Below, piece by piece: positions 1-47,928 of a DNA stretch of 47,928 nucleotides. The notes beneath the pieces were generated by a model. That model had not been told where the DNA came from. It made no database searches and saw only the letters and a list, made by a program, of their open reading frames with translations. How positions within the stretch are numbered: position 1 is the first letter of the stretch; each line of letters opens with the position of its first letter. The position numbers and the translations under genes are program-made. This stretch comes from a virus: the IMG/VR virus record IMGVR_UViG_3300025168_015140, positions 1 to 47,928 of that record. One strand, 5' to 3'.

Positions 1-17
1 CTCGGAGATTCCAAATA

Positions 18-653
18 ATGTCTTACTGGAGCCAGATGTACGCCCGCCCTCAACGAGCAGAGCGCCTTGAAGTTCAGAACGGCGAGGCTCGCTTTGAATC
101 CTTGATGGCTAAGAAACTATCTGAAAAGGACCGAAGCTTCGCCGAGTCTCTCAAGCGTCAGTTTGAGGATGGTGGAAAGTTGAGTCCCAAGCAAATTGAG
201 TGCGTTGAGAAAATGGAGCAACGCTACTCCCCCGAGTCACAACTCAAGCGTGAGCGTTGGGCTCAGTCCTATAAGGCAGAACACCGCCCCGCTGCTCTTA
301 TCTGCGCTAACTACTATGTCACAACGATGTACTTCCGTGACCTCTCCGTCAAGATTGCGACCGACGAAGACTTTGTTCCTACCGAAAAGCAGTTCAATGC
401 TATGACCAAAAACAAGTATGCCCAGAAGGCTATCATCGCTGCGACCGCACCGCCCGCCTTCCCTGTCGGCTCTTTGTGTAAGGTTCGTGCGAACTTCAAC
501 TTGGTCAGCAATCCCAAGCTTCACGACCAGATGGGTCTAGTGGTTGCTAACCACGCCAAAGGTCTCTACGCTTCTTCAACCATCCTTGTAAATGGCACAA
601 ATGTCAAGCTTGAAGACCGCTGCTTGAAGGCAGCACAGAAGAAAAAGAAATAA
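18..653 (+). CDS. Hypothetical protein with C-terminal SH3-like segment
   Basis: This encodes 211 residues of unknown function. A GGAG sits about 10 bases before the ATG, but the frame stays open to the window edge, so an upstream start cannot be excluded. Residues about 30-70 form a charged segment with a GxLSxKQ pattern of a kind seen in other phage proteins. The C-terminal 60 residues (FPVGSLCKV ... MGLVVANH) match the 'GDLV' SH3/KOW-like minidomain found many times in this window. The tail is lysine-rich. Codon use is richer in C-ending codons than in the next genes, as in the genes behind the strong promoter family. Confidence 0.7.
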   Translation: MSYWSQMYARPQRAERLEVQNGEARFESLMAKKLSEKDRSFAESLKRQFEDGGKLSPKQIECVEKMEQRYSPESQLKRERWAQSYKAEHRPAALICANYYVTTMYFRDLSVKIATDEDFVPTEKQFNAMTKNKYAQKAIIAATAPPAFPVGSLCKVRANFNLVSNPKLHDQMGLVVANHAKGLYASSTILVNGTNVKLEDRCLKAAQKKKK

Positions 654-677
654 CTTAAACAGCATCTATTAATGATG

Positions 678-683
678 TATAAT
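678..683 (+). promoter_or_regulatory. Possible -10 element TATAAT
   Basis: A perfect TATAAT lies between the two flanking genes, just before an AGGAGG ribosome binding site (691-696). The matching -35 is poor (CTTAAA-like near 654-659), so this is a weak promoter call. Confidence 0.3.
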
Positions 684-705
684 CCTACTAAGGAGGATTC
701 AGTAT

Positions 706-1134
706 ATGCAAAGAGCAACAGTAAATTTTGAGATGGATATGGGTAGGATTCCAGGTATCTTAAATCTGCTAGCATCCGAAGAGGGCAACCAGCTATTGAA
801 TGTCGCTGCCAGGTTGTCATGTTTGACCCCGACAAACCAAGTTCGTGATCTAGCAACCGAAATCAATAACCTAGAAATGATTACTACGCAGCTAAAGCAG
901 TACCTGAAAATGATGGACGAGCTTAATGCAATCCTTAATGGGACAGTGGTGCCACAGCCTGTGCCAGCACCAGCAGAACCAGTTTCAACTTCAGTTGATG
1001 ATGAAGTATTCGATAACATTAAGGATCTTAAAGCAAAGCTTAGCGATGTTAAAGAGTTTACAAAGTTTATGGAAGCGGCAGCCGAAGGAATGCAAGACAA
1101 GGATGGTGAAGGAGATGATTCCGAAGAAGGGTGA
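706..1134 (+). CDS. Hypothetical helical protein with acidic tail
   Basis: 142 residues, with a strong AGGAGG ten bases before the ATG. The N-terminal 75 residues look helical. They are followed by a Pro/Ala-rich linker (about residues 82-95), a second helical block and a very acidic end (DGEGDDSEEG). No family is recognised. The end overlaps the next gene. Confidence 0.7.
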   Translation: MQRATVNFEMDMGRIPGILNLLASEEGNQLLNVAARLSCLTPTNQVRDLATEINNLEMITTQLKQYLKMMDELNAILNGTVVPQPVPAPAEPVSTSVDDEVFDNIKDLKAKLSDVKEFTKFMEAAAEGMQDKDGEGDDSEEG

Positions 1135-1342
1135 TCTAGTTTATCTACCCTCAGATATTACGCTACTTGATACTGGGAATCCATCAGCACCTGTTGAATG
1201 GATAAGATTATCTGAGCCCAGTATGGCTGTAGTGATAGAACCTAATTTTAATAATGAAAACATTTATCACAAGATTCATATCAAAGGAAGTGATTGGCTT
1301 GTGAGGACAATTGATACTATGGAGGTAATGTCCCGTGCTTAA
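1115..1342 (+). CDS. SH3-like 'GDLV' minidomain protein
   Basis: 75 residues starting MIPKKGDLVYL. The ATG at 1115 puts the GDLV motif near the N-terminus, as in the other family members; an in-frame ATG at 1103 is possible. After GDLV come alternating hydrophobic strands (MAVVIEP, YHKIHIKG, WLVRTID), consistent with a small beta-barrel. Function is unknown. It overlaps both neighbours, so it is probably translationally coupled. Confidence 0.6.
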   Translation: MIPKKGDLVYLPSDITLLDTGNPSAPVEWIRLSEPSMAVVIEPNFNNENIYHKIHIKGSDWLVRTIDTMEVMSRA

Positions 1343-1646
1343 AGTTTCAGAAGTGTACGAAAAACAGGTTAAGAAAATCAAAGAAAGACCAGATGGCTCA
1401 GAGTTTGTAAACTTTGGAAAGGTTTATGATACTCGGGAGACCTTGATTAACACACATTATGTTGTGTCGGTTCATCCTCACGAGTTTGCATCTGATATTG
1501 AAAGAGAGAAGTTTGAAGATAGTTTTCCTGAAGGGACAAAGTTTTGTACCTTTGTTGTGGATGGCAACTCGTTCCGGCGTTCTGAGATTACTGTAGTTGG
1601 ATCATTTGGTAAGTTTTGTAGGATCTTAGAGGACAATTCACAGTGA
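1335..1646 (+). CDS. Hypothetical beta-rich protein, SH3-like
   Basis: 103 residues from a GTG start with GGAGG nine bases upstream (1321-1325), overlapping the stop of the previous gene. The segment NTHYVVSVHPHEF ... GTKFCTFVVDGNSFRR resembles the barrel pattern of the neighbours but is a divergent version. No function can be assigned. Confidence 0.6.
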   Translation: MLKVSEVYEKQVKKIKERPDGSEFVNFGKVYDTRETLINTHYVVSVHPHEFASDIEREKFEDSFPEGTKFCTFVVDGNSFRRSEITVVGSFGKFCRILEDNSQ

Positions 1647-2383
1647 ACTTACCGACCTACGAGCAATTGATCAGTCAGCACTGTTCAATTGAACGAGTCC
1701 ACCGTCTTGATCAGGACCCTTACAGTCGAGGTGAAGACAACCCGCATTACGAGCCGTTCGCCAAAAGACGATATAATTATTCACCCTCTTCGGATGTAAT
1801 TGCAGTTCGTTTGATATTCCTCAAGGATGTACTAAAAGATTCAAACAATAAGACATTAGTTCGAAATGGTAGATTTATTTGGTGCAAGAACTTAAATTAT
1901 GAAGGGCGATCTGCCGACGGCTTTCGTCAAATATCATTTACGATTGACAATGGGAACAAAAGGTTTACAGTGTCTGAGAATAATGTTTTGTGTGTACCAG
2001 CTAAAACGTTTGTAAACAACAATAAGCTTTTTCGTGCAAAAAATAAAACATTCCTTGCTTTCTCAACAGTCTTTTCTTATAACCATACATTTAATATGAT
2101 GTTAAAAAATAGTTCTTTGGGCAGGAAAGAGTTTTCGGATCTTATATCAGTCCATAGTCCGTTCAAGCCAGGAGCATTGGTGGCACCTCGCCTTGGTTAT
2201 TTTTTCCCCGATAGAAATGTACGGGCACCTGAGCGGCTTGACAGCGAACATCCAGTCGGAATTATACTTGGACCATCTATGTTGCCTGATCACCTAGGAA
2301 GAGAGTTTTACCGTGTGCGATTTGGCTCAACTACTTATGAAAGGGTATATCCTGCTGAAATGGAGATAATAAATGAAGTTTAG
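1643..2383 (+). CDS. Hypothetical protein with C-terminal SH3-like domain
   Basis: 246 residues from a GTG start overlapping the previous TGA; AGAGGA lies about nine bases upstream. The central part (about 50-140) is beta-rich and contains two Cys. The last 75 residues (FKPGALVAPRLGY ... PVGIILGP ... YRVRFGS) are a clear member of the SH3-like family of this window, here attached to a larger unknown domain. Confidence 0.65.
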   Translation: MNLPTYEQLISQHCSIERVHRLDQDPYSRGEDNPHYEPFAKRRYNYSPSSDVIAVRLIFLKDVLKDSNNKTLVRNGRFIWCKNLNYEGRSADGFRQISFTIDNGNKRFTVSENNVLCVPAKTFVNNNKLFRAKNKTFLAFSTVFSYNHTFNMMLKNSSLGRKEFSDLISVHSPFKPGALVAPRLGYFFPDRNVRAPERLDSEHPVGIILGPSMLPDHLGREFYRVRFGSTTYERVYPAEMEIINEV

Positions 2384-2630
2384 ACTATACACAAAAAATA
2401 ATTGTCCTTACTGTCAGGCGGCTATTAGCTTGCTCGCAGAGAACCAAAAGGAATTTGAATGCTATGCTTTAGATAAGCAGCCAAAACTTTTAACGGAGAT
2501 CAAGGAAACTTATAAATGGGGGACAGTCCCAATTGTGGTCGAGATTACTGAGGGTCAAGAAAAGTTTATTGGTGGTTTCACAGACCTCAAAGAATATTTA
2601 AACAAAGGGAAGCAGTTGCTTCAAGGGTAA
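2373..2630 (+). CDS. Glutaredoxin
   Basis: 85 residues with the thioredoxin-fold glutaredoxin plan. The redox motif C11-P-Y-C14 follows the first strand, a TVP cis-proline sits in the middle (WGTVPIVVEI), and GGFTDL follows. Glutaredoxins reduce disulfides with glutathione; phage versions often serve ribonucleotide reductase or Fe-S enzymes. GGAG lies seven bases before the ATG, and the start overlaps the previous gene by 11 bases. An NifU-like protein and a cysteine synthase are encoded elsewhere in the window. Confidence 0.88.
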   Translation: MKFRLYTKNNCPYCQAAISLLAENQKEFECYALDKQPKLLTEIKETYKWGTVPIVVEITEGQEKFIGGFTDLKEYLNKGKQLLQG

Positions 2631-2638
2631 TATAATTT

Positions 2639-3241
2639 ATGATATGGAAATCAAAAGTCTCTCCCCTGATTAAGGATGTGGAGTTGCGCAAGCCACCGAT
2701 CATCATTAGGGTTAATAAGTTTGATGAAAAGTCAGCGAATGAGTTCGCAACAAAGATGTCAATGGCACATAGCACGGGACAGAAAGTAATTCCGGTTGTT
2801 ATTGATTCTTATGGTGGAGAAGTTTACTCATTAATGTCTATGATCGCTGCCATCAAAGCTTCTGAATTACCAGTGGCTACAATCGTAGAGGGCAAAGCAA
2901 TGTCCTGCGGCGCTGTGTTGTTATCTTTTGGCGAAGATGGTATGCGCTTCGCTGATCCAGATGCTACTATTATGATCCACGACGTAAGCAGCGGAGCTTG
3001 GGGAAAGATCGAAGAACTCAAAGCAGACGTTGCAGAAGCCGATCGCTTGGATCAAAAGATCTTTACGATGATGGCCCGCAACTGTGGAAAGAAAGACGAC
3101 TACTTTAAGAAAAAGGTTTTCAACAAGAAGCACGCTGATTGGTTTATGGAGTCCGCCGAGGCTAAGCGCCACGGGTTGGTTAATCATTTGAGGGTACCAA
3201 AGCTAACGATTAATGTAGAAGTGGATATTGAAATTGAATAA
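2639..3241 (+). CDS. clpP: ClpP-like serine protease
   Basis: 200 residues, close to the usual ClpP length. The triad appears intact: Ser89 in GKAMSCGAVLL, His114 in IMIHDVSSG and Asp167 in ADWFMESAEAKRHGLV. SYGGEVYSLMSMIAAIK matches the helix after the oxyanion region. ClpP forms a tetradecameric barrel fed by AAA unfoldases. Phage copies can act as prohead-type proteases or change host proteolysis, and no unfoldase is nearby. AAGGGT lies ten bases before the ATG. A tmRNA whose tag ends in Ala-Ala, the classic ClpXP signal, occurs at 45.2 kb. Confidence 0.85.
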   Translation: MIWKSKVSPLIKDVELRKPPIIIRVNKFDEKSANEFATKMSMAHSTGQKVIPVVIDSYGGEVYSLMSMIAAIKASELPVATIVEGKAMSCGAVLLSFGEDGMRFADPDATIMIHDVSSGAWGKIEELKADVAEADRLDQKIFTMMARNCGKKDDYFKKKVFNKKHADWFMESAEAKRHGLVNHLRVPKLTINVEVDIEIE

Positions 3242-3428
3242 GAAAAGTATGTTTGTGGGTGGCTACTATCTAGTAATACTTTTCCTGGTAGCTTGTTCAT
3301 TGTACGACCTTGTTACAGGTTCAATAACTGGGTTCACATTTGGCTACATTTTTGCATTGTTCTACTTTATTTACAGGACTCGTGTAGTAGTCGAATTCTT
3401 AAGATACCTAGAAGATAAGGATGGTTAA
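3228..3428 (+). CDS. Small two-TM membrane protein
   Basis: 66 residues from a TTG at 3228, or 59 from an ATG at 3249; neither has a good ribosome binding site. Two hydrophobic stretches (YYLVILFLVACSLYDLV and FTFGYIFALFYFIY) predict membrane insertion. It sits between the ClpP-like gene and another tiny membrane protein. Function is unknown; a holin-like role cannot be shown. Confidence 0.55.
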   Translation: MKLNKKSMFVGGYYLVILFLVACSLYDLVTGSITGFTFGYIFALFYFIYRTRVVVEFLRYLEDKDG

Positions 3429-3546
3429 GAATCTAAGTGCTCTCGTGATAACGGGTGCGCTCGGGATAGCTTTCTTGGGTTTGATTGGTATATGCATGGT
3501 CAGAGATACGATAAAGGAAATTGATGTTGGATCATCTAACAAGTGA
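3421..3546 (+). CDS. Tiny membrane protein
   Basis: 41 residues starting MVKNLSALVITGALGIAFLG, with one strong transmembrane helix and a charged C-terminus. Its ATG overlaps the stop of the preceding membrane-protein gene, so coupling is likely. Function is unknown. Confidence 0.5.
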   Translation: MVKNLSALVITGALGIAFLGLIGICMVRDTIKEIDVGSSNK

Positions 3547-3573
3547 TAACTGGGTAACACGAAAGGAAAAAAC

Positions 3574-3942
3574 GTGACCGAAGAAGAAGTAGAAGTAAAA
3601 CACATTAACAGTTTTAAAACATTTTGTAAGAATAACCGCTTACGATTGCGGGAAGCCGGCGACGGTCTTCCTGTGGCTAAGGCAATCGGGAAGTTCAAAG
3701 AGGATCAATTCTTCTGTAACTTCAAAGACGGGACAATCGGCGTTTATGTAACCCGAGAAACTCAACGGCAGTTTACTTATCTCCACAAAAAGTTAACCAA
3801 GCTAGGATGCGTGGCAACTCAACTCGGAGACTTCGAAGGGGCATACGACTTGGAGTGGATGAACATTCCTCCTGTAGCCAGGCTATTGAAGATTAAGAAA
3901 GGCGCTGCCAAGGTCAAGGATCCGAAGTGGCTAAGAGAATAG
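3574..3942 (+). CDS. Hypothetical basic protein
   Basis: 122 residues from a GTG start with AAGGA six bases upstream. The protein is basic (KKLTKLG, LLKIKKGAAKVKDPKW) with a mixed alpha/beta pattern (FFCNFKDGTIGVYVT). No family is recognised. The next gene starts directly after its stop. Confidence 0.65.
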   Translation: MTEEEVEVKHINSFKTFCKNNRLRLREAGDGLPVAKAIGKFKEDQFFCNFKDGTIGVYVTRETQRQFTYLHKKLTKLGCVATQLGDFEGAYDLEWMNIPPVARLLKIKKGAAKVKDPKWLRE

Positions 3943-4158
3943 ATGATGGAAATGGAACCAACAGACGAAGAAGCGGAAATGTCTTTGACCGAGTGGACTA
4001 CTAAATTTAGTGACGGGCGAGATCATAATGAAACAGCAGAACTCGCCGCCAAATTTATGTTTGCTATGTCTTATTACCACGAACGTATGAAGCTGCACAT
4101 TCTGCTTCATCCCTTATTCTTTGTGGCTGGCTTTTTGGCAGCTTACTGGACGCTTTAG
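3943..4158 (+). CDS. Small C-tail-anchored membrane protein
   Basis: 71 residues beginning with a very acidic head (MMEMEPTDEEAEMS) and ending in one hydrophobic helix (LHPLFFVAGFLAAYWTL). This predicts a cytoplasmic domain tethered by its C-terminus. It starts on the base after the previous stop. Function is unknown. Confidence 0.55.
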   Translation: MMEMEPTDEEAEMSLTEWTTKFSDGRDHNETAELAAKFMFAMSYYHERMKLHILLHPLFFVAGFLAAYWTL

Positions 4159-4166
4159 GATACCAA

Positions 4167-4262
4167 ATGAAAGTCGGTGAAGATGTGATGAAACTTGTGG
4201 TTCGTGGGTGCATCTGCGCCGCCATGTCTTGCGCTCTTTTCGCTCTATGGAGTACAATGTGA
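4167..4262 (+). CDS. 31-residue membrane peptide
   Basis: MKVGEDVMKLVV followed by a Cys/Ala-rich hydrophobic segment. AGGA lies six bases before the ATG. Its TGA overlaps the GTG of the next gene in a GTGA junction, which supports real translation. One membrane helix is likely; function is unknown. Confidence 0.45.
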   Translation: MKVGEDVMKLVVRGCICAAMSCALFALWSTM

Positions 4263-4426
4263 AAGTCGGCGATTTAGTACAAGAGAAGCTCCCGCTAATG
4301 GCTGGGGATGCTCCCGAGAGGTTGGGCATAATCACAAGCTTACCGACAGCTAGAGGATTTTGTAAAGTTTTGTTTGACAAAGAAGAGCTTGTGCATTATA
4401 ATGAATTAAGAAAGATGGAGGCTTAG
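4259..4426 (+). CDS. SH3-like 'GDLV' minidomain protein
   Basis: 55 residues from a GTG at 4259, chosen because GGAG lies six bases upstream and the GTGA overlap couples it to the previous gene; an ATG at 4247 would add four residues. The sequence MKVGDLVQEKLP ... RLGIITSLPTARGFCKVLF is one of the simplest members of the SH3-like family, essentially the bare domain. Confidence 0.65.
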   Translation: MKVGDLVQEKLPLMAGDAPERLGIITSLPTARGFCKVLFDKEELVHYNELRKMEA

Positions 4427-4663
4427 ATGGCTACACGACCCGGAAGACTATTGGATAAAACATTCACCTCGTTCACGGAAGCGAGCGGACGCCTCGAAGA
4501 TACGATGGGGTGGATCACGGCAGCGGAGGAGTTGGCACACGAGGTCCAACCCGGATGCAAGGCAGAGGTCACGCTCCATTTGTTGGGCAAAGTATTAGAA
4601 AAGGCTCGCACCGAGTTGGACCAAGCGTCCGAGGATCTAGCCATCGAGGTCTTTGGAAAATGA
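4427..4663 (+). CDS. Hypothetical helical protein
   Basis: 78 residues starting immediately after the previous stop. Predicted almost all-helical, with heptad-like leucines at residues about 48-75. No family is recognised. It ends in an ATGA overlap with the next gene. Confidence 0.55.
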   Translation: MATRPGRLLDKTFTSFTEASGRLEDTMGWITAAEELAHEVQPGCKAEVTLHLLGKVLEKARTELDQASEDLAIEVFGK

Positions 4664-4836
4664 GGGACCTAAAAAGATTTGAGGAAGATATTCAGAATAT
4701 CCTAGATAAGTTTCAGTTTGAGGGCGAAACTCGCCGCAAAATTTTTTCACAACTAATGGAGTATGCCAGCGAACAAGACAAGTTCAACGCTGAACAACAA
4801 GCCGGCAACCCACAGAAAGGTAATCAAAATGAGTAA
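4660..4836 (+). CDS. Hypothetical small helical protein
   Basis: 58 residues starting at the ATG of an ATGA overlap. Helical and charged (RFEEDIQNILDKFQFEGE). The C-terminus QKGNQNE is encoded by the ribosome binding region of the next gene and is nearly repeated as QKGSQND at the end of that next gene. Function is unknown. Confidence 0.55.
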   Translation: MRDLKRFEEDIQNILDKFQFEGETRRKIFSQLMEYASEQDKFNAEQQAGNPQKGNQNE

Positions 4837-5005
4837 GCACTACTTGAAAAGCAACATTGGACTAGACAGCAGCACCTTTGCAGAGCTAGACCAACTTCGT
4901 AAGGAACTGGGGGAGAAAACTAATATTCCCTCCATCACTAGAGTTCAAGCATTGGAATACATTGTCAATGAATTCTTTACACAGAAAGGCAGTCAAAATG
5001 ATTAA
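4829..5005 (+). CDS. Possible ribbon-helix-helix protein
   Basis: 58 residues from ATG 4829, with AAAGG eight bases upstream. The order is a short N-terminal strand (HYLKSNIGLDS), a helix (FAELDQLRKELGE), a turn and a second helix (ITRVQALEYIVNEFF). That resembles the CopG/Arc ribbon-helix-helix fold used by small DNA-binding repressors. A similar layout recurs in the 54-residue protein at 12076. The assignment is by pattern only. Confidence 0.5.
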   Translation: MSKHYLKSNIGLDSSTFAELDQLRKELGEKTNIPSITRVQALEYIVNEFFTQKGSQND

Positions 5006-5237
5006 CACCACTAACGAGTTCAAGACCACCGTCAAGGAATTTGTCAACAAGCTCACAACGATTGAGAACGAGATGACAATCCTACGTCAAGATCGCAGTG
5101 AACTCTTCACAGAGATGAAGAGTAAGCTGGACCCACGCTCCTTCCGAGCAGCCGTCAAGATCCACAATCTTCAAAAATCGACACCGGATCAAACTTCTTT
5201 GTCAAGAATCTTGGAAGTTTTGGAAACTGCTGAATAG
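4998..5237 (+). CDS. GapR-like (DUF2312) DNA-binding protein
   Basis: 79 residues from ATG 4998, with an AAAGG leader nearly identical to that of the preceding gene. The stretch NEFKTTVKEFVNKLTTIENE ... DRSELFTEMKSKLDPRSFRAAVKIHNLQK follows the GapR pattern: a helix, a pair of acidic/basic registers, then D-x-x-x-F-R-x-x-V-K. Known GapR binds overtwisted AT-rich DNA. It ends with TAG TTA TAG in frame with the next gene. Confidence 0.6.
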   Translation: MINTTNEFKTTVKEFVNKLTTIENEMTILRQDRSELFTEMKSKLDPRSFRAAVKIHNLQKSTPDQTSLSRILEVLETAE

Positions 5238-5243
5238 TTATAG

Positions 5244-5732
5244 TACTATGGGGTAAAGCCGGCAGAACCACTTCAAATTTGCGTAGCCTTCTACAAGGGG
5301 GCAGGGAAGTGGCACAACCAAGTCGTCCGAAGCACCACCCAAAGTAAATATTCGCACGCAGAACTGATTATGCCCGATGGAAAGTCTATAAGTATCCAAC
5401 CGTTTGATAGCCGTGGGGTACGGAAGATCCGCTTTGACAAAGAAGAGAACCGTGAAGACTACGATCTTATTTGTGTGCCGGTCACTGCCCGGCAGGTCAA
5501 GACCATCGAAATGTTCTTTAAGAACACCAAAGGTGATGGGTACGACTGGCCGGGCATGATCTTGTCAAAGTTCACACCCTTCTTCATCAAGCGGACAGGG
5601 CGCTGGTACTGTTCGGAGTGGATTGCATATGCCTTAAGGCTAGCAGGAGCAGTGGATAATCTTTATCATTATCCGGACTTAACACCACAGCGACTTCATG
5701 AGATACTAGCCAAGTATGCCGATAAGAACTAG
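5244..5732 (+). CDS. NlpC/P60-like (YiiX type) cysteine hydrolase, start codon unclear
   Basis: The domain runs from ICVAFYKGAGKWHN through SKYSHAELIM (candidate catalytic His) to WYCSEWIAYALRLAG (candidate catalytic Cys), the permuted order of the YiiX/YycO branch of NlpC/P60 amidases. The first ATG is at 5370, which would remove the first strand and the catalytic His region. Upstream to the TAG at 5241 the frame has no ATG, GTG or TTG, so coordinates are given from the open frame. A rare start such as ATT, a frameshift after the two-codon ATG GGG at 5248, or translation coupled to the same-frame upstream gene are options. The protein could be a lysis or peptidoglycan-processing enzyme. Confidence 0.6.
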   Translation, partial: YYGVKPAEPLQICVAFYKGAGKWHNQVVRSTTQSKYSHAELIMPDGKSISIQPFDSRGVRKIRFDKEENREDYDLICVPVTARQVKTIEMFFKNTKGDGYDWPGMILSKFTPFFIKRTGRWYCSEWIAYALRLAGAVDNLYHYPDLTPQRLHEILAKYADKN

Positions 5733-5970
5733 AGAATATTCTCTTTACGAGCCGGGAAGGCTGATTATGTGTTCCCGAGATTTATACTCTTCAACGCCGA
5801 TCGATGGAGATCATGGGTTGGAGAATAATATACCTCACGGAACTGTGGGCATTATTTTGGCTAAGCCAAAGAAGTCTAATGGGTCACACTATCACGTACA
5901 ATTTGTTGGGGGCATCAAGTGGTATGTTCTGGCAAATGAAATCGAGCCCTATATCGAGGAGATAAACTAA
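5716..5970 (+). CDS. SH3-like minidomain protein
   Basis: 84 residues overlapping the end of the hydrolase gene. EPGRLIMCSRD ... PHGTVGIILAKPK ... YHVQFVGGIKWYVLANEIEPY follows the family plan: a G-x-L-[IV] strand, a variable loop, G-[IL]-[IV]-[IL], V-x-F and a final [NDE]-E-[IL] strand. Its stop overlaps the start of the DUF962 gene. Function is unknown. Confidence 0.6.
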   Translation: MPIRTREYSLYEPGRLIMCSRDLYSSTPIDGDHGLENNIPHGTVGIILAKPKKSNGSHYHVQFVGGIKWYVLANEIEPYIEEIN

Positions 5971-6272
5971 TGACTGAGCCGCAAACATTTAGAGAGTACT
6001 ACAAGTATTATTTAACTCTCCATCAAAATAAAACTTGCCGTAGGCTTCACGCCTGCGGTCAACTCACGACATTGGCAACCATCGCCTATGCAATCTCAAG
6101 TCAAACGTGGCTTCTGTTGTTGATCGTTCCGTTCATCATATACCCATTCGCTTGGAGCGGCCATTACTTTTTTGAAAAAAATACGCCGGCTGCTTTCACT
6201 AATCCTTTGTGGGCAAAGGCTAGCGACTGGGTGATGTTGAAAGATATGCTCACCGGCAAAATACCTCTTTAG
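5970..6272 (+). CDS. Mpo1-like / DUF962 membrane protein
   Basis: 100 residues with the full DUF962 pattern: FREYYKYYLTLHQNKTCRRLH at the N-terminus, two membrane helices (LATIAYAISS, WLLLLIVPFIIYPFAW), then SGHYFFEKNTPAAFTNPLW and a conserved end, LKDMLTGKI. The yeast member Mpo1 is an Fe(II) dioxygenase that shortens 2-hydroxy fatty acids, with conserved His residues; equivalent His residues are visible at LH and GH. The role in a phage could be lipid modification, but this is inferred. TAATG coupling joins it to the previous gene. Confidence 0.8.
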   Translation: MTEPQTFREYYKYYLTLHQNKTCRRLHACGQLTTLATIAYAISSQTWLLLLIVPFIIYPFAWSGHYFFEKNTPAAFTNPLWAKASDWVMLKDMLTGKIPL

Positions 6273-6299
6273 AAAAAAATAAACGAAAGGAGTCATAAG

Positions 6300-6602
6300 A
6301 TGACTACAAATACTAATTATCAACAATTGTTCGAGGATGAACTGAGCGCACAATTTAAGGATTCCGTTCAACTTCCTTCTCACTTCTTCGATCTTACGAG
6401 TGCGCAGCGATTGATGATCGAGACGCTGATCGATCTTGGGTACAAGCGTGCCGTGGAGGATGCTCTTGATCCAGAGGTCTTAGCTGAGACCTCTTCCTTA
6501 TCTGCCGAGATGGCGAGTCAATTGTATAACTTCGCAAATATCATCAATGGGTACCTAGGCGAACAAGATAACTCAGATCTCGTCAGTCAGGATGAAGAAT
6601 AA
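6300..6602 (+). CDS. Hypothetical acidic helical protein
   Basis: 100 residues with an AAAGGAG seven bases before the ATG. Acidic and mostly helical (TSAQRLMIETLIDLGYKRAVEDAL), ending in an acidic tail. No family is recognised. It overlaps the next gene by 11 bases. Confidence 0.65.
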   Translation: MTTNTNYQQLFEDELSAQFKDSVQLPSHFFDLTSAQRLMIETLIDLGYKRAVEDALDPEVLAETSSLSAEMASQLYNFANIINGYLGEQDNSDLVSQDEE

Positions 6603-6927
6603 ATTAAGAGAGGGTTCACTCGTCAAGGTTGTCCGTCGAGGTGTTCGAACGCTTAGTGTGTCCAATTCTTTGGTGTACGGACTAGATATCCGTGTAGTGA
6701 GAGAGACAATAGTTCAAGAGCAAGAAGTGTGGTCTGACCCTAAATATGAGAAAGTTTGGTCTTCCCTTGAAGGAAAAGTCGGGTTGATCGTCTATGTTAT
6801 ACGGAACAAGCTTGATCAGCCTGTAGGCTACAAAGCTCTCTTCGAAGGTATTGAAATGTTTTTTAAGTCAAAAGTTGCTGAAAAATATTTTGAACTCTCG
6901 GAGACAAAAGGAAATGAACACAGGTGA
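6592..6927 (+). CDS. SH3-like minidomain protein with insertion
   Basis: 111 residues. REGSLVKVVRRG begins the SH3-like pattern, and after a roughly 40-residue insert it continues as GKVGLIVYVIRN ... GYKALFEGIEMFF. It is directly followed, with overlap, by a 53-residue minimal member of the same family. Function is unknown. Confidence 0.6.
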   Translation: MKNKLREGSLVKVVRRGVRTLSVSNSLVYGLDIRVVRETIVQEQEVWSDPKYEKVWSSLEGKVGLIVYVIRNKLDQPVGYKALFEGIEMFFKSKVAEKYFELSETKGNEHR

Positions 6928-7075
6928 TCTTGTACGTTTCAAAACATATGACACACAAGAGGAGTGGCAGGTTGGACTGCTACTCAGGTTAGATCGTTTC
7001 TTGTCTGTCGGTGAGATCTTAATAAATGATTTTATCTATTATGCTCCTCTCCGACTAATTATTAAAGTTTCCTAA
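6914..7075 (+). CDS. SH3-like 'GDLV' minidomain protein
   Basis: 53 residues from ATG 6914, inside the 3' end of the preceding gene. MNTGDLVRFKTYD ... WQVGLLLRL ... GEILINDFIYYAPLRLI is a bare domain of the family. An AAAAGGAA touches the ATG, a short spacing. Confidence 0.6.
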   Translation: MNTGDLVRFKTYDTQEEWQVGLLLRLDRFLSVGEILINDFIYYAPLRLIIKVS

Positions 7076-7100
7076 AATGTTTCCTTTAGTGGAGAAAGTT

Positions 7101-7253
7101 ATGATAATGAAGACTTATGTATGCGAGTCCAGAGGATCTCAGAATAATAATCATGTTAAAAAATGCGACTTTGTATTTGATTTTGAGGCTGGGCTCACGT
7201 ATCATTGCCCAATCTGTGCGTCGAGGCTTACTCCAAAAGAGCAGAAAAAGTAA
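7101..7253 (+). CDS. Small zinc-ribbon protein
   Basis: 50 residues with Cys8, Cys22 and the pair C36-P-I-C39, giving a likely four-Cys zinc site (YVCES ... KKCDFVF ... YHCPICASRL). GGAG lies six bases before the ATG. Such ribbons often bind nucleic acid or a protein partner. Function is unknown. Confidence 0.6.
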   Translation: MIMKTYVCESRGSQNNNHVKKCDFVFDFEAGLTYHCPICASRLTPKEQKK

Positions 7254-7458
7254 AATAAGCTACTTAGAGGGCTTTCGTTAGTGAATAAGCTAGAGTTGCT
7301 AGTTTTATTCATCAATATTGTTCTTTTTTTGCACATATGTGCTTGAGTTAGTGAAGTTTAGGTTTTGCCGGAGCTATATAATACAAGCCCGGCGCATTCC
7401 ATAAAGGGGAACTCACACCCGTGCCGGAATCATGTGAACTTAAACGGAGGAATAAATT
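7254..7458 (+). promoter_or_regulatory. Structured leader of virion gene
   Basis: About 200 gene-free bases. An imperfect inverted repeat (GAATAA ... TTATTC, about 7284-7312) is followed by a T-rich stretch. Near the gene a 7-bp stem pairs CCGGCGC (7389-7395) with GTGCCGG (7421-7427), with TTCC/GGAA pairing inside its loop. TATAAT at 7377-7382 could be a -10, but no good -35 is spaced correctly. A strong GGAGG (about 7446) precedes the start. Confidence 0.45.
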
Positions 7459-8088
7459 ATGGTAAAAGTAGTAATTGATCAAACAAAGGGCCTTGTGCAA
7501 AGCGCCGGCGATGGCGTGGTTGTTGAGGCTAATTCGCCATTGACAGTCGCTTCGACCCTTACAACCCAAGGTGGCTTGCAAGTCCAAGGACAAATGGGCA
7601 TTGCTTCCAGTTATTCAGCCGCTGCAACGACCACTGGTACCTTAGCCGGACAAGTAACAGCTAATCACATTATTTTCGCTAGTGGCTCTGCTGGCGCTGG
7701 CCCAAACCCCAAGGTGCATCAGCAGGCACCCAACGTTCTCGGAAACGATACAGCCGTTCTTACAGCCGCAGCTATCGCTCACGGTGTTGCGGTGATCACC
7801 CCCACTGCCGCTCGCTCGAAAGCAACAGCAACAGCTACAGCCCTAAACAACGGTCTTGCACTGAATGCAAATCTTGATGCTTTTGACTTCAATATTCTGA
7901 ATCTTGCGACTTCTGGAGAGAGGATGCTTACGATCACAGCCGGTACGGGCGTTACTTTGGTTGGACAGATGGTTGTGGCACCCAACGCCGCTGTCATAGT
8001 CTCTGGTAGCCGAGTCACAACGGGCGGATCAACCTTCAGGTATCAGCGCTCAGGCGCAACGACCGGAATTCTGTATCGCCTAAGCTAG
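7459..8088 (+). CDS. Putative virion (fibre or decoration) protein
   Basis: 209 residues rich in Ala, Thr, Gly and Val with few charges and repeated short beta strands (LTVASTLTTQGGLQVQGQMG, GTLAGQVTANHIIF, ITAGTGVTLVGQMVVAP). This composition is typical of phage fibre, decoration or tail-surface proteins. The strong ribosome binding site, structured leader and downstream terminator make it a stand-alone, probably highly expressed unit. No exact family is recognised. Confidence 0.55.
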   Translation: MVKVVIDQTKGLVQSAGDGVVVEANSPLTVASTLTTQGGLQVQGQMGIASSYSAAATTTGTLAGQVTANHIIFASGSAGAGPNPKVHQQAPNVLGNDTAVLTAAAIAHGVAVITPTAARSKATATATALNNGLALNANLDAFDFNILNLATSGERMLTITAGTGVTLVGQMVVAPNAAVIVSGSRVTTGGSTFRYQRSGATTGILYRLS

Positions 8089-8135
8089 GTTAAGCTAAAA
8101 TAATATTTAATTATATAAATTAGGTATGATAAACT

Positions 8136-8161
8136 AGCACTCCGCAAGGGGTGCTTTTTTA
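8136..8161 (+). terminator. Rho-independent terminator
   Basis: Stem AGCACTCC / GGGGTGCT with GCAA loop, followed by six or more T. It closes the virion-protein gene. Confidence 0.9.
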
Positions 8162-8229
8162 TTGTGCGAAATATTAACGAAGGAAATATGGGCAAAAAGC
8201 ATATATATTTAAAGGATTGAGGTTTGTTT

Positions 8230-8721
8230 ATGGAAGACATAATAACCGCACTGTATGGGACAACCCAGTTATTGATATTCTTCTTTTATATTCCACACCT
8301 TAGATCTGTGATTAAGTCTGAGACAGCAGATGCGATAAATGTGCCCGCTCAATTTAGCTTTTTTGCAATTGGTATCGTCACTGCTATTTATATGTGGGTG
8401 ATCAATGCTGATTTGATGGCTACTGTCATCATTTGCGCACACATTTTGATCGGTAATTTGGGTTTAGGACTGATAGCCTACTACAAGCAAAGGAAATGGC
8501 GTGAACGACGAAAAAAAGCCTCCGATCCGCAAGGACCGCCAACGGGCAAAAAAGAAAACTTACAAGCTTACGGAGCGGCACGTAAAGATGATCCGCTCGC
8601 AAAAAGGCAAGCAGTCAGTCAGGGAAATTGCAAAGTGGTTCGCAAGGGAGACCCATTATATTTACAAGGTGTCTCCTTCGATGGTGCATCACATCTTGAC
8701 CGGGAAGAGACACGCTCCTAA
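8230..8721 (+). CDS. PQ-loop (SemiSWEET-like) membrane protein with long overlapping tail
   Basis: The first about 95 residues have three membrane helices. They carry the PQ-loop pattern: QLLIFFFYIPHLRSVIKS, AINVPAQFSFFAIGIVTAIY and ICAHILIGNLGLGLIAYYKQ. GAGG lies seven bases before ATG 8230. SemiSWEET proteins dimerise into sugar or amino-acid transporters. The frame continues about 70 residues after the last helix with an unusual Arg/Lys/Gln-rich tail that overlaps the next gene by 221 bases. A normal family member would end near residue 95, so the tail may be an accident of a lost stop codon. Confidence 0.65.
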   Translation: MEDIITALYGTTQLLIFFFYIPHLRSVIKSETADAINVPAQFSFFAIGIVTAIYMWVINADLMATVIICAHILIGNLGLGLIAYYKQRKWRERRKKASDPQGPPTGKKENLQAYGAARKDDPLAKRQAVSQGNCKVVRKGDPLYLQGVSFDGASHLDREETRS

Positions 8722-8815
8722 AGAAGATCAGAAATCTATTTATGACCTCATTCAAGAGGAATTGTCAGAAGAAGAGCTAAGCAAAATAGATCCAAAAAAA
8801 GTTAATTACGACTAA
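8501..8815 (+). CDS. Helix-turn-helix DNA-binding protein
   Basis: 104 residues from GTG 8501, with AAAGGA six bases upstream. A basic N-terminus is followed by an HTH of the type YKLTERHVKMIRSQKGKQ-SVREIAKWFA ... VSPSMVHHILTGKRH, where the last helix would read DNA. Phage proteins with this LTE...I...GKRW layout are usually regulators. It overlaps the PQ-loop gene in another frame. Confidence 0.7.
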   Translation: MNDEKKPPIRKDRQRAKKKTYKLTERHVKMIRSQKGKQSVREIAKWFARETHYIYKVSPSMVHHILTGKRHAPKEDQKSIYDLIQEELSEEELSKIDPKKVNYD

Positions 8816-8823
8816 GAAAAAAC

Positions 8824-8851
8824 TTGACCCCCTGCGTATCCGTGGTAATAT
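8824..8851 (+). promoter_or_regulatory. Sigma70-type promoter, family copy 1
   Basis: TTGACC (8824-8829), 16-base spacer ending in ATCCGTGG, then TAATAT (8846-8851), with TG one base before the -10 (extended -10). It is followed by GGGAGAGAGATATG, the shared ribosome binding region of this promoter family. Confidence 0.85.
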
Positions 8852-8872
8852 GCATATGTAAGGGAGAGAGAT

Positions 8873-9775
8873 ATGGGTCGTTCCAATCAATGTCAGCAAT
8901 GTGGTCAATACGGACACAACCGTCGTGGTTGCCCACAAATCAAAGAAGCCCACGCTAGAGTCGAGAGGCTTGCTAAGAAGTATGGCGTTTACCGCTTGGA
9001 AGATGAGCTTACCTACGCTTCCACTCAGTGGATCAGCAGAATCAACGAGGCTTCCAAGATTCAAGACGCCGATGAGGATGAAATCTCTTGGCGTGACCGC
9101 TGGCTCTGGGAAGAGATTGAGACCCGTAAAATTGCTCAGGTCAGCAAGAATGCTCGTGGTCGCCAGTGTGGCTTCTGCGGTGAGCGTGGACACAACGCTC
9201 GGACCTGCCCAGCCAAGAAGCAACATCGCAAAGATTGTGATGCGATGCGAGGCTTGGCTCACCGAGTTCTGGCTGCCTGCCTCAAGAAGGCTGGCATCGT
9301 GCCCGGCGCTTTGATGCGCCAGCGACAGTGGAGTTGGAAAGCCAACGACTACGAACAAGGAATGTGCATGGTCATCGGCATTGACTGGGACCGAGTTGCG
9401 GAGCCCGGCTACGATACCCCACAAGGTCTGCCTCGCAACGCTGACCGCTGGTTCAAGGGTCCTATGATTCGGGTGCGGGCTCCTAACGGTGATGAAGGCT
9501 TGATGCGTCTCCCGCAAAACACCCAGCAGCAAAGCTGGTACGGCTACTACGAGAACGAGGATGAAAGCTGGGGACTAGTCAGCGGCGTTGTCGGTGGCAA
9601 CCTCAACAAGGACAAGGGCTGGATGGGCGACAATGTGACGCTCCTCAGTCCAGAGGCTGAGGGTATCTATATCTACGGACACCGGGCTGAAAAGGGTGAC
9701 CGCATTGCTGACGCAGAGCTTCAGCCTGAGATTGACGAGCTTGTCAATCAGGTCAGCCAATGGCGTGACTACTAG
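8873..9775 (+). CDS. Two-zinc-knuckle (CCHC) protein
   Basis: 300 residues. A CCHC knuckle at C7, C10, H15, C20 and a second at C99, C102, H107, C112 flank a helical region. Zinc knuckles of this spacing bind single-stranded RNA or DNA. The C-terminal 160 residues (WSWKANDYEQGMCMVIGIDWDRV ... VRAPNGDEGLMRLP ... DNVTLLSPEAEGIYIYG) are beta-rich and unrecognised. Expression is likely strong: it has its own promoter copy, a GGGAGAGAG ribosome binding site and C-ending codons. A role in RNA handling is inferred only. Confidence 0.75.
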   Translation: MGRSNQCQQCGQYGHNRRGCPQIKEAHARVERLAKKYGVYRLEDELTYASTQWISRINEASKIQDADEDEISWRDRWLWEEIETRKIAQVSKNARGRQCGFCGERGHNARTCPAKKQHRKDCDAMRGLAHRVLAACLKKAGIVPGALMRQRQWSWKANDYEQGMCMVIGIDWDRVAEPGYDTPQGLPRNADRWFKGPMIRVRAPNGDEGLMRLPQNTQQQSWYGYYENEDESWGLVSGVVGGNLNKDKGWMGDNVTLLSPEAEGIYIYGHRAEKGDRIADAELQPEIDELVNQVSQWRDY

Positions 9776-9786
9776 GGAGAGAGAGA

Positions 9787-10527
9787 ATGTTAGAAGAAGT
9801 GTCAGAACTAGAGAGTGTGAAGCCAGTAATGGAAGAGCTAAAAGATAAGTGGGTTGACTCACTTCGTTCCGGGAACACTGGTGTTGGGTTTACTTATGAA
9901 ACCCTTTTGGGAATCGAAGAAAACAACATCAGCGGTTCAGATATTGGCGGCTGTGTCGAGCTTAAGACCAAGCTCGTAAATAGTAGCTGCAAGATTACGG
10001 CTTTCTGCTTGAGTCCTATTTGGGAATACCCTTTGAGGGCTCGAACTGTTTTGGAAGAGTATGGCTATCAGTGTGACAAAGACCCTAACCGTACAAACCT
10101 CTATGTTCCTATGAAGCTTGGCAGGAACGAGAGTAAAACGGGACGCTGGGTTTTTGATGTCAGCATCGAAGATGTTGAAGAAGCACGGTCTCTTGCCATC
10201 AGGGATAAGCAAGGAAAACTGATTGCGTCCACGCCACTGAGTGTCATCCGTTATAAGTTCCGCCAGAAATATAACAATCTTTTGCTAGTCAGGGCCGAGA
10301 AGCGCACAAAAAACCGCAAAGTACAGTATAGGTATTCCGAGGCTAGCCTTTGTAGGGGTGTTTCGATAAGGAAAGTAGAGGAGCTACTCGTAGCTGGAAA
10401 GTTAGTCACTGAGTTTCGCATGAAGCTTGATCGGTCTACTGGTAAGTTCAAGGATCATGGCACTTGCTTTAGGGCTTCTGAATCAAGCACGTTAGATTTG
10501 TTTGACCAAGTAGAAAACATCTTCTAG
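9787..10527 (+). CDS. MvaI/BcnI-like restriction endonuclease
   Basis: 246 residues. The N-terminal block GNTGVGFTYETLLGIEENN followed by SGSDIGGCVELKTK fits the MvaI/BcnI family signature. D52, E58 and K60 would form the PD-(D/E)XK catalytic site. MvaI and BcnI cut CCWGG/CCSGG as monomers. No cognate cytosine methyltransferase is seen in the window, so this is a solitary nuclease, perhaps used for host DNA degradation or against competitors. GAGAGAGA precedes the ATG, 11 bases after the zinc-knuckle gene, so the two probably share a transcript. Confidence 0.8.
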   Translation: MLEEVSELESVKPVMEELKDKWVDSLRSGNTGVGFTYETLLGIEENNISGSDIGGCVELKTKLVNSSCKITAFCLSPIWEYPLRARTVLEEYGYQCDKDPNRTNLYVPMKLGRNESKTGRWVFDVSIEDVEEARSLAIRDKQGKLIASTPLSVIRYKFRQKYNNLLLVRAEKRTKNRKVQYRYSEASLCRGVSIRKVEELLVAGKLVTEFRMKLDRSTGKFKDHGTCFRASESSTLDLFDQVENIF

Positions 10528-10550
10528 AAAATAATATTACGATAATAAAC

Positions 10551-10578
10551 TTGACATATTACAGAAATCATATAGTAT
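10551..10578 (+). promoter_or_regulatory. Sigma70-type promoter for ParB-like gene
   Basis: AAACTTGACA with TTGACA at 10551-10556, a 16-base spacer and TAGTAT at 10573-10578. Same spacing as the family, but without the CCGTGG spacer end or the GGGAGAGAG leader. Confidence 0.7.
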
Positions 10579-10586
10579 AGCATATA

Positions 10587-10685
10587 CGATGAGGTGATAG
10601 TACTCTCCTCATCCCTTCTCGGGCAATGGTGCCCATTCGGGAAGGAACACAACCGTGGGTCGAGCCCACAAGATTGGAGATAGAA
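10587..10685 (+). promoter_or_regulatory. Three-hairpin 5' leader
   Basis: Three hairpins follow each other before the gene: GATGAGG/CCTCATC (about 10588-10612); CCTTC/GAAGG with inner GGGCA/TGCCC (about 10613-10645); and GTGGG/CCCAC (about 10655-10669). Then GGAG and the ATG. Such stacked hairpins may protect the mRNA or bind a regulator. Confidence 0.55.
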
Positions 10686-11762
10686 ATGAGTACAATGAAT
10701 TTTACGGTGATTAAGTCACCATTTAATCAGGCGAATCCAGCCCCGGAGGATCCCAAAGATTTTGCCACGGCAGTGCTGAAGCACCTGAACGGACGACACC
10801 CGGCTGATGTTCCTCTGTCCGACTTCCGAGATCCTTTTACGGTGGCGGCGCAGATTCGGAACGCCACCTATCACGATAAGCACGTCCGAGACTTGAAGTC
10901 CTCCATCAAAGAAGTGGGACTTGAGCAGGGAATTATTGCTGAGTTGGTAAAGGATGAGGTTGGTAATTTGCAGGCAGTCATTGTGGAGGGAAATCATCGC
11001 TTTAAGGCAGTGAGTGAACTTTTCGACGAAGGTTGCATTGAGCGTACTACTACTGGCCACCCCGAGATTAAGGCCTACACTCTTGAGGAAAACTTTTTCC
11101 CCTCTGCTGCACACCGGGAAGCATTTCAAGTTTATATGAATCGTCCGATTCTTAAGAAGTCTTGTTCTCCGGATGAAGTGATCGAGGCCACTGGCAGGCT
11201 GATTGATGATGGGATTTTTGGAGACACTGCGACTGCTCCTGAGGGCTCAATTGAAGACGCTGCAAAGACTTTTGTTAGGGAGCTTTACCCTACGATGTCT
11301 CGGAGGCAGGTGTCGGATGCTGTAGTCGCTCGTGCTAATAGAACTCGTAACAAGCGACGGCTGACCAACGGGTTTACTGCTAGTGACGCTCGTAATCACA
11401 AGGCTGCGAGCCGAGTAGTCTTTGATGGCAAGGATCGGAACGATTACATTATCAGTCCCATGGTCATCTCTAATGATCAGGCTGACTTCCGCAAGGCGCT
11501 TGGTGAAATCATCGAGAAGCGGGCGGCGCTAATCGCTAGCGGCGGTTCGGGAAATCTGGCTGTCAAGACCCGCTTGGTTGCAAAGACGAATAAGGCCACT
11601 GACTCAGATATTGACACGTTTCGTGCCAAGATCCGTGCTAAGACTGACTGTATGAATGCTTTTTCTCAAGCAGAGATGGGCTACGATATCATCGACGACA
11701 CTTTGTTTCTTCCAGAGAAGACGAATGAGTCGAAAGAATACCGCTTGAAGCGTTTCGTTTAA
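10686..11762 (+). CDS. ParB/Sulfiredoxin-like nuclease-domain protein
   Basis: 358 residues from ATG 10686, with GGAG six bases upstream; an earlier ATG at 10626 lies inside a leader hairpin and has no ribosome binding site. HVRDLKSSIKEVGLEQGII followed by AVIVEGNHRFKAVSEL is the ParB-like domain, with EGNHR as the phosphate-binding motif. Later, MSRRQVSDAVVARANRTRN looks like an HTH helix pair. Phage ParB-like proteins serve in partition, transcription control or as nucleases. No parA is present, so partition is doubtful. A strong promoter and terminator frame it as a single-gene unit. Confidence 0.7.
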   Translation: MSTMNFTVIKSPFNQANPAPEDPKDFATAVLKHLNGRHPADVPLSDFRDPFTVAAQIRNATYHDKHVRDLKSSIKEVGLEQGIIAELVKDEVGNLQAVIVEGNHRFKAVSELFDEGCIERTTTGHPEIKAYTLEENFFPSAAHREAFQVYMNRPILKKSCSPDEVIEATGRLIDDGIFGDTATAPEGSIEDAAKTFVRELYPTMSRRQVSDAVVARANRTRNKRRLTNGFTASDARNHKAASRVVFDGKDRNDYIISPMVISNDQADFRKALGEIIEKRAALIASGGSGNLAVKTRLVAKTNKATDSDIDTFRAKIRAKTDCMNAFSQAEMGYDIIDDTLFLPEKTNESKEYRLKRFV

Positions 11763-11772
11763 CCACGGTTGG

Positions 11773-11799
11773 AGCCGGGGGCGAAAGCCCCCGGCTTTG
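11773..11799 (+). terminator. Strong hairpin terminator
   Basis: Perfect 10-bp stem AGCCGGGGGC/GCCCCCGGCT with GAAA loop. The T-run is short (TTT then GA), so termination may be partial. Confidence 0.75.
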
Positions 11800-11816
11800 A
11801 CTTGGAGATATATGTA

Positions 11817-12089
11817 ATGAAAAAGATCATTCATGTCAACCAGCACGTCATCAAGCGCAATACAAAGCACGGAACTGACGAGCCAGTATTGACGGTAAAG
11901 ACATATAAAGAAAATAATTATGCCCACGAGGCTATAATCAAAACAAAAGATGGTGTAGAATTAGCGAAGGTGATATACAGTCCTCATAAGCCACTGAGTT
12001 GTGGAGCGAGGGTCTGGGTAGAACTAGACACAGATTCTACTGATGTAGAACTTATCATTAGAAAAGGGGAACAACATGTCGAGGTATAG
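11817..12089 (+). CDS. Conserved phage hypothetical (NQHVI...KPLSCGARVW type)
   Basis: 90 residues from ATG 11817, with GGAG nine bases upstream. The pattern HVNQHVIKRNTKHGTDEPVL ... VIYSPHKPLSCGARVWVE is one I recognise as recurring in small phage and bacterial proteins of unknown function. The fold looks all-beta. It begins a run of closely packed genes to 13.7 kb. Confidence 0.65.
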   Translation: MKKIIHVNQHVIKRNTKHGTDEPVLTVKTYKENNYAHEAIIKTKDGVELAKVIYSPHKPLSCGARVWVELDTDSTDVELIIRKGEQHVEV

Positions 12090-12240
12090 AGTACATCTTA
12101 ACAGTGAGGAGTGCGACCAACTGGAAGAACTTCAGTTGATGTTGAGGCAACAGTTTGGCATGAACACGCTTAGCGAGGACCAAGCTGCGGAATGGATTGT
12201 TAAAAAGTTTCTTAAAGAGGAGGACTGGAGCTATGACTAG
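12076..12240 (+). CDS. Small RHH-like protein
   Basis: 54 residues. A strand (RYRVHLNS) is followed by helices (EECDQLEELQLMLRQQFG and SEDQAAEWIVKKFLKEE), the same layout as the 58-residue protein at 4829, so a ribbon-helix-helix DNA-binding fold is possible. AAGGGG precedes the ATG. It overlaps both neighbours. Confidence 0.5.
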   Translation: MSRYRVHLNSEECDQLEELQLMLRQQFGMNTLSEDQAAEWIVKKFLKEEDWSYD

Positions 12241-12415
12241 CAATAATGTATTAAATAAATGGAACGAGATCAAATCACTAGTTGAGAACCTTGAGGAGGA
12301 TGTTCAAAAGAATGTGGCAGGCAACAAGGCTGCCGGCACTCGTGCTCGAAAAAGCTTACGAACTCTCAAGGGTACTGTTGCTGATCTTGTTAAGCTTACC
12401 CTTAGAAAGGAATAG
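12233..12415 (+). CDS. Histone H1-like (Hc1 family) protein
   Basis: 60 residues, with GAGGAGGA nine bases before the ATG. An acidic helix (KSLVENLEEDVQ) is followed by GNKAAGTRARKSLRTLKGTVADL, which matches the signature of the bacterial Hc1 histone-like family. Those proteins bind and condense DNA. Together with the GapR-like and RHH-like proteins it suggests that the phage organises its own or the host's nucleoid (inference). Confidence 0.75.
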   Translation: MTSNNVLNKWNEIKSLVENLEEDVQKNVAGNKAAGTRARKSLRTLKGTVADLVKLTLRKE

Positions 12416-12417
12416 AA

Positions 12418-12720
12418 ATGAAGCTTCGTTTACATTGGACTGAGAAATATGAAATGGTCAGAGAGTATCCGACCTTCGAATTGGATTCAGAGAAGATGCC
12501 AGAACTAGAACTAGAGATGACACAAGTCTTTAACGCTGGGAGTTATAACGCTCAGTCTGAAGCCTTAGCTGCACTGGAATATAAGATGCATCATACGAAA
12601 TTGCCGGAAAGAGGCGAAACAATCTTCGAGATGGTTGGGCCTCATAGCGCCTTTAACGAGTCGGTAGTTTATCCTATCAGCGACGAAGAAGGCTTTCTTA
12701 ATTTGACCGGGGAGAAGTAA
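12418..12720 (+). CDS. Hypothetical protein
   Basis: 100 residues, acidic, alpha/beta. The start (LRLHWTEKYEMVREYPTFELD) looks like a strand-turn-strand. No family is recognised. It sits two bases after the H1-like gene and two bases before the next gene. Confidence 0.6.
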   Translation: MKLRLHWTEKYEMVREYPTFELDSEKMPELELEMTQVFNAGSYNAQSEALAALEYKMHHTKLPERGETIFEMVGPHSAFNESVVYPISDEEGFLNLTGEK

Positions 12721-12722
12721 AA

Positions 12723-13229
12723 ATGGATGCTACACAGAGTCATATTAAGGTTCACGGCATCTCACCAGAAGTAGTAGGAGATTTTATCTTTGACTACGAC
12801 GCAGATTCTAGCGATGTGCTTACTGAGCTTGTCCCTGATCTAGATAACTGGGGCAATGCTGGATGGATGGAGGTAGAGGAGTTTGAATACGATGGACGTA
12901 GGCAGATTATGAACTTTACCTTGGAAACAAAATGGGTTGCTCCGACAGATTGGCTTCGGGCTGCTAGTCAGGCAACTCATTATTTCGAAAATAAGCTGAT
13001 CACAATGACGACCATCCGAAAGGACGAAACTCTTGTGACCGGTGTTGCAGTGATGGACGGAGAAATCCTTCAGGACAAGACCATTTTTGAGATGGAGTCT
13101 GAAGAAGTCGGTCGCTATTATGACACCGATGAAGATGAGTATGATTTAGATAAACTTGATAACCAAATTTGGGATTCAATTGGACAGTTCGTAAAAGTCT
13201 GCGAACAATTTTACCTTGAAGGGGAATAA
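12723..13229 (+). CDS. Hypothetical acidic protein, possibly Api92/YubB-like
   Basis: 168 residues, strongly acidic. The segment FTLETKWVAPTDWLRAASQA ... NKLITMTTIRKDETLVTGVAVMDGEI resembles the ferredoxin-like proteins of the Api92/YubB group, which read F-x-T-x-W-x-P-P ... and occur in phages and plasmids. Function of that group is unknown. The match is weak. Confidence 0.5.
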   Translation: MDATQSHIKVHGISPEVVGDFIFDYDADSSDVLTELVPDLDNWGNAGWMEVEEFEYDGRRQIMNFTLETKWVAPTDWLRAASQATHYFENKLITMTTIRKDETLVTGVAVMDGEILQDKTIFEMESEEVGRYYDTDEDEYDLDKLDNQIWDSIGQFVKVCEQFYLEGE

Positions 13230-13233
13230 AAAA

Positions 13234-13701
13234 ATGGCTGATACAGTGATGAATGGAAGTAAGGTCACCTTACACTATAAGGGAACTTTGCAAGATGGTG
13301 AAGAGTTTGATAGTTCTTATGGTCGTGATGCCCCTATGGAGGTTACGGTTGGAGACGGTGGACTCATCAAGGGATTTGATGATGCATTGTTAGAAATGGA
13401 AACTGGAGACACGAAGACATTTACATTGACGCCTGAAGATGCGTATGGAATGCCAAACCCAGATGCATTTACGATCCTTGAGAAGTCAATGTTCCCAGAT
13501 GACTTTGTGTTTAACGAGGGACTTGTAGTTCCTCTACAGGGCCCAGATGGTGGACCATTTCCGGCAGTTATTACTGAGGTTGGGGATGAGAATGTAACAG
13601 TTGATCTAAACCACCCAATGGCAGGCAAAGATCTTACTTTTGAGATTGAAGTATTGTCAGTAGATAACAGTGAAACTAACGATGAAACTACTTCTAGCTA
13701 G
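13234..13701 (+). CDS. FKBP-type peptidyl-prolyl isomerase, SlyD-like
   Basis: 155 residues from ATG 13234, with AAGGGGA about ten bases upstream. SKVTLHYKGTLQDGEEFDSS and GGLIKGFDDALLEMETGDTK are the FKBP core. LTPEDAYGMPNPDAF and the segment to DLNHPMAGKDLTFEIEVL give the insert-in-flap and closing strand of the SlyD/FkpB branch. These enzymes isomerise prolyl bonds and act as chaperones. The His/Cys-rich metal tail of SlyD is absent. A phage copy could fold virion proteins (inference). Confidence 0.88.
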   Translation: MADTVMNGSKVTLHYKGTLQDGEEFDSSYGRDAPMEVTVGDGGLIKGFDDALLEMETGDTKTFTLTPEDAYGMPNPDAFTILEKSMFPDDFVFNEGLVVPLQGPDGGPFPAVITEVGDENVTVDLNHPMAGKDLTFEIEVLSVDNSETNDETTSS

Positions 13702-13813
13702 AGTATTATTTTCTCTTGCTAAGGTATTTCAAGGCAGGGGGATGCTCATTGGACAATGGTTCCAAAACAAGGGCATCCTCCTGCTCGCCGGAGTGAAGGT
13801 TAAAGATGATTAG
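13682..13813 (+). CDS. Possible 43-residue basic hydrophobic peptide
   Basis: Starts inside the end of the isomerase gene and ends over the next start. MKLLLARVLFSLAKVFQGRG then a second hydrophobic run (GILLLAGVKV). It fills the only gap between its neighbours, but its ribosome binding site is weak, so translation is uncertain. Confidence 0.35.
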   Translation: MKLLLARVLFSLAKVFQGRGMLIGQWFQNKGILLLAGVKVKDD

Positions 13814-14087
13814 TTTACTTTTAGCGGGCTGGTTGGCGGCACCCAGTTACAACGTCAGAGCAGAGATGACCAAAGGTCAGGTCCGCCGAAGATCCCACCA
13901 AATCGTGCAACTTTTGCGGAGACAAGACCCGAAGGTGTTACGCTCCGTAATGTATTATATGGACTGGGTGCCGAAGATGAAATACACTCGGCAAAAGTGC
14001 AAAAAGAATACTATTAAAACAACCGAAGATCCCGTTATGGATATGCTACTTAACGAAGCTGGTATTAAACTAAGGAATAGAAGATGA
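13806..14087 (+). CDS. Small basic, possibly exported protein
   Basis: 93 residues. The N-terminus MISLLLAGWLAAPSYNVRAE resembles a short signal peptide (cleavage plausible after VRA). The rest is basic (KGQVRRRSHQIVQLLRRQ, KYTRQKCKKNT). Function is unknown. ATGA overlap with the following lipoprotein gene suggests that the two act together. Confidence 0.55.
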   Translation: MISLLLAGWLAAPSYNVRAEMTKGQVRRRSHQIVQLLRRQDPKVLRSVMYYMDWVPKMKYTRQKCKKNTIKTTEDPVMDMLLNEAGIKLRNRR

Positions 14088-14521
14088 AGAAGTTTACTCT
14101 AATTGATATTGTCACTATGGCGGGCATTGCATCATCTATTATATTAGTGTTGATGTTCGCATCTGGCTGCACTATGAAGTTCTATAAGAAGTCATCAGAG
14201 GATGTCAGGAAGTGTTGTGAACGTGTGAGTCTCCACCAAAAGGAGATGAATAAGTTCGCTCGATATTGTAAGGTTGCTCTGTTTCTTGCCAACAGTGAAA
14301 ACAAAAAAGAAGTTGGCAGCGGAGTGCGAAAGGGAGCACGGGATGCAGTTGATATCTGCAAATTTGTCTACGATGTGAAGACCGATAGTGACTTGTTGTC
14401 GGCTGGAGATCGTCAAGATTATTATAAAGTTCGTAGCTATATTTACAAGGACCCTCGCAACAATGGTGGATGGAATCCTCCTCAATGTGACCCTGCCGAG
14501 ATTCATTGTGAGGAGTTTTGA
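14084..14521 (+). CDS. Putative lipoprotein, Cys-rich
   Basis: 145 residues. A basic start and hydrophobic helix end in LMFASGC, an acceptable lipobox, giving a mature lipoprotein of about 117 residues. The mature part has several more Cys (RKCCERVS, RYCKVALF, DICKFVY, QCDPAEIHC), so disulfides in an oxidising compartment are likely. This suggests an envelope role such as superinfection exclusion or lysis, but no family is recognised. Confidence 0.6.
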   Translation: MKKFTLIDIVTMAGIASSIILVLMFASGCTMKFYKKSSEDVRKCCERVSLHQKEMNKFARYCKVALFLANSENKKEVGSGVRKGARDAVDICKFVYDVKTDSDLLSAGDRQDYYKVRSYIYKDPRNNGGWNPPQCDPAEIHCEEF

Positions 14522-15045
14522 GCACCGAAGAACAGATAAAAAAGCAAATGGCCGAGTTCGTAGTTGGGACCCTAGAAGCACCAAGATCAGAGTTTTCAGG
14601 GTTCCCGGTCTGTCCATTTGTCAAGGCAGATAGAGTGGCTGATCAACTTCTCTTAATGGTGTTTGATAACGAAAAAGAGACCCTAGTAGACATCATAAAA
14701 CAGTTCATCAAATCAGGAAAACGCAGTGCTCTGATCGCTCAAATGAATGAAGAAATTGGGCAGCACGAAACAAAAGAATATCAAAAATTCATTAACCTTT
14801 TGCTGAGTGAAGCAGGACTATCCGATGTAAGATGTGTATGCTTTAACCCGAAGGATGACTTAGACATCGAAGGCTTCAACGCTCGATCATCTGCTCCTTG
14901 TTTTCTTATCAATCTGTCCTACAAGAAACACCTTGTCCGAGCACATAATGCTCTGAAGAAGACAACTTACTACGACAAAATGCCAGAAAAATATATCAAT
15001 TATCTCGGCATCAAAACTCAAAACAAAACCAAAGGCACACAATAA
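14518..15045 (+). CDS. Hypothetical protein with CPF motif
   Basis: 175 residues from a TTG start just after AGGAG. SGFPVCPFVKADRVADQLLL resembles the N-terminus of small redox-like or DUF1415-like proteins. A second Cys pair sits at DVRCVCFNPKDD. The end is basic and polar. No function can be assigned. Confidence 0.55.
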   Translation: MSTEEQIKKQMAEFVVGTLEAPRSEFSGFPVCPFVKADRVADQLLLMVFDNEKETLVDIIKQFIKSGKRSALIAQMNEEIGQHETKEYQKFINLLLSEAGLSDVRCVCFNPKDDLDIEGFNARSSAPCFLINLSYKKHLVRAHNALKKTTYYDKMPEKYINYLGIKTQNKTKGTQ

Positions 15046-15047
15046 AA

Positions 15048-15182
15048 ATGTTATACACACTAAGAGTAGTAGCAACAATGATTGTAGCTTTTGCTGCGGG
15101 CATAGTAATCAACAGATACCTCTACAAGTTCTTTGATTGGTTCTTAGATAGAATAGAAAGCTATGATGATGGGGAGTTATAA
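15048..15182 (+). CDS. 44-residue membrane protein
   Basis: One helix (VATMIVAFAAGIVINRYLY) followed by an amphipathic, acidic tail. It starts three bases after the preceding stop. Function is unknown. Confidence 0.5.
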   Translation: MLYTLRVVATMIVAFAAGIVINRYLYKFFDWFLDRIESYDDGEL

Positions 15183-15185
15183 TAG

Positions 15186-15272
15186 ATGTACTCAGTAAGA
15201 GAAGCAGTAGTAGTAATAGCTGTTGCCAGTATGCTTACGCTGTCTGCCTTTGGTCTAGCTTCACTACACTAA
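15186..15272 (+). CDS. 28-residue membrane peptide
   Basis: MYSVREAVVVIAVASMLTLS and a short tail form one helix. GGGGAG lies about eight bases upstream. It ends a cluster of small envelope proteins (13.8-15.3 kb). Translation is likely but unproven. Confidence 0.4.
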   Translation: MYSVREAVVVIAVASMLTLSAFGLASLH

Positions 15273-15291
15273 TCAATCGTTTACAGCTTTG

Positions 15292-15320
15292 TTGACAAAC
15301 AGTGCAAATTTTGCAGTATC
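15292..15320 (+). promoter_or_regulatory. Possible promoter with consensus -35
   Basis: Perfect TTGACA at 15292-15297 with a weak -10 (CAGTAT or AGTATC) 16-17 bases on. No gene follows for 250 bases, so it might make a leader or non-coding RNA. Confidence 0.3.
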
Positions 15321-15402
15321 TGACTGCTATTTGTTAACTCTTTGAAATTGTTAAAAACTCAATGCAAGAGCTTAGTAAACCCTAGTGATACCAAGGTGTT
15401 GA

Positions 15403-15441
15403 GCTATTGTCAGCGATTGTCTGCTTTTGGCTGCTATTGTC
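15403..15441 (+). repeat. 10-bp phased direct repeats
   Basis: GCTATTGTC (15403), GCGATTGTC (15413), a degenerate GCTTTTGGC (15423) and GCTATTGTC (15433) recur at exact 10-base steps. A looser copy, GCTATTTGTT, lies at 15326. They sit about 75 bases upstream of the -35 of the MoxR promoter in an otherwise gene-free stretch of 293 bases (15273-15565), which is what an operator or iteron set looks like. Confidence 0.55.
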
Positions 15442-15514
15442 TATTTGTTCCAAGTACACGTAGTATCAACAGGTGTCAAGGGCAGGCAAAAACGAATAAA
15501 AGTGTATTTAAAAC

Positions 15515-15542
15515 TTGACACACAACCTATCCGTGGTAATAT
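15515..15542 (+). promoter_or_regulatory. Sigma70-type promoter, family copy 2 (MoxR gene)
   Basis: TTGACA (15515-15520), 16-base spacer ending TATCCGTGG, TAATAT (15537-15542) with extended TG. A purine-rich GAGAGGGAGACAC ribosome binding region follows. Confidence 0.88.
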
Positions 15543-15565
15543 ACAGTTGAGAGGGAGACACACCA

Positions 15566-16606
15566 ATGTCCGTAGACTTCAAAACTTTCGTGAGCCTAGC
15601 ACCTTCAGTGAGTGCAGCCAAACTTCCAGTACTTCTCCGTGGTCGCCACGGTATCGGCAAGAGCCAAGTTGTTTATCAGCTTGCTGCTAAAGCCGGCTTG
15701 CCTGTGGTTGAGCGTCGTGCCAGCCAGATGACCGAGGGTGACTTGGTTGGGCTGCCAAGTGTGGAAGGTAATCGGACCAGCTTCAATCCGCCTGACTGGT
15801 TCAAGGTGGCTTGTGAAGAGCCTGTCTGCTTATTCCTTGATGAGGTTGATCGAGCTACCTTAGAAGTTCGCCAAGGGATTTTCGAACTGACCGACAGTCG
15901 TAAACTGAATGGCCACAACCTTCACCCTGATACCATCATCTTTGCTGCCGTCAACGGCGGTGAGCACGGTGAGCAGTACCAAGTGAATGAGATGGATCCT
16001 GCTGAGCTTGACCGCTGGAGTGTTTGGGACATCGAACCCACGGTTGAAGACTGGTTGGCTTGGGGCAAAGATAATGTTGACTCCCTGATCTGGGACTTCA
16101 TTAATCAGAACCGGGCTCACCTTGAGCACAACGCTGACATCGAGCCCAACAAGCGTTACCCTAGCCGTCGTAGTTGGGATCGACTCGACAAAGTTCTTCA
16201 GCAGGCTGATGCTCTTGAGGCTAGCCCAGCAATGTTCAACTTGGCTCAGAGCTTCGTCGGCTTTGAAGCGGCTGTCGCTCTCAACGACTTCGCTAAGAAC
16301 TACGAGCGGATTGTGACGGTTGAACAACTGCTCAACGGTGAGCGTGTCGATGCTCTGGCTGCGATGTCACTCAACGAGCATTGCGCTATGATCGAAAAGC
16401 TTGAGTCTGAAGAGATCTGCAAAGCAGAGTTCTCTGATGACCACGTCACCCATCTGGCTGAGTACTTTGTCAGCCTACCCAGCGAAGCAGCTATGAAGTT
16501 GTGGAGTGTAATCTCCCAAGCTGGGGTTCAAGAAAACGTCGTGAAGTTTCACGGCGCTAATAATGGAGCGGTTGGTTCACACCTCTCCAAGATCTTGGGA
16601 GCCTAG
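15566..16606 (+). CDS. MoxR-type AAA+ ATPase
   Basis: 346 residues. Walker A is G29-RHGIGKS36 and Walker B is CLFLDEVDRA (D92-D95). GLPSVEGNRTSFNPPDWF and AAVNGG match the MoxR loop and sensor 1. MoxR ATPases act as chaperones that insert cofactors or remodel a VWA-domain partner, and that partner is the next gene. The C-terminal 120 residues are helical lid and unknown. It has its own strong promoter and a terminator, so MoxR and the VWA protein are made from separate but matched transcripts. Confidence 0.85.
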   Translation: MSVDFKTFVSLAPSVSAAKLPVLLRGRHGIGKSQVVYQLAAKAGLPVVERRASQMTEGDLVGLPSVEGNRTSFNPPDWFKVACEEPVCLFLDEVDRATLEVRQGIFELTDSRKLNGHNLHPDTIIFAAVNGGEHGEQYQVNEMDPAELDRWSVWDIEPTVEDWLAWGKDNVDSLIWDFINQNRAHLEHNADIEPNKRYPSRRSWDRLDKVLQQADALEASPAMFNLAQSFVGFEAAVALNDFAKNYERIVTVEQLLNGERVDALAAMSLNEHCAMIEKLESEEICKAEFSDDHVTHLAEYFVSLPSEAAMKLWSVISQAGVQENVVKFHGANNGAVGSHLSKILGA

Positions 16607-16649
16607 TTCTCTCTCTCTCAACCCTCTGGGTTCCTTAGAGATCGGCAAG

Positions 16650-16680
16650 AGTCCAGCGTGGTGCTGGGCTTTTGTTTTTT
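16650..16680 (+). terminator. Rho-independent terminator
   Basis: Stem AGTCCAGC/GCTGGGCT followed by TTTTGTTTTTT, closing the MoxR gene. Confidence 0.85.
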
Positions 16681-16697
16681 GGGGAACAAATTAAAAC

Positions 16698-16725
16698 TTG
16701 ACAGGTAGTGTATCCGTGGTAGTAT
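16698..16725 (+). promoter_or_regulatory. Sigma70-type promoter, family copy 3 (VWA gene)
   Basis: TTGACA (16698-16703), 16-base spacer ending TATCCGTGG, TAGTAT (16720-16725) with extended TG, then GAGGGAGAGACA before the ATG. Confidence 0.88.
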
Positions 16726-16743
16726 ATGAATGAGGGAGAGACA

Positions 16744-17955
16744 ATGAGTTTTGATCTAAAGCTACATGCCTACCGCTTGCTTATGGATGAGCCGTTCTTT
16801 GCTGCTCTGAGCCGTAAGATTGAGAAGCGTGCTAGCACTGCCATTCCAACTGCTGGGGTTCGGGTCTGTCCTGACACTGCTCAGTTCGAAATGATTTACA
16901 ACCCTGAGTTCTTTGCCAGCCTGCCTGAAGAGCATGTGCGTGGTGTACTCAAGCACGAGTTCTACCACTTGATCTTCGAACACGTTACCAATCGTAAGCC
17001 TGCCGGCATCGATCACAAGTCTTGGAACATTGCTGCTGACCTAGCTATCAATAGCCACTTGGTCGGTGAGTTGCCAGAGAATGCCTGCATGCCGGGCGTT
17101 GGTCCTTTCGCTAATATGCCTGCCGGACAAACTGCTGAGTGGTACTTGGCTAACTTCCCTACCAGTGATGACAACGAGGGTGAAGGTGAAGGTGAGAGCG
17201 GTGAGGGCGAAGGAGAACCCGGTGACGGTGATGGCTCTGGTCAGCCCGGCGGTGAAAGCTTTGATGACCACTCCGGTTGGGATGATGCTGATGCCAGCCC
17301 TGAGCAACAGGCTGCCAATCAGATGGCTAAGGAACGTCTCAAGCAATCAATGAAGCAGGCTGCCAAAGAGGCCAACAACTCTACCAAGGGCTGGGGCTCA
17401 GTTTCAGGGGAAGTTAAAAAAGATATTATCAAAAGACTAGAGAGTAAGGTAGACTGGCGGAAGGTACTCAGGTACTTCATCAAGACCAGCCAGCGTGCTA
17501 GCAGACGCTCCAGTGTGAAGCGTATTAACAAGCGCTATGCCTACATCCATCCCGGCAAGAAGGTTCAGCGACAAGCAAAGATTGCCATCGCTATCGACCA
17601 GTCCGGCTCTGTCTGCGATGATATGCTTCAAGCGTTCTTCGGTGAGTTGAATGGTCTGGCTAAGCTGGCAGAGTTTACGGTCATCCCCTTCGACACTGAG
17701 GTAGCTACCGATAAGGTCTACGTCTGGAAGAAAGGATCAAGCAAGCCAGCGGAGCGAGTGCTGTCCGGCGGTACCTGCTTCAATGCTCCTACCAAGTATG
17801 TTAATGATAACAACTTTGACGGTGTCATTATCCTGACGGATATGGAAGCACCTAAGCCTAAGGCTTGCAAAGCACAGCGGATGTGGATGACTGATGAGCG
17901 GGGTGCCAGCAATCCCTACTTCAAAACCAATGAGCGTGTAATTCAAATAGACTAA
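16744..17955 (+). CDS. VWA-like putative metallopeptidase (DUF2201 type), MoxR partner
   Basis: 403 residues from ATG 16744, placed right after GGGAGAGACA. The N-terminal domain carries a zinc-peptidase motif, H71-EFYH75, with a further His (LIFEH). A Gly/Glu/Asp-rich linker lies at about residues 140-185. The C-terminal VWA-like domain has the MIDAS start D285-QSGS289 (AIAIDQSGSV) and ends with GGTCF and VIILTDME. Proteins with this exact order pair with MoxR ATPases in many bacteria, where the ATPase remodels metal-dependent complexes; the substrate is unknown. Confidence 0.83.
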   Translation: MSFDLKLHAYRLLMDEPFFAALSRKIEKRASTAIPTAGVRVCPDTAQFEMIYNPEFFASLPEEHVRGVLKHEFYHLIFEHVTNRKPAGIDHKSWNIAADLAINSHLVGELPENACMPGVGPFANMPAGQTAEWYLANFPTSDDNEGEGEGESGEGEGEPGDGDGSGQPGGESFDDHSGWDDADASPEQQAANQMAKERLKQSMKQAAKEANNSTKGWGSVSGEVKKDIIKRLESKVDWRKVLRYFIKTSQRASRRSSVKRINKRYAYIHPGKKVQRQAKIAIAIDQSGSVCDDMLQAFFGELNGLAKLAEFTVIPFDTEVATDKVYVWKKGSSKPAERVLSGGTCFNAPTKYVNDNNFDGVIILTDMEAPKPKACKAQRMWMTDERGASNPYFKTNERVIQID

Positions 17956-18019
17956 ACACCCGAGAGTGTTCGGGCATTCCAAAGCATTGTGCTAAACTTT
18001 AAGGGAACAAAATAAAAGA

Positions 18020-18193
18020 ATGAATGAAGAACTAACAGAGAGAATTGTAAGCTATGAACAGGGGAAGCTAGATGCCAACCAGATTGTCAGCCTATTCCAA
18101 GAACTAATTGATACCGGCATTGCTTGGAATCTTCAGGGTCACTACGGAAGAACAGCCTATGCCCTAATAGAAGCAGAGCTTTGTAAAGCTTGA
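18020..18193 (+). CDS. Small conserved phage protein
   Basis: 57 residues: LTERIVSYEQGKLDANQIVSLFQELIDTGIAWNLQGHYGRTAYALIEAELC. I recognise this helical pattern (E-G-x-L ... L-F-Q-x-L-I-D-T-G-x-A-W-x-L-Q-G-x-Y-G-R-x-A) from many tailed phages. Function is unknown. TAAGGGA lies upstream with long spacing. Confidence 0.7.
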   Translation: MNEELTERIVSYEQGKLDANQIVSLFQELIDTGIAWNLQGHYGRTAYALIEAELCKA

Positions 18194-18320
18194 CAGCCCT
18201 GCCAGCCCTACCCCCCTAATGTATGTCCTAGGGGGTTGACTACCCCCCCAGCCTGTGCCTAGTACATTCACAACGGATAGGTAATTTTCCCAGATTTTTA
18301 CTTTTATAGAAAAAGACTAA
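18194..18320 (+). promoter_or_regulatory. Intergenic region with two competing hairpins
   Basis: CCCCCTA (18212-18218) can pair with TAGGGGG (18229-18235). The same G-run plus T (18231-18236) can instead pair with ACCCCC (18242-18247). A third pairing, AATGTA near 18217 with TACATT near 18263, is possible. Mutually exclusive stems ahead of a gene run resemble an attenuator or riboregulator; no known riboswitch class is recognised. Confidence 0.4.
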
Positions 18321-18530
18321 ATGATTAATGTTGGAGATATTGTGTTTAAGAGACGTAATGGTGGCCTAATGAATAATCATCCTAAAACAGATAGCCTCGG
18401 ACTAGTTATTAAAGACCACAGAGAAAGGGGAGCGATTCCGCAATTCTATGTCCAGTTTGATCAAAATACTCCTAAATGGTATTACCAGCATGACCTCCAC
18501 AGAATCACAATTAGAGGAGAGAGAAAATAA
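18321..18530 (+). CDS. SH3-like minidomain protein
   Basis: 69 residues: MINVGDIVFKRRNGG ... LGLVIKDHRERG ... FYVQFDQNTPKWYYQHDLHRI. This is the clearest family plan in the window: GD[IL]V, GLV/GII strand, VxF strand, then a W/Y-rich strand and a final xDL/xEL strand. First of a tandem run of family members. No good ribosome binding site is visible. Confidence 0.65.
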   Translation: MINVGDIVFKRRNGGLMNNHPKTDSLGLVIKDHRERGAIPQFYVQFDQNTPKWYYQHDLHRITIRGERK

Positions 18531-18531
18531 G

Positions 18532-18774
18532 ATGTTTAATTTTACAACAACTGTAGAAGAGATCGACCGTGAGAACGAAGCACTGATCACAGCCGCCGGC
18601 ATCCTAGAGAGCCTAGGGAACTACCCCGGATTAAGCACCGACGAATTCTATGATAAGCTGCTAACCTCAGAGTTGCCAGAAGATCTACACGAGTCGATTA
18701 CCTTGGCAGCCATCGCTATTGAAATGATGATGACCGCCGACAAGGATTTCGAGTTCGATACAACGGTGCATTAA
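18532..18774 (+). CDS. Hypothetical acidic helical protein
   Basis: 80 residues from ATG 18532 with AGAGGAGA about twelve bases upstream. Acidic and helical (VEEIDRENEALITAAGILES, ITLAAIAIEMMMTADKD). It interrupts the tandem SH3-like genes. Function is unknown. Confidence 0.6.
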   Translation: MFNFTTTVEEIDRENEALITAAGILESLGNYPGLSTDEFYDKLLTSELPEDLHESITLAAIAIEMMMTADKDFEFDTTVH

Positions 18775-18792
18775 AGGCAGAAAGAAAAAGTA

Positions 18793-18993
18793 ATGAAAAT
18801 CGGCGACCTAGTAGAGTTTTCCTATGGAAAGCTAGGCGGGCAAATAGAACGTATGGGCTTGTATGCCGGCGAAGCTAATTATGGTATGCATAGGGTATTG
18901 TATGCCGGCAAGTCTTATGAAGTACGGGAGCAGTGCATTAAACTAGTTTCTGTGGCTAGGAAGGCTGATGTAAATGAAGTACAAGACAATTAA
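18793..18993 (+). CDS. SH3-like 'GDLV' minidomain protein
   Basis: 66 residues: MKIGDLVEFSYGKLGGQIER-MGLYAGEANYGMHRVLYAGKSYEVREQCIKLV. Bare family domain with a short tail. The position of GDLV at residue 4 supports the start. Confidence 0.65.
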   Translation: MKIGDLVEFSYGKLGGQIERMGLYAGEANYGMHRVLYAGKSYEVREQCIKLVSVARKADVNEVQDN

Positions 18994-19060
18994 GAATAAA
19001 GATAAGAGTAGAAACTGCGGGAATCGTATTAACCCTTCTCAGCACCTACACAAGACTTAA
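18974..19060 (+). CDS. Possible 28-residue basic peptide
   Basis: MKYKTIKNKDKSRNCGNRIN... starts inside the end of the preceding gene. Very basic. No strong ribosome binding site; may not be translated. Confidence 0.25.
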   Translation: MKYKTIKNKDKSRNCGNRINPSQHLHKT

Positions 19061-19075
19061 GAACTATTATATAAT
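19047..19075 (+). promoter_or_regulatory. Probable promoter inside SH3-like run
   Basis: TACACA (19047-19052), 17-base spacer, perfect TATAAT (19070-19075), then TAGGAT and the ATG at 19094. It would start a transcript for the four following minigenes. Confidence 0.5.
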
Positions 19076-19093
19076 ACTGGGGTAGGATGTATA

Positions 19094-19294
19094 ATGTTTC
19101 AGAAGGGTGACTTCATCGTAGAGTATCAGCGGGTCGATCGCACGGGCGAGATTAACTTTGGTGTGGTGATGGGTGCAGAGACAGGCTTCCAAGATATGAT
19201 CGTACTTGATGTAGTATTCCCCACGGATAGGTTATATACTTTTGCCAGCCATTGCCAGCCCTACAGAGATTGGTTAGATGAAAATGGTTTTTAG
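19094..19294 (+). CDS. SH3-like minidomain protein
   Basis: 66 residues: MFQKGDFIVEYQRV ... NFGVVMGAETG ... MIVLDVVFPTDRLYTFASHCQPY. Family member preceded by a probable promoter. Its 3' end contains TTGCCAGCC repeats (19242-19260) that recur in the next gene. Overlaps the next gene by 17 bases. Confidence 0.65.
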   Translation: MFQKGDFIVEYQRVDRTGEINFGVVMGAETGFQDMIVLDVVFPTDRLYTFASHCQPYRDWLDENGF

Positions 19295-19505
19295 CGTTGG
19301 CGACCTGCTTAAGTTTAAGGAGGATTCATATTGGCGCAGCGAGCGTGCCAGCTTTGTGGACCCTGCCAGCGTTGCCAGCCTTGTATTGGTTACCGACTCT
19401 ATAGAAAGCAGTAAACGATTCTTTTACGGCCTTGTCTGCTCTACCGGCGAAACACACTTGTGGTCTCACGATCAATTTGATTTGGTTCAAGAGGTTCGGC
19501 AGTGA
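19278..19505 (+). CDS. SH3-like minidomain protein
   Basis: 75 residues, or 73 if ATG 19284 is used: VFSVGDLLKFKEDSYW ... VASLVLVTDSIES ... FYGLVCSTGETHLWSHDQFDLV. The insert SFVDPASVASLV is encoded by a GCCAGC repeat (19363-19380) also seen in the previous gene. Overlaps both neighbours. Confidence 0.65.
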   Translation: MKMVFSVGDLLKFKEDSYWRSERASFVDPASVASLVLVTDSIESSKRFFYGLVCSTGETHLWSHDQFDLVQEVRQ

Positions 19506-19690
19506 AAAAAATTTCAAGTCGAGTTGGCAAAAGCTTTAAACCGGGTGACTTAGTTTACGTTGCTCCTTTGGAAAAGGTGTTGTTGGTTCTTCGACTTGAG
19601 GCTAGTGATAGCTGTGAGACGTTATATGTTTTTAGAAATGGTGTAAAAGAGCAAACATTCTTAGAGCACGAATTGTCTGATGAGTTTTAA
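19502..19690 (+). CDS. SH3-like 'GDLV' minidomain protein
   Basis: 62 residues from GTG 19502 overlapping the previous stop: SFKPGDLVYVAPLEKVLLVLRLEASDS ... LYVFRNGVKEQTFLEHELSDEF. Same plan as its neighbours. Confidence 0.65.
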   Translation: MKKISSRVGKSFKPGDLVYVAPLEKVLLVLRLEASDSCETLYVFRNGVKEQTFLEHELSDEF

Positions 19691-19868
19691 GCGAGGTGAT
19701 TTAGTCCTCTTAAGGGCAGACAGGATTTATGAGAGTTATGGGAAGCAGCCTGAATACTATATTGTCTTAAAGAATTATCAAGAAAATTTAATATCCATTC
19801 ACGGCAGTAAGACAAAGGACACTATTGCTGTTTTTGAAGAGGACTTAATTCTTCTTTCAAGCGTTTAG
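19680..19868 (+). CDS. SH3-like 'GDLV' minidomain protein
   Basis: 62 residues starting inside the end of the previous gene: MSFKRGDLVLLRADRI ... YYIVLKNYQENLISIHGSKTKDTIAVFEEDLILL. Last of the tandem run. The pairwise identity among these neighbours is low, so they are old duplicates or a collected set. Confidence 0.65.
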   Translation: MSFKRGDLVLLRADRIYESYGKQPEYYIVLKNYQENLISIHGSKTKDTIAVFEEDLILLSSV

Positions 19869-19909
19869 TGCAAAAAAAATTTTAGAAGAAAGTTTGGAGA
19901 AATGTTGTA

Positions 19910-20257
19910 ATGTTAGCTAAGTCATTGTTTTTACTTATATTTGCCAATATGTTTAATCAAGCATACCAACTGCAAAATATTACTTGCCCGAAATGGGTTC
20001 CGGGATCTGACGAAGTTCTCCCGGTTGGTGTAACACTGTCTCCGGAATTGGAACTGGCAAACCGGGTGCGCTGCTATTGTGAAGTAGTCAAACAAAAAGA
20101 AAGGGAGTGTGTTACTATGAGAGTGCCTTGGAACCTCTGTAAGGCACGCACGGACCATTGGGTGCAGAATAACCTCAAACTTAAACAGGCGCTGGTGAAC
20201 ACTAACGGAGTGATGCCGCTGCCACAAGTAGATCGGATGATTAATGTCGAACCGTAG
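19910..20257 (+). CDS. Exported Cys-containing protein
   Basis: 115 residues. MLAKSLFLLIFANMFNQAYQ is a plausible signal peptide. The mature part has five Cys (ITCPKWV, RCYCEVVK, RECVTMR, NLCKART), suggesting disulfides outside the cytoplasm. Its end overlaps the pilin-like gene, so a joint envelope function is likely. No family is recognised. Confidence 0.6.
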   Translation: MLAKSLFLLIFANMFNQAYQLQNITCPKWVPGSDEVLPVGVTLSPELELANRVRCYCEVVKQKERECVTMRVPWNLCKARTDHWVQNNLKLKQALVNTNGVMPLPQVDRMINVEP

Positions 20258-20648
20258 GGGTATGACTCTCTTGGTAGTATTGATGATGAGTGCCCTTATT
20301 GGTATAAGTGCAATGTTATTATATTCTACCACGAATATGGAAACCATGATCGCCGGCAACATTCGGCGCATCAACCAAGCAAAAATTTCGGCGGCGAGCG
20401 GGCTCAATCATTTCACTGCTCTTCGTTTGGATTACAACACACTTAGACAGCGGGCTGGCGTCGTGCAAACTTTGCAGATCCTCCCTAGGACTCCACTATC
20501 CCCTAAAACTTCCTACGAGGTAAAAGTTCTCTTTTCTCCCGTTCTAAGTGAAGGGCAGTATGTGGTCGAAAGTATCGGTTATTATACCAAGGGTGACAAA
20601 GTTTTGTCCTCTCATTCAATAAAGGCCCTTTTTCAGGGCGGTCAATAA
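20244..20648 (+). CDS. PilX-like type IV pilin-related protein
   Basis: 134 residues. The N-terminus RRGMTLLVVLMMSALIGISAMLL has a prepilin-type cleavage site (after Gly) and a long hydrophobic helix. TNMETMIAGNIRRINQAKISAASGLNHF then matches the PilX/minor-pilin N-terminal pattern (E-x-x-x-A-G-N ... A-x-x-A-A-x-x-G-L). The usual Glu5 of major pilins is absent, as in PilX proteins. PilX is a minor pilin that primes or modulates type IV pili. A phage copy might alter pili to block superinfection or change receptor display (inference). Confidence 0.7.
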   Translation: MSNRRGMTLLVVLMMSALIGISAMLLYSTTNMETMIAGNIRRINQAKISAASGLNHFTALRLDYNTLRQRAGVVQTLQILPRTPLSPKTSYEVKVLFSPVLSEGQYVVESIGYYTKGDKVLSSHSIKALFQGGQ

Positions 20649-20686
20649 AAAAAGAAAACTACTTATTGGTATACTAGAGGTATTTT

Positions 20687-20824
20687 ATGATCACTAAAAA
20701 TAAAATGTGGAACCTAATTCGAAAAGAGTTGGTAATTGCTGAGCGTTCAAAAAAGCTTACCCAGAAAGTTTTAGAAAAGATAAAGGACATCCCACAAGAT
20801 GAAAATAAAGATAGAGAGGCTTAG
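20687..20824 (+). CDS. Small basic helical protein
   Basis: 45 residues: MITKNKMWNLIRKELVIAER then a second helix. GAGG lies six bases before the ATG. The amphipathic, Lys/Arg-rich first helix is similar to the leaders of the following proteins. It overlaps the next gene by 26 bases. Confidence 0.5.
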   Translation: MITKNKMWNLIRKELVIAERSKKLTQKVLEKIKDIPQDENKDREA

Positions 20825-21011
20825 GGAAATAGTTAGAGAGAAGATCCAAGAGGCTGCTGCTGAAGGGAAATTTCAAAGCTATGCCAAGGGTAGTTTTTCA
20901 TCGATGATAAGCCTTTTAGGTAAGGGCGGCAATAAGAATACTCCGCCATTTAAACACAAAGCTGCAAAAGCAGGAAAGTCTGGACCTGATGATTCAGGGT
21001 ATACAGCCTAA
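20799..21011 (+). CDS. Small protein with capsid-targeting-like leader
   Basis: 70 residues. MKIKIERLREIVREKIQE followed by AAAEG: an amphipathic helix ending in IQE, then Ala, like the T4 leader cut after [LI]xE by the prohead protease. The remaining 50 residues are Gly/Lys/Ser-rich and probably disordered (GKGGNKNTPPFKHKAAKAGK), as expected for a small internal head protein. Function is unknown. Confidence 0.5.
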   Translation: MKIKIERLREIVREKIQEAAAEGKFQSYAKGSFSSMISLLGKGGNKNTPPFKHKAAKAGKSGPDDSGYTA

Positions 21012-21838
21012 TGGAACATTTTCCTAAATGGAATCGGTTCATAAATGAATCAGTAGAAAAATTATATGTTCACGGATATGTGAAGCCTGAGAATTCTTTC
21101 TATACCCTGAGTGAGTGGGAAAATTTATTTGTTAATAAAGTGTTAAGCTTTCAGAAAGAAGGACATTATATTAGTCATTCTCACGGTAACATTGTTGGAC
21201 CTAAAGAATTACAAAATATCATTGATGAGTTTTATGGTTTCCAACTGAACGTTGATGTTGATCGATATGATTTATTGACAACAAAAAATGTTCTAGATCA
21301 TATCGAGGATTTTGCTAACCATAGGTACTGGTCACTGGCCAATGAGTTTGGACAATACTTTGAGGACATCTCTCAACTTAGGTTTGCATATTTTTATTCT
21401 CGTGGAGATTTAGAACCTTATGTTTTAGTGGACGATGCTTTCACACAACAAATCTACGGTTCAACTAATAATCCAAAAATTCTATACCATTATACTCATA
21501 CAGAAGGGGTGGATAGAATCCAGAGATCTATTGATAGCGGTAATCAGTTTGATATATCTGCATATACAGTCGCAGAGCGTGATTTTTTCCGAGCTAAGTC
21601 TAATATGATAATGGAGTTCGAAGGAAACGTCAGGGCAGGATTTCGAAGCGATGTGAAATCATATTCAGTAAGCAATGGAAGAAAATGTGTTAATGTCCAC
21701 AGGCTTGGTTATCCGGGCAAAGAAAAAGATAATCTTTGTACTGACCTTGAGAATGATTGTAACGGAGATTTAAAAACATCCTTGTGGAACGAATTCATTG
21801 TAACACCAACTAGAATAATTAACGTTACTAAAAAATGA
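21011..21838 (+). CDS. Putative ADP-ribosyltransferase-like protein 1
   Basis: 275 residues starting MEHFPKWNRFINE-S, a short leader-like helix ending in INE. The C-terminal part has features of the ART fold: ILYHYTHTEGVDRIQRSID (His160 of an H-Y-T motif), ISAYT as a possible S-T strand, and SLWNEFIVTPTRIINV with E261 as a possible catalytic or structural Glu. The first 150 residues are unrecognised. It lies beside a better ART candidate at 22527. Confidence in the enzymatic role is modest because the second Glu is not evident. Confidence 0.45.
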   Translation: MEHFPKWNRFINESVEKLYVHGYVKPENSFYTLSEWENLFVNKVLSFQKEGHYISHSHGNIVGPKELQNIIDEFYGFQLNVDVDRYDLLTTKNVLDHIEDFANHRYWSLANEFGQYFEDISQLRFAYFYSRGDLEPYVLVDDAFTQQIYGSTNNPKILYHYTHTEGVDRIQRSIDSGNQFDISAYTVAERDFFRAKSNMIMEFEGNVRAGFRSDVKSYSVSNGRKCVNVHRLGYPGKEKDNLCTDLENDCNGDLKTSLWNEFIVTPTRIINVTKK

Positions 21839-22527
21839 TAGTGGAAGAGATGGTCAGAGGAAGAGCACTCGATCGATATGCCACCTTGGCCAGCAGAGAA
21901 ACAATAAACCACTTAAAGAGCCAAAGTTTTATAGAATCTTTCAATTCTAACGATAGGGCAACTTTCAGACTAGAGGTCCCTCAGGTCACTGCAAAAATAG
22001 ATTTTCTAAGGAATATAATTATTTCAATCCAAAAAGGAAAAAGTATCAAGTCTAATGGTTCATATGAATTCAACTTAGATGCTGATGAAGATCAACGTAA
22101 AGATTCTGATATTTTAGTTAATCTTGTATTACCTCACAAATATACTGAAGATTTTTCTTTTATCTCTTGTTTGATCCCAGAACTTAAAGAGACCTTTCGT
22201 CACGAATTAGAACACAGCAGTCAAAGTACAGAAGATCTAATGGCAGTTCAAAGAGTCGTACCGAACCGAGAGATTTGGAAAGATATAGAAACAGCAGAAA
22301 ATTATTACCTATCGGACGCTGAAATTCAAGCTCACATTGCCGGAATATATAAGAAAGCAAAAAGTTTTAAGAAACCCTCTACAAGTGTCTTAAAAAAGGT
22401 TCTTGTTGGAATATATAATACTGGACTTCTTTACAATCTTGATTCTAAAAAACTATCTAATTTAATTGATAAGATACAAGATCGTTGGACAGACTATTTA
22501 TTTAAGAGATACCCTAGGGCACAATAA
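21835..22527 (+). CDS. Putative zinc metallopeptidase (HELEH)
   Basis: 230 residues. ETFRHELEHSSQS holds an HExxH motif (H123, E124, H127). About 40 residues on, YYLSDAEIQAHIAGIYKKAK has a Glu suited to be the third ligand of a gluzincin-type site. Start and stop both overlap neighbouring ART-like genes by a few bases, so the three are almost certainly co-translated. Target unknown; it could process capsid or host proteins. Confidence 0.65.
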   Translation: MIVEEMVRGRALDRYATLASRETINHLKSQSFIESFNSNDRATFRLEVPQVTAKIDFLRNIIISIQKGKSIKSNGSYEFNLDADEDQRKDSDILVNLVLPHKYTEDFSFISCLIPELKETFRHELEHSSQSTEDLMAVQRVVPNREIWKDIETAENYYLSDAEIQAHIAGIYKKAKSFKKPSTSVLKKVLVGIYNTGLLYNLDSKKLSNLIDKIQDRWTDYLFKRYPRAQ

Positions 22528-23636
22528 TGAAACTATTAATGGAACAATGGCGAAAGTTTTTAAAGGAAGGCATCAGCGATGTCGTCTACCATTATACTAA
22601 CGGACTTGAGAAGGGTGCCAAGATTCTAGAACAGAATAAGTTTATGGCGTCCGGTGGATTCACCAAAGACGTTGAGTCTGAGTTAGGTAAAGGTAAACTT
22701 TATTATTTCTCCACCGCAAGAACCCCAGCCAATGCTTACACGGGAAACTATCCACAGGGTGTTATCTTTAAACTAGACGGTCGTGCTTTGGGGCAGAAAT
22801 ATAAAGGAGTTCCACTAGACTATTGGGCAACAAAGAAGCGTTCTTCTAAAAAGGCAGCCAACCTTGACCCCGGAGAGACAGAAGGTTTTGAGGCAGAAGA
22901 CAGAATACTTTTAGACGAGCCTTATATCGAGGATGCCGACAGATACATTGACGAAATACATTTTGCTATTCCTTTATATCGGTTTGAGAAAGGAATGTTT
23001 GATGACAAGCCTACCAGAAAAGCAGGCAGTTCCATAGAAAATTATCAAATGGAAGGTTTACGAAAAGGTGTAGCTGTGGCGGAACAAAGAAACATCCCTT
23101 ACTACATCCACATTGATAAACAAACTTTCCCCTTTGTTGAGGTTGGTAAGAAGAAAGCACTTACTAGCTTGGCTGCATTTATGGAAGAGGTAGAAAAGTC
23201 CGGTGTTAAGGTCAATGAACCCCGTGACCAAGCATCGGTTTATACGAGTAGAAGAGGAGCGGAGATCGGAGAGGACGAAGTATTCCTGTATGTTCAGGCA
23301 GCCCAAGATATCCTAGCCGGCAAAGAGCAATTTGAAGGAGCCAGCGTAAAGGACAAGGTTGGATATAAAGATGAAAGCCAGCGAAAAGATTTGGGCAAAG
23401 TGATGTTCCGAAATCTTACTGGTTCGCCTAATATGCAGGGTCGCTTTTACAGAGACATTGATAACCCACTTCACAATATAAGCTCTAATCCCAAAGCCCG
23501 CAAGACTTTGGAGACGCTCGCCTCACTTATGCGGAGCACAAAACAAAAGACGATAAAAGATTTTGAAAACTATTTAAATCAGGTTTACAAACAAAACCAT
23601 CCCGATGGGGACCCAACAGGATATAGGAACTCATGA
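22527..23636 (+). CDS. Putative ADP-ribosyltransferase-like protein 2 with virion leader
   Basis: 369 residues. MKLLMEQWRKFLKE-G looks like a T4-type capsid-targeting leader cut at LKE/G. Directly after come the ART motifs in order: VVYHYTNGLEKGAKIL (His22), LYYFSTARTPANAY (S62-T63), VIFKLDGRALG, and EGFEAEDRILLDEP with the E122-x-E124 pair expected for the catalytic Glu. ARTs transfer ADP-ribose from NAD+ to proteins or nucleic acids; T4 Alt, packaged with a similar leader, modifies host RNA polymerase. The C-terminal 200 residues are unknown. Overlaps both neighbours. Confidence 0.6.
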   Translation: MKLLMEQWRKFLKEGISDVVYHYTNGLEKGAKILEQNKFMASGGFTKDVESELGKGKLYYFSTARTPANAYTGNYPQGVIFKLDGRALGQKYKGVPLDYWATKKRSSKKAANLDPGETEGFEAEDRILLDEPYIEDADRYIDEIHFAIPLYRFEKGMFDDKPTRKAGSSIENYQMEGLRKGVAVAEQRNIPYYIHIDKQTFPFVEVGKKKALTSLAAFMEEVEKSGVKVNEPRDQASVYTSRRGAEIGEDEVFLYVQAAQDILAGKEQFEGASVKDKVGYKDESQRKDLGKVMFRNLTGSPNMQGRFYRDIDNPLHNISSNPKARKTLETLASLMRSTKQKTIKDFENYLNQVYKQNHPDGDPTGYRNS

Positions 23637-23923
23637 AAATTACCAAAGAAGAATTAAAACAAATTATTAAAGAAGAATTGAACGAAGCATTCCGAATGGA
23701 AGCTGATTTTAAACCCGGAACTATGGTTAATTGGAATGTCTTAGCAAAGGTTGTAAAAACTACTTCTTCCGGTCGGCAAAAGGTTGATTATGATAGAATG
23801 ACGATGACCGGCGCTGTTCAGGAATTGATTACAAGCGGTGGCGCTGTAGGCGGAGTTGCAATAATCCAAGACCCCGATGGAAATTCTCATGAAGTAGAGG
23901 TCTCAGAACTTAGTCACGCTTAG
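23633..23923 (+). CDS. Small protein with leader and SH3-like domain
   Basis: 96 residues. MKITKEELKQIIKEELNE-A is a leader-like amphipathic helix ending LNE/A. Then DFKPGTMVNWNVLAKVVKT ... GGVAIIQDPDGNSHEVEVSEL follows the SH3-like family plan. It is the only clear case that joins the two recurrent modules of this genome. ATGA overlap with the ART-like gene. Confidence 0.55.
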   Translation: MKITKEELKQIIKEELNEAFRMEADFKPGTMVNWNVLAKVVKTTSSGRQKVDYDRMTMTGAVQELITSGGAVGGVAIIQDPDGNSHEVEVSELSHA

Positions 23924-23940
23924 AACCTGAATAAACTATT

Positions 23941-23946
23941 TATAAT
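23941..23946 (+). promoter_or_regulatory. Possible -10 for YeaH-SpoVR-PrkA operon
   Basis: Perfect TATAAT 15 bases before the YeaH start; the -35 (CTTAGA, 23919-23924, 16-base spacer) is weak, so an activator or a different sigma may be needed. Confidence 0.35.
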
Positions 23947-23960
23947 AGGGTCTAAGAAAT

Positions 23961-25154
23961 ATGAGTACTTTTAAAGAACATAAAACAATCGCAGATCGAG
24001 CGGCAGGTGATCGAACCCGTCATCGTCAAAAGATTGAGAAGGCCATCAAAGAAAGCATCAAAGATGTGGTGGCTGAAGAAAGCATTATAGGGCAAAACGG
24101 AAACAAGAAAATAAGAATACCAGTCAAGGGTATTAAAGAACATCGTTTTGTTTATGGAGCGAATAAGAACAATAAACAAGTTGGCTCTGCCCAAGGGAAA
24201 GAAGTTAACCAAGGTCAACGCATAGGTCACCGACGCCGCCAACGACCAACAGAGGGACAGGGCGATAAACCGGGTAATCAGCCCGGTGAAGAAATGTATG
24301 AGATAGAGATGTCCCTAGAAGAACTAGCGGGTTATCTATTTAATGATCTTGAACTGCCAGAGCTAGAAAAGAAAAGCTTTAAATTTACTACACAAGAGAA
24401 GATGAAACGAAAGGGTAAGCGCCCTTACGGTATCCGCCCACGCTTATCAAAAAAAGAGACTATTAAACAAAAGATTAGAAGAAAAAAGGCTGCTATCAAG
24501 GCGGGGTCTTATGATCCTGAGAGCGGTGAAAGATTTACCTTTCACGAGAGTGATTTAAGATATAAGCATATAGCCCCTGTCAAAAAGGAAAATACAGCAG
24601 CCGTTGTGTTTTTTGTAATGGATGTTTCTGGGTCTATGTCCAAATCTAAAAAGTTTCTTGCTCGTAGTTTTTTCTTCCTTCTTTATCAGTTTTTGAATCA
24701 CAAATATTCTTCTATAGATGTAGTCTTTATTTCCCATACTGCTGAGGCTAATGAAGTCAATGAAGATCAGTTTTTCACACAAGTACCCAGCGGGGGAACT
24801 CTTGTATCTACTGGATTAAAAAAGGTAGAAGAAATTGTTGAAAAACGGTATCACCCCAACAACTGGAATATATACACTTTCTATTGTGGAGATGGAGATA
24901 ACTGGAGTATTGATAACAAAGAATCTCTAGATGCCTTCAAGAGATTGAAAGAAATAAATCAAGCTATGTGTTATACAGAAATTGGAAAGCTCTACGATTA
25001 TCGAGAGTATTCTTTATTTGCGGGCGGGAATCCTGAGAAGCGCCTATGGGACTGGACCAAATTAGCAGAGGATAAAAACTTTAAAAGAATAAGACTTCAA
25101 GAAAGTAAAGACATTTGGCCTGCTTTCAAAAAACTATTTGGAGGAAAATCATAA
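23961..25154 (+). CDS. yeaH: YeaH/YhbH family (DUF444) VWA-like protein
   Basis: 397 residues, close to bacterial YeaH/YhbH length. The N-terminus DRTRHRQKIEKAIKESIKDV ... EHRFVYG and the Gly/Gln/Arg-rich linker ending PGEEMYEIEMSLEELAGYLF are hallmarks of the family. The VWA-like core has MIDAS D221-VSGSM and ends ...SGGTLVSTGLKKVEEIV, FYCGDGDNW. In bacteria it works with the PrkA kinase and SpoVR in stress, stationary phase or sporulation; its biochemistry is unknown. The next two genes are exactly those partners. TAATG overlap with SpoVR. Confidence 0.92.
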   Translation: MSTFKEHKTIADRAAGDRTRHRQKIEKAIKESIKDVVAEESIIGQNGNKKIRIPVKGIKEHRFVYGANKNNKQVGSAQGKEVNQGQRIGHRRRQRPTEGQGDKPGNQPGEEMYEIEMSLEELAGYLFNDLELPELEKKSFKFTTQEKMKRKGKRPYGIRPRLSKKETIKQKIRRKKAAIKAGSYDPESGERFTFHESDLRYKHIAPVKKENTAAVVFFVMDVSGSMSKSKKFLARSFFFLLYQFLNHKYSSIDVVFISHTAEANEVNEDQFFTQVPSGGTLVSTGLKKVEEIVEKRYHPNNWNIYTFYCGDGDNWSIDNKESLDAFKRLKEINQAMCYTEIGKLYDYREYSLFAGGNPEKRLWDWTKLAEDKNFKRIRLQESKDIWPAFKKLFGGKS

Positions 25155-26470
25155 TGGCTGATTGGTCAATGGAAGAACTTCAGGACTGGGATAATAAAAT
25201 ATGTTCCCTTGGTAAAAAATACGGGCTTGATTGGTACCCTATCGATTATGAAATTTGTGACTATAAGGAAATGATAGGGCATATGGCATACACAGGTTTG
25301 CCAACTCACTACAGGCACTGGTCATTTGGAAAATCCTTTGATCGCATACAGACAGAATATAATCTGGGTATGTCTGGTCTTCCCTACGAGATGATTATAA
25401 ACTCTAATCCAAGTATATCATATCTAATGACTGAGAATCCTATGCCGACTCACGTACTTACAATGGCACATTGTGTGGGACATAGCGATTTCTTTAAGAA
25501 CAACCGTATGTTTGCTGAGACTGGTGCGGATACTGCAATTGATCGTTTTAAAGCCTCCGGTAAACGAGTTAAAAAATATATGGAAGATCCCAACATTGGA
25601 GTTGATGCAGTGGAGAGAATCCTAGATGCTTGCCACGCTATAAAATATCAAGTTCCTCGCACACCGGGAATAAAAAGACGCAGCCACAAAGAAATGAAAG
25701 AATATTATAAAAGATTGATATTAAATGATAAGTCTGGGCGGTGGAATAGTTTTAATTTAAACAAACTTCCTCTAGAGCCTGATACAAACTTACTGGCATT
25801 TATTGCGGAACATAATAGACATCTTGAAGAATGGGAAAGAGATCTTATTCGAATAGTTGAGCAGGAATCTCTTTATTTTATACCACAAGCTTGTACTAAG
25901 ATTATGAATGAAGGCTGGGCTTGTATGATCCACGAAAAGATAGTGAATGAATTAGGTATACCTGATGATTATTATCTTTCCTTCATTCGATTGCATAATC
26001 AAGTAGTTAGACCACATCTTGGAAGAATCAACCCATATCATCTTGGGTTCAAAATATTTAAGTATATTGAAAAAAATCACGGATTTGATGAGTGCTTGCG
26101 TGTGCGTGAAACACATAGTGATGAAAGTTTTCTTAAAAACTACCTTAATGAAGAATTGTGTAAGGAACTGAATTTGTTTAGTTATTCATTCCATCAAAAA
26201 GATGGGTTTAACAAAATCACCGAAGTTTCTGGGGAAGATACTTGGAGAACTGTTCGTGACGACCTAATTAAAGGTGTAGGCTTAAATAGTATTCCGGTCG
26301 TTATGGTCAAAGAATTATTGAAAGATGGAACGCTTATTTTGCAGCACGAACACGATGGAAGAGACTTAGAGTTGTCAGAAGCAAATAAAGTGTTCGAACA
26401 TATTAACGAATTATGGCCCGGTGAAGTAAGATTCACTACCATTATAGAAGAAGAAACTTGGGAGTTCTAA
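25154..26470 (+). CDS. spoVR: SpoVR family protein
   Basis: 438 residues from ATG 25154 in a TAATG overlap, with GGAGGAAA upstream. WYPIDYEICDYKEMIGHMAY, THYRHWSFGKSFDRIQTEY, MTENPMPTHVLTMAHCVGHSDFF and MNEGWACMIHEKIVNEL are the conserved SpoVR/YcgB blocks, with many candidate metal-binding His and Glu residues. SpoVR acts in spore cortex formation in Bacillus; YcgB is a stationary-phase protein in enterobacteria. Molecular activity is unknown. Slightly shorter than cellular members (about 470-510). Confidence 0.93.
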   Translation: MADWSMEELQDWDNKICSLGKKYGLDWYPIDYEICDYKEMIGHMAYTGLPTHYRHWSFGKSFDRIQTEYNLGMSGLPYEMIINSNPSISYLMTENPMPTHVLTMAHCVGHSDFFKNNRMFAETGADTAIDRFKASGKRVKKYMEDPNIGVDAVERILDACHAIKYQVPRTPGIKRRSHKEMKEYYKRLILNDKSGRWNSFNLNKLPLEPDTNLLAFIAEHNRHLEEWERDLIRIVEQESLYFIPQACTKIMNEGWACMIHEKIVNELGIPDDYYLSFIRLHNQVVRPHLGRINPYHLGFKIFKYIEKNHGFDECLRVRETHSDESFLKNYLNEELCKELNLFSYSFHQKDGFNKITEVSGEDTWRTVRDDLIKGVGLNSIPVVMVKELLKDGTLILQHEHDGRDLELSEANKVFEHINELWPGEVRFTTIIEEETWEF

Positions 26471-26473
26471 TAG

Positions 26474-28417
26474 ATGTCAAAAACAAACAAATCTGATAAG
26501 TTCCTAAAACTTGTCGGAGAGCACAAAGAAAAGAAAAAGGTTGAAAAGTTCCATGGAACTCTAGAAGAATATCTTAAGATTCTAGAGACTGCGCCCGGCG
26601 TTGCTAAACTTGCTCATAAAAGATTATATGATGCTATCGAGAAAGAAGGTGTAACTAGAATGTCTACATCAGACTCCCGGTGCAATAAACTCTTTGGTGG
26701 GACTGAGTTAAGGACCTATGATTATTTTCAAAATAGTTTTTTTGGCATGGAGAGATCTCTAGCTAAGATTATGCGTTTCCTTCGTTCGGCGTCTTTAAAA
26801 GGCGAAGAGAGTCGTCAGGTTCTTTTACTTCTAGGTCCAGTTGGGGCAGGCAAATCTGCTCTATTGGAACGGATCAAGGGAGCACTTGAAACTTGTGAAC
26901 CAATGTATCACATAGATGGCTGTCCCATACACGAAGAACCTCTGCATCTAATCCCCAGATCATTGAGAGAAGAATTTCAGAGTATATATGGAATTCGTAT
27001 CGAGGGAGATCTGTGCCCCGTATGTCGTTTTAAATTAAAAGAAGAGTATAACAATGATTATACTGCAATGCCTATAAAACAATCTTCTTTCTCAGTACGT
27101 GGCAGAAGAGGTGTTGGGGTTGTTCCTCCAATGGATGCAAATAGTCAAGACGTGACAGTTTTGGTTGGTAGTGAGGATATCTCTAAATTAGATATGTATT
27201 CGGAAGATGATCCTAGAGTGTTGTCTCTTAATGGAGCCTTCAATGTTGGCAACCGTGGTATTGTTGAATTTGTTGAGGTGTTCAAAAATGAGATTGAATT
27301 CCTTCACACTATGATCACAGCTACACAGGAGAAATCGGTTCCGTCGCCCGGCAAGGGTCCTATGATATACTTTGATGGCGTGATCCTCGCCCATTGCAAT
27401 GAAGCTGAGTGGAACAAATTTAAGTCTGAAAATACCAACGAAGCTATCTTAGATCGTATTGTTAGAGTTAATGTTCCATACTGCCTTGAATATTCGGAAG
27501 AGCAAAAGATCTACGAGAAGATGTTAGGCCTTTCTGATTTTGATGGACACGTTGCGCCGCATACTTTGGAAATAGCTTCTATGTTTGCTGTTCTTAGTCG
27601 TCTTCATCCCTCGAATAAAGTTGATGCCCTAACAAAGATGAAACTTTATGATGGATCTGAAGTAATAGAAAAAGGTCATGTTAAAAAGATTGATATCAAT
27701 GATCTTCGTGATGAGTCCAGAGACGAAGGAATGACAGGAATTTCTACTCGGTTTATTATGAAGGCAATAGATTCTGCTTTGTCGGACAGCGAAAAGAATA
27801 TGGTTACTCCTATCTCTATTCGTGAGGCATTAATCAAGCAAGTGAAAGACCAAATAGTTGTAGAAGATGATCGTAATCGTTTCCTTGATTTTCTAGGTAA
27901 GACATTGCACGAAGAATATTTAAATATCTTAGAAAAAGAGATTACAAAAGCGTTTGTCTCAGCTTATGATGAACAAGCCGAGGCGTTATTTGACAATTAT
28001 CTAGATCATGCTGAAGCATATGTTAATATGTCTACAGTAAAAGATAGAGTTACAAATGAAGAAATAGCACCTGATGAAAAGTTCCTAGCTTCTATAGAAG
28101 AACAGATTGGAATCATCGGAACGTCAAGAGAAAATTTCCGAGTTGATATTACTGCCTTTATGTTTTCCAAGCTTCGCCGAGGTGAGAAAGTTGATTGGAG
28201 ATCTTATGCTCCTCTTCGTGAAGCTATCGAAAGTAAGCTCACTTCTTCTGTTAAGCAGATTTCACGAATTGTGACAAAATCAAAAAGCAGAGATAAGAAA
28301 CAGCAAGGCAAATATAATGAAATGGTAGAGACCCTCATAAAAGAATACGGATATAATGAGGATTCAGCCGAAGAGGTAATTAAATTCGCTGCAAACAACC
28401 TCTGGAGAGACAGTTAG
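26474..28417 (+). CDS. prkA: PrkA/YeaG serine protein kinase
   Basis: 647 residues, the full cellular length. The AAA domain has Walker A G121-PVGAGKS128 after RSASLKGEESRQVLLLL. GCPIHEEPLHLIPRSLR, IEGDLCPVCRFKL and EFVEVFKNEIEFLHTMITATQE are family hallmarks. The C-terminal kinase-like part includes DEGMTGISTRFIMKAID. Cellular PrkA is a stress-induced Ser/Thr kinase (with protease activity reported for some members) acting in nitrogen starvation, stationary phase and sporulation. Third gene of the yeaH-spoVR-prkA operon. All key motifs appear intact, so it is probably active. Confidence 0.95.
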   Translation: MSKTNKSDKFLKLVGEHKEKKKVEKFHGTLEEYLKILETAPGVAKLAHKRLYDAIEKEGVTRMSTSDSRCNKLFGGTELRTYDYFQNSFFGMERSLAKIMRFLRSASLKGEESRQVLLLLGPVGAGKSALLERIKGALETCEPMYHIDGCPIHEEPLHLIPRSLREEFQSIYGIRIEGDLCPVCRFKLKEEYNNDYTAMPIKQSSFSVRGRRGVGVVPPMDANSQDVTVLVGSEDISKLDMYSEDDPRVLSLNGAFNVGNRGIVEFVEVFKNEIEFLHTMITATQEKSVPSPGKGPMIYFDGVILAHCNEAEWNKFKSENTNEAILDRIVRVNVPYCLEYSEEQKIYEKMLGLSDFDGHVAPHTLEIASMFAVLSRLHPSNKVDALTKMKLYDGSEVIEKGHVKKIDINDLRDESRDEGMTGISTRFIMKAIDSALSDSEKNMVTPISIREALIKQVKDQIVVEDDRNRFLDFLGKTLHEEYLNILEKEITKAFVSAYDEQAEALFDNYLDHAEAYVNMSTVKDRVTNEEIAPDEKFLASIEEQIGIIGTSRENFRVDITAFMFSKLRRGEKVDWRSYAPLREAIESKLTSSVKQISRIVTKSKSRDKKQQGKYNEMVETLIKEYGYNEDSAEEVIKFAANNLWRDS

Positions 28418-28425
28418 AACAAAAA

Positions 28426-29403
28426 ATGTCACAGTTGTCAAAAAAACTTCAAAAACTAGATAAATTTGTTGGTAACACACCCACCGTAAGGCTAGAGTGT
28501 CAATTTGAAGGCAGAAAACTGTATGTTTACGCCAAATACGAAGCTTGGAACTTCTCCGGTAGTATAAAAGACCGTATGGCACTAGAGATATTAAAAGGAG
28601 CATCCGAGTTAAATCTATTAGAGTCTGGCGACACTATAGTAGAAGCTACTAGTGGAAATACTGGGATTGCTTTTGCTGCAATGGGCGCATACCTTGGACA
28701 TCCTGTACAAATATATATGCCAAACTGGCTTTCAGAAGAAAGAAAACGTATATTACGATTTTATGGAGCCAATCTTATTGAAATAACAGCTAAAAAAGGT
28801 GGCTTTCTAAAATGTATCGAACTAGCAGACGAAAAAAGTAGAAAAAAAGGGTTTTTTGGTCCCAAACAATTCAATAATAGTTGGAATGTGTTGTCCCACA
28901 AGAAAAATACAGCCCCAGAACTCGAAAAAACACTAAATGATAATAACTTAGGTGATTTAGACGTATTTATAGCCGGTATGGGTACCGGTGGTACAATAAT
29001 GGGCTTCTATCACTACTTTTCACAAAAAAAGAATAATTTTAGGGCCTATCCTATCCTACCGGACAAGAATGAGGACGGTGGGCACCGTATTGAAGGCATT
29101 GGGGACAGTTTTATACCAAAAATAGTGAATTTACAAGCACTTAGCCCTGTTTTGCGGGTAAATGACTCTGATGCTATCAATATTTCTAGGCAAATCAATA
29201 AGTTAGGTCTATCTGTGGGTATTTCATCTGGAGCTAATATTTTTGGGGCTATTTTAAAAGCTTCTGAGTTACCAGATGGATCTAACGTTGCAACTATATT
29301 GTGTGATGATAATAAAAAATATTTAACCACTGACTTGTGTAATGATGTTGAAGAGCACTGTTCTATGGATATAAAAATACTAGATTATGAATTATTTTCT
29401 TGA
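28426..29403 (+). CDS. cysK: Cysteine synthase family PLP enzyme
   Basis: 325 residues, normal CysK length. NTPTVRLECQF, the PLP lysine K48 in GSIKDRMA, ATSGNTGIAFAA for the substrate loop, AGMGTGGTIMGF for the PLP phosphate, HRIEGIGDSFIP and GISSGANIFGAIL. CysK makes cysteine from O-acetylserine and sulfide. Cystathionine beta-synthase without a regulatory domain is an alternative. It starts nine bases after prkA, so it is probably in the same operon. Cysteine supply could support the NifU-like protein and glutaredoxin encoded nearby. Confidence 0.88.
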   Translation: MSQLSKKLQKLDKFVGNTPTVRLECQFEGRKLYVYAKYEAWNFSGSIKDRMALEILKGASELNLLESGDTIVEATSGNTGIAFAAMGAYLGHPVQIYMPNWLSEERKRILRFYGANLIEITAKKGGFLKCIELADEKSRKKGFFGPKQFNNSWNVLSHKKNTAPELEKTLNDNNLGDLDVFIAGMGTGGTIMGFYHYFSQKKNNFRAYPILPDKNEDGGHRIEGIGDSFIPKIVNLQALSPVLRVNDSDAINISRQINKLGLSVGISSGANIFGAILKASELPDGSNVATILCDDNKKYLTTDLCNDVEEHCSMDIKILDYELFS

Positions 29404-29427
29404 CGAAAGAAATATCTATGTTATTCT
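29400..29427 (+). promoter_or_regulatory. Possible promoter overlapping cysK stop
   Basis: TTGACG at 29400-29405, a 16-base spacer and TATTCT at 29422-29427, the same spacing as other promoters here. Moderate match only. Confidence 0.35.
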
Positions 29428-29436
29428 TACTTTACA

Positions 29437-29763
29437 ATGATCAGAGAAACAAACAATTCAAAAAATAACATAAACTACCCCAAAGAGGCTGTACCTCTTG
29501 GAACTTATGTTAGAGCAAATCGCCATAATAAATTAGGAATAATTACAGATGGTTTCTACGACGGATCAGATGCTGACGGGCAGCAGATCATTATGTATAG
29601 AGTTCTTTTACTTCCAAACCCTAGTTCTTTTGGACCAGTTTCTAATAACTCCGAGAGATACTATCTATCTAATGAATATGAGTATGAGGTAACTGCTTTT
29701 CTGATGGTTGGACCAGTTGATGTATCTAAGATGTTAATAAATCTGGAGGGAGGATTATATTGA
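29437..29763 (+). CDS. SH3-like minidomain protein
   Basis: 108 residues: AVPLGTYVRANRHNKLGIITDGFYDGSD ... IIMYRVLLLPN ... YYLSNEYEYEVTAF. Family member with a longer N-terminus (about 20 polar residues) and an insertion before the last strand. TGATG overlap with the phosphomannomutase gene. Confidence 0.6.
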   Translation: MIRETNNSKNNINYPKEAVPLGTYVRANRHNKLGIITDGFYDGSDADGQQIIMYRVLLLPNPSSFGPVSNNSERYYLSNEYEYEVTAFLMVGPVDVSKMLINLEGGLY

Positions 29764-30530
29764 TGAATATTAAACCAAAAGCTTTACTATTTGATATGGA
29801 TGGTACGCTTACTGATGCTAGAAAATTAATTACTGATGATGTGGTGTTGGCCCTGAGAGAGACTGTAATAGGGACCAAGAGACACTTAGTTACTGGATCT
29901 GATATATTAAAGGTTGAGGAGCAAATACCAACTCCTTTATTATTGTCATTGTTTGACAGAGTATATACTTGTAATGGCACCCGAGTTTATAATTGTAATA
30001 TAGATATGGACGATGAAAATCTGCCAATAGAACCTGAACTGATTCATAAAGTGACCTTGAGAGATCATTATTCTGAGGCTGATCTTAATCATATTATGAA
30101 TACACTTCTTAAGATTGCTGCCAACACACACACAAAGATTAAAACTGGAACATTTGTTGAGTGGCGAGATAGTCAAATTAATTTTTCTGTTCTGGGTAGA
30201 AACTGCACAACCTCACAACGAGAAGACTATGTGAAATGGGACAAGAAAAGCGGGGAAAGAAAAAAAATAGTAAACCAACTAAGAGAAGAGTTTCAGGGAT
30301 GGGGATTATCGTTTCGCCTAGGCGGACAAATTTCAATTGATGTTACTAGAGAGGGTTGGGATAAAACTTATGCTTTTAAAAATATGTTGGAAACACCAGA
30401 TCAATGTGTATTCTTCGGAGACAAGATATGTCCGGATGGAAATGATTTAGATATAGCAATGCATTGTGCTTATTATCACCTTGTAGATGATCCAGCGGAT
30501 CTTATTTTGAAATTACAGAACTACAAATGA
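29763..30530 (+). CDS. Eukaryotic-type phosphomannomutase-like HAD protein
   Basis: 255 residues, matching the about 250 of PMM2/Sec53 enzymes. The catalytic loop LLFDMDGTLTDARK has both Asp residues; LVTGSDILKVEEQ is motif II. GTFVEWRDSQINFSVLGRNCTTSQRE and GLSFRLGGQISIDVTREGWDKTYAF are the cap signature of eukaryotic-type PMM, and FFGDKICPDGNDLDIA is the Mg-binding motif. The enzyme interconverts mannose-6-P and mannose-1-P for GDP-mannose synthesis. A role in glycan modification of DNA or envelope is inferred. ATG 29763 overlaps the previous TGA. Confidence 0.85.
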   Translation: MNIKPKALLFDMDGTLTDARKLITDDVVLALRETVIGTKRHLVTGSDILKVEEQIPTPLLLSLFDRVYTCNGTRVYNCNIDMDDENLPIEPELIHKVTLRDHYSEADLNHIMNTLLKIAANTHTKIKTGTFVEWRDSQINFSVLGRNCTTSQREDYVKWDKKSGERKKIVNQLREEFQGWGLSFRLGGQISIDVTREGWDKTYAFKNMLETPDQCVFFGDKICPDGNDLDIAMHCAYYHLVDDPADLILKLQNYK

Positions 30531-30533
30531 TAA

Positions 30534-30749
30534 ATGGCTATTCTTATTCTACTGGTTGGTATTCTCTTAGCCCTTGTTTTGCCGGGTGGAACTTTGATGT
30601 TCATCATATGGCTGCGCTCAAGGCACGCAGAGAGGCAGAGAGAATTACTGAAGAAGATAAACAAAAAAAGAAAGTTAACTCTGCAAAGATTGCAGAGGGA
30701 ACAATATCGTTATATGCGTAGTAAAAAAAATAAAGGAGATAGAAAATGA
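30534..30749 (+). CDS. Small membrane protein with basic tail
   Basis: 71 residues. One helix (MAILILLVGILLALVLPGG plus LMFIIWL) is followed by a highly basic coiled tail (RSRHAERQRELLKKINKKRK). Overlaps the next small membrane protein. Function is unknown. Confidence 0.6.
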   Translation: MAILILLVGILLALVLPGGTLMFIIWLRSRHAERQRELLKKINKKRKLTLQRLQREQYRYMRSKKNKGDRK

Positions 30750-30889
30750 AATACCTTTTAATCGGTGCTACTATTATTAATGCGTCGCTTGGTTCTTATA
30801 ATATGATTTTTGCCAATATGTCTTGGGGTGTTTTTAATTTTGTTATTACCTCAGTGTGTTGTTATAGTCTTTTGCAGTTGGAGGATTGA
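30746..30889 (+). CDS. 47-residue membrane protein
   Basis: Two hydrophobic helices (YLLIGATIINASLGS, GVFNFVITSVCCYSLLQL). AAAGGAGAT lies at the ideal distance before ATG 30746, and the stop overlaps the next ATG (TGATG). Well supported as a real small gene. Confidence 0.65.
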   Translation: MKYLLIGATIINASLGSYNMIFANMSWGVFNFVITSVCCYSLLQLED

Positions 30890-31071
30890 TGAACTGCTTT
30901 CAAATCGAAGTCCGTGGCGTAACCTTTACAATCTGGGCACCTACTATTCAGGATGCCTTAGAAACCTTTATGATTGATATGGAGTTTTATGAGGTACCCA
31001 AAGACTTGGCAACCTATGGCGAGGCGGATATATCAGAAGAGATCTTTCCGGTTGAGTGTGGTGGATTTTAA
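30889..31071 (+). CDS. Hypothetical acidic protein
   Basis: 60 residues with GGAGG six bases upstream: MNCFQIEVRGVTFTIWAPTI ... Acidic, alpha/beta. TAATG overlap with the NifU-like gene. No family is recognised. Confidence 0.6.
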   Translation: MNCFQIEVRGVTFTIWAPTIQDALETFMIDMEFYEVPKDLATYGEADISEEIFPVECGGF

Positions 31072-31370
31072 TGAGTACAAAAGATAGCAATTTTAAAGAT
31101 AAGTTATTAAGTTTTGTCAAAGATGACATCAATCCGTCCCTAGCTGGACACGGTGGCTGGATAGAGGTCTATTCAATAAAGGAAGATACTGGAGTCATTG
31201 AATTAAGGATGGGTGGCGGATGTCAGGGCTGTGGGGCTAGCGCAGCAACCTTGCAACACGGAATCAGGACGGCCTTAATGGATGAGTTCACAGAGATAAA
31301 TGAAGTTTTAGATGTTACTGATCACGGTGCCGGAGAAAACCCTTTCTATATGGGCAATCCTTTTAAATAA
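31071..31370 (+). CDS. NifU C-terminal domain-like Fe-S scaffold
   Basis: 99 residues from ATG 31071. The pattern LLSFVKDDINPSLAGHGGWIEV ... GVIELRMGGGCQGCGASAATLQHGI is the Nfu/NifU scaffold domain with the Fe-S ligands C51 and C54. Nfu proteins carry 4Fe-4S clusters as homodimers and deliver them to target enzymes. Its presence with cysteine synthase and a glutaredoxin suggests the phage supports Fe-S enzymes of its own or the host's. Confidence 0.9.
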   Translation: MSTKDSNFKDKLLSFVKDDINPSLAGHGGWIEVYSIKEDTGVIELRMGGGCQGCGASAATLQHGIRTALMDEFTEINEVLDVTDHGAGENPFYMGNPFK

Positions 31371-31385
31371 AAAGTAAAATAAAAC

Positions 31386-31413
31386 TTGACTTCTCTTCTA
31401 AAGGTGATAATAT
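31386..31413 (+). promoter_or_regulatory. Sigma70-type promoter, family copy 4
   Basis: TTGACT (31386-31391), 16-base spacer, TAATAT (31408-31413) with extended TGA, followed by the shared GGGAGAGAGATATG start region. Confidence 0.85.
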
Positions 31414-31434
31414 AAGGTTGTAAGGGAGAGAGAT

Positions 31435-31908
31435 ATGAAGTTAGAGTCTGCTCTTAAAAAGGTTCGCAATCGTGCCAAAGCTGTCAATCGTGAGGTTATG
31501 ATTGAACAGAATGATTATCACAATAATAATCACCCCAAGGTTTATGTTCACTTTGAAGGCTCCAACCAGCTTATTTCATTCTGGACAAACAGCGACGGCA
31601 GCATTAGTTCTCCTCACGTCAAGCGTCAAGGTGATGAGTCCGACCCTCATACGGACTACTTCCCCGGTTGCTTTTATGACAACATTACGCAAGCACTCAA
31701 CTCGATTGCTCCGCTGCCTCCCAAATACCCGGTTGGCTCGCTGGTCCGCTTCAAGGATAACAAGCGCAACAACCGTTGGAAGTTGGCAGGCAAGGTTGCC
31801 TTGATAATCCAAGCCGAGGCTGGCGGCAACTACAAGGTTCAGTACGATGGTAGTGAAGATCGCTACAACCCCTTCTACGCCCAACGTGATATTGAGCGGG
31901 TATCATAA
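31435..31908 (+). CDS. Hypothetical protein with C-terminal SH3-like domain
   Basis: 157 residues behind a strong promoter. The N-terminal 90 residues (VYVHFEGSNQLISFWTNSDGS ... PHTDYFPGCFYDN) form an unknown alpha/beta domain. The C-terminal YPVGSLVRFKDNK ... WKLAGKVALIIQAEAGGNYKVQYDG is a typical SH3-like family domain. Codons are rich in C at the third position. High expression is likely. Confidence 0.65.
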   Translation: MKLESALKKVRNRAKAVNREVMIEQNDYHNNNHPKVYVHFEGSNQLISFWTNSDGSISSPHVKRQGDESDPHTDYFPGCFYDNITQALNSIAPLPPKYPVGSLVRFKDNKRNNRWKLAGKVALIIQAEAGGNYKVQYDGSEDRYNPFYAQRDIERVS

Positions 31909-31913
31909 AAAAC

Positions 31914-31941
31914 TTGACTCCTAGTCAATCCGTGATAATAT
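31914..31941 (+). promoter_or_regulatory. Sigma70-type promoter, family copy 5
   Basis: TTGACT (31914-31919), 16-base spacer ending AATCCGTGA, TAATAT (31936-31941) with extended TG, then AAGGAGAGAGCC before the ATG. Confidence 0.87.
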
Positions 31942-31960
31942 AAGTTATAAGGAGAGAGCC

Positions 31961-32275
31961 ATGGCTATCGCAAATCCCGAAGTAGAGTTTCACCTTCAAG
32001 ATTTTATTGGCGACTGTGCATCAATGCTCAGCGAGCACTACGATGCTAAGTTCCCGAATTTACCTCGTCCAGAGGTCAAGATCAAAGAGGGTGGCAAGTA
32101 TTACAAAGTCATCAAGTCGCAAGGTGAATACAACCAACACGTTTGGTTCTTCGTCAGTAAAGAGGACGGCTTGATTTGGAAGCCTGCTTCTTGGAAGGCT
32201 CCTGCTCGCAACTTCGCTCGTGGAAATATTCTTGAAGACAAAGCAAAAGACGTCATCGGCGTCTACGGAATCTAA
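31961..32275 (+). CDS. Conserved small phage protein
   Basis: 104 residues. GGKYYKVIKSQGEYNQHVWFF followed by KPASWKAPARNFARGNI is a pattern I recognise from small proteins of many phages (K-Y-x-K-[IV] ... V-W-x-F ... K-x-A-S-W-x-x-P-A). Their function is unknown. It has its own promoter copy and C-ending codons. Confidence 0.7.
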   Translation: MAIANPEVEFHLQDFIGDCASMLSEHYDAKFPNLPRPEVKIKEGGKYYKVIKSQGEYNQHVWFFVSKEDGLIWKPASWKAPARNFARGNILEDKAKDVIGVYGI

Positions 32276-32285
32276 AGGGACTATA

Positions 32286-32393
32286 ATGGTAAATTGGATG
32301 GAACCCTTGATGTTCTTGGCTGGCATCGCCACAGGAATGGTTGGCGGAGCACTTTTGAGTTTAGAGTACCCTATTTATTGGCTAACCTTTTAA
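32286..32393 (+). CDS. 35-residue membrane peptide
   Basis: MVNWMEPLMFLAGIATGMVG and a short tail form one membrane helix. AAAGGGA lies upstream, and GGAGG of the next gene follows its stop. Probably translated; function is unknown. Confidence 0.5.
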   Translation: MVNWMEPLMFLAGIATGMVGGALLSLEYPIYWLTF

Positions 32394-32403
32394 GGAGGAC
32401 TTA

Positions 32404-32613
32404 ATGCCTGAGAACAAGAAGCAATGGAAATGCAATTTCAAGCTTGAGATTATCAGCAAAGAGGGAGTATCACTAGATGATTTCAATGATTCCCTTGATA
32501 AGTTTGTTAGTGATTGGATTGATGTTATTCCAGATACAGGAACAGCAGCGCCGGAAAGTGCTATTGACTTCTGGCACGGCGGATTACATTTTCCACCAGA
32601 CAATGAAGAATAG
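32404..32613 (+). CDS. Hypothetical acidic protein
   Basis: 69 residues with AAGGAGG before the ATG. KCNFKLEIISKEGVSLDDFN then a Trp/His-containing end (DFWHGGLHFPPD). No family is recognised. Last gene before the tRNA region. Confidence 0.6.
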   Translation: MPENKKQWKCNFKLEIISKEGVSLDDFNDSLDKFVSDWIDVIPDTGTAAPESAIDFWHGGLHFPPDNEE

Positions 32614-32737
32614 AAATTAGGGAAACATAATGAAAAAATTAAACACACGACGACGATAAGCGTCAGGGTTAAACCCGAACCGATCTGGCAGGAAGCATAA
32701 AGAGCCAGCGTCCCTACCTTCAGTAACCACATACCTT

Positions 32738-32821
32738 TGAAGAGTTTCGTGTGGAAAACGGTTTGTAGGGTTAGAACACAAAACCAACAGGAATCCTCTC
32801 CAAAGGGGTGAAAACTCTTCA
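32738..32821 (+). ncRNA. Candidate structured RNA upstream of tRNA-Arg
   Basis: The stretch 32614-32826 has no convincing gene. TGAAGAGTTT (32738-32747) is a perfect inverted match to AAACTCTTCA (32812-32821), closing an 84-base element. Inside lie shorter possible stems (GGTTT/AAACC; CTCC/GGGG). It ends five bases before the tRNA. It may be a processed RNA, or a tRNA-cluster leader. No known family is recognised. Confidence 0.4.
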
Positions 32822-32826
32822 TATCT

Positions 32827-32903
<77 letters not shown>

Positions 32904-32922
32904 AAAGATTTTGAGGATATAA

Positions 32923-33480
32923 ATGAATAAAGATATTGATAGTAAAAAGCTACTGTACTCGAAGGGTAACAACGATGAGTGTTACACTCCTGACTATGGA
33001 GTTGAACCCATCCTTGAATACATTCCAGAGGGAGCAATCGTTTGGTGTCCCTTCGATGACCATACCAGTGAGTTTGTAAAGCAGATCTCTAAGCAGAATA
33101 CTGTAGTGGCTTCTCACATTGATGAGGGAAAAGACTTCTTTGAATATGAGCCCGAGGAATGGGATGTGATTATTTCTAATCCGCCCTTCACAAACAAACG
33201 TAAGTTTTTTGAGCGTGCTCTATCTTTTAATAAACCATTCGCTTTGATTATGACAAACACTTGGCTGAACGACTCAGCCCCCAAGCAGTTGTTCAAAGAT
33301 AGGGACCTACAGCTTTTGATGTTTGATAAGCGAATGAAGTTTGTTTCTCCTGATGGCAGAGATAATAATAAGATTACATTTAGTAGCAGTTATTATTGTT
33401 GGAACTTCTTACCCAAGCAGATCATTATGAAGGAATTAAATATTCCCAAAAAGGCTAAGAATGTTAAAAGTTCTCAGTAA
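32923..33480 (+). CDS. Adenine-N6 methyltransferase-like protein
   Basis: 185 residues. DVIISNPPFTNKRKFFERAL carries the NPPF motif IV of amino-methyltransferases. DECYTPDYGVEPILEYIP and IVWCPFDDHTSEFVK stand where the SAM-binding strand and loop lie. This family is frequent in phages, often annotated vaguely; the target (DNA, RNA or protein) is not known. It sits between tRNA-Arg and TilS, so an RNA target is possible. Confidence 0.7.
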   Translation: MNKDIDSKKLLYSKGNNDECYTPDYGVEPILEYIPEGAIVWCPFDDHTSEFVKQISKQNTVVASHIDEGKDFFEYEPEEWDVIISNPPFTNKRKFFERALSFNKPFALIMTNTWLNDSAPKQLFKDRDLQLLMFDKRMKFVSPDGRDNNKITFSSSYYCWNFLPKQIIMKELNIPKKAKNVKSSQ

Positions 33481-34063
33481 GCTGCCCAGAGAAATTGGTA
33501 TTGCCGTCTCAGGTGGGCCAGATTCTATGGCTATTTTGGATTTCCTTAATAATAATCACGAAGTGACAGCAGTCTATTTTGACCACGGTACAGATTTTGG
33601 AAAGAAGTGTAAAAGATTTGTAAAGAACTTTTGTGATAATAAAGATATCCCTCTTGTTATTGGTGTTAATTACAGTGGGTGTCCTTCGAAAAAATCTTTG
33701 GAAGAACATTGGAGAGATGAGCGTTATAAGTTCTTTCATAGTTTTGATATGCCAATTGTGACAGGGCATAACTTAGACGATGTGATTGAGTGGTTTTTGT
33801 TCTCTTCAATACACGGAAAGAGTAAAGTTATTCCGTATAACAACAAAAACGTTATTAGACCCTTTATCTCTACTTCTAAACGCTCGCTGGAAGACTGGTG
33901 TATTAGGAAGGAAGTTCCATTCCTCACAGATCCAGCAAACGCAGACAGAAAGTTTATGAGAAGCATTATCAGGCACGATATTATGCCTCACGCTCGGCTG
34001 GTAAATCCGGGCATGGAAAAAACATTTAAGAAACTTGTAGAAAAGGAGTATAATAACATCTGA
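33461..34063 (+). CDS. tilS: tRNA(Ile)-lysidine synthase-like PP-loop ATPase
   Basis: 200 residues, the N-terminal catalytic domain length; the C-terminal domains of long TilS are missing. PP-loop S17-GGPDS22; LEEHWRDERYKFF; VTGHNLDDVIEW; VIRPFISTSKRSLEDWC; PFLTDPANADRKFMRSIIRH. TilS converts C34 of tRNA-Ile(CAU) to lysidine so that it reads AUA as Ile. The next gene is a CAT-anticodon tRNA, its expected substrate. It overlaps the methyltransferase gene by 20 bases. Confidence 0.88.
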   Translation: MLKVLSKLPREIGIAVSGGPDSMAILDFLNNNHEVTAVYFDHGTDFGKKCKRFVKNFCDNKDIPLVIGVNYSGCPSKKSLEEHWRDERYKFFHSFDMPIVTGHNLDDVIEWFLFSSIHGKSKVIPYNNKNVIRPFISTSKRSLEDWCIRKEVPFLTDPANADRKFMRSIIRHDIMPHARLVNPGMEKTFKKLVEKEYNNI

Positions 34064-34073
34064 AAGGATTTCA

Positions 34074-34150
34074 AGGGGGATAGCTCAATTGGTTAGAGCA
34101 CTGGTCTCATAAACCATAGGTTCCGGGTTCAAGTCCCGGTCCCCCTACCA
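34074..34150 (+). tRNA. tRNA with CAT anticodon, probably Ile2 (lysidine)
   Basis: Acceptor AGGGGGA/TCCCCCT, anticodon arm TGGT-CTCATAA-ACCA with CAT, T-arm CCGGG-TTCAAGT-CCCGG, encoded CCA. A CAT tRNA can be Met or Ile2; adjacency to TilS favours Ile2. Confidence 0.93.
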
Positions 34151-34151
34151 C

Positions 34152-34227
34152 GCCCGAATAGCTCAATTGGTAGAGCAGCGGTTTTGTAAACCGAAGGTTG
34201 CGGGTTCAATTCCTGCTTTGGGCACCA
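34152..34227 (+). tRNA. tRNA-Thr (TGT)
   Basis: Acceptor GCCCGAA/TTTGGGC, anticodon loop TTTGTAA with TGT, T-arm GCGGG-TTCAATT-CCTGC, encoded CCA. One base after the previous tRNA. Confidence 0.93.
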
Positions 34228-34229
34228 TT

Positions 34230-34317
34230 GGAAGAGTGTCCGAGTGGTCGATGGTGAGGCACTAGAAATGCCTTGTACAGCGATGTACCGTGGGTTCGAA
34301 TCCCACCTCTTCCTCCA
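34230..34317 (+). tRNA. tRNA-Ser (AGA)
   Basis: Class II tRNA: acceptor GGAAGAG/CTCTTCC, anticodon arm AGGCA-CTAGAAA-TGCCT giving AGA, long variable arm GTACA-GCGA-TGTAC, T-arm GTGGG-TTCGAAT-CCCAC, CCA. A34 is rare for bacterial Ser tRNAs. Confidence 0.9.
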
Positions 34318-34343
34318 GCCTCACCTTCGGGTGGGGCTTTTTT
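34317..34343 (+). terminator. Rho-independent terminator after tRNA cluster
   Basis: Nine-bp stem AGCCTCACC/GGTGGGGCT with TTCG loop and T6; it begins at the last base of the tRNA-Ser CCA. Confidence 0.92.
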
Positions 34344-34390
34344 ATTTAACATTTCTTTTTTTGTGCCATAAACTCTCCATAGGAGTTTAA

Positions 34391-34879
34391 ATGTACAAAG
34401 AATTGATAAATGAAGTGCCGGACTTCCCAACTGAGGGAGTGTCTTTTAAAGATATTAGCCCCCTACTAAAGTCAGATCATTTTAATAAGGCTATTGAGGA
34501 TCTTGGTAAATCATTTGGTGATTTAAGCGATGTAGATTATTTTATAGGCGTTGACTCCAGAGGGTTTATTTTTGCATCAGCTTTATCTGTTATGTTTAAC
34601 AAGGGTCTTGTATTGATACGAAAAAAAGGAAAGTTACCTCCACCTGTTGTCAGTGAGTCTTACAGTTTAGAATATGGCAAAGACTCACTAGAGATCTCTC
34701 CGGGAACTGGAAATGTTATTTTGATTGATGATGTCTTGGCCACGGGCGGTACTTTAAGGGCAGCTATCAGCTTATGTGAAAAAGCAGGATATATTGTAAA
34801 AGACAGCGGAGTTCTTATCGATCTATCCTTTCTTCACGGAGATGAAATAAAAACTAAGAGTCTGATTACATATGAGTAA
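34391..34879 (+). CDS. apt: Adenine phosphoribosyltransferase
   Basis: 162 residues. VPDFPTEGVSFKDISPLL is the APRT start; IGVDSRGFIFASAL and RKKGKLPPPVVSESY are base-recognition and flexible loops; VILIDDVLATGGTL is the PRPP motif. It makes AMP from adenine and PRPP. AGGAG precedes the ATG. The next gene, an MTA/SAH nucleosidase, would produce its adenine, and the two overlap by eight bases, a strong functional link. Confidence 0.93.
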   Translation: MYKELINEVPDFPTEGVSFKDISPLLKSDHFNKAIEDLGKSFGDLSDVDYFIGVDSRGFIFASALSVMFNKGLVLIRKKGKLPPPVVSESYSLEYGKDSLEISPGTGNVILIDDVLATGGTLRAAISLCEKAGYIVKDSGVLIDLSFLHGDEIKTKSLITYE

Positions 34880-35435
34880 AAGAATAATTGTCTTATGTGC
34901 TTTACCAGAAGAGGCACAAGGTTTACTTGAAAAATACTTTCCAACCTTTTATACAGGAGTGGGGAAAGTAAATGCAGCGATGACAGCTACTCGTTGTATT
35001 ATAGAACACAACCCTGATCTTATTATTAATTTTGGAACTGCTGGCAGTAAAAATATTAAGAAGCACACTCTTGTTGATTGCACTAAATTTATCCAAAGAG
35101 ATATGGATATTAAAGAGTTGGGTTTTGAATTTGGAGTTACTCCATATGATGAAGTCCCATCAATATTGGAATTCAAGTCTGAAAATCCTCTGAATACTTT
35201 TAGCACTTGTGGAAGTGGCGATACGTTTGTAAGCGATATGTCCAAGGTTCCTGCTGATGTTGTTGACATGGAAGCTTACGCAATTGCTAAATGTTGTTAT
35301 CAAAACGATGTGGATTTTGTTTCCTTTAAATATATTACCGATGGAGCAGATGGAGAAGCCGCTAATGATTGGCTTGAAAACTGCGAAAAGGGTGCAAAAG
35401 AATTTTTAAAAATAATTGAACATTATTGTGAATAA
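34872..35435 (+). CDS. MTA/SAH nucleosidase-like protein
   Basis: 187 residues, shorter than the about 230 of cellular MTAN. YTGVGKVNAAMTATRCII, LIINFGTAGSKN, VVDMEAYAIAKCCYQND and FKYITDGADG match the PNP/UDP phosphorylase fold; the ME of VDMEAYA contacts ribose. It would release adenine from methylthioadenosine or S-adenosylhomocysteine, relieving product inhibition of methyltransferases, with APRT salvaging the adenine. Exact nucleoside is not certain. Confidence 0.85.
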   Translation: MSKRIIVLCALPEEAQGLLEKYFPTFYTGVGKVNAAMTATRCIIEHNPDLIINFGTAGSKNIKKHTLVDCTKFIQRDMDIKELGFEFGVTPYDEVPSILEFKSENPLNTFSTCGSGDTFVSDMSKVPADVVDMEAYAIAKCCYQNDVDFVSFKYITDGADGEAANDWLENCEKGAKEFLKIIEHYCE

Positions 35436-35612
35436 AAGTACTACCTATACCGTATAACAGATCGCTCCGAAGTGAGCGAACAAAACCAAATGTTTTGTAA
35501 ATTGAGTTACCCCTAAAATAAGTTGTTTTAACCACTAGTAGATCTGCTCTCAGATCTCAGTTGTTGATTAAAAGTTACATTAACTTTTTATATTTTCTTA
35601 GGAGGAAATATT
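35436..35612 (+). promoter_or_regulatory. Four-hairpin 5' leader of fibre gene
   Basis: Perfect small hairpins follow one another: TCGCTC/GAGCGA (about 35460-35479), ACAAAAC/GTTTTGT (about 35480-35500), GATCTG/CAGATC (about 35540-35557) and AAAGTTA/TAACTTT (about 35571-35589), then AGGAGGAAA and the ATG. TATAAC near 35454 may be a -10. The leader probably stabilises a highly expressed mRNA. Confidence 0.5.
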
Positions 35613-37157
35613 ATGGCTATATCACGCCTATTAACAGGTTCTGCAAGAACAAGAGAAGTAATATTACCAGCCCAGTCGGTTGGCTCTATTATTACAGGTT
35701 CTCACGGTCAGTTTGTTGGACTTCCAGTTGCCGGCAAGACCATTGATTTAAATGGTTCTGCTCAAGCAATTCCGGTGGATGTTAAAAACCACTTGCAAGC
35801 TGCTTTTGCAAACAATTCGAGTTCTCTAATTGATGCAATTAACTTTAACCAAACTTCATTGCAAAGTCTTGAATCAGGTCAAGATCTTGATTTCCAAGGC
35901 GGAAGCGGTGGTGCTCAGTCGGTCGCTTTGTCTTCTGAGGCAATGAGCTTTGCGGCTGGAACAGGTCTGGCATCTGTTGGTTCGTCAAATACGATCACAT
36001 ACAACCTGAATACACCTCTGACGTCTTTGGCAGGTCTTTCTAATGCCGCTGCTGCTGCACTTGCGGATCTGAGCGATGCTGAGGTTGGTATTCTTGACGG
36101 TGCTGAAGTTAGTACTGCTGAGTTAAATATTATAGATGGTGACACTTCTGCTACTTCTACAACTCTTGCTGATGCAGATCGTGTTGTTGTTAACGACGCT
36201 GGTACAATGAAGCAAGTTGCTTTGACGGACTTTGAGGTATACTTTGAAAGTTCTCTTGATACTTTGTCAAGTGTGACAACCGTTGGTGCTTTGAACGCAG
36301 GTTCTATCACTTCTGGTTTCGGATCAATTGACAACGGCGCAAGTGCTATTTCAACCACTGGTCTTGGTAGCTTCGGCTCGCTTGACGTTGATAACGTTGT
36401 TGTCAACGGTTCGACCATTGGTCATACTGACGATAGTGATCTTCTTACGCTTGCTGACGGTATTGTTACTGTTGCCGGTGAGATTTCGGTAACAACTCTT
36501 GACATTGGTGGAACGAATGTTACTTCTACGGCTGAGGAACTTAACTTGCTTGATGGCGTTTCTGGACTTGTTCAGGCTGACTTCACCAAGTTGGCTGCTG
36601 TAGATTCTACTGCTGCTGAGTTGAACCTTGTGGATGGCGGTTCATCGATAGGAACTACTGCTGTTTCTGACGGCCACGGTCTTCTAATGAACCATGGTGG
36701 AACAATGGCACAGACAACCGTTCAGACACTTGCAGCTTATCTTGATGATGAAATCACTGCAATGCCTAACCTAGTCTCGGTTGGTACTATTGCTACTGGT
36801 GTCTGGAATGGTACGGCTATTACCGAGGCTTATATCGGCACTGACGCTATCGTTGCTGCTAAAATCAAAGATGACGCTGTTGGCGCTTCTGAGATTGTTG
36901 CTTTGGGTGTCGGTTCTGCCGAACTCCAAGCTGGAGCAGTTCTTGGTGCTAAATTAGCTGCTAACGTCGTCAAGGCTTCTGGATATGTTGTTCTTAACGC
37001 TGATCCTGATACTGCTGGTGGACTTGTCCTTCGTGGCGAAGACACCGATGGTAGTGCTCAAGATTATGTCCTCCAAGTTGATGGTGGAATGTTGTCCTTG
37101 CGTATGATCAGTACTGTATCTGAGTCTGGTGCTCAAGCGGGTGAGTCCGGTAGCTAA
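35613..37157 (+). CDS. Putative tail-fibre/virion protein with repeats
   Basis: 514 residues, rich in Ala, Gly, Thr, Ser, Val and Asp. Repeated units of the type TAELNIIDG-DTSATSTTLADADRV-VVNDAGTMKQV and STAAELNLVDGG occur about three times (residues about 165-210, 300-365). This A-E-L-N-x-x-D-G repeat is common in marine phage fibres and other trimeric surface proteins. The unit has its own structured leader, a strong AGGAGG and a terminator, as expected for a late structural gene. Confidence 0.75.
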   Translation: MAISRLLTGSARTREVILPAQSVGSIITGSHGQFVGLPVAGKTIDLNGSAQAIPVDVKNHLQAAFANNSSSLIDAINFNQTSLQSLESGQDLDFQGGSGGAQSVALSSEAMSFAAGTGLASVGSSNTITYNLNTPLTSLAGLSNAAAAALADLSDAEVGILDGAEVSTAELNIIDGDTSATSTTLADADRVVVNDAGTMKQVALTDFEVYFESSLDTLSSVTTVGALNAGSITSGFGSIDNGASAISTTGLGSFGSLDVDNVVVNGSTIGHTDDSDLLTLADGIVTVAGEISVTTLDIGGTNVTSTAEELNLLDGVSGLVQADFTKLAAVDSTAAELNLVDGGSSIGTTAVSDGHGLLMNHGGTMAQTTVQTLAAYLDDEITAMPNLVSVGTIATGVWNGTAITEAYIGTDAIVAAKIKDDAVGASEIVALGVGSAELQAGAVLGAKLAANVVKASGYVVLNADPDTAGGLVLRGEDTDGSAQDYVLQVDGGMLSLRMISTVSESGAQAGESGS

Positions 37158-37191
37158 TAGCTAAAGGTTGAACCTAAAATAAGTTTTATGA

Positions 37192-37220
37192 AACAGGGGG
37201 CTTCGGCTCCCTGTTTTTTT
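37192..37220 (+). terminator. Rho-independent terminator
   Basis: Stem AACAGGGGGC/GCTCCCTGTT with TTCG loop, then T8; closes the fibre gene. Confidence 0.92.
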
Positions 37221-37221
37221 T

Positions 37222-37854
37222 ATGTCTATATACCTTATGTCCAAATTAAAAACAAAGAAACTAATCCTTCAACATGCTTATTTAAAAGTTGAAGAACAAG
37301 AAGTTTCTGAGATCTGTCTAAATAACGAACCTGAGATCCGTGCATATATGGAAAAACATTATCCGGAAACATATGGTGAACTTACTGACCCGCCGAACTC
37401 ACCACAGGCCAAAGTTGCGACTGACTCAAATCAAGAGCCTACAAAGGAAGCGGAACCAGAACAACAAGAAGATGAAGATCCAGAAGTTCCAGAACCAACC
37501 AAACCGCCACCAAAGAACAAAGATTTAAAAAAGCTATATAGAAAAATAGCAGAAAAAACACATCCAGATAAAGTAGGCGCTGATGAATATCCCGGTATTT
37601 TTTCTAAAGCGGCTCAAGCATATGCTAATAACAACATTGCTGTATTGTTAGATTTAGCAAGTTCTCTCAATATAGAAATGTTTGAATTGTCAGAAGAATC
37701 AATATTATCTTTAGAAAAAAATGTAAAACAGCTAAGTTTGAAAATAGTTAATTCTAAGAAGACGGTTGCGTGGGCTTGGCATTTAGCTAAATCTGAAGAA
37801 GAAAAGATGGTTATCATTAATAACATTTTTAGAGAAAAAGGAATAATACAATGA
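37222..37854 (+). CDS. J-domain (DnaJ-like) protein
   Basis: 210 residues, or 205 from ATG 37237. After a Pro/Glu-rich linker (about residues 60-95) comes KNKDLKKLYRKIAEKTHPDK, the J-domain helix II with the essential HPD, followed by FSKAAQAYANNNIAVLLDLA. J-domains stimulate Hsp70/DnaK ATPase, so the phage may recruit host DnaK for virion assembly. The start lies at the T-run of the preceding terminator, so its transcript start is unclear. Confidence 0.75.
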   Translation: MSIYLMSKLKTKKLILQHAYLKVEEQEVSEICLNNEPEIRAYMEKHYPETYGELTDPPNSPQAKVATDSNQEPTKEAEPEQQEDEDPEVPEPTKPPPKNKDLKKLYRKIAEKTHPDKVGADEYPGIFSKAAQAYANNNIAVLLDLASSLNIEMFELSEESILSLEKNVKQLSLKIVNSKKTVAWAWHLAKSEEEKMVIINNIFREKGIIQ

Positions 37855-38162
37855 GTTCAAAAGAAGTAAAGTTTAAATTGTGTAAGGAAGACCTACGCCC
37901 AATGGCAGCAACGATGGTAAATCTAATAATAAAGAGATTGTCGGATAAACTTAACAAAAATGTTTCTGAAACTGGACAAGCTTTAATAAATGACAGTAAT
38001 ATTGAAATATTGGAAAAACTTCAAAAGCTAGTTAATGATCTACAATTGTCTATTACAGAAATACAAGATACAGTCGATTTAATTCAACATATAAAAGTTG
38101 AATCATCTGCCGATGCAGAGGTCCTCGAAGATTCTCTTGATCTGAAGAAATACAGTCTCTGA
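37851..38162 (+). CDS. Hypothetical coiled-coil protein
   Basis: 103 residues in an ATGA overlap with the J-domain gene. Long helices (KLQKLVNDLQLSITEIQDTV) suggest a coiled coil. Its 3' end overlaps the 3' end of the convergent lipoprotein gene by 60 bases. Function is unknown. Confidence 0.6.
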   Translation: MSSKEVKFKLCKEDLRPMAATMVNLIIKRLSDKLNKNVSETGQALINDSNIEILEKLQKLVNDLQLSITEIQDTVDLIQHIKVESSADAEVLEDSLDLKKYSL

Positions 38163-39356
38163 GTTTGCAGCAGGAGTGAATAGTCTTCTGTGCTCTCCGT
38201 GAACACAGGGCAAGAACGTGTTATGGTGAGCTTGTAAGGCAAAAACAAAAAGTTCAAAAACATCTTCTTGGGCAATTGCCGAAATCTCAGCACAGTTTTT
38301 TCCTGTGGCAGTCTGCGCCATTTCGTCAGTCATTGTTATTATTACTTTTTGTGCCCCGACTCTCCAAGAAAATGGATAAAGGCGCATTGTCCAAAACATC
38401 GTATCAATGGTCGGCTCTAGTCCAGAACTTTGGATCATTCTGGCAGATTCTAAGATATCTAGAAACTCATCAGCGGGCACAAAGTTAGAGACCATTCTTG
38501 CGTACTGATATGGAGGTCTTCTCTCGCCATTGCCTGCTGTGCCTACGGCAACCAGACCAAATCGAAATGTGCTCGTTATCGGGTCGTCTAAAAGCGGAGC
38601 GATGCCTTGTATCATTGACTCTATCTCTTCATCAAAAGATCCGGATATGTCGAGAACAAAAACTAAATCTACACCACGATTATCAAAACCCTCATCGACC
38701 TCTCCGTCACAATCGTTGTCTAGATTGTCACAAACTTCCGCAGCAGGTAAAATTTGTCCGTCACAAGGTACATCAAATCCACCATCAGTACAATAACGAA
38801 TCCCAGCACGACATTCTCCAATAGCCATCGTACCTTCTGGTCCTTCATAACAAACGATTGCAGTAGAATTTGCTATTCCTTCGTCAGTTGATCCATTACA
38901 ATTATTATCTAAACCATCACAAATTTCATTAGCAGGTCCAACGTGGCCATCACAATACACATTGCCATTATCACATTTCATTACGCCGGGGGTGCATATC
39001 CCAATACCATAATCAGCACCTTCTACAAAGCCACACAGTTGATGTTCTTCTGGATATGTTTCATCTATTAATACATCACAATCATTATCTATTCCATCAC
39101 AGATTTCTTCACTTTTTTCTACGCTGCCAAGACAAGGTCCCCACCCTTCTCTATTGCAAGTTCTTATACCATAAGAGCATTGACCGGGTAGGCTAGGTGG
39201 ATCATCCGGATCTAAAGATGGTATTGGATCCCCAGTAGAAGTACAAACTTGTCGATCTCCGGGCAGGCATTCAAGTCTTACTAATTCTTCTTGGTCAACA
39301 CAGGCTGAACAAGCCGTCATGATCAAGGGAAGAAATAATAAAACAAGACGTGTCAT
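38103..39356 (-). CDS. MopE-repeat VWA lipoprotein
   Basis: 417 residues from the ATG at 39356 (ATGA overlap with the upstream gene). LLFLPLIMTAC is a signal peptide with lipobox Cys16. At least three repeats follow: EICDGIDNDCDVLIDE, EICDGLDNNCNGSTDE and EVCDNLDNDCDGEVDE. This Cys/Asp motif is typical of MopE-like surface proteins in myxobacteria and relatives and probably binds metal. A C-terminal VWA domain has the MIDAS DISGSFDEE. It should be anchored in the envelope. The extra Cys suggest many disulfides. This is the only minus-strand operon in the window. Confidence 0.8.
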   Translation of the reverse strand: MTRLVLLFLPLIMTACSACVDQEELVRLECLPGDRQVCTSTGDPIPSLDPDDPPSLPGQCSYGIRTCNREGWGPCLGSVEKSEEICDGIDNDCDVLIDETYPEEHQLCGFVEGADYGIGICTPGVMKCDNGNVYCDGHVGPANEICDGLDNNCNGSTDEGIANSTAIVCYEGPEGTMAIGECRAGIRYCTDGGFDVPCDGQILPAAEVCDNLDNDCDGEVDEGFDNRGVDLVFVLDISGSFDEEIESMIQGIAPLLDDPITSTFRFGLVAVGTAGNGERRPPYQYARMVSNFVPADEFLDILESARMIQSSGLEPTIDTMFWTMRLYPFSWRVGAQKVIITMTDEMAQTATGKNCAEISAIAQEDVFELFVFALQAHHNTFLPCVHGEHRRLFTPAANSETVFLQIKRIFEDLCIGR

Positions 39357-39823
39357 TTCATTGTAGCCTCGACACATTCTTCTTGTGTTGAGTACAAGAC
39401 CATCCTCAAAACGGTGCTATTAAATACTCTAAAAGATATTGTCTTAAGCGGTAATTCGTCTAAAGAATATGTTGCGGTTAAAACTATAGGTGGAGTTCTA
39501 TCAGACTGAGTTGGTAATTTAAAGGCCAAAAGCAATGAATTTCCCGGACCATTTTGTATAATTCCAGAAATATAACCATCTTTAATAATTTCAGGAATAC
39601 CAATTTGAGCAGGTGAATTATCTCCTGCTTCTGTGGTTATAGTATTGCTGAAATGGATTAACCACTTGCAATTACTGTGTTGTCCGGGGGTATAGAATGT
39701 AGATTTTCTTGATATAACAGTTTTATGAACACTGTTTGCTTTAATATATAAGTATCCTGATAAGGCAATACTTAAAGCCAATATTCCCAATAACGTAACT
39801 TTTCTGGTAAGAAAACCAAACAT
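39353..39823 (-). CDS. Membrane-anchored protein
   Basis: 156 residues. One N-terminal helix (VTLLGILALSIALSGYLYI) with basic residues before it predicts an exported beta-rich domain (SLLLAFKLP, PIVLTATYSL, TISFRVFNSTVLRMVL). Its stop overlaps the lipoprotein start, so both are co-translated. No family is recognised. Confidence 0.6.
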   Translation of the reverse strand: MFGFLTRKVTLLGILALSIALSGYLYIKANSVHKTVISRKSTFYTPGQHSNCKWLIHFSNTITTEAGDNSPAQIGIPEIIKDGYISGIIQNGPGNSLLLAFKLPTQSDRTPPIVLTATYSLDELPLKTISFRVFNSTVLRMVLYSTQEECVEATMK

Positions 39824-39834
39824 TTAAGTCCTCC

Positions 39835-40101
39835 TTATTGGAGGGGCTCTAGGTTTAGTACCTCTCCAGTGGGTGATAGAGTAATAAAGGGCATTTTCTT
39901 TATCTCTCTAGTAAGTATCTCACTTCCTTCAGTTTTTGGCGTCTTTTCTATCCAGACAAGAATTTGCTTTTTTTCTTTTACTTGCCCGACATAAGACCAC
40001 TTTCCTTCGACCTTCTTCCAAATATCAGGAAAGTCAAAGGTTTGACCACCAAGAAACAAGATACTTGACAACATCATGCTGCTTATCATTATATTAGCCA
40101 T
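39835..40101 (-). CDS. Small exported protein
   Basis: 88 residues. MANIMISSMMLSSILFLGGQ is a likely signal peptide; the mature part is basic and beta-rich (GKWSYVGQVKEKKQILVWIEK). First gene of the minus operon. The 68 bases to the divergent protease gene hold both promoters, but no clear consensus is visible. Confidence 0.55.
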   Translation of the reverse strand: MANIMISSMMLSSILFLGGQTFDFPDIWKKVEGKWSYVGQVKEKKQILVWIEKTPKTEGSEILTREIKKMPFITLSPTGEVLNLEPLQ

Positions 40102-40169
40102 CCTTCATTGAAATCATTGTACAGATTTACTGTGGATAAATAGTTTCTATACACTCTAGTTACTTTACT

Positions 40170-41066
40170 ATGAATAAAAAAACACCTTTTTACTTAAAGT
40201 TTCTTATAATCTGGTTATTTTGTATCTCTAGTTGTGTCAGTGGATGTACCACAATTAAGATAAACGGCGAACAAAACAAGGAAATATTTCCAAGACATTC
40301 TTTTGTTCAAGTTCGGCAGTTTATAAAGCTCGAAGGATGTGGACTAGACAAAGAAACTAAAAAGAAAAGATGTCAGACCGCTGAAATGAAATACGTTTCT
40401 TCAGGAGCTTATGTTTTTCATAGTCAAGTAGATGATGGATCGTCGTATATTTTAACCGCCGGGCATTCTTGTCAGAATAAAATTCCAGATAAACAAAACA
40501 TAGAAGGATTTAATGTTAAAAATAAAGGATCCAGATTTAAAGTAGTAGGTCTGAATGGATCACAACATGATGGTGAGGTCATTAATATTAATACAAGATT
40601 CGACTTATGTTTAATGAGGGTACTAGATGTCCACAAGAAACCACCAGTGCTTAAAATTGCTAAAAAAGAACCCACAAGAGGTGAATTAGCTTATAATTTA
40701 GCTGCTCCACATGGTCTGTTTTGGTCTGGTACTGTTCTGATTTTTCAAGGTATATTTTCGGGCTATCATAACAGGGGCTACTCAGTTTATACAATACCAA
40801 CCAAACCGGGGTCTAGTGGCTCTCCTGTTATTAACTCTAAGAATGAACTAATCGGCGTCATCTTTGCTGGATACAGAATGATTGAGAGTGTTGGACTTTC
40901 CTCACCTCTTATGGCAATAAAGGTATTCTTAAAGAAATCTATTGCGAAGGGCGAAATGAGTATGTGGGAAAAAGAAAATAAACCCGCTGTTAATACTCAG
41001 GTTGATAAGGTTTGGGTAGAAAAAATGAAATCTAAATTAAATAAGGTTTTTGGCGTCAATAAATAG
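40170..41066 (+). CDS. Trypsin-like serine protease, lipoprotein
   Basis: 298 residues. The signal region LIIWLFCISSCVSGC has a lipobox at VSGC26 or ISSC22. The chymotrypsin-fold triad is visible: H99 in ILTAGHSC, D145 in RFDLCLMRV and S218 in PGSSGSPVIN. An additional Cys pair (GCGLDKE ... KRCQTAE; GHSCQN) suggests disulfides. It should sit in the envelope, facing the periplasm or the outside. Divergent from the MopE-lipoprotein operon, with which it may act. A role in blocking competing phages or processing surface proteins is inference. Confidence 0.83.
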   Translation: MNKKTPFYLKFLIIWLFCISSCVSGCTTIKINGEQNKEIFPRHSFVQVRQFIKLEGCGLDKETKKKRCQTAEMKYVSSGAYVFHSQVDDGSSYILTAGHSCQNKIPDKQNIEGFNVKNKGSRFKVVGLNGSQHDGEVININTRFDLCLMRVLDVHKKPPVLKIAKKEPTRGELAYNLAAPHGLFWSGTVLIFQGIFSGYHNRGYSVYTIPTKPGSSGSPVINSKNELIGVIFAGYRMIESVGLSSPLMAIKVFLKKSIAKGEMSMWEKENKPAVNTQVDKVWVEKMKSKLNKVFGVNK

Positions 41067-41102
41067 TTCATAGTGAAAAACAAAATTTAGAGGGATACAT
41101 TT

Positions 41103-41591
41103 ATGTCACATTCTGGACGTTTTAATATTGCACCACCAGTTGCAGAGATTGTTAAATCTACATTTAATGTTGCTGGTGCCGGCACTGCTGCTGGCGGAGG
41201 AGGAGGTGGGACATCTAGGTTCCCCCTGTCAATGAGCCCTTTTGGGAAACCTTTGGCCGTCACTGATGCTGCGTCAACCATCCATATGCCAACAGTCAGT
41301 CAGGGTGATGCTATGGAGGATTTATATTTATGGGCATCCAATTATGGTAATTCTGATGTTGTATTAACAATGTCTGTGGGATCTTATGATTTATCAGACC
41401 AGCCAATAAAAGTAACTATTGCCGCTGGAGCCGGATTTGTTTTGGTTTATCCGGGGATCCCAATAACATCCTACGCTGTATATGCGAAAGCATCTGCCAA
41501 TGGTGCATTAAATTTAACAGGTTTTGTAATGAGACATAATGCCATAGCGCCGGGCTCGCCATCTTCTGGTTATGCCGGCTCAATGTTGTAG
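41103..41591 (+). CDS. Putative virion protein
   Basis: 162 residues. GAGTAAGGGGGGTSRFPLSM is a flexible Gly/Ala linker after a short N-terminus; the rest is beta-rich (VVLTMSVGSYDLS, IKVTIAAGAGFVLVYPG) and ends GSPSSGYAGSML. Composition fits a fibre or decoration protein. The next gene has a similar plan. Confidence 0.55.
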   Translation: MSHSGRFNIAPPVAEIVKSTFNVAGAGTAAGGGGGGTSRFPLSMSPFGKPLAVTDAASTIHMPTVSQGDAMEDLYLWASNYGNSDVVLTMSVGSYDLSDQPIKVTIAAGAGFVLVYPGIPITSYAVYAKASANGALNLTGFVMRHNAIAPGSPSSGYAGSML

Positions 41592-41594
41592 AAA

Positions 41595-41924
41595 ATGTCT
41601 ATATTGTGGGGTCATAGAGTTTTAGGTCCAATAAGCGGACAAAGAGGGGGCACAACTCAAGCCGCTGCTGGCGGTGGGGGTAGTCTCTCCATAACCAATA
41701 ATTCAGATGGTTTTGTTCTTGGTGCAACTGGAAATTCAACAAAAATTAGTGGCATATCTACATTATCTAATACGGGAACTGGTTTTATAATGTCTGATGA
41801 CCTGTATATCACTGGATCATCGCACAGACTATTCATCAATGGCACAGATCATGTTGGAGGAAATAAAAAGTTTCAAATAGCCATATCTGGAGGGCTTCTA
41901 AATATAAGAGCCCTCGATGGTTAA
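41595..41924 (+). CDS. Putative virion/fibre protein
   Basis: 109 residues. The short N-terminus SILWGHRVLGPISG and Gly-rich linker (TTQAAAGGGGSLS) resemble the preceding protein. The rest, DLYITGSSHRLFINGTDHVG-GNKKFQIAISGGLLNIRA, is a compact beta domain. The two may form one structure. Confidence 0.55.
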   Translation: MSILWGHRVLGPISGQRGGTTQAAAGGGGSLSITNNSDGFVLGATGNSTKISGISTLSNTGTGFIMSDDLYITGSSHRLFINGTDHVGGNKKFQIAISGGLLNIRALDG

Positions 41925-41954
41925 TACACTCATTAGGTTACTAATTATATTACA

Positions 41955-42212
41955 ATGAAAACTTTTCTAAATCAAATATCTAAGAACTTTCTCTTAAATG
42001 AGATGAAAGCTCGCAACCCAAGAGCTTATTTACAATCACTACAAGATGTAGTGGAACAGATAAGACCAAGCAGTAAAAAAGATTCCAATAGACTACAATT
42101 AGCAAAAGAACATATTTCTTCCTTAAAGAGACAATTTCGAAAGCTTCAAGAACAAGTTAATACTCTCGAAGAGCAGTTGAAGGTCTTAGAGGAAAATAAG
42201 GGGAAAAAATAA
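41955..42212 (+). CDS. Coiled-coil protein with leader-like N-terminus
   Basis: 85 residues. MKTFLNQISKNFLLNE-M has the leader pattern ending LNE. The C-terminal 45 residues form a clear coiled coil (ISSLKRQFRKLQEQVNTLEE). It directly precedes the ligase/NMNAT fusion without a gap. A scaffolding or internal-core role is possible. Confidence 0.55.
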   Translation: MKTFLNQISKNFLLNEMKARNPRAYLQSLQDVVEQIRPSSKKDSNRLQLAKEHISSLKRQFRKLQEQVNTLEEQLKVLEENKGKK

Positions 42213-44210
42213 ATGGGTGGTGTTCCGGGCCATATGAGCCACCTTTACGATAACCAAGATCTAACTTTTTCAGAAATGAAAGAGATTATGGATGCGGCTT
42301 CTAATGGTGATTTATCAACAGAAGAAAAAGTTGACGGGCAAAATATTGTCCTATCTTATTCTATATCTGAGGGTAAGGCTAAAGGCGCTCGTAATAAAGG
42401 AAATCTAAAACAAGGTGGTCTTGACGCCTCTGGGTTGGCACAAAAGTTTGCTGGCAGAGGAACATTAGAACAAGCATTTACAAGTGGTTTTTCCGCCTTT
42501 GAAAAAGCTGTAAGTTCACTTTCTAGTCAAGAAAAGAAAAAGATATTTGGACCTGATACCAATATTTGGTACAACGCTGAAATTATGGATCCAAGCCATA
42601 AAAATGTCATTAAATATGATTCTAAAACTCTTAAAATACACGGCGTTGGTCATTTTGCTTTTGACAGAGAGAGTGGTGAAAAATCTCCTATACCCGAAGG
42701 TTCTCTAGAAACCTTGGATTCTTCTTTGGACAAAATGCAAAAGGCTCTCCATGGAGAAGATTATTCACTAGCTAGGCAAGCTATTATTCGGCTAAAAAAA
42801 CTAGAAGATGACACTATCTTAAAAGAGGCAAAATCAAAAATAGATTCAGAACTAACAAAAGAGGGATTATCTGATAAGGATACGATCCTAGATTATACTA
42901 CCTCAAGATTAAGAAATGGACTAGAAGCTTCACTCCCAGATAACTTAAAAGAGGAATTGATAAATTATATACTTAAATTACCTGCGAACGTAGGATTAAA
43001 AGCTATAAAAAAAGGTCTAGACAAGGAACAATTAGAGGATGTTAGAACCATTCTAGTTTCTAAAAAAATGTTATTAGAGGAAGCTATTCAACCGATTGAA
43101 TCAATTGTTCATGACTTTACAGTAGAAATATTAAAAGGTTTACAAAGTGTCTTTATTAAAGATACAGAAGCAGAAGTAAAAAGGCTTAAGGATGATTTGG
43201 CAACTGCTGTTAACGATATAACAGAAAGAGGGCCAGACGATCCACAAGCAATGGATATCATGCAAAGACATCTAAATAAAATTAAAGATTTCTCACAAAT
43301 AACAACACCTGTCGAAGCCGTTGTGTTTGATTATAACGGACATACTTATAAGTTCGCTGGTAACTTTGCTCCTTTGAATCAAATCTTAGGCATGTTTAGG
43401 TACGCAAGAGCAGATAAAAAACTAAACACAGAAAGTATAAATTTTGACACTCAAGTACTGACTGAGAAAACGGGTAAAAAAGTAGCCTTACTGCCGGGAG
43501 GTTTTAAACCACCACACGCAGGACACTATGGATTAGCTAAAGGATTGGCCTCCAATTCTGATGTCGATGAAGTCATAGTCATCATCGGAAAGAATCCACG
43601 TTTTTCTGATATCGAACCAAAGATTACTATTACAGCGGAGCAATCAAAAAACCTGTGGGACCTTTATACCAGAAATGACAATAATATTAAGGTTAGAATC
43701 CAAGAAGGTAAAACTCCAGTAGCGGATGTATATGATTTAATAGCAGATAAAAATTCTTTCTCTGACGGTGATACTGTATTTCTTGGAAAGAGTGACAAGG
43801 ATCAGGGAGATACTCGTTTTGCTCGTGCCCAATCTTATGCTGAAAGGCATAATCCCGGTGTAAACGTGAAAGAAATAGTTTTTCCTGTTATCGGCGGTGA
43901 AAGTATGGGAGGGACAGCACTCAGGGATATGATCGCTGCCGGAGAGAAAGAAAGATTTATTTCTAAACTCCCAACTCATCTTTCAAGCGATGAACTAGAA
44001 GAGGTTTGGAATTCTGTTACAACAAGAAATGAAAACTTGAATAGCTTTATAGATAAAACCATTGAAGAAATGTCAGCGATGGGTGCTGGATCTATTCAAG
44101 GTGCTAGCGGTTTAAATGGCTTTGGTCCGACTAATAAATACAATCCTTATAAACGTTCAAAAACATCTAAACCAAAAGTTAGAAGAGCGAAACGTCAAAG
44201 ACGGAGATAA
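42213..44210 (+). CDS. Fusion: ligase-like nucleotidyltransferase + NMNAT-like adenylyltransferase
   Basis: 665 residues. In the N-terminal half, K39-V-D-G42 (STEEKVDGQNIVLSY) fits the covalent-AMP lysine motif I of ligases. ARNKGNL (R60), WYNAEIMDP (E123) and VEAVVFDYNGHTYKF (about 368-382) fit motifs Ia, III and IV/V. The middle is helical. In the C-terminal half, VALLPGGFKPPHAGHYGLA has the HxGH of cytidylyl/adenylyltransferases (H435-H438), and GESMGGTALRDMI stands where the ISxTxxR motif lies. The tail is very basic (SKPKVRRAKRQRRR). Possible roles are RNA or DNA end repair coupled to NAD+ making, or an NAD+-salvage enzyme. Related C-terminal domains occur in other large phages. Confidence 0.65.
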   Translation: MGGVPGHMSHLYDNQDLTFSEMKEIMDAASNGDLSTEEKVDGQNIVLSYSISEGKAKGARNKGNLKQGGLDASGLAQKFAGRGTLEQAFTSGFSAFEKAVSSLSSQEKKKIFGPDTNIWYNAEIMDPSHKNVIKYDSKTLKIHGVGHFAFDRESGEKSPIPEGSLETLDSSLDKMQKALHGEDYSLARQAIIRLKKLEDDTILKEAKSKIDSELTKEGLSDKDTILDYTTSRLRNGLEASLPDNLKEELINYILKLPANVGLKAIKKGLDKEQLEDVRTILVSKKMLLEEAIQPIESIVHDFTVEILKGLQSVFIKDTEAEVKRLKDDLATAVNDITERGPDDPQAMDIMQRHLNKIKDFSQITTPVEAVVFDYNGHTYKFAGNFAPLNQILGMFRYARADKKLNTESINFDTQVLTEKTGKKVALLPGGFKPPHAGHYGLAKGLASNSDVDEVIVIIGKNPRFSDIEPKITITAEQSKNLWDLYTRNDNNIKVRIQEGKTPVADVYDLIADKNSFSDGDTVFLGKSDKDQGDTRFARAQSYAERHNPGVNVKEIVFPVIGGESMGGTALRDMIAAGEKERFISKLPTHLSSDELEEVWNSVTTRNENLNSFIDKTIEEMSAMGAGSIQGASGLNGFGPTNKYNPYKRSKTSKPKVRRAKRQRRR

Positions 44211-44220
44211 ATATATTACT

Positions 44221-45033
44221 ATGACTACTATTGATCGAAAACAGTTAATTGCTGAGGAATTAATCAGAGACCATATTCGTAAAAGAATATCTCACAAGTT
44301 AAATGAAACGTTTACTATAGAAAATCAAATAAGAAAAGTAGTAAGAAACTTATTAGAAGCTGAAGCTGGAACGACAGAGCCTAGTGAATTCACAGGGATT
44401 AATGTTTTGGCCGATTTGTTAGAAAAGGTTGTACCTGTAATCGAAGATGATTTTAAGATGCTTACAACTTCTGTAGAACAAAGAGAATCGTTCAGAAATC
44501 ATATTGTGCAGGCAATTAAAAACACTTTAAAACCAATAGAAGCTTCTACTCAAGCAGAAGAGACAAAAGAAATACCAGAGAATTTTCAATTCGAAATAGA
44601 TACCGATCTACTATCAGAAAAAATAAAGATTGACCTTGATGCCGATGATAGTAATGAAACAGTTTCCGGAGAATTTATTGATATTGATAGCGAGGGCAGC
44701 GCCGATCAAGATGATTTTGTCGAACTACAAGATCAAAATGAAACAGGACGCAATTTTGCAGCTACAACTTTTAAGAAAGTAGAGAAACAAATTGTTGACG
44801 CTTATGATATGCTAGCAGATGATGAAGACAAGAAATTATTTTATGATTATCTTCTTACTAATATGCTGCTATATTTTGATAAATTCGAAGATGAACTTCA
44901 GCCTTCTTTGCCAGATTCTACAACAGCGGATTATGAAGAGGAGAAAAAGGATGATGAAACAGAGACTTCCGATGAAACTTCCGATGAAACTTCCGATGAA
45001 GAGTCTATGGGTGATATAGAGATGGAACTTTAA
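44221..45033 (+). CDS. Putative virion/scaffold protein with leader-like N-terminus
   Basis: 270 residues from ATG 44221. A long charged N-terminal helix ends ISHKLNE-T, the leader pattern. The middle is acidic (IDTDLLSEKIKIDLDADD) and the C-terminus has a tandem repeat T-S-D-E. High negative charge is like that of scaffold or core proteins. The preceding gene ends ten bases before it. Confidence 0.55.
   Translation: MTTIDRKQLIAEELIRDHIRKRISHKLNETFTIENQIRKVVRNLLEAEAGTTEPSEFTGINVLADLLEKVVPVIEDDFKMLTTSVEQRESFRNHIVQAIKNTLKPIEASTQAEETKEIPENFQFEIDTDLLSEKIKIDLDADDSNETVSGEFIDIDSEGSADQDDFVELQDQNETGRNFAATTFKKVEKQIVDAYDMLADDEDKKLFYDYLLTNMLLYFDKFEDELQPSLPDSTTADYEEEKKDDETETSDETSDETSDEESMGDIEMEL
44965..45000 (+). 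repeat. 12-bp tandem repeat encoding TSDE
   Basis: About three copies of ACTTCCGATGAA in frame encode SDETSDETSDE. Copy number could vary by slippage without breaking the frame. Confidence 0.7.
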
Positions 45034-45047
45034 TTTTCATTTTACCC

Positions 45048-45075
45048 TTAACGTTATCTCAGGTTTGGTTATAAT
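45048..45075 (+). promoter_or_regulatory. Possible upstream promoter of tmRNA
   Basis: TTAACG (45048-45053), 16-base spacer, TATAAT (45070-45075). Confidence 0.45.
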
Positions 45076-45108
45076 AGCTGCAAGCTCTTAACAGCCAAAT
45101 ACTCTTTT

Positions 45109-45140
45109 CTACTATTATTACTTTTACCTACTATTATTAC
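45109..45140 (+). repeat. Direct repeat with 19-bp period
   Basis: CTACTATTATTAC occurs at 45109-45121 and 45128-45140, separated by TTTTAC, about 40 bases before the tmRNA promoter. Possible operator. Confidence 0.5.
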
Positions 45141-45180
45141 CATAACAACTATTGCTAGCATATTTATAATCATTAATAAG

Positions 45181-45209
45181 TTGACAAGTCTTAAATGTTG
45201 TTGTATAGT
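45181..45209 (+). promoter_or_regulatory. Consensus promoter of tmRNA
   Basis: TTGACA (45181-45186), 17-base spacer, TATAGT (45204-45209); the tmRNA 5' end lies 13 bases on. Confidence 0.92.
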
Positions 45210-45221
45210 ATTTATGTTAAT

Positions 45222-45545
45222 GGGGGTAAACGGTATCGACTGATGGGGACGTAAAAACGGTGCAAGGGTGAGGGAAGCGTGGCTCACTAAAAACGCTTAA
45301 TAGTATAATCGCAAATAACGATTCAAACATGGAAATGGCAGCTTAATAACCTGACCACTCTTGAGGCGACGACAGCCAATAAACAGAAAGACGTATTTGA
45401 GAATTTAAGTGCTTTTGATTACTTTAGCCATAATAAAATAATCTAGTCAAGTGGTCTGTCTGACGAAAAAAACAGTTCTAACCTTGTGAATGACCCTTTT
45501 ATGAAACTAGACAAGACGGGAGTTCGATTCTCCCTACCTCCACCA
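45222..45545 (+). ncRNA. ssrA: tmRNA (ssrA)
   Basis: The 5' end GGGGGTAAACGGTATCGAC and 3' end GGGAG-TTCGATT-CTCCC, TACCTCC, ACCA form the tRNA-like part, with acceptor GGGGGTA pairing with TACCTCC. The tag reading frame (45311-45343, then TAA TAA) gives ANNDSNMEMAA starting at GCA within AATCGCAAAT, as in bacterial tmRNAs. Length about 324 bases, normal for one-piece tmRNA. The tag ends in Ala-Ala, the ClpXP degron. Promoter and terminator are both strong, so it is a self-standing unit. It rescues stalled ribosomes with SmpB. Confidence 0.95.
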
Positions 45546-45566
45546 GCCGCCTTCGGGCGGCTTTTT
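45545..45566 (+). terminator. Rho-independent terminator of tmRNA
   Basis: Stem AGCCGCC/GGCGGCT with TTCG loop and T5, starting at the last base of CCA. Confidence 0.92.
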
Positions 45567-45611
45567 GTCTTCTAGCTAGCTAGATACTATACCATATAAG
45601 GAGTTATTAAA

Positions 45612-46922
45612 TTGAATAAAACTGTTATCCTAGATACTAACGTATATTTGACGGACGTTGGTTGCATTATGGGTTTTGGTCGAGCAGACATCGCCATACC
45701 TACTGTCATCCTAGATGAAATTGATAAACACAAACACAGACAAGATGTAGTTGGACTAAACGCTAGACTAACAAATCGTGCTTTAGATAGTCTGAGAACA
45801 AAAGGTAGTTTCTTCATTGGCGTTCCAATTGGTAGCGGCAAAGGGAAAATATTTGCAGCATCTTATGATCCAAGGTATATGCCGGCTGGGATGAACTCTG
45901 AAGATTCAGATAATAAGATTATAGCCACAGCATTAAAATTAAGATTTGAAGGCCGCAGTGTTGTAGTAGTGTCTCGTGATATTAATATGAGACTCAAGTG
46001 CGACTCTTTAGGTCTTGCGGCAATTGACTACGATACACACCAAGTAATTGAATCAGTAGATAAGCTTTTTGATGGCACTGCTGAAGTTGAAGTAGCTGAT
46101 AAAGTTATCGATAAATTTTATGAAGAGGGTGATCTATATCTGACACGGGACCAAGGAAATTTTTATCCTAACCAATTTATGGTCCTTGCCGGCAAAGGTG
46201 AAGATAATAAAAAGTCTGCAATATGTAAATTTACAAACTTCGAAACGCCCCTTCGCAAAGTCAACAAATTTAAAAATGTTTGGGGCTTTGAGCCAAGGAA
46301 TAAAGAGCAGCAATACTCAATGGATCTTTTGTTTGACAAAGATGTACACATTGTATCACTGGTTGGACAAGCTGGCACAGGAAAAACATTATTAGCCACT
46401 GCTTGTGGATTAGAGCAAGTTTTAAATACTTCAAGTAATTCTGGTGGTTATAATAAGTTAATCATAACCAGACCTGTACAACCTATGGGAAAAGATATCG
46501 GGTTCCTTCCGGGTACTTTAGAAGAAAAGATGATGCCTTGGATTGCTCCTATCCGAGATAACTTAGAACATTTGTTTGGGGATAGGACGGCGTTAGATAT
46601 GCAAATTGAACAAGGGACTATCGAAATAGAGGCGATGACTTACATTAGAGGCCGTTCTATATCCAATGCTTTTATGATAGTCGATGAGGCTCAGAACTTA
46701 ACACCTCACGAATTAAAGACTATAATAACTAGAGTTGGTCATGACACAAAACTTGTTCTAACTGGTGACGTTCAACAGATTGATAATTCTTATGTTGATG
46801 CCGAATCAAATGGGCTAACTTATGCGATCGAAAAGTTTAAAGAATATCAGATTTCAGGACATATTACATTGAAAAAGGGCGAAAGATCTAAATTAGCAAC
46901 TCTTGCATCGGAAATTTTGTAG
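45612..46922 (+). CDS. PhoH2-type protein: PIN domain + PhoH ATPase
   Basis: 436 residues from a TTG start with AAGGAG eight bases upstream. The N-terminal PIN domain (VILDTNVYLTD ... VILDEIDKHK ... DNKIIATALKL, VVVSRDINMRLK) has the acidic residues of a ribonuclease site. The PhoH ATPase follows: Walker A G252-QAGTGKT259, ITRPVQPMGKDIGFLPGTLEEKM, FMIVDEAQNLTPHELKTIITR and LTGDVQQID. PhoH2 proteins unwind and cut RNA in vitro. PhoH-like genes are widespread in marine phages; the fused PIN form is the less usual one. Confidence 0.92.
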   Translation: MNKTVILDTNVYLTDVGCIMGFGRADIAIPTVILDEIDKHKHRQDVVGLNARLTNRALDSLRTKGSFFIGVPIGSGKGKIFAASYDPRYMPAGMNSEDSDNKIIATALKLRFEGRSVVVVSRDINMRLKCDSLGLAAIDYDTHQVIESVDKLFDGTAEVEVADKVIDKFYEEGDLYLTRDQGNFYPNQFMVLAGKGEDNKKSAICKFTNFETPLRKVNKFKNVWGFEPRNKEQQYSMDLLFDKDVHIVSLVGQAGTGKTLLATACGLEQVLNTSSNSGGYNKLIITRPVQPMGKDIGFLPGTLEEKMMPWIAPIRDNLEHLFGDRTALDMQIEQGTIEIEAMTYIRGRSISNAFMIVDEAQNLTPHELKTIITRVGHDTKLVLTGDVQQIDNSYVDAESNGLTYAIEKFKEYQISGHITLKKGERSKLATLASEIL

Positions 46923-46923
46923 T

Positions 46924-47583
46924 ATGAGAAACTATATTTCTGAGAGAGTGTCTAACTCTACAAACTACTTTAATTTTAGCGGTATTGATGTTTATATTGA
47001 TGATGATATAGAGAATGATTTAGATCCTAAGAAAATTTTGGTAGCTATTGAAAAGCGCCTGCCAAGATCATTTTTTCGTAAATTAGAATCAATTCATCTT
47101 GGAAATTACGAGAAGTTTAAAGAGCGTCAAATTGACGCCATATATGATGATAATAAACTTTACATATCGAACCAGCAAGATAATTATGAAGATCTCTTAG
47201 ATGATGTTATTCACGAAATAGGCCATCATGTAGAAACTTTATATATCGAAGATGTTTATGGGGATGAAGAAATAAAAAAAGAGTTCTTGAATAAAAGATC
47301 ACAGCTTGAATTTGAACTGAGGTCTGAAGGGTTATGGACTACAGAATACGATTTTAAGAATGTCAAATTCGATATGTCTTTTGATGATTTTCTTTACAAA
47401 AGGGTTGGTAAAAGACTTTTGGGTATGGTTACTAGCGGTATTTTTATACGTCCTTATGCTTCTGTCTCTTTGAGAGAGTATTTTGCAACAGGATTTGAAG
47501 CATATTATCTTAACGATAAAGATGTTTTATCAAGAATCAGTCCGGCTTTATACAAAAAAATAGATCACTTAAATACTCTTTAA
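46924..47583 (+). CDS. Putative zinc metallopeptidase (HEIGH)
   Basis: 219 residues from ATG 46924, one base after the previous stop. VIHEIGHHVETLY carries HExxH (H97, E98, H101), and SLREYFATGFEAYYL about 90 residues later gives a candidate third-ligand Glu, as in gluzincins of the anthrax-lethal-factor-like type. The N-terminus MRNYISE-R is a short leader-like segment ending ISE. Target unknown; a virion maturation or delivered effector role is inferred. Confidence 0.7.
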   Translation: MRNYISERVSNSTNYFNFSGIDVYIDDDIENDLDPKKILVAIEKRLPRSFFRKLESIHLGNYEKFKERQIDAIYDDNKLYISNQQDNYEDLLDDVIHEIGHHVETLYIEDVYGDEEIKKEFLNKRSQLEFELRSEGLWTTEYDFKNVKFDMSFDDFLYKRVGKRLLGMVTSGIFIRPYASVSLREYFATGFEAYYLNDKDVLSRISPALYKKIDHLNTL

Positions 47584-47600
47584 GACGAAAGTAGGTTACA

Positions 47601-47928
47601 TTGGCAGGCAAACACATTTCGTATTCCGAATGGCGGAACTGGCACATCTGTCCACATTATCACAAGTTGACTTACATTGATAAAGTAACTCAGTTCGAAG
47701 GCAACATTTTTACAGCCTTTGGGAAAGCCCTACACACGGTTTGTGAGTATACTTTGACCTCCCCTGAAAAGTATCGGAAGGCTGGCGCAATTGAGGCGCT
47801 AGTTAAAGCGCAGTTTCTGAAAGAACTTGAGGCTCTACCCGAGGGTGAACAACAGAGGGCCAAACGTGATTTTAAGCTCAAAGAGTGGCTGGTAAGTGGT
47901 TTGGAAATCGTTCCCGACCTTTACCGCT
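47601..47928 (+). CDS. PD-(D/E)XK (RecB/Cas4-like) nuclease, partial
   Basis: First 109 residues from a TTG; the gene runs off the window. ISYSEWRNWHICPHYHKLTY followed by FTAFGKALHTVCEY matches the N-terminal block of RecB/Cas4-type nucleases (S-x-S-x-[WL]-x-x-[WF]-x-x-C-P, then G-x-x-[LV]-H with the active-site His). The Cys could belong to a Fe-S cluster. The catalytic D and ExK lie outside the window. In phages such enzymes act in recombination. Confidence 0.7.
   Translation, partial: MAGKHISYSEWRNWHICPHYHKLTYIDKVTQFEGNIFTAFGKALHTVCEYTLTSPEKYRKAGAIEALVKAQFLKELEALPEGEQQRAKRDFKLKEWLVSGLEIVPDLYR

Follow-up and report, generated by a model that had tools for sequence, protein, structure and literature searches.

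Why would a phage carry the genes for DUF444, SpoVR and PrkA, three proteins of bacterial stress survival, one of which bears a contested kinase label? The question is raised by the window, i.e. the whole stretch of DNA analysed here, a linear IMG/VR record of 47,928 bases that is probably a fragment of a larger genome, and the phage trio offers a minimal unit in which to study it. A first reading, made from the sequence only, described a complete set of three adjacent, overlapping genes with a full-length PrkA. The open reading frames (Table 1) and Pfam domains matching nearly the full models bear out the complete set and the adjacency, the genes lying head to tail on the + strand. Overlap holds for the first pair, with SpoVR starting at an in-frame ATG at 25154 and sharing one base with the DUF444 stop, but not for the second, where 3 bases separate SpoVR from PrkA. 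The Pfam matches are far beyond chance: PF04285 for DUF444 (E 5.7e-106), PF04293 (E 3.1e-121, model positions 1-404 of 407) and SpoVR_C PF24755 (E 7.3e-08) for SpoVR, and AAA_PrkA PF08298 (E 2.5e-140, 2-358 of 358) and the C-terminal domain PF06798 (E 6.3e-79, 1-255 of 255) for PrkA. Each gene also has a PHROG family of its own (phrog_19072, phrog_35217 and phrog_22605), hence viral copies were already known to databases.

Table 1. Position of the trio and of its neighbouring genes in the window.
Feature	Coordinates	Strand	Remarks
Two genes upstream of the trio, 369 aa and 96 aa	22527..23923	+	Context, outside the unit
DUF444 (YeaH/YhbH-type), 397 aa	23961..25154	+	N-terminal region and C-terminal vWA domain with complete MIDAS
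SpoVR (YcgB-type), 438 aa	25154..26470	+	Conserved HxxGH, NEGxAxxxH and H281
PrkA (YeaG-type) AAA+ protein, 647 aa	26474..28417	+	AAA and C-terminal domains both complete
PrkA Walker A GPVGAGKS, residues 121-128	26834..26857	+	Conserved across 84 sequences from viruses and 103 from cells
Cysteine-synthase-like PLP enzyme	28426..29403	+	PF00291, E 1e-53; context gene

Whether this DNA is viral at all bears on everything that follows, since the trio could instead belong to a host chromosome or to mis-binned cellular DNA. The window itself invites such a reading: TerL and gp23 capsid genes were looked for within it and neither was found, and it holds many metabolic genes. It is, however, an IMG/VR record, collinear over the whole trio neighbourhood with two long contigs, L053 (190 kb) and L006 (172 kb), which carry relatives of both upstream genes at the corresponding place. 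TerL and the T4-type capsid gene gp23 are both present on these contigs, as well as on that of a further close relative, L003. Moreover, PHROG families exist for all three genes, and gene order and trees (see below) set the trio apart from every cellular operon sampled. A non-viral origin is extremely improbable and already refuted; only if the collinear contigs of 170-190 kb were chimeric would it stand. Among long records, gp23 was found in 13 of the 15 checked, the two without it being the window and one other, and in none of 14 control genomes. Among cultured phages, Flavobacterium phage immuto and Microcystis phage Mel-JY01 have the closest terminases, with about 45% identity. Carriage by a phage, as first proposed, is upheld by the collinear contigs and by the trees, which set the trio in a viral clade.

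The trio is widespread among viral relatives. Of the 163 relatives that a scan with the window PrkA yielded, 80 (64-90% identity) were kept; SpoVR accompanies PrkA in 80 of these 80 loci and DUF444 in 79, the exception being truncated at the contig start. The order DUF444>SpoVR>PrkA was found in 79 of 80 loci of a second PrkA scan (exception at a contig end) and in 75 of 78 loci of a scan started from SpoVR (exceptions all at contig ends). In every untruncated viral locus of the PrkA and SpoVR scans, then, the trio is complete and in one fixed order; viral carriers amount to more than 100 distinct contigs, counted from contig names. The flanks vary strongly by subclade: depending on the subclade they hold CysK, PhoH, a 441-aa protein or a cluster of capsid, neck and sheath genes. 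The 369-aa upstream gene accompanies the trio in 12 of 81 loci and the 96-aa one in 11, both within the window's subclade only, and the cysteine-synthase-like gene, which starts 8 bases after prkA, in 11 of 81 loci, in part of that subclade only. Since the flanking genes change between subclades while the trio stays fixed, the trio is a conserved unit and the unit of selection. The 441-aa gene, downstream of the trio in one subclade, matches a GroEL PHROG and no Pfam family. A scan started from the terminase gave related contigs of up to 196 kb, among which PrkA is present on 1 of 19 checked and absent in 18, although these contigs may be incomplete. Probably not every member of the wider phage clade has the module; as related phages without PrkA exist, it is common but not essential to the whole clade.

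Regarding its origin, gene order and phylogeny agree in separating the viral trio from cells. The order PrkA>DUF444>SpoVR occurs in 77 cellular genome-contig loci, three of which end before SpoVR, and DUF444 follows PrkA in the other cellular groups sampled too, E. coli included; this order is not found in the viral trio. Thus the PrkA-YhbH(DUF444)-SpoVR operon of Clostridia and Deltaproteobacteria encodes the same three families, with shared catalytic and MIDAS residues, but PrkA comes first there and last in the viruses; in E. coli YeaG and YeaH lie together and SpoVR/YcgB elsewhere on the chromosome, whereas the viral trio is contiguous. In separate PrkA, DUF444 and SpoVR trees a single branch splits off the viruses (SH-aLRT 98, 99 and 99). 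In a joint tree, for which E. coli-type sequences served as outgroup, the viruses form a clade (100/100) beside Clostridia and Deltaproteobacteria, with the order among them unresolved and a cellular sampling biased towards close kin. The phylogeny suggested earlier as a check hence returns a viral clade for each protein, and trees putting the trio inside one bacterial genome did not arise. PrkA is 56-60% identical to that of its nearest cellular kin, Clostridia and Deltaproteobacteria. A proteobacterial donor was considered and rejected: about 200 sampled Pseudomonadota genomes hold no cellular close-type PrkA, which leaves Clostridia and Deltaproteobacteria as the nearest cells. Three loci from metagenome-assembled genomes (L085-L087) were likewise rejected as cellular counter-examples, showing the viral order and falling inside the viral clade; most plausibly, they represent phage contigs that ended up in bacterial bins.

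Within the viruses, module divergence tracks terminase divergence (Mantel Spearman 0.85, reached in 0 of 2000 permutations, 21 contigs), the module being the more conserved of the two (lowest identity 55% vs 41% over the same number of contigs). Among close kin dN ranges from 0.09 to 0.19 with synonymous sites mostly saturated. The correlation with the terminase, together with low dN against saturated dS, fits a module that has for the most part been inherited vertically, under purifying selection, and at times lost.

The sequence-only reading left open whether the set had been reported from other phages. Other phages do carry it, and it is already annotated in Thermus and huge phages; in addition, the Ralstonia jumbo phage RsoM2USA (MG752970) has SpoVR (ORF28) and PrkA (ORF30) close together (PMC8504454), a likeness to the window that is known for those two genes. 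The Thermus phages phiYS40, YS40_Isch, phiLo, MN1 and Lalka (Lalka8) carry the whole trio in the same order as the window, with an extra gene between SpoVR and PrkA in YS40_Isch, but their PrkA is only about 31-35% identical to the window's and they form a separate clade in all three trees. Huge phages LR745206, LR756502, LR756504 and LR756511 also hold all three families; unlike the window, three of the four show the cellular order PrkA>DUF444>SpoVR, and in LR756502 SpoVR lies about 240 kb away. Two huge-phage sequences (L166 and L167) cluster with cells of the E. coli type and a third (L165) falls elsewhere, as separate acquisitions would do. Given the distinct Thermus clade and the E. coli-type placement of these two huge phages, the trees indicate that phages acquired such a module several times. 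The cultured Thermus phages make the question of its role testable in the laboratory. On the bacterial side, prkA and spoVR are present in T. aquaticus (PMC4605624).

Among the open-access papers searched, none was found in which the trio is treated as a unit conserved in viruses; the new part is the old, permuted and obligately complete viral version of it. Viral spoVR itself was reported in 2021 from an oxygen-minimum zone as the most abundant 'sporulation' gene of the viruses there (PMC8940887). We reject spoVR as a sporulation gene, because the family is also present in non-spore-formers such as E. coli. Our data suggest that, where reports of viral 'sporulation genes' rely on spoVR alone, what they see may be one member of a three-gene complex.

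Concerning key residues, viral PrkA keeps those conserved in cells, i.e. Walker A (G121-S128), N260, E265, E268, N309, D327 and R328, while A129, adjoining Walker A, differs from cellular sequences. DUF444 keeps the MIDAS residues D221, S223, S225, T280 and D311, and SpoVR keeps H106, H110, E253, H260 and H281, all conserved in cells. The motifs are therefore intact, as had been claimed from the sequence: ATPase and MIDAS residues are kept, and inactivating changes in the kinase site did not appear. On the structural side, PDB entries 9xip, 9xiq and 9xir hold a PrkA homologue (E 2.9e-97). The vWA part of DUF444 is predicted well in an AF2 model, which matches many vWA domains in the PDB, including the AAA+-linked NorD (9qhe) and the Rea1/MDN1 MIDAS. 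NorQ-NorD and Rea1/MDN1 combine an AAA+ ATPase with a MIDAS-bearing vWA partner, as fold resemblance and gene linkage predict for PrkA and DUF444; further AAA+/vWA remodelling pairs are found in the MoxR-type class. PrkA differs from the NorQ and Rea1 pairs in belonging to its own AAA+ family, in having its own C-terminal domain and in the constant presence of a third protein, SpoVR. The HxxGH and NEGxAxxxH motifs of the latter, together with H281, suggest a metal site. Its AF2 model (pLDDT 82) gave no fold match in the PDB at E<=0.001, peptidases included, hence we do not claim that SpoVR is a metallopeptidase.

These features bear on what PrkA does. The earlier proposal was a stress kinase that phosphorylates host proteins and so holds the host in, or releases it from, quiescence. 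It draws on PrkA/YeaG having historically been annotated as a serine kinase, on a complete C-terminal 'kinase' domain and on the effects of YeaG on toxin-antitoxin and rpoS expression (PMC4664914). The PrkA of B. anthracis, however, showed no kinase and negligible protease activity in vitro and was described in 2026 as an AAA+ protein (PMC13001217), and many of the residues common to cells and viruses are AAA+ motifs. The kinase label is probably wrong, and we regard control of the host by phosphorylation as improbable. Similarly small is the probability we give to a complex that degrades or disarms host proteins, e.g. regulators or anti-phage defences. Weak ATP-dependent proteolysis by B. subtilis PrkA (JBC 2022, as cited in PMC13001217) and the resemblance of the SpoVR motifs to a metal site would fit it; against it stand the negligible protease activity in B. 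anthracis, a SpoVR model that matches significantly neither a peptidase nor any other solved fold, and the finding of no defence gene tied to the trio.

An always-complete trio on its own old viral branch suggests that the three proteins are one machine needed during infection, and the fact that phages keep all three in one fixed order likewise argues for one obligate machine. Tentatively, we favour an ATP-driven remodelling complex that most likely steers host starvation physiology. The ancestor of this large gp23-type phage clade would have taken the trio from a bacterium, with its gene order permuted, and the trio would since have been passed down as a unit. The phage would make its own copy during infection: PrkA would supply the AAA+ motor and DUF444 a vWA/MIDAS adaptor, and SpoVR, which probably has a metal site, would be the third partner or an effector. 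Such a complex would remodel proteins rather than phosphorylate them and, with the physiological target deduced from the cellular homologues, would most likely push the infected cell into, or keep it in, starvation or stress physiology; the gain for the phage might be replication in slow or nutrient-limited hosts. What the data themselves show is that the genes are intact, co-occur obligately, form a single viral clade and evolve under purifying selection, that ATPase and MIDAS residues are conserved, and that DUF444 has the vWA fold. Cellular YeaG is required for adaptation when nitrogen starvation is sustained (PMC4664914); B. anthracis needs its PrkA to sporulate and under osmotic stress (PMC13001217).

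Two observations count against a role in host physiology. One is the absence of PrkA from the 18 related long-contig phages mentioned above; the other is the position of the trio among head and tail genes in 17 contigs, which fits late expression better than early takeover. The main rival is virion morphogenesis, in which the complex would act late as a phage-dedicated chaperone that remodels or matures structural proteins or clears assembly intermediates. In these 17 contigs the trio lies between gp23 capsid/head-completion genes and, where the contig reaches, the tail sheath gene, and in some structural-cluster contigs (L049, L036) the gene upstream overlaps DUF444 by 4 bases. The unrelated Thermus phage Lalka8 has its trio between the portal/minor head protein and TerL, and the window further has, besides a second AAA+/vWA pair, proteins resembling ClpP and FKBP. 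On the other hand, the window's subclade and three others have the trio amid metabolic or unknown genes, and phage relatives with closely related terminases do without it. We also know of no structural role for any cellular homologue of the trio. Morphogenesis is thus possible but somewhat unlikely, and the host-starvation role is favoured over it because the cellular genes serve starvation, stress and sporulation (PMC4664914; PMC13001217). Rather doubtful, too, is that the trio could be a remodelling complex that was fully domesticated by the phages long ago and now acts on a target of its own, perhaps their structural proteins, instead of a borrowed stress module.

Several further features of the window and its relatives should be mentioned. 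Positions 15566-17955 hold an AAA_5 ATPase (346 aa, phrog_1297) and, after it, a DUF2201 vWA/metallopeptidase-like protein (409 aa, phrog_1314), so the phage may carry two AAA+/vWA-type systems. A weak metallopeptidase-family match below the cut-off (PF07737, E 7.7e-05) lies at 46903-47583. A small protein at 20244-20648, starting MSNRRGMTLLVVLMMSALIG, has a type IV prepilin-like N-terminus and no Pfam match. Several of the proteins encoded at 20799-23923 and 41955-42212 share similar short N-terminal peptides (e.g. EQWRKFLKEG, KWNRFINES, EELKQIIKEEL) that recall T4 capsid-targeting sequences. Accessory genes are located at 2373-3241, 9787-10527, 13216-13701, 31056-31370 and 33461-35435; accessory products of the window are glutaredoxin, ClpP-like, MvaI/BcnI endonuclease-like, FKBP and NifU proteins, as well as a PP-loop ATPase (TilS-like), a phosphoribosyltransferase and a member of the nucleoside phosphorylase family. 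A HAD protein at 29760-30530 matches the eukaryotic-type phosphomannomutase family (PF03332, E 5.1e-42). A lipoprotein-like protein that combines Cu-binding MopE motifs with a VWA domain is encoded on the minus strand at 38103-39377 and perhaps hints at a deltaproteobacterial-type host. Finally, in the structural-cluster subclade, open reading frames of about 2000 aa lie between prkA and the tail sheath gene (L016, 12037-18132; L042, 12182-18148).
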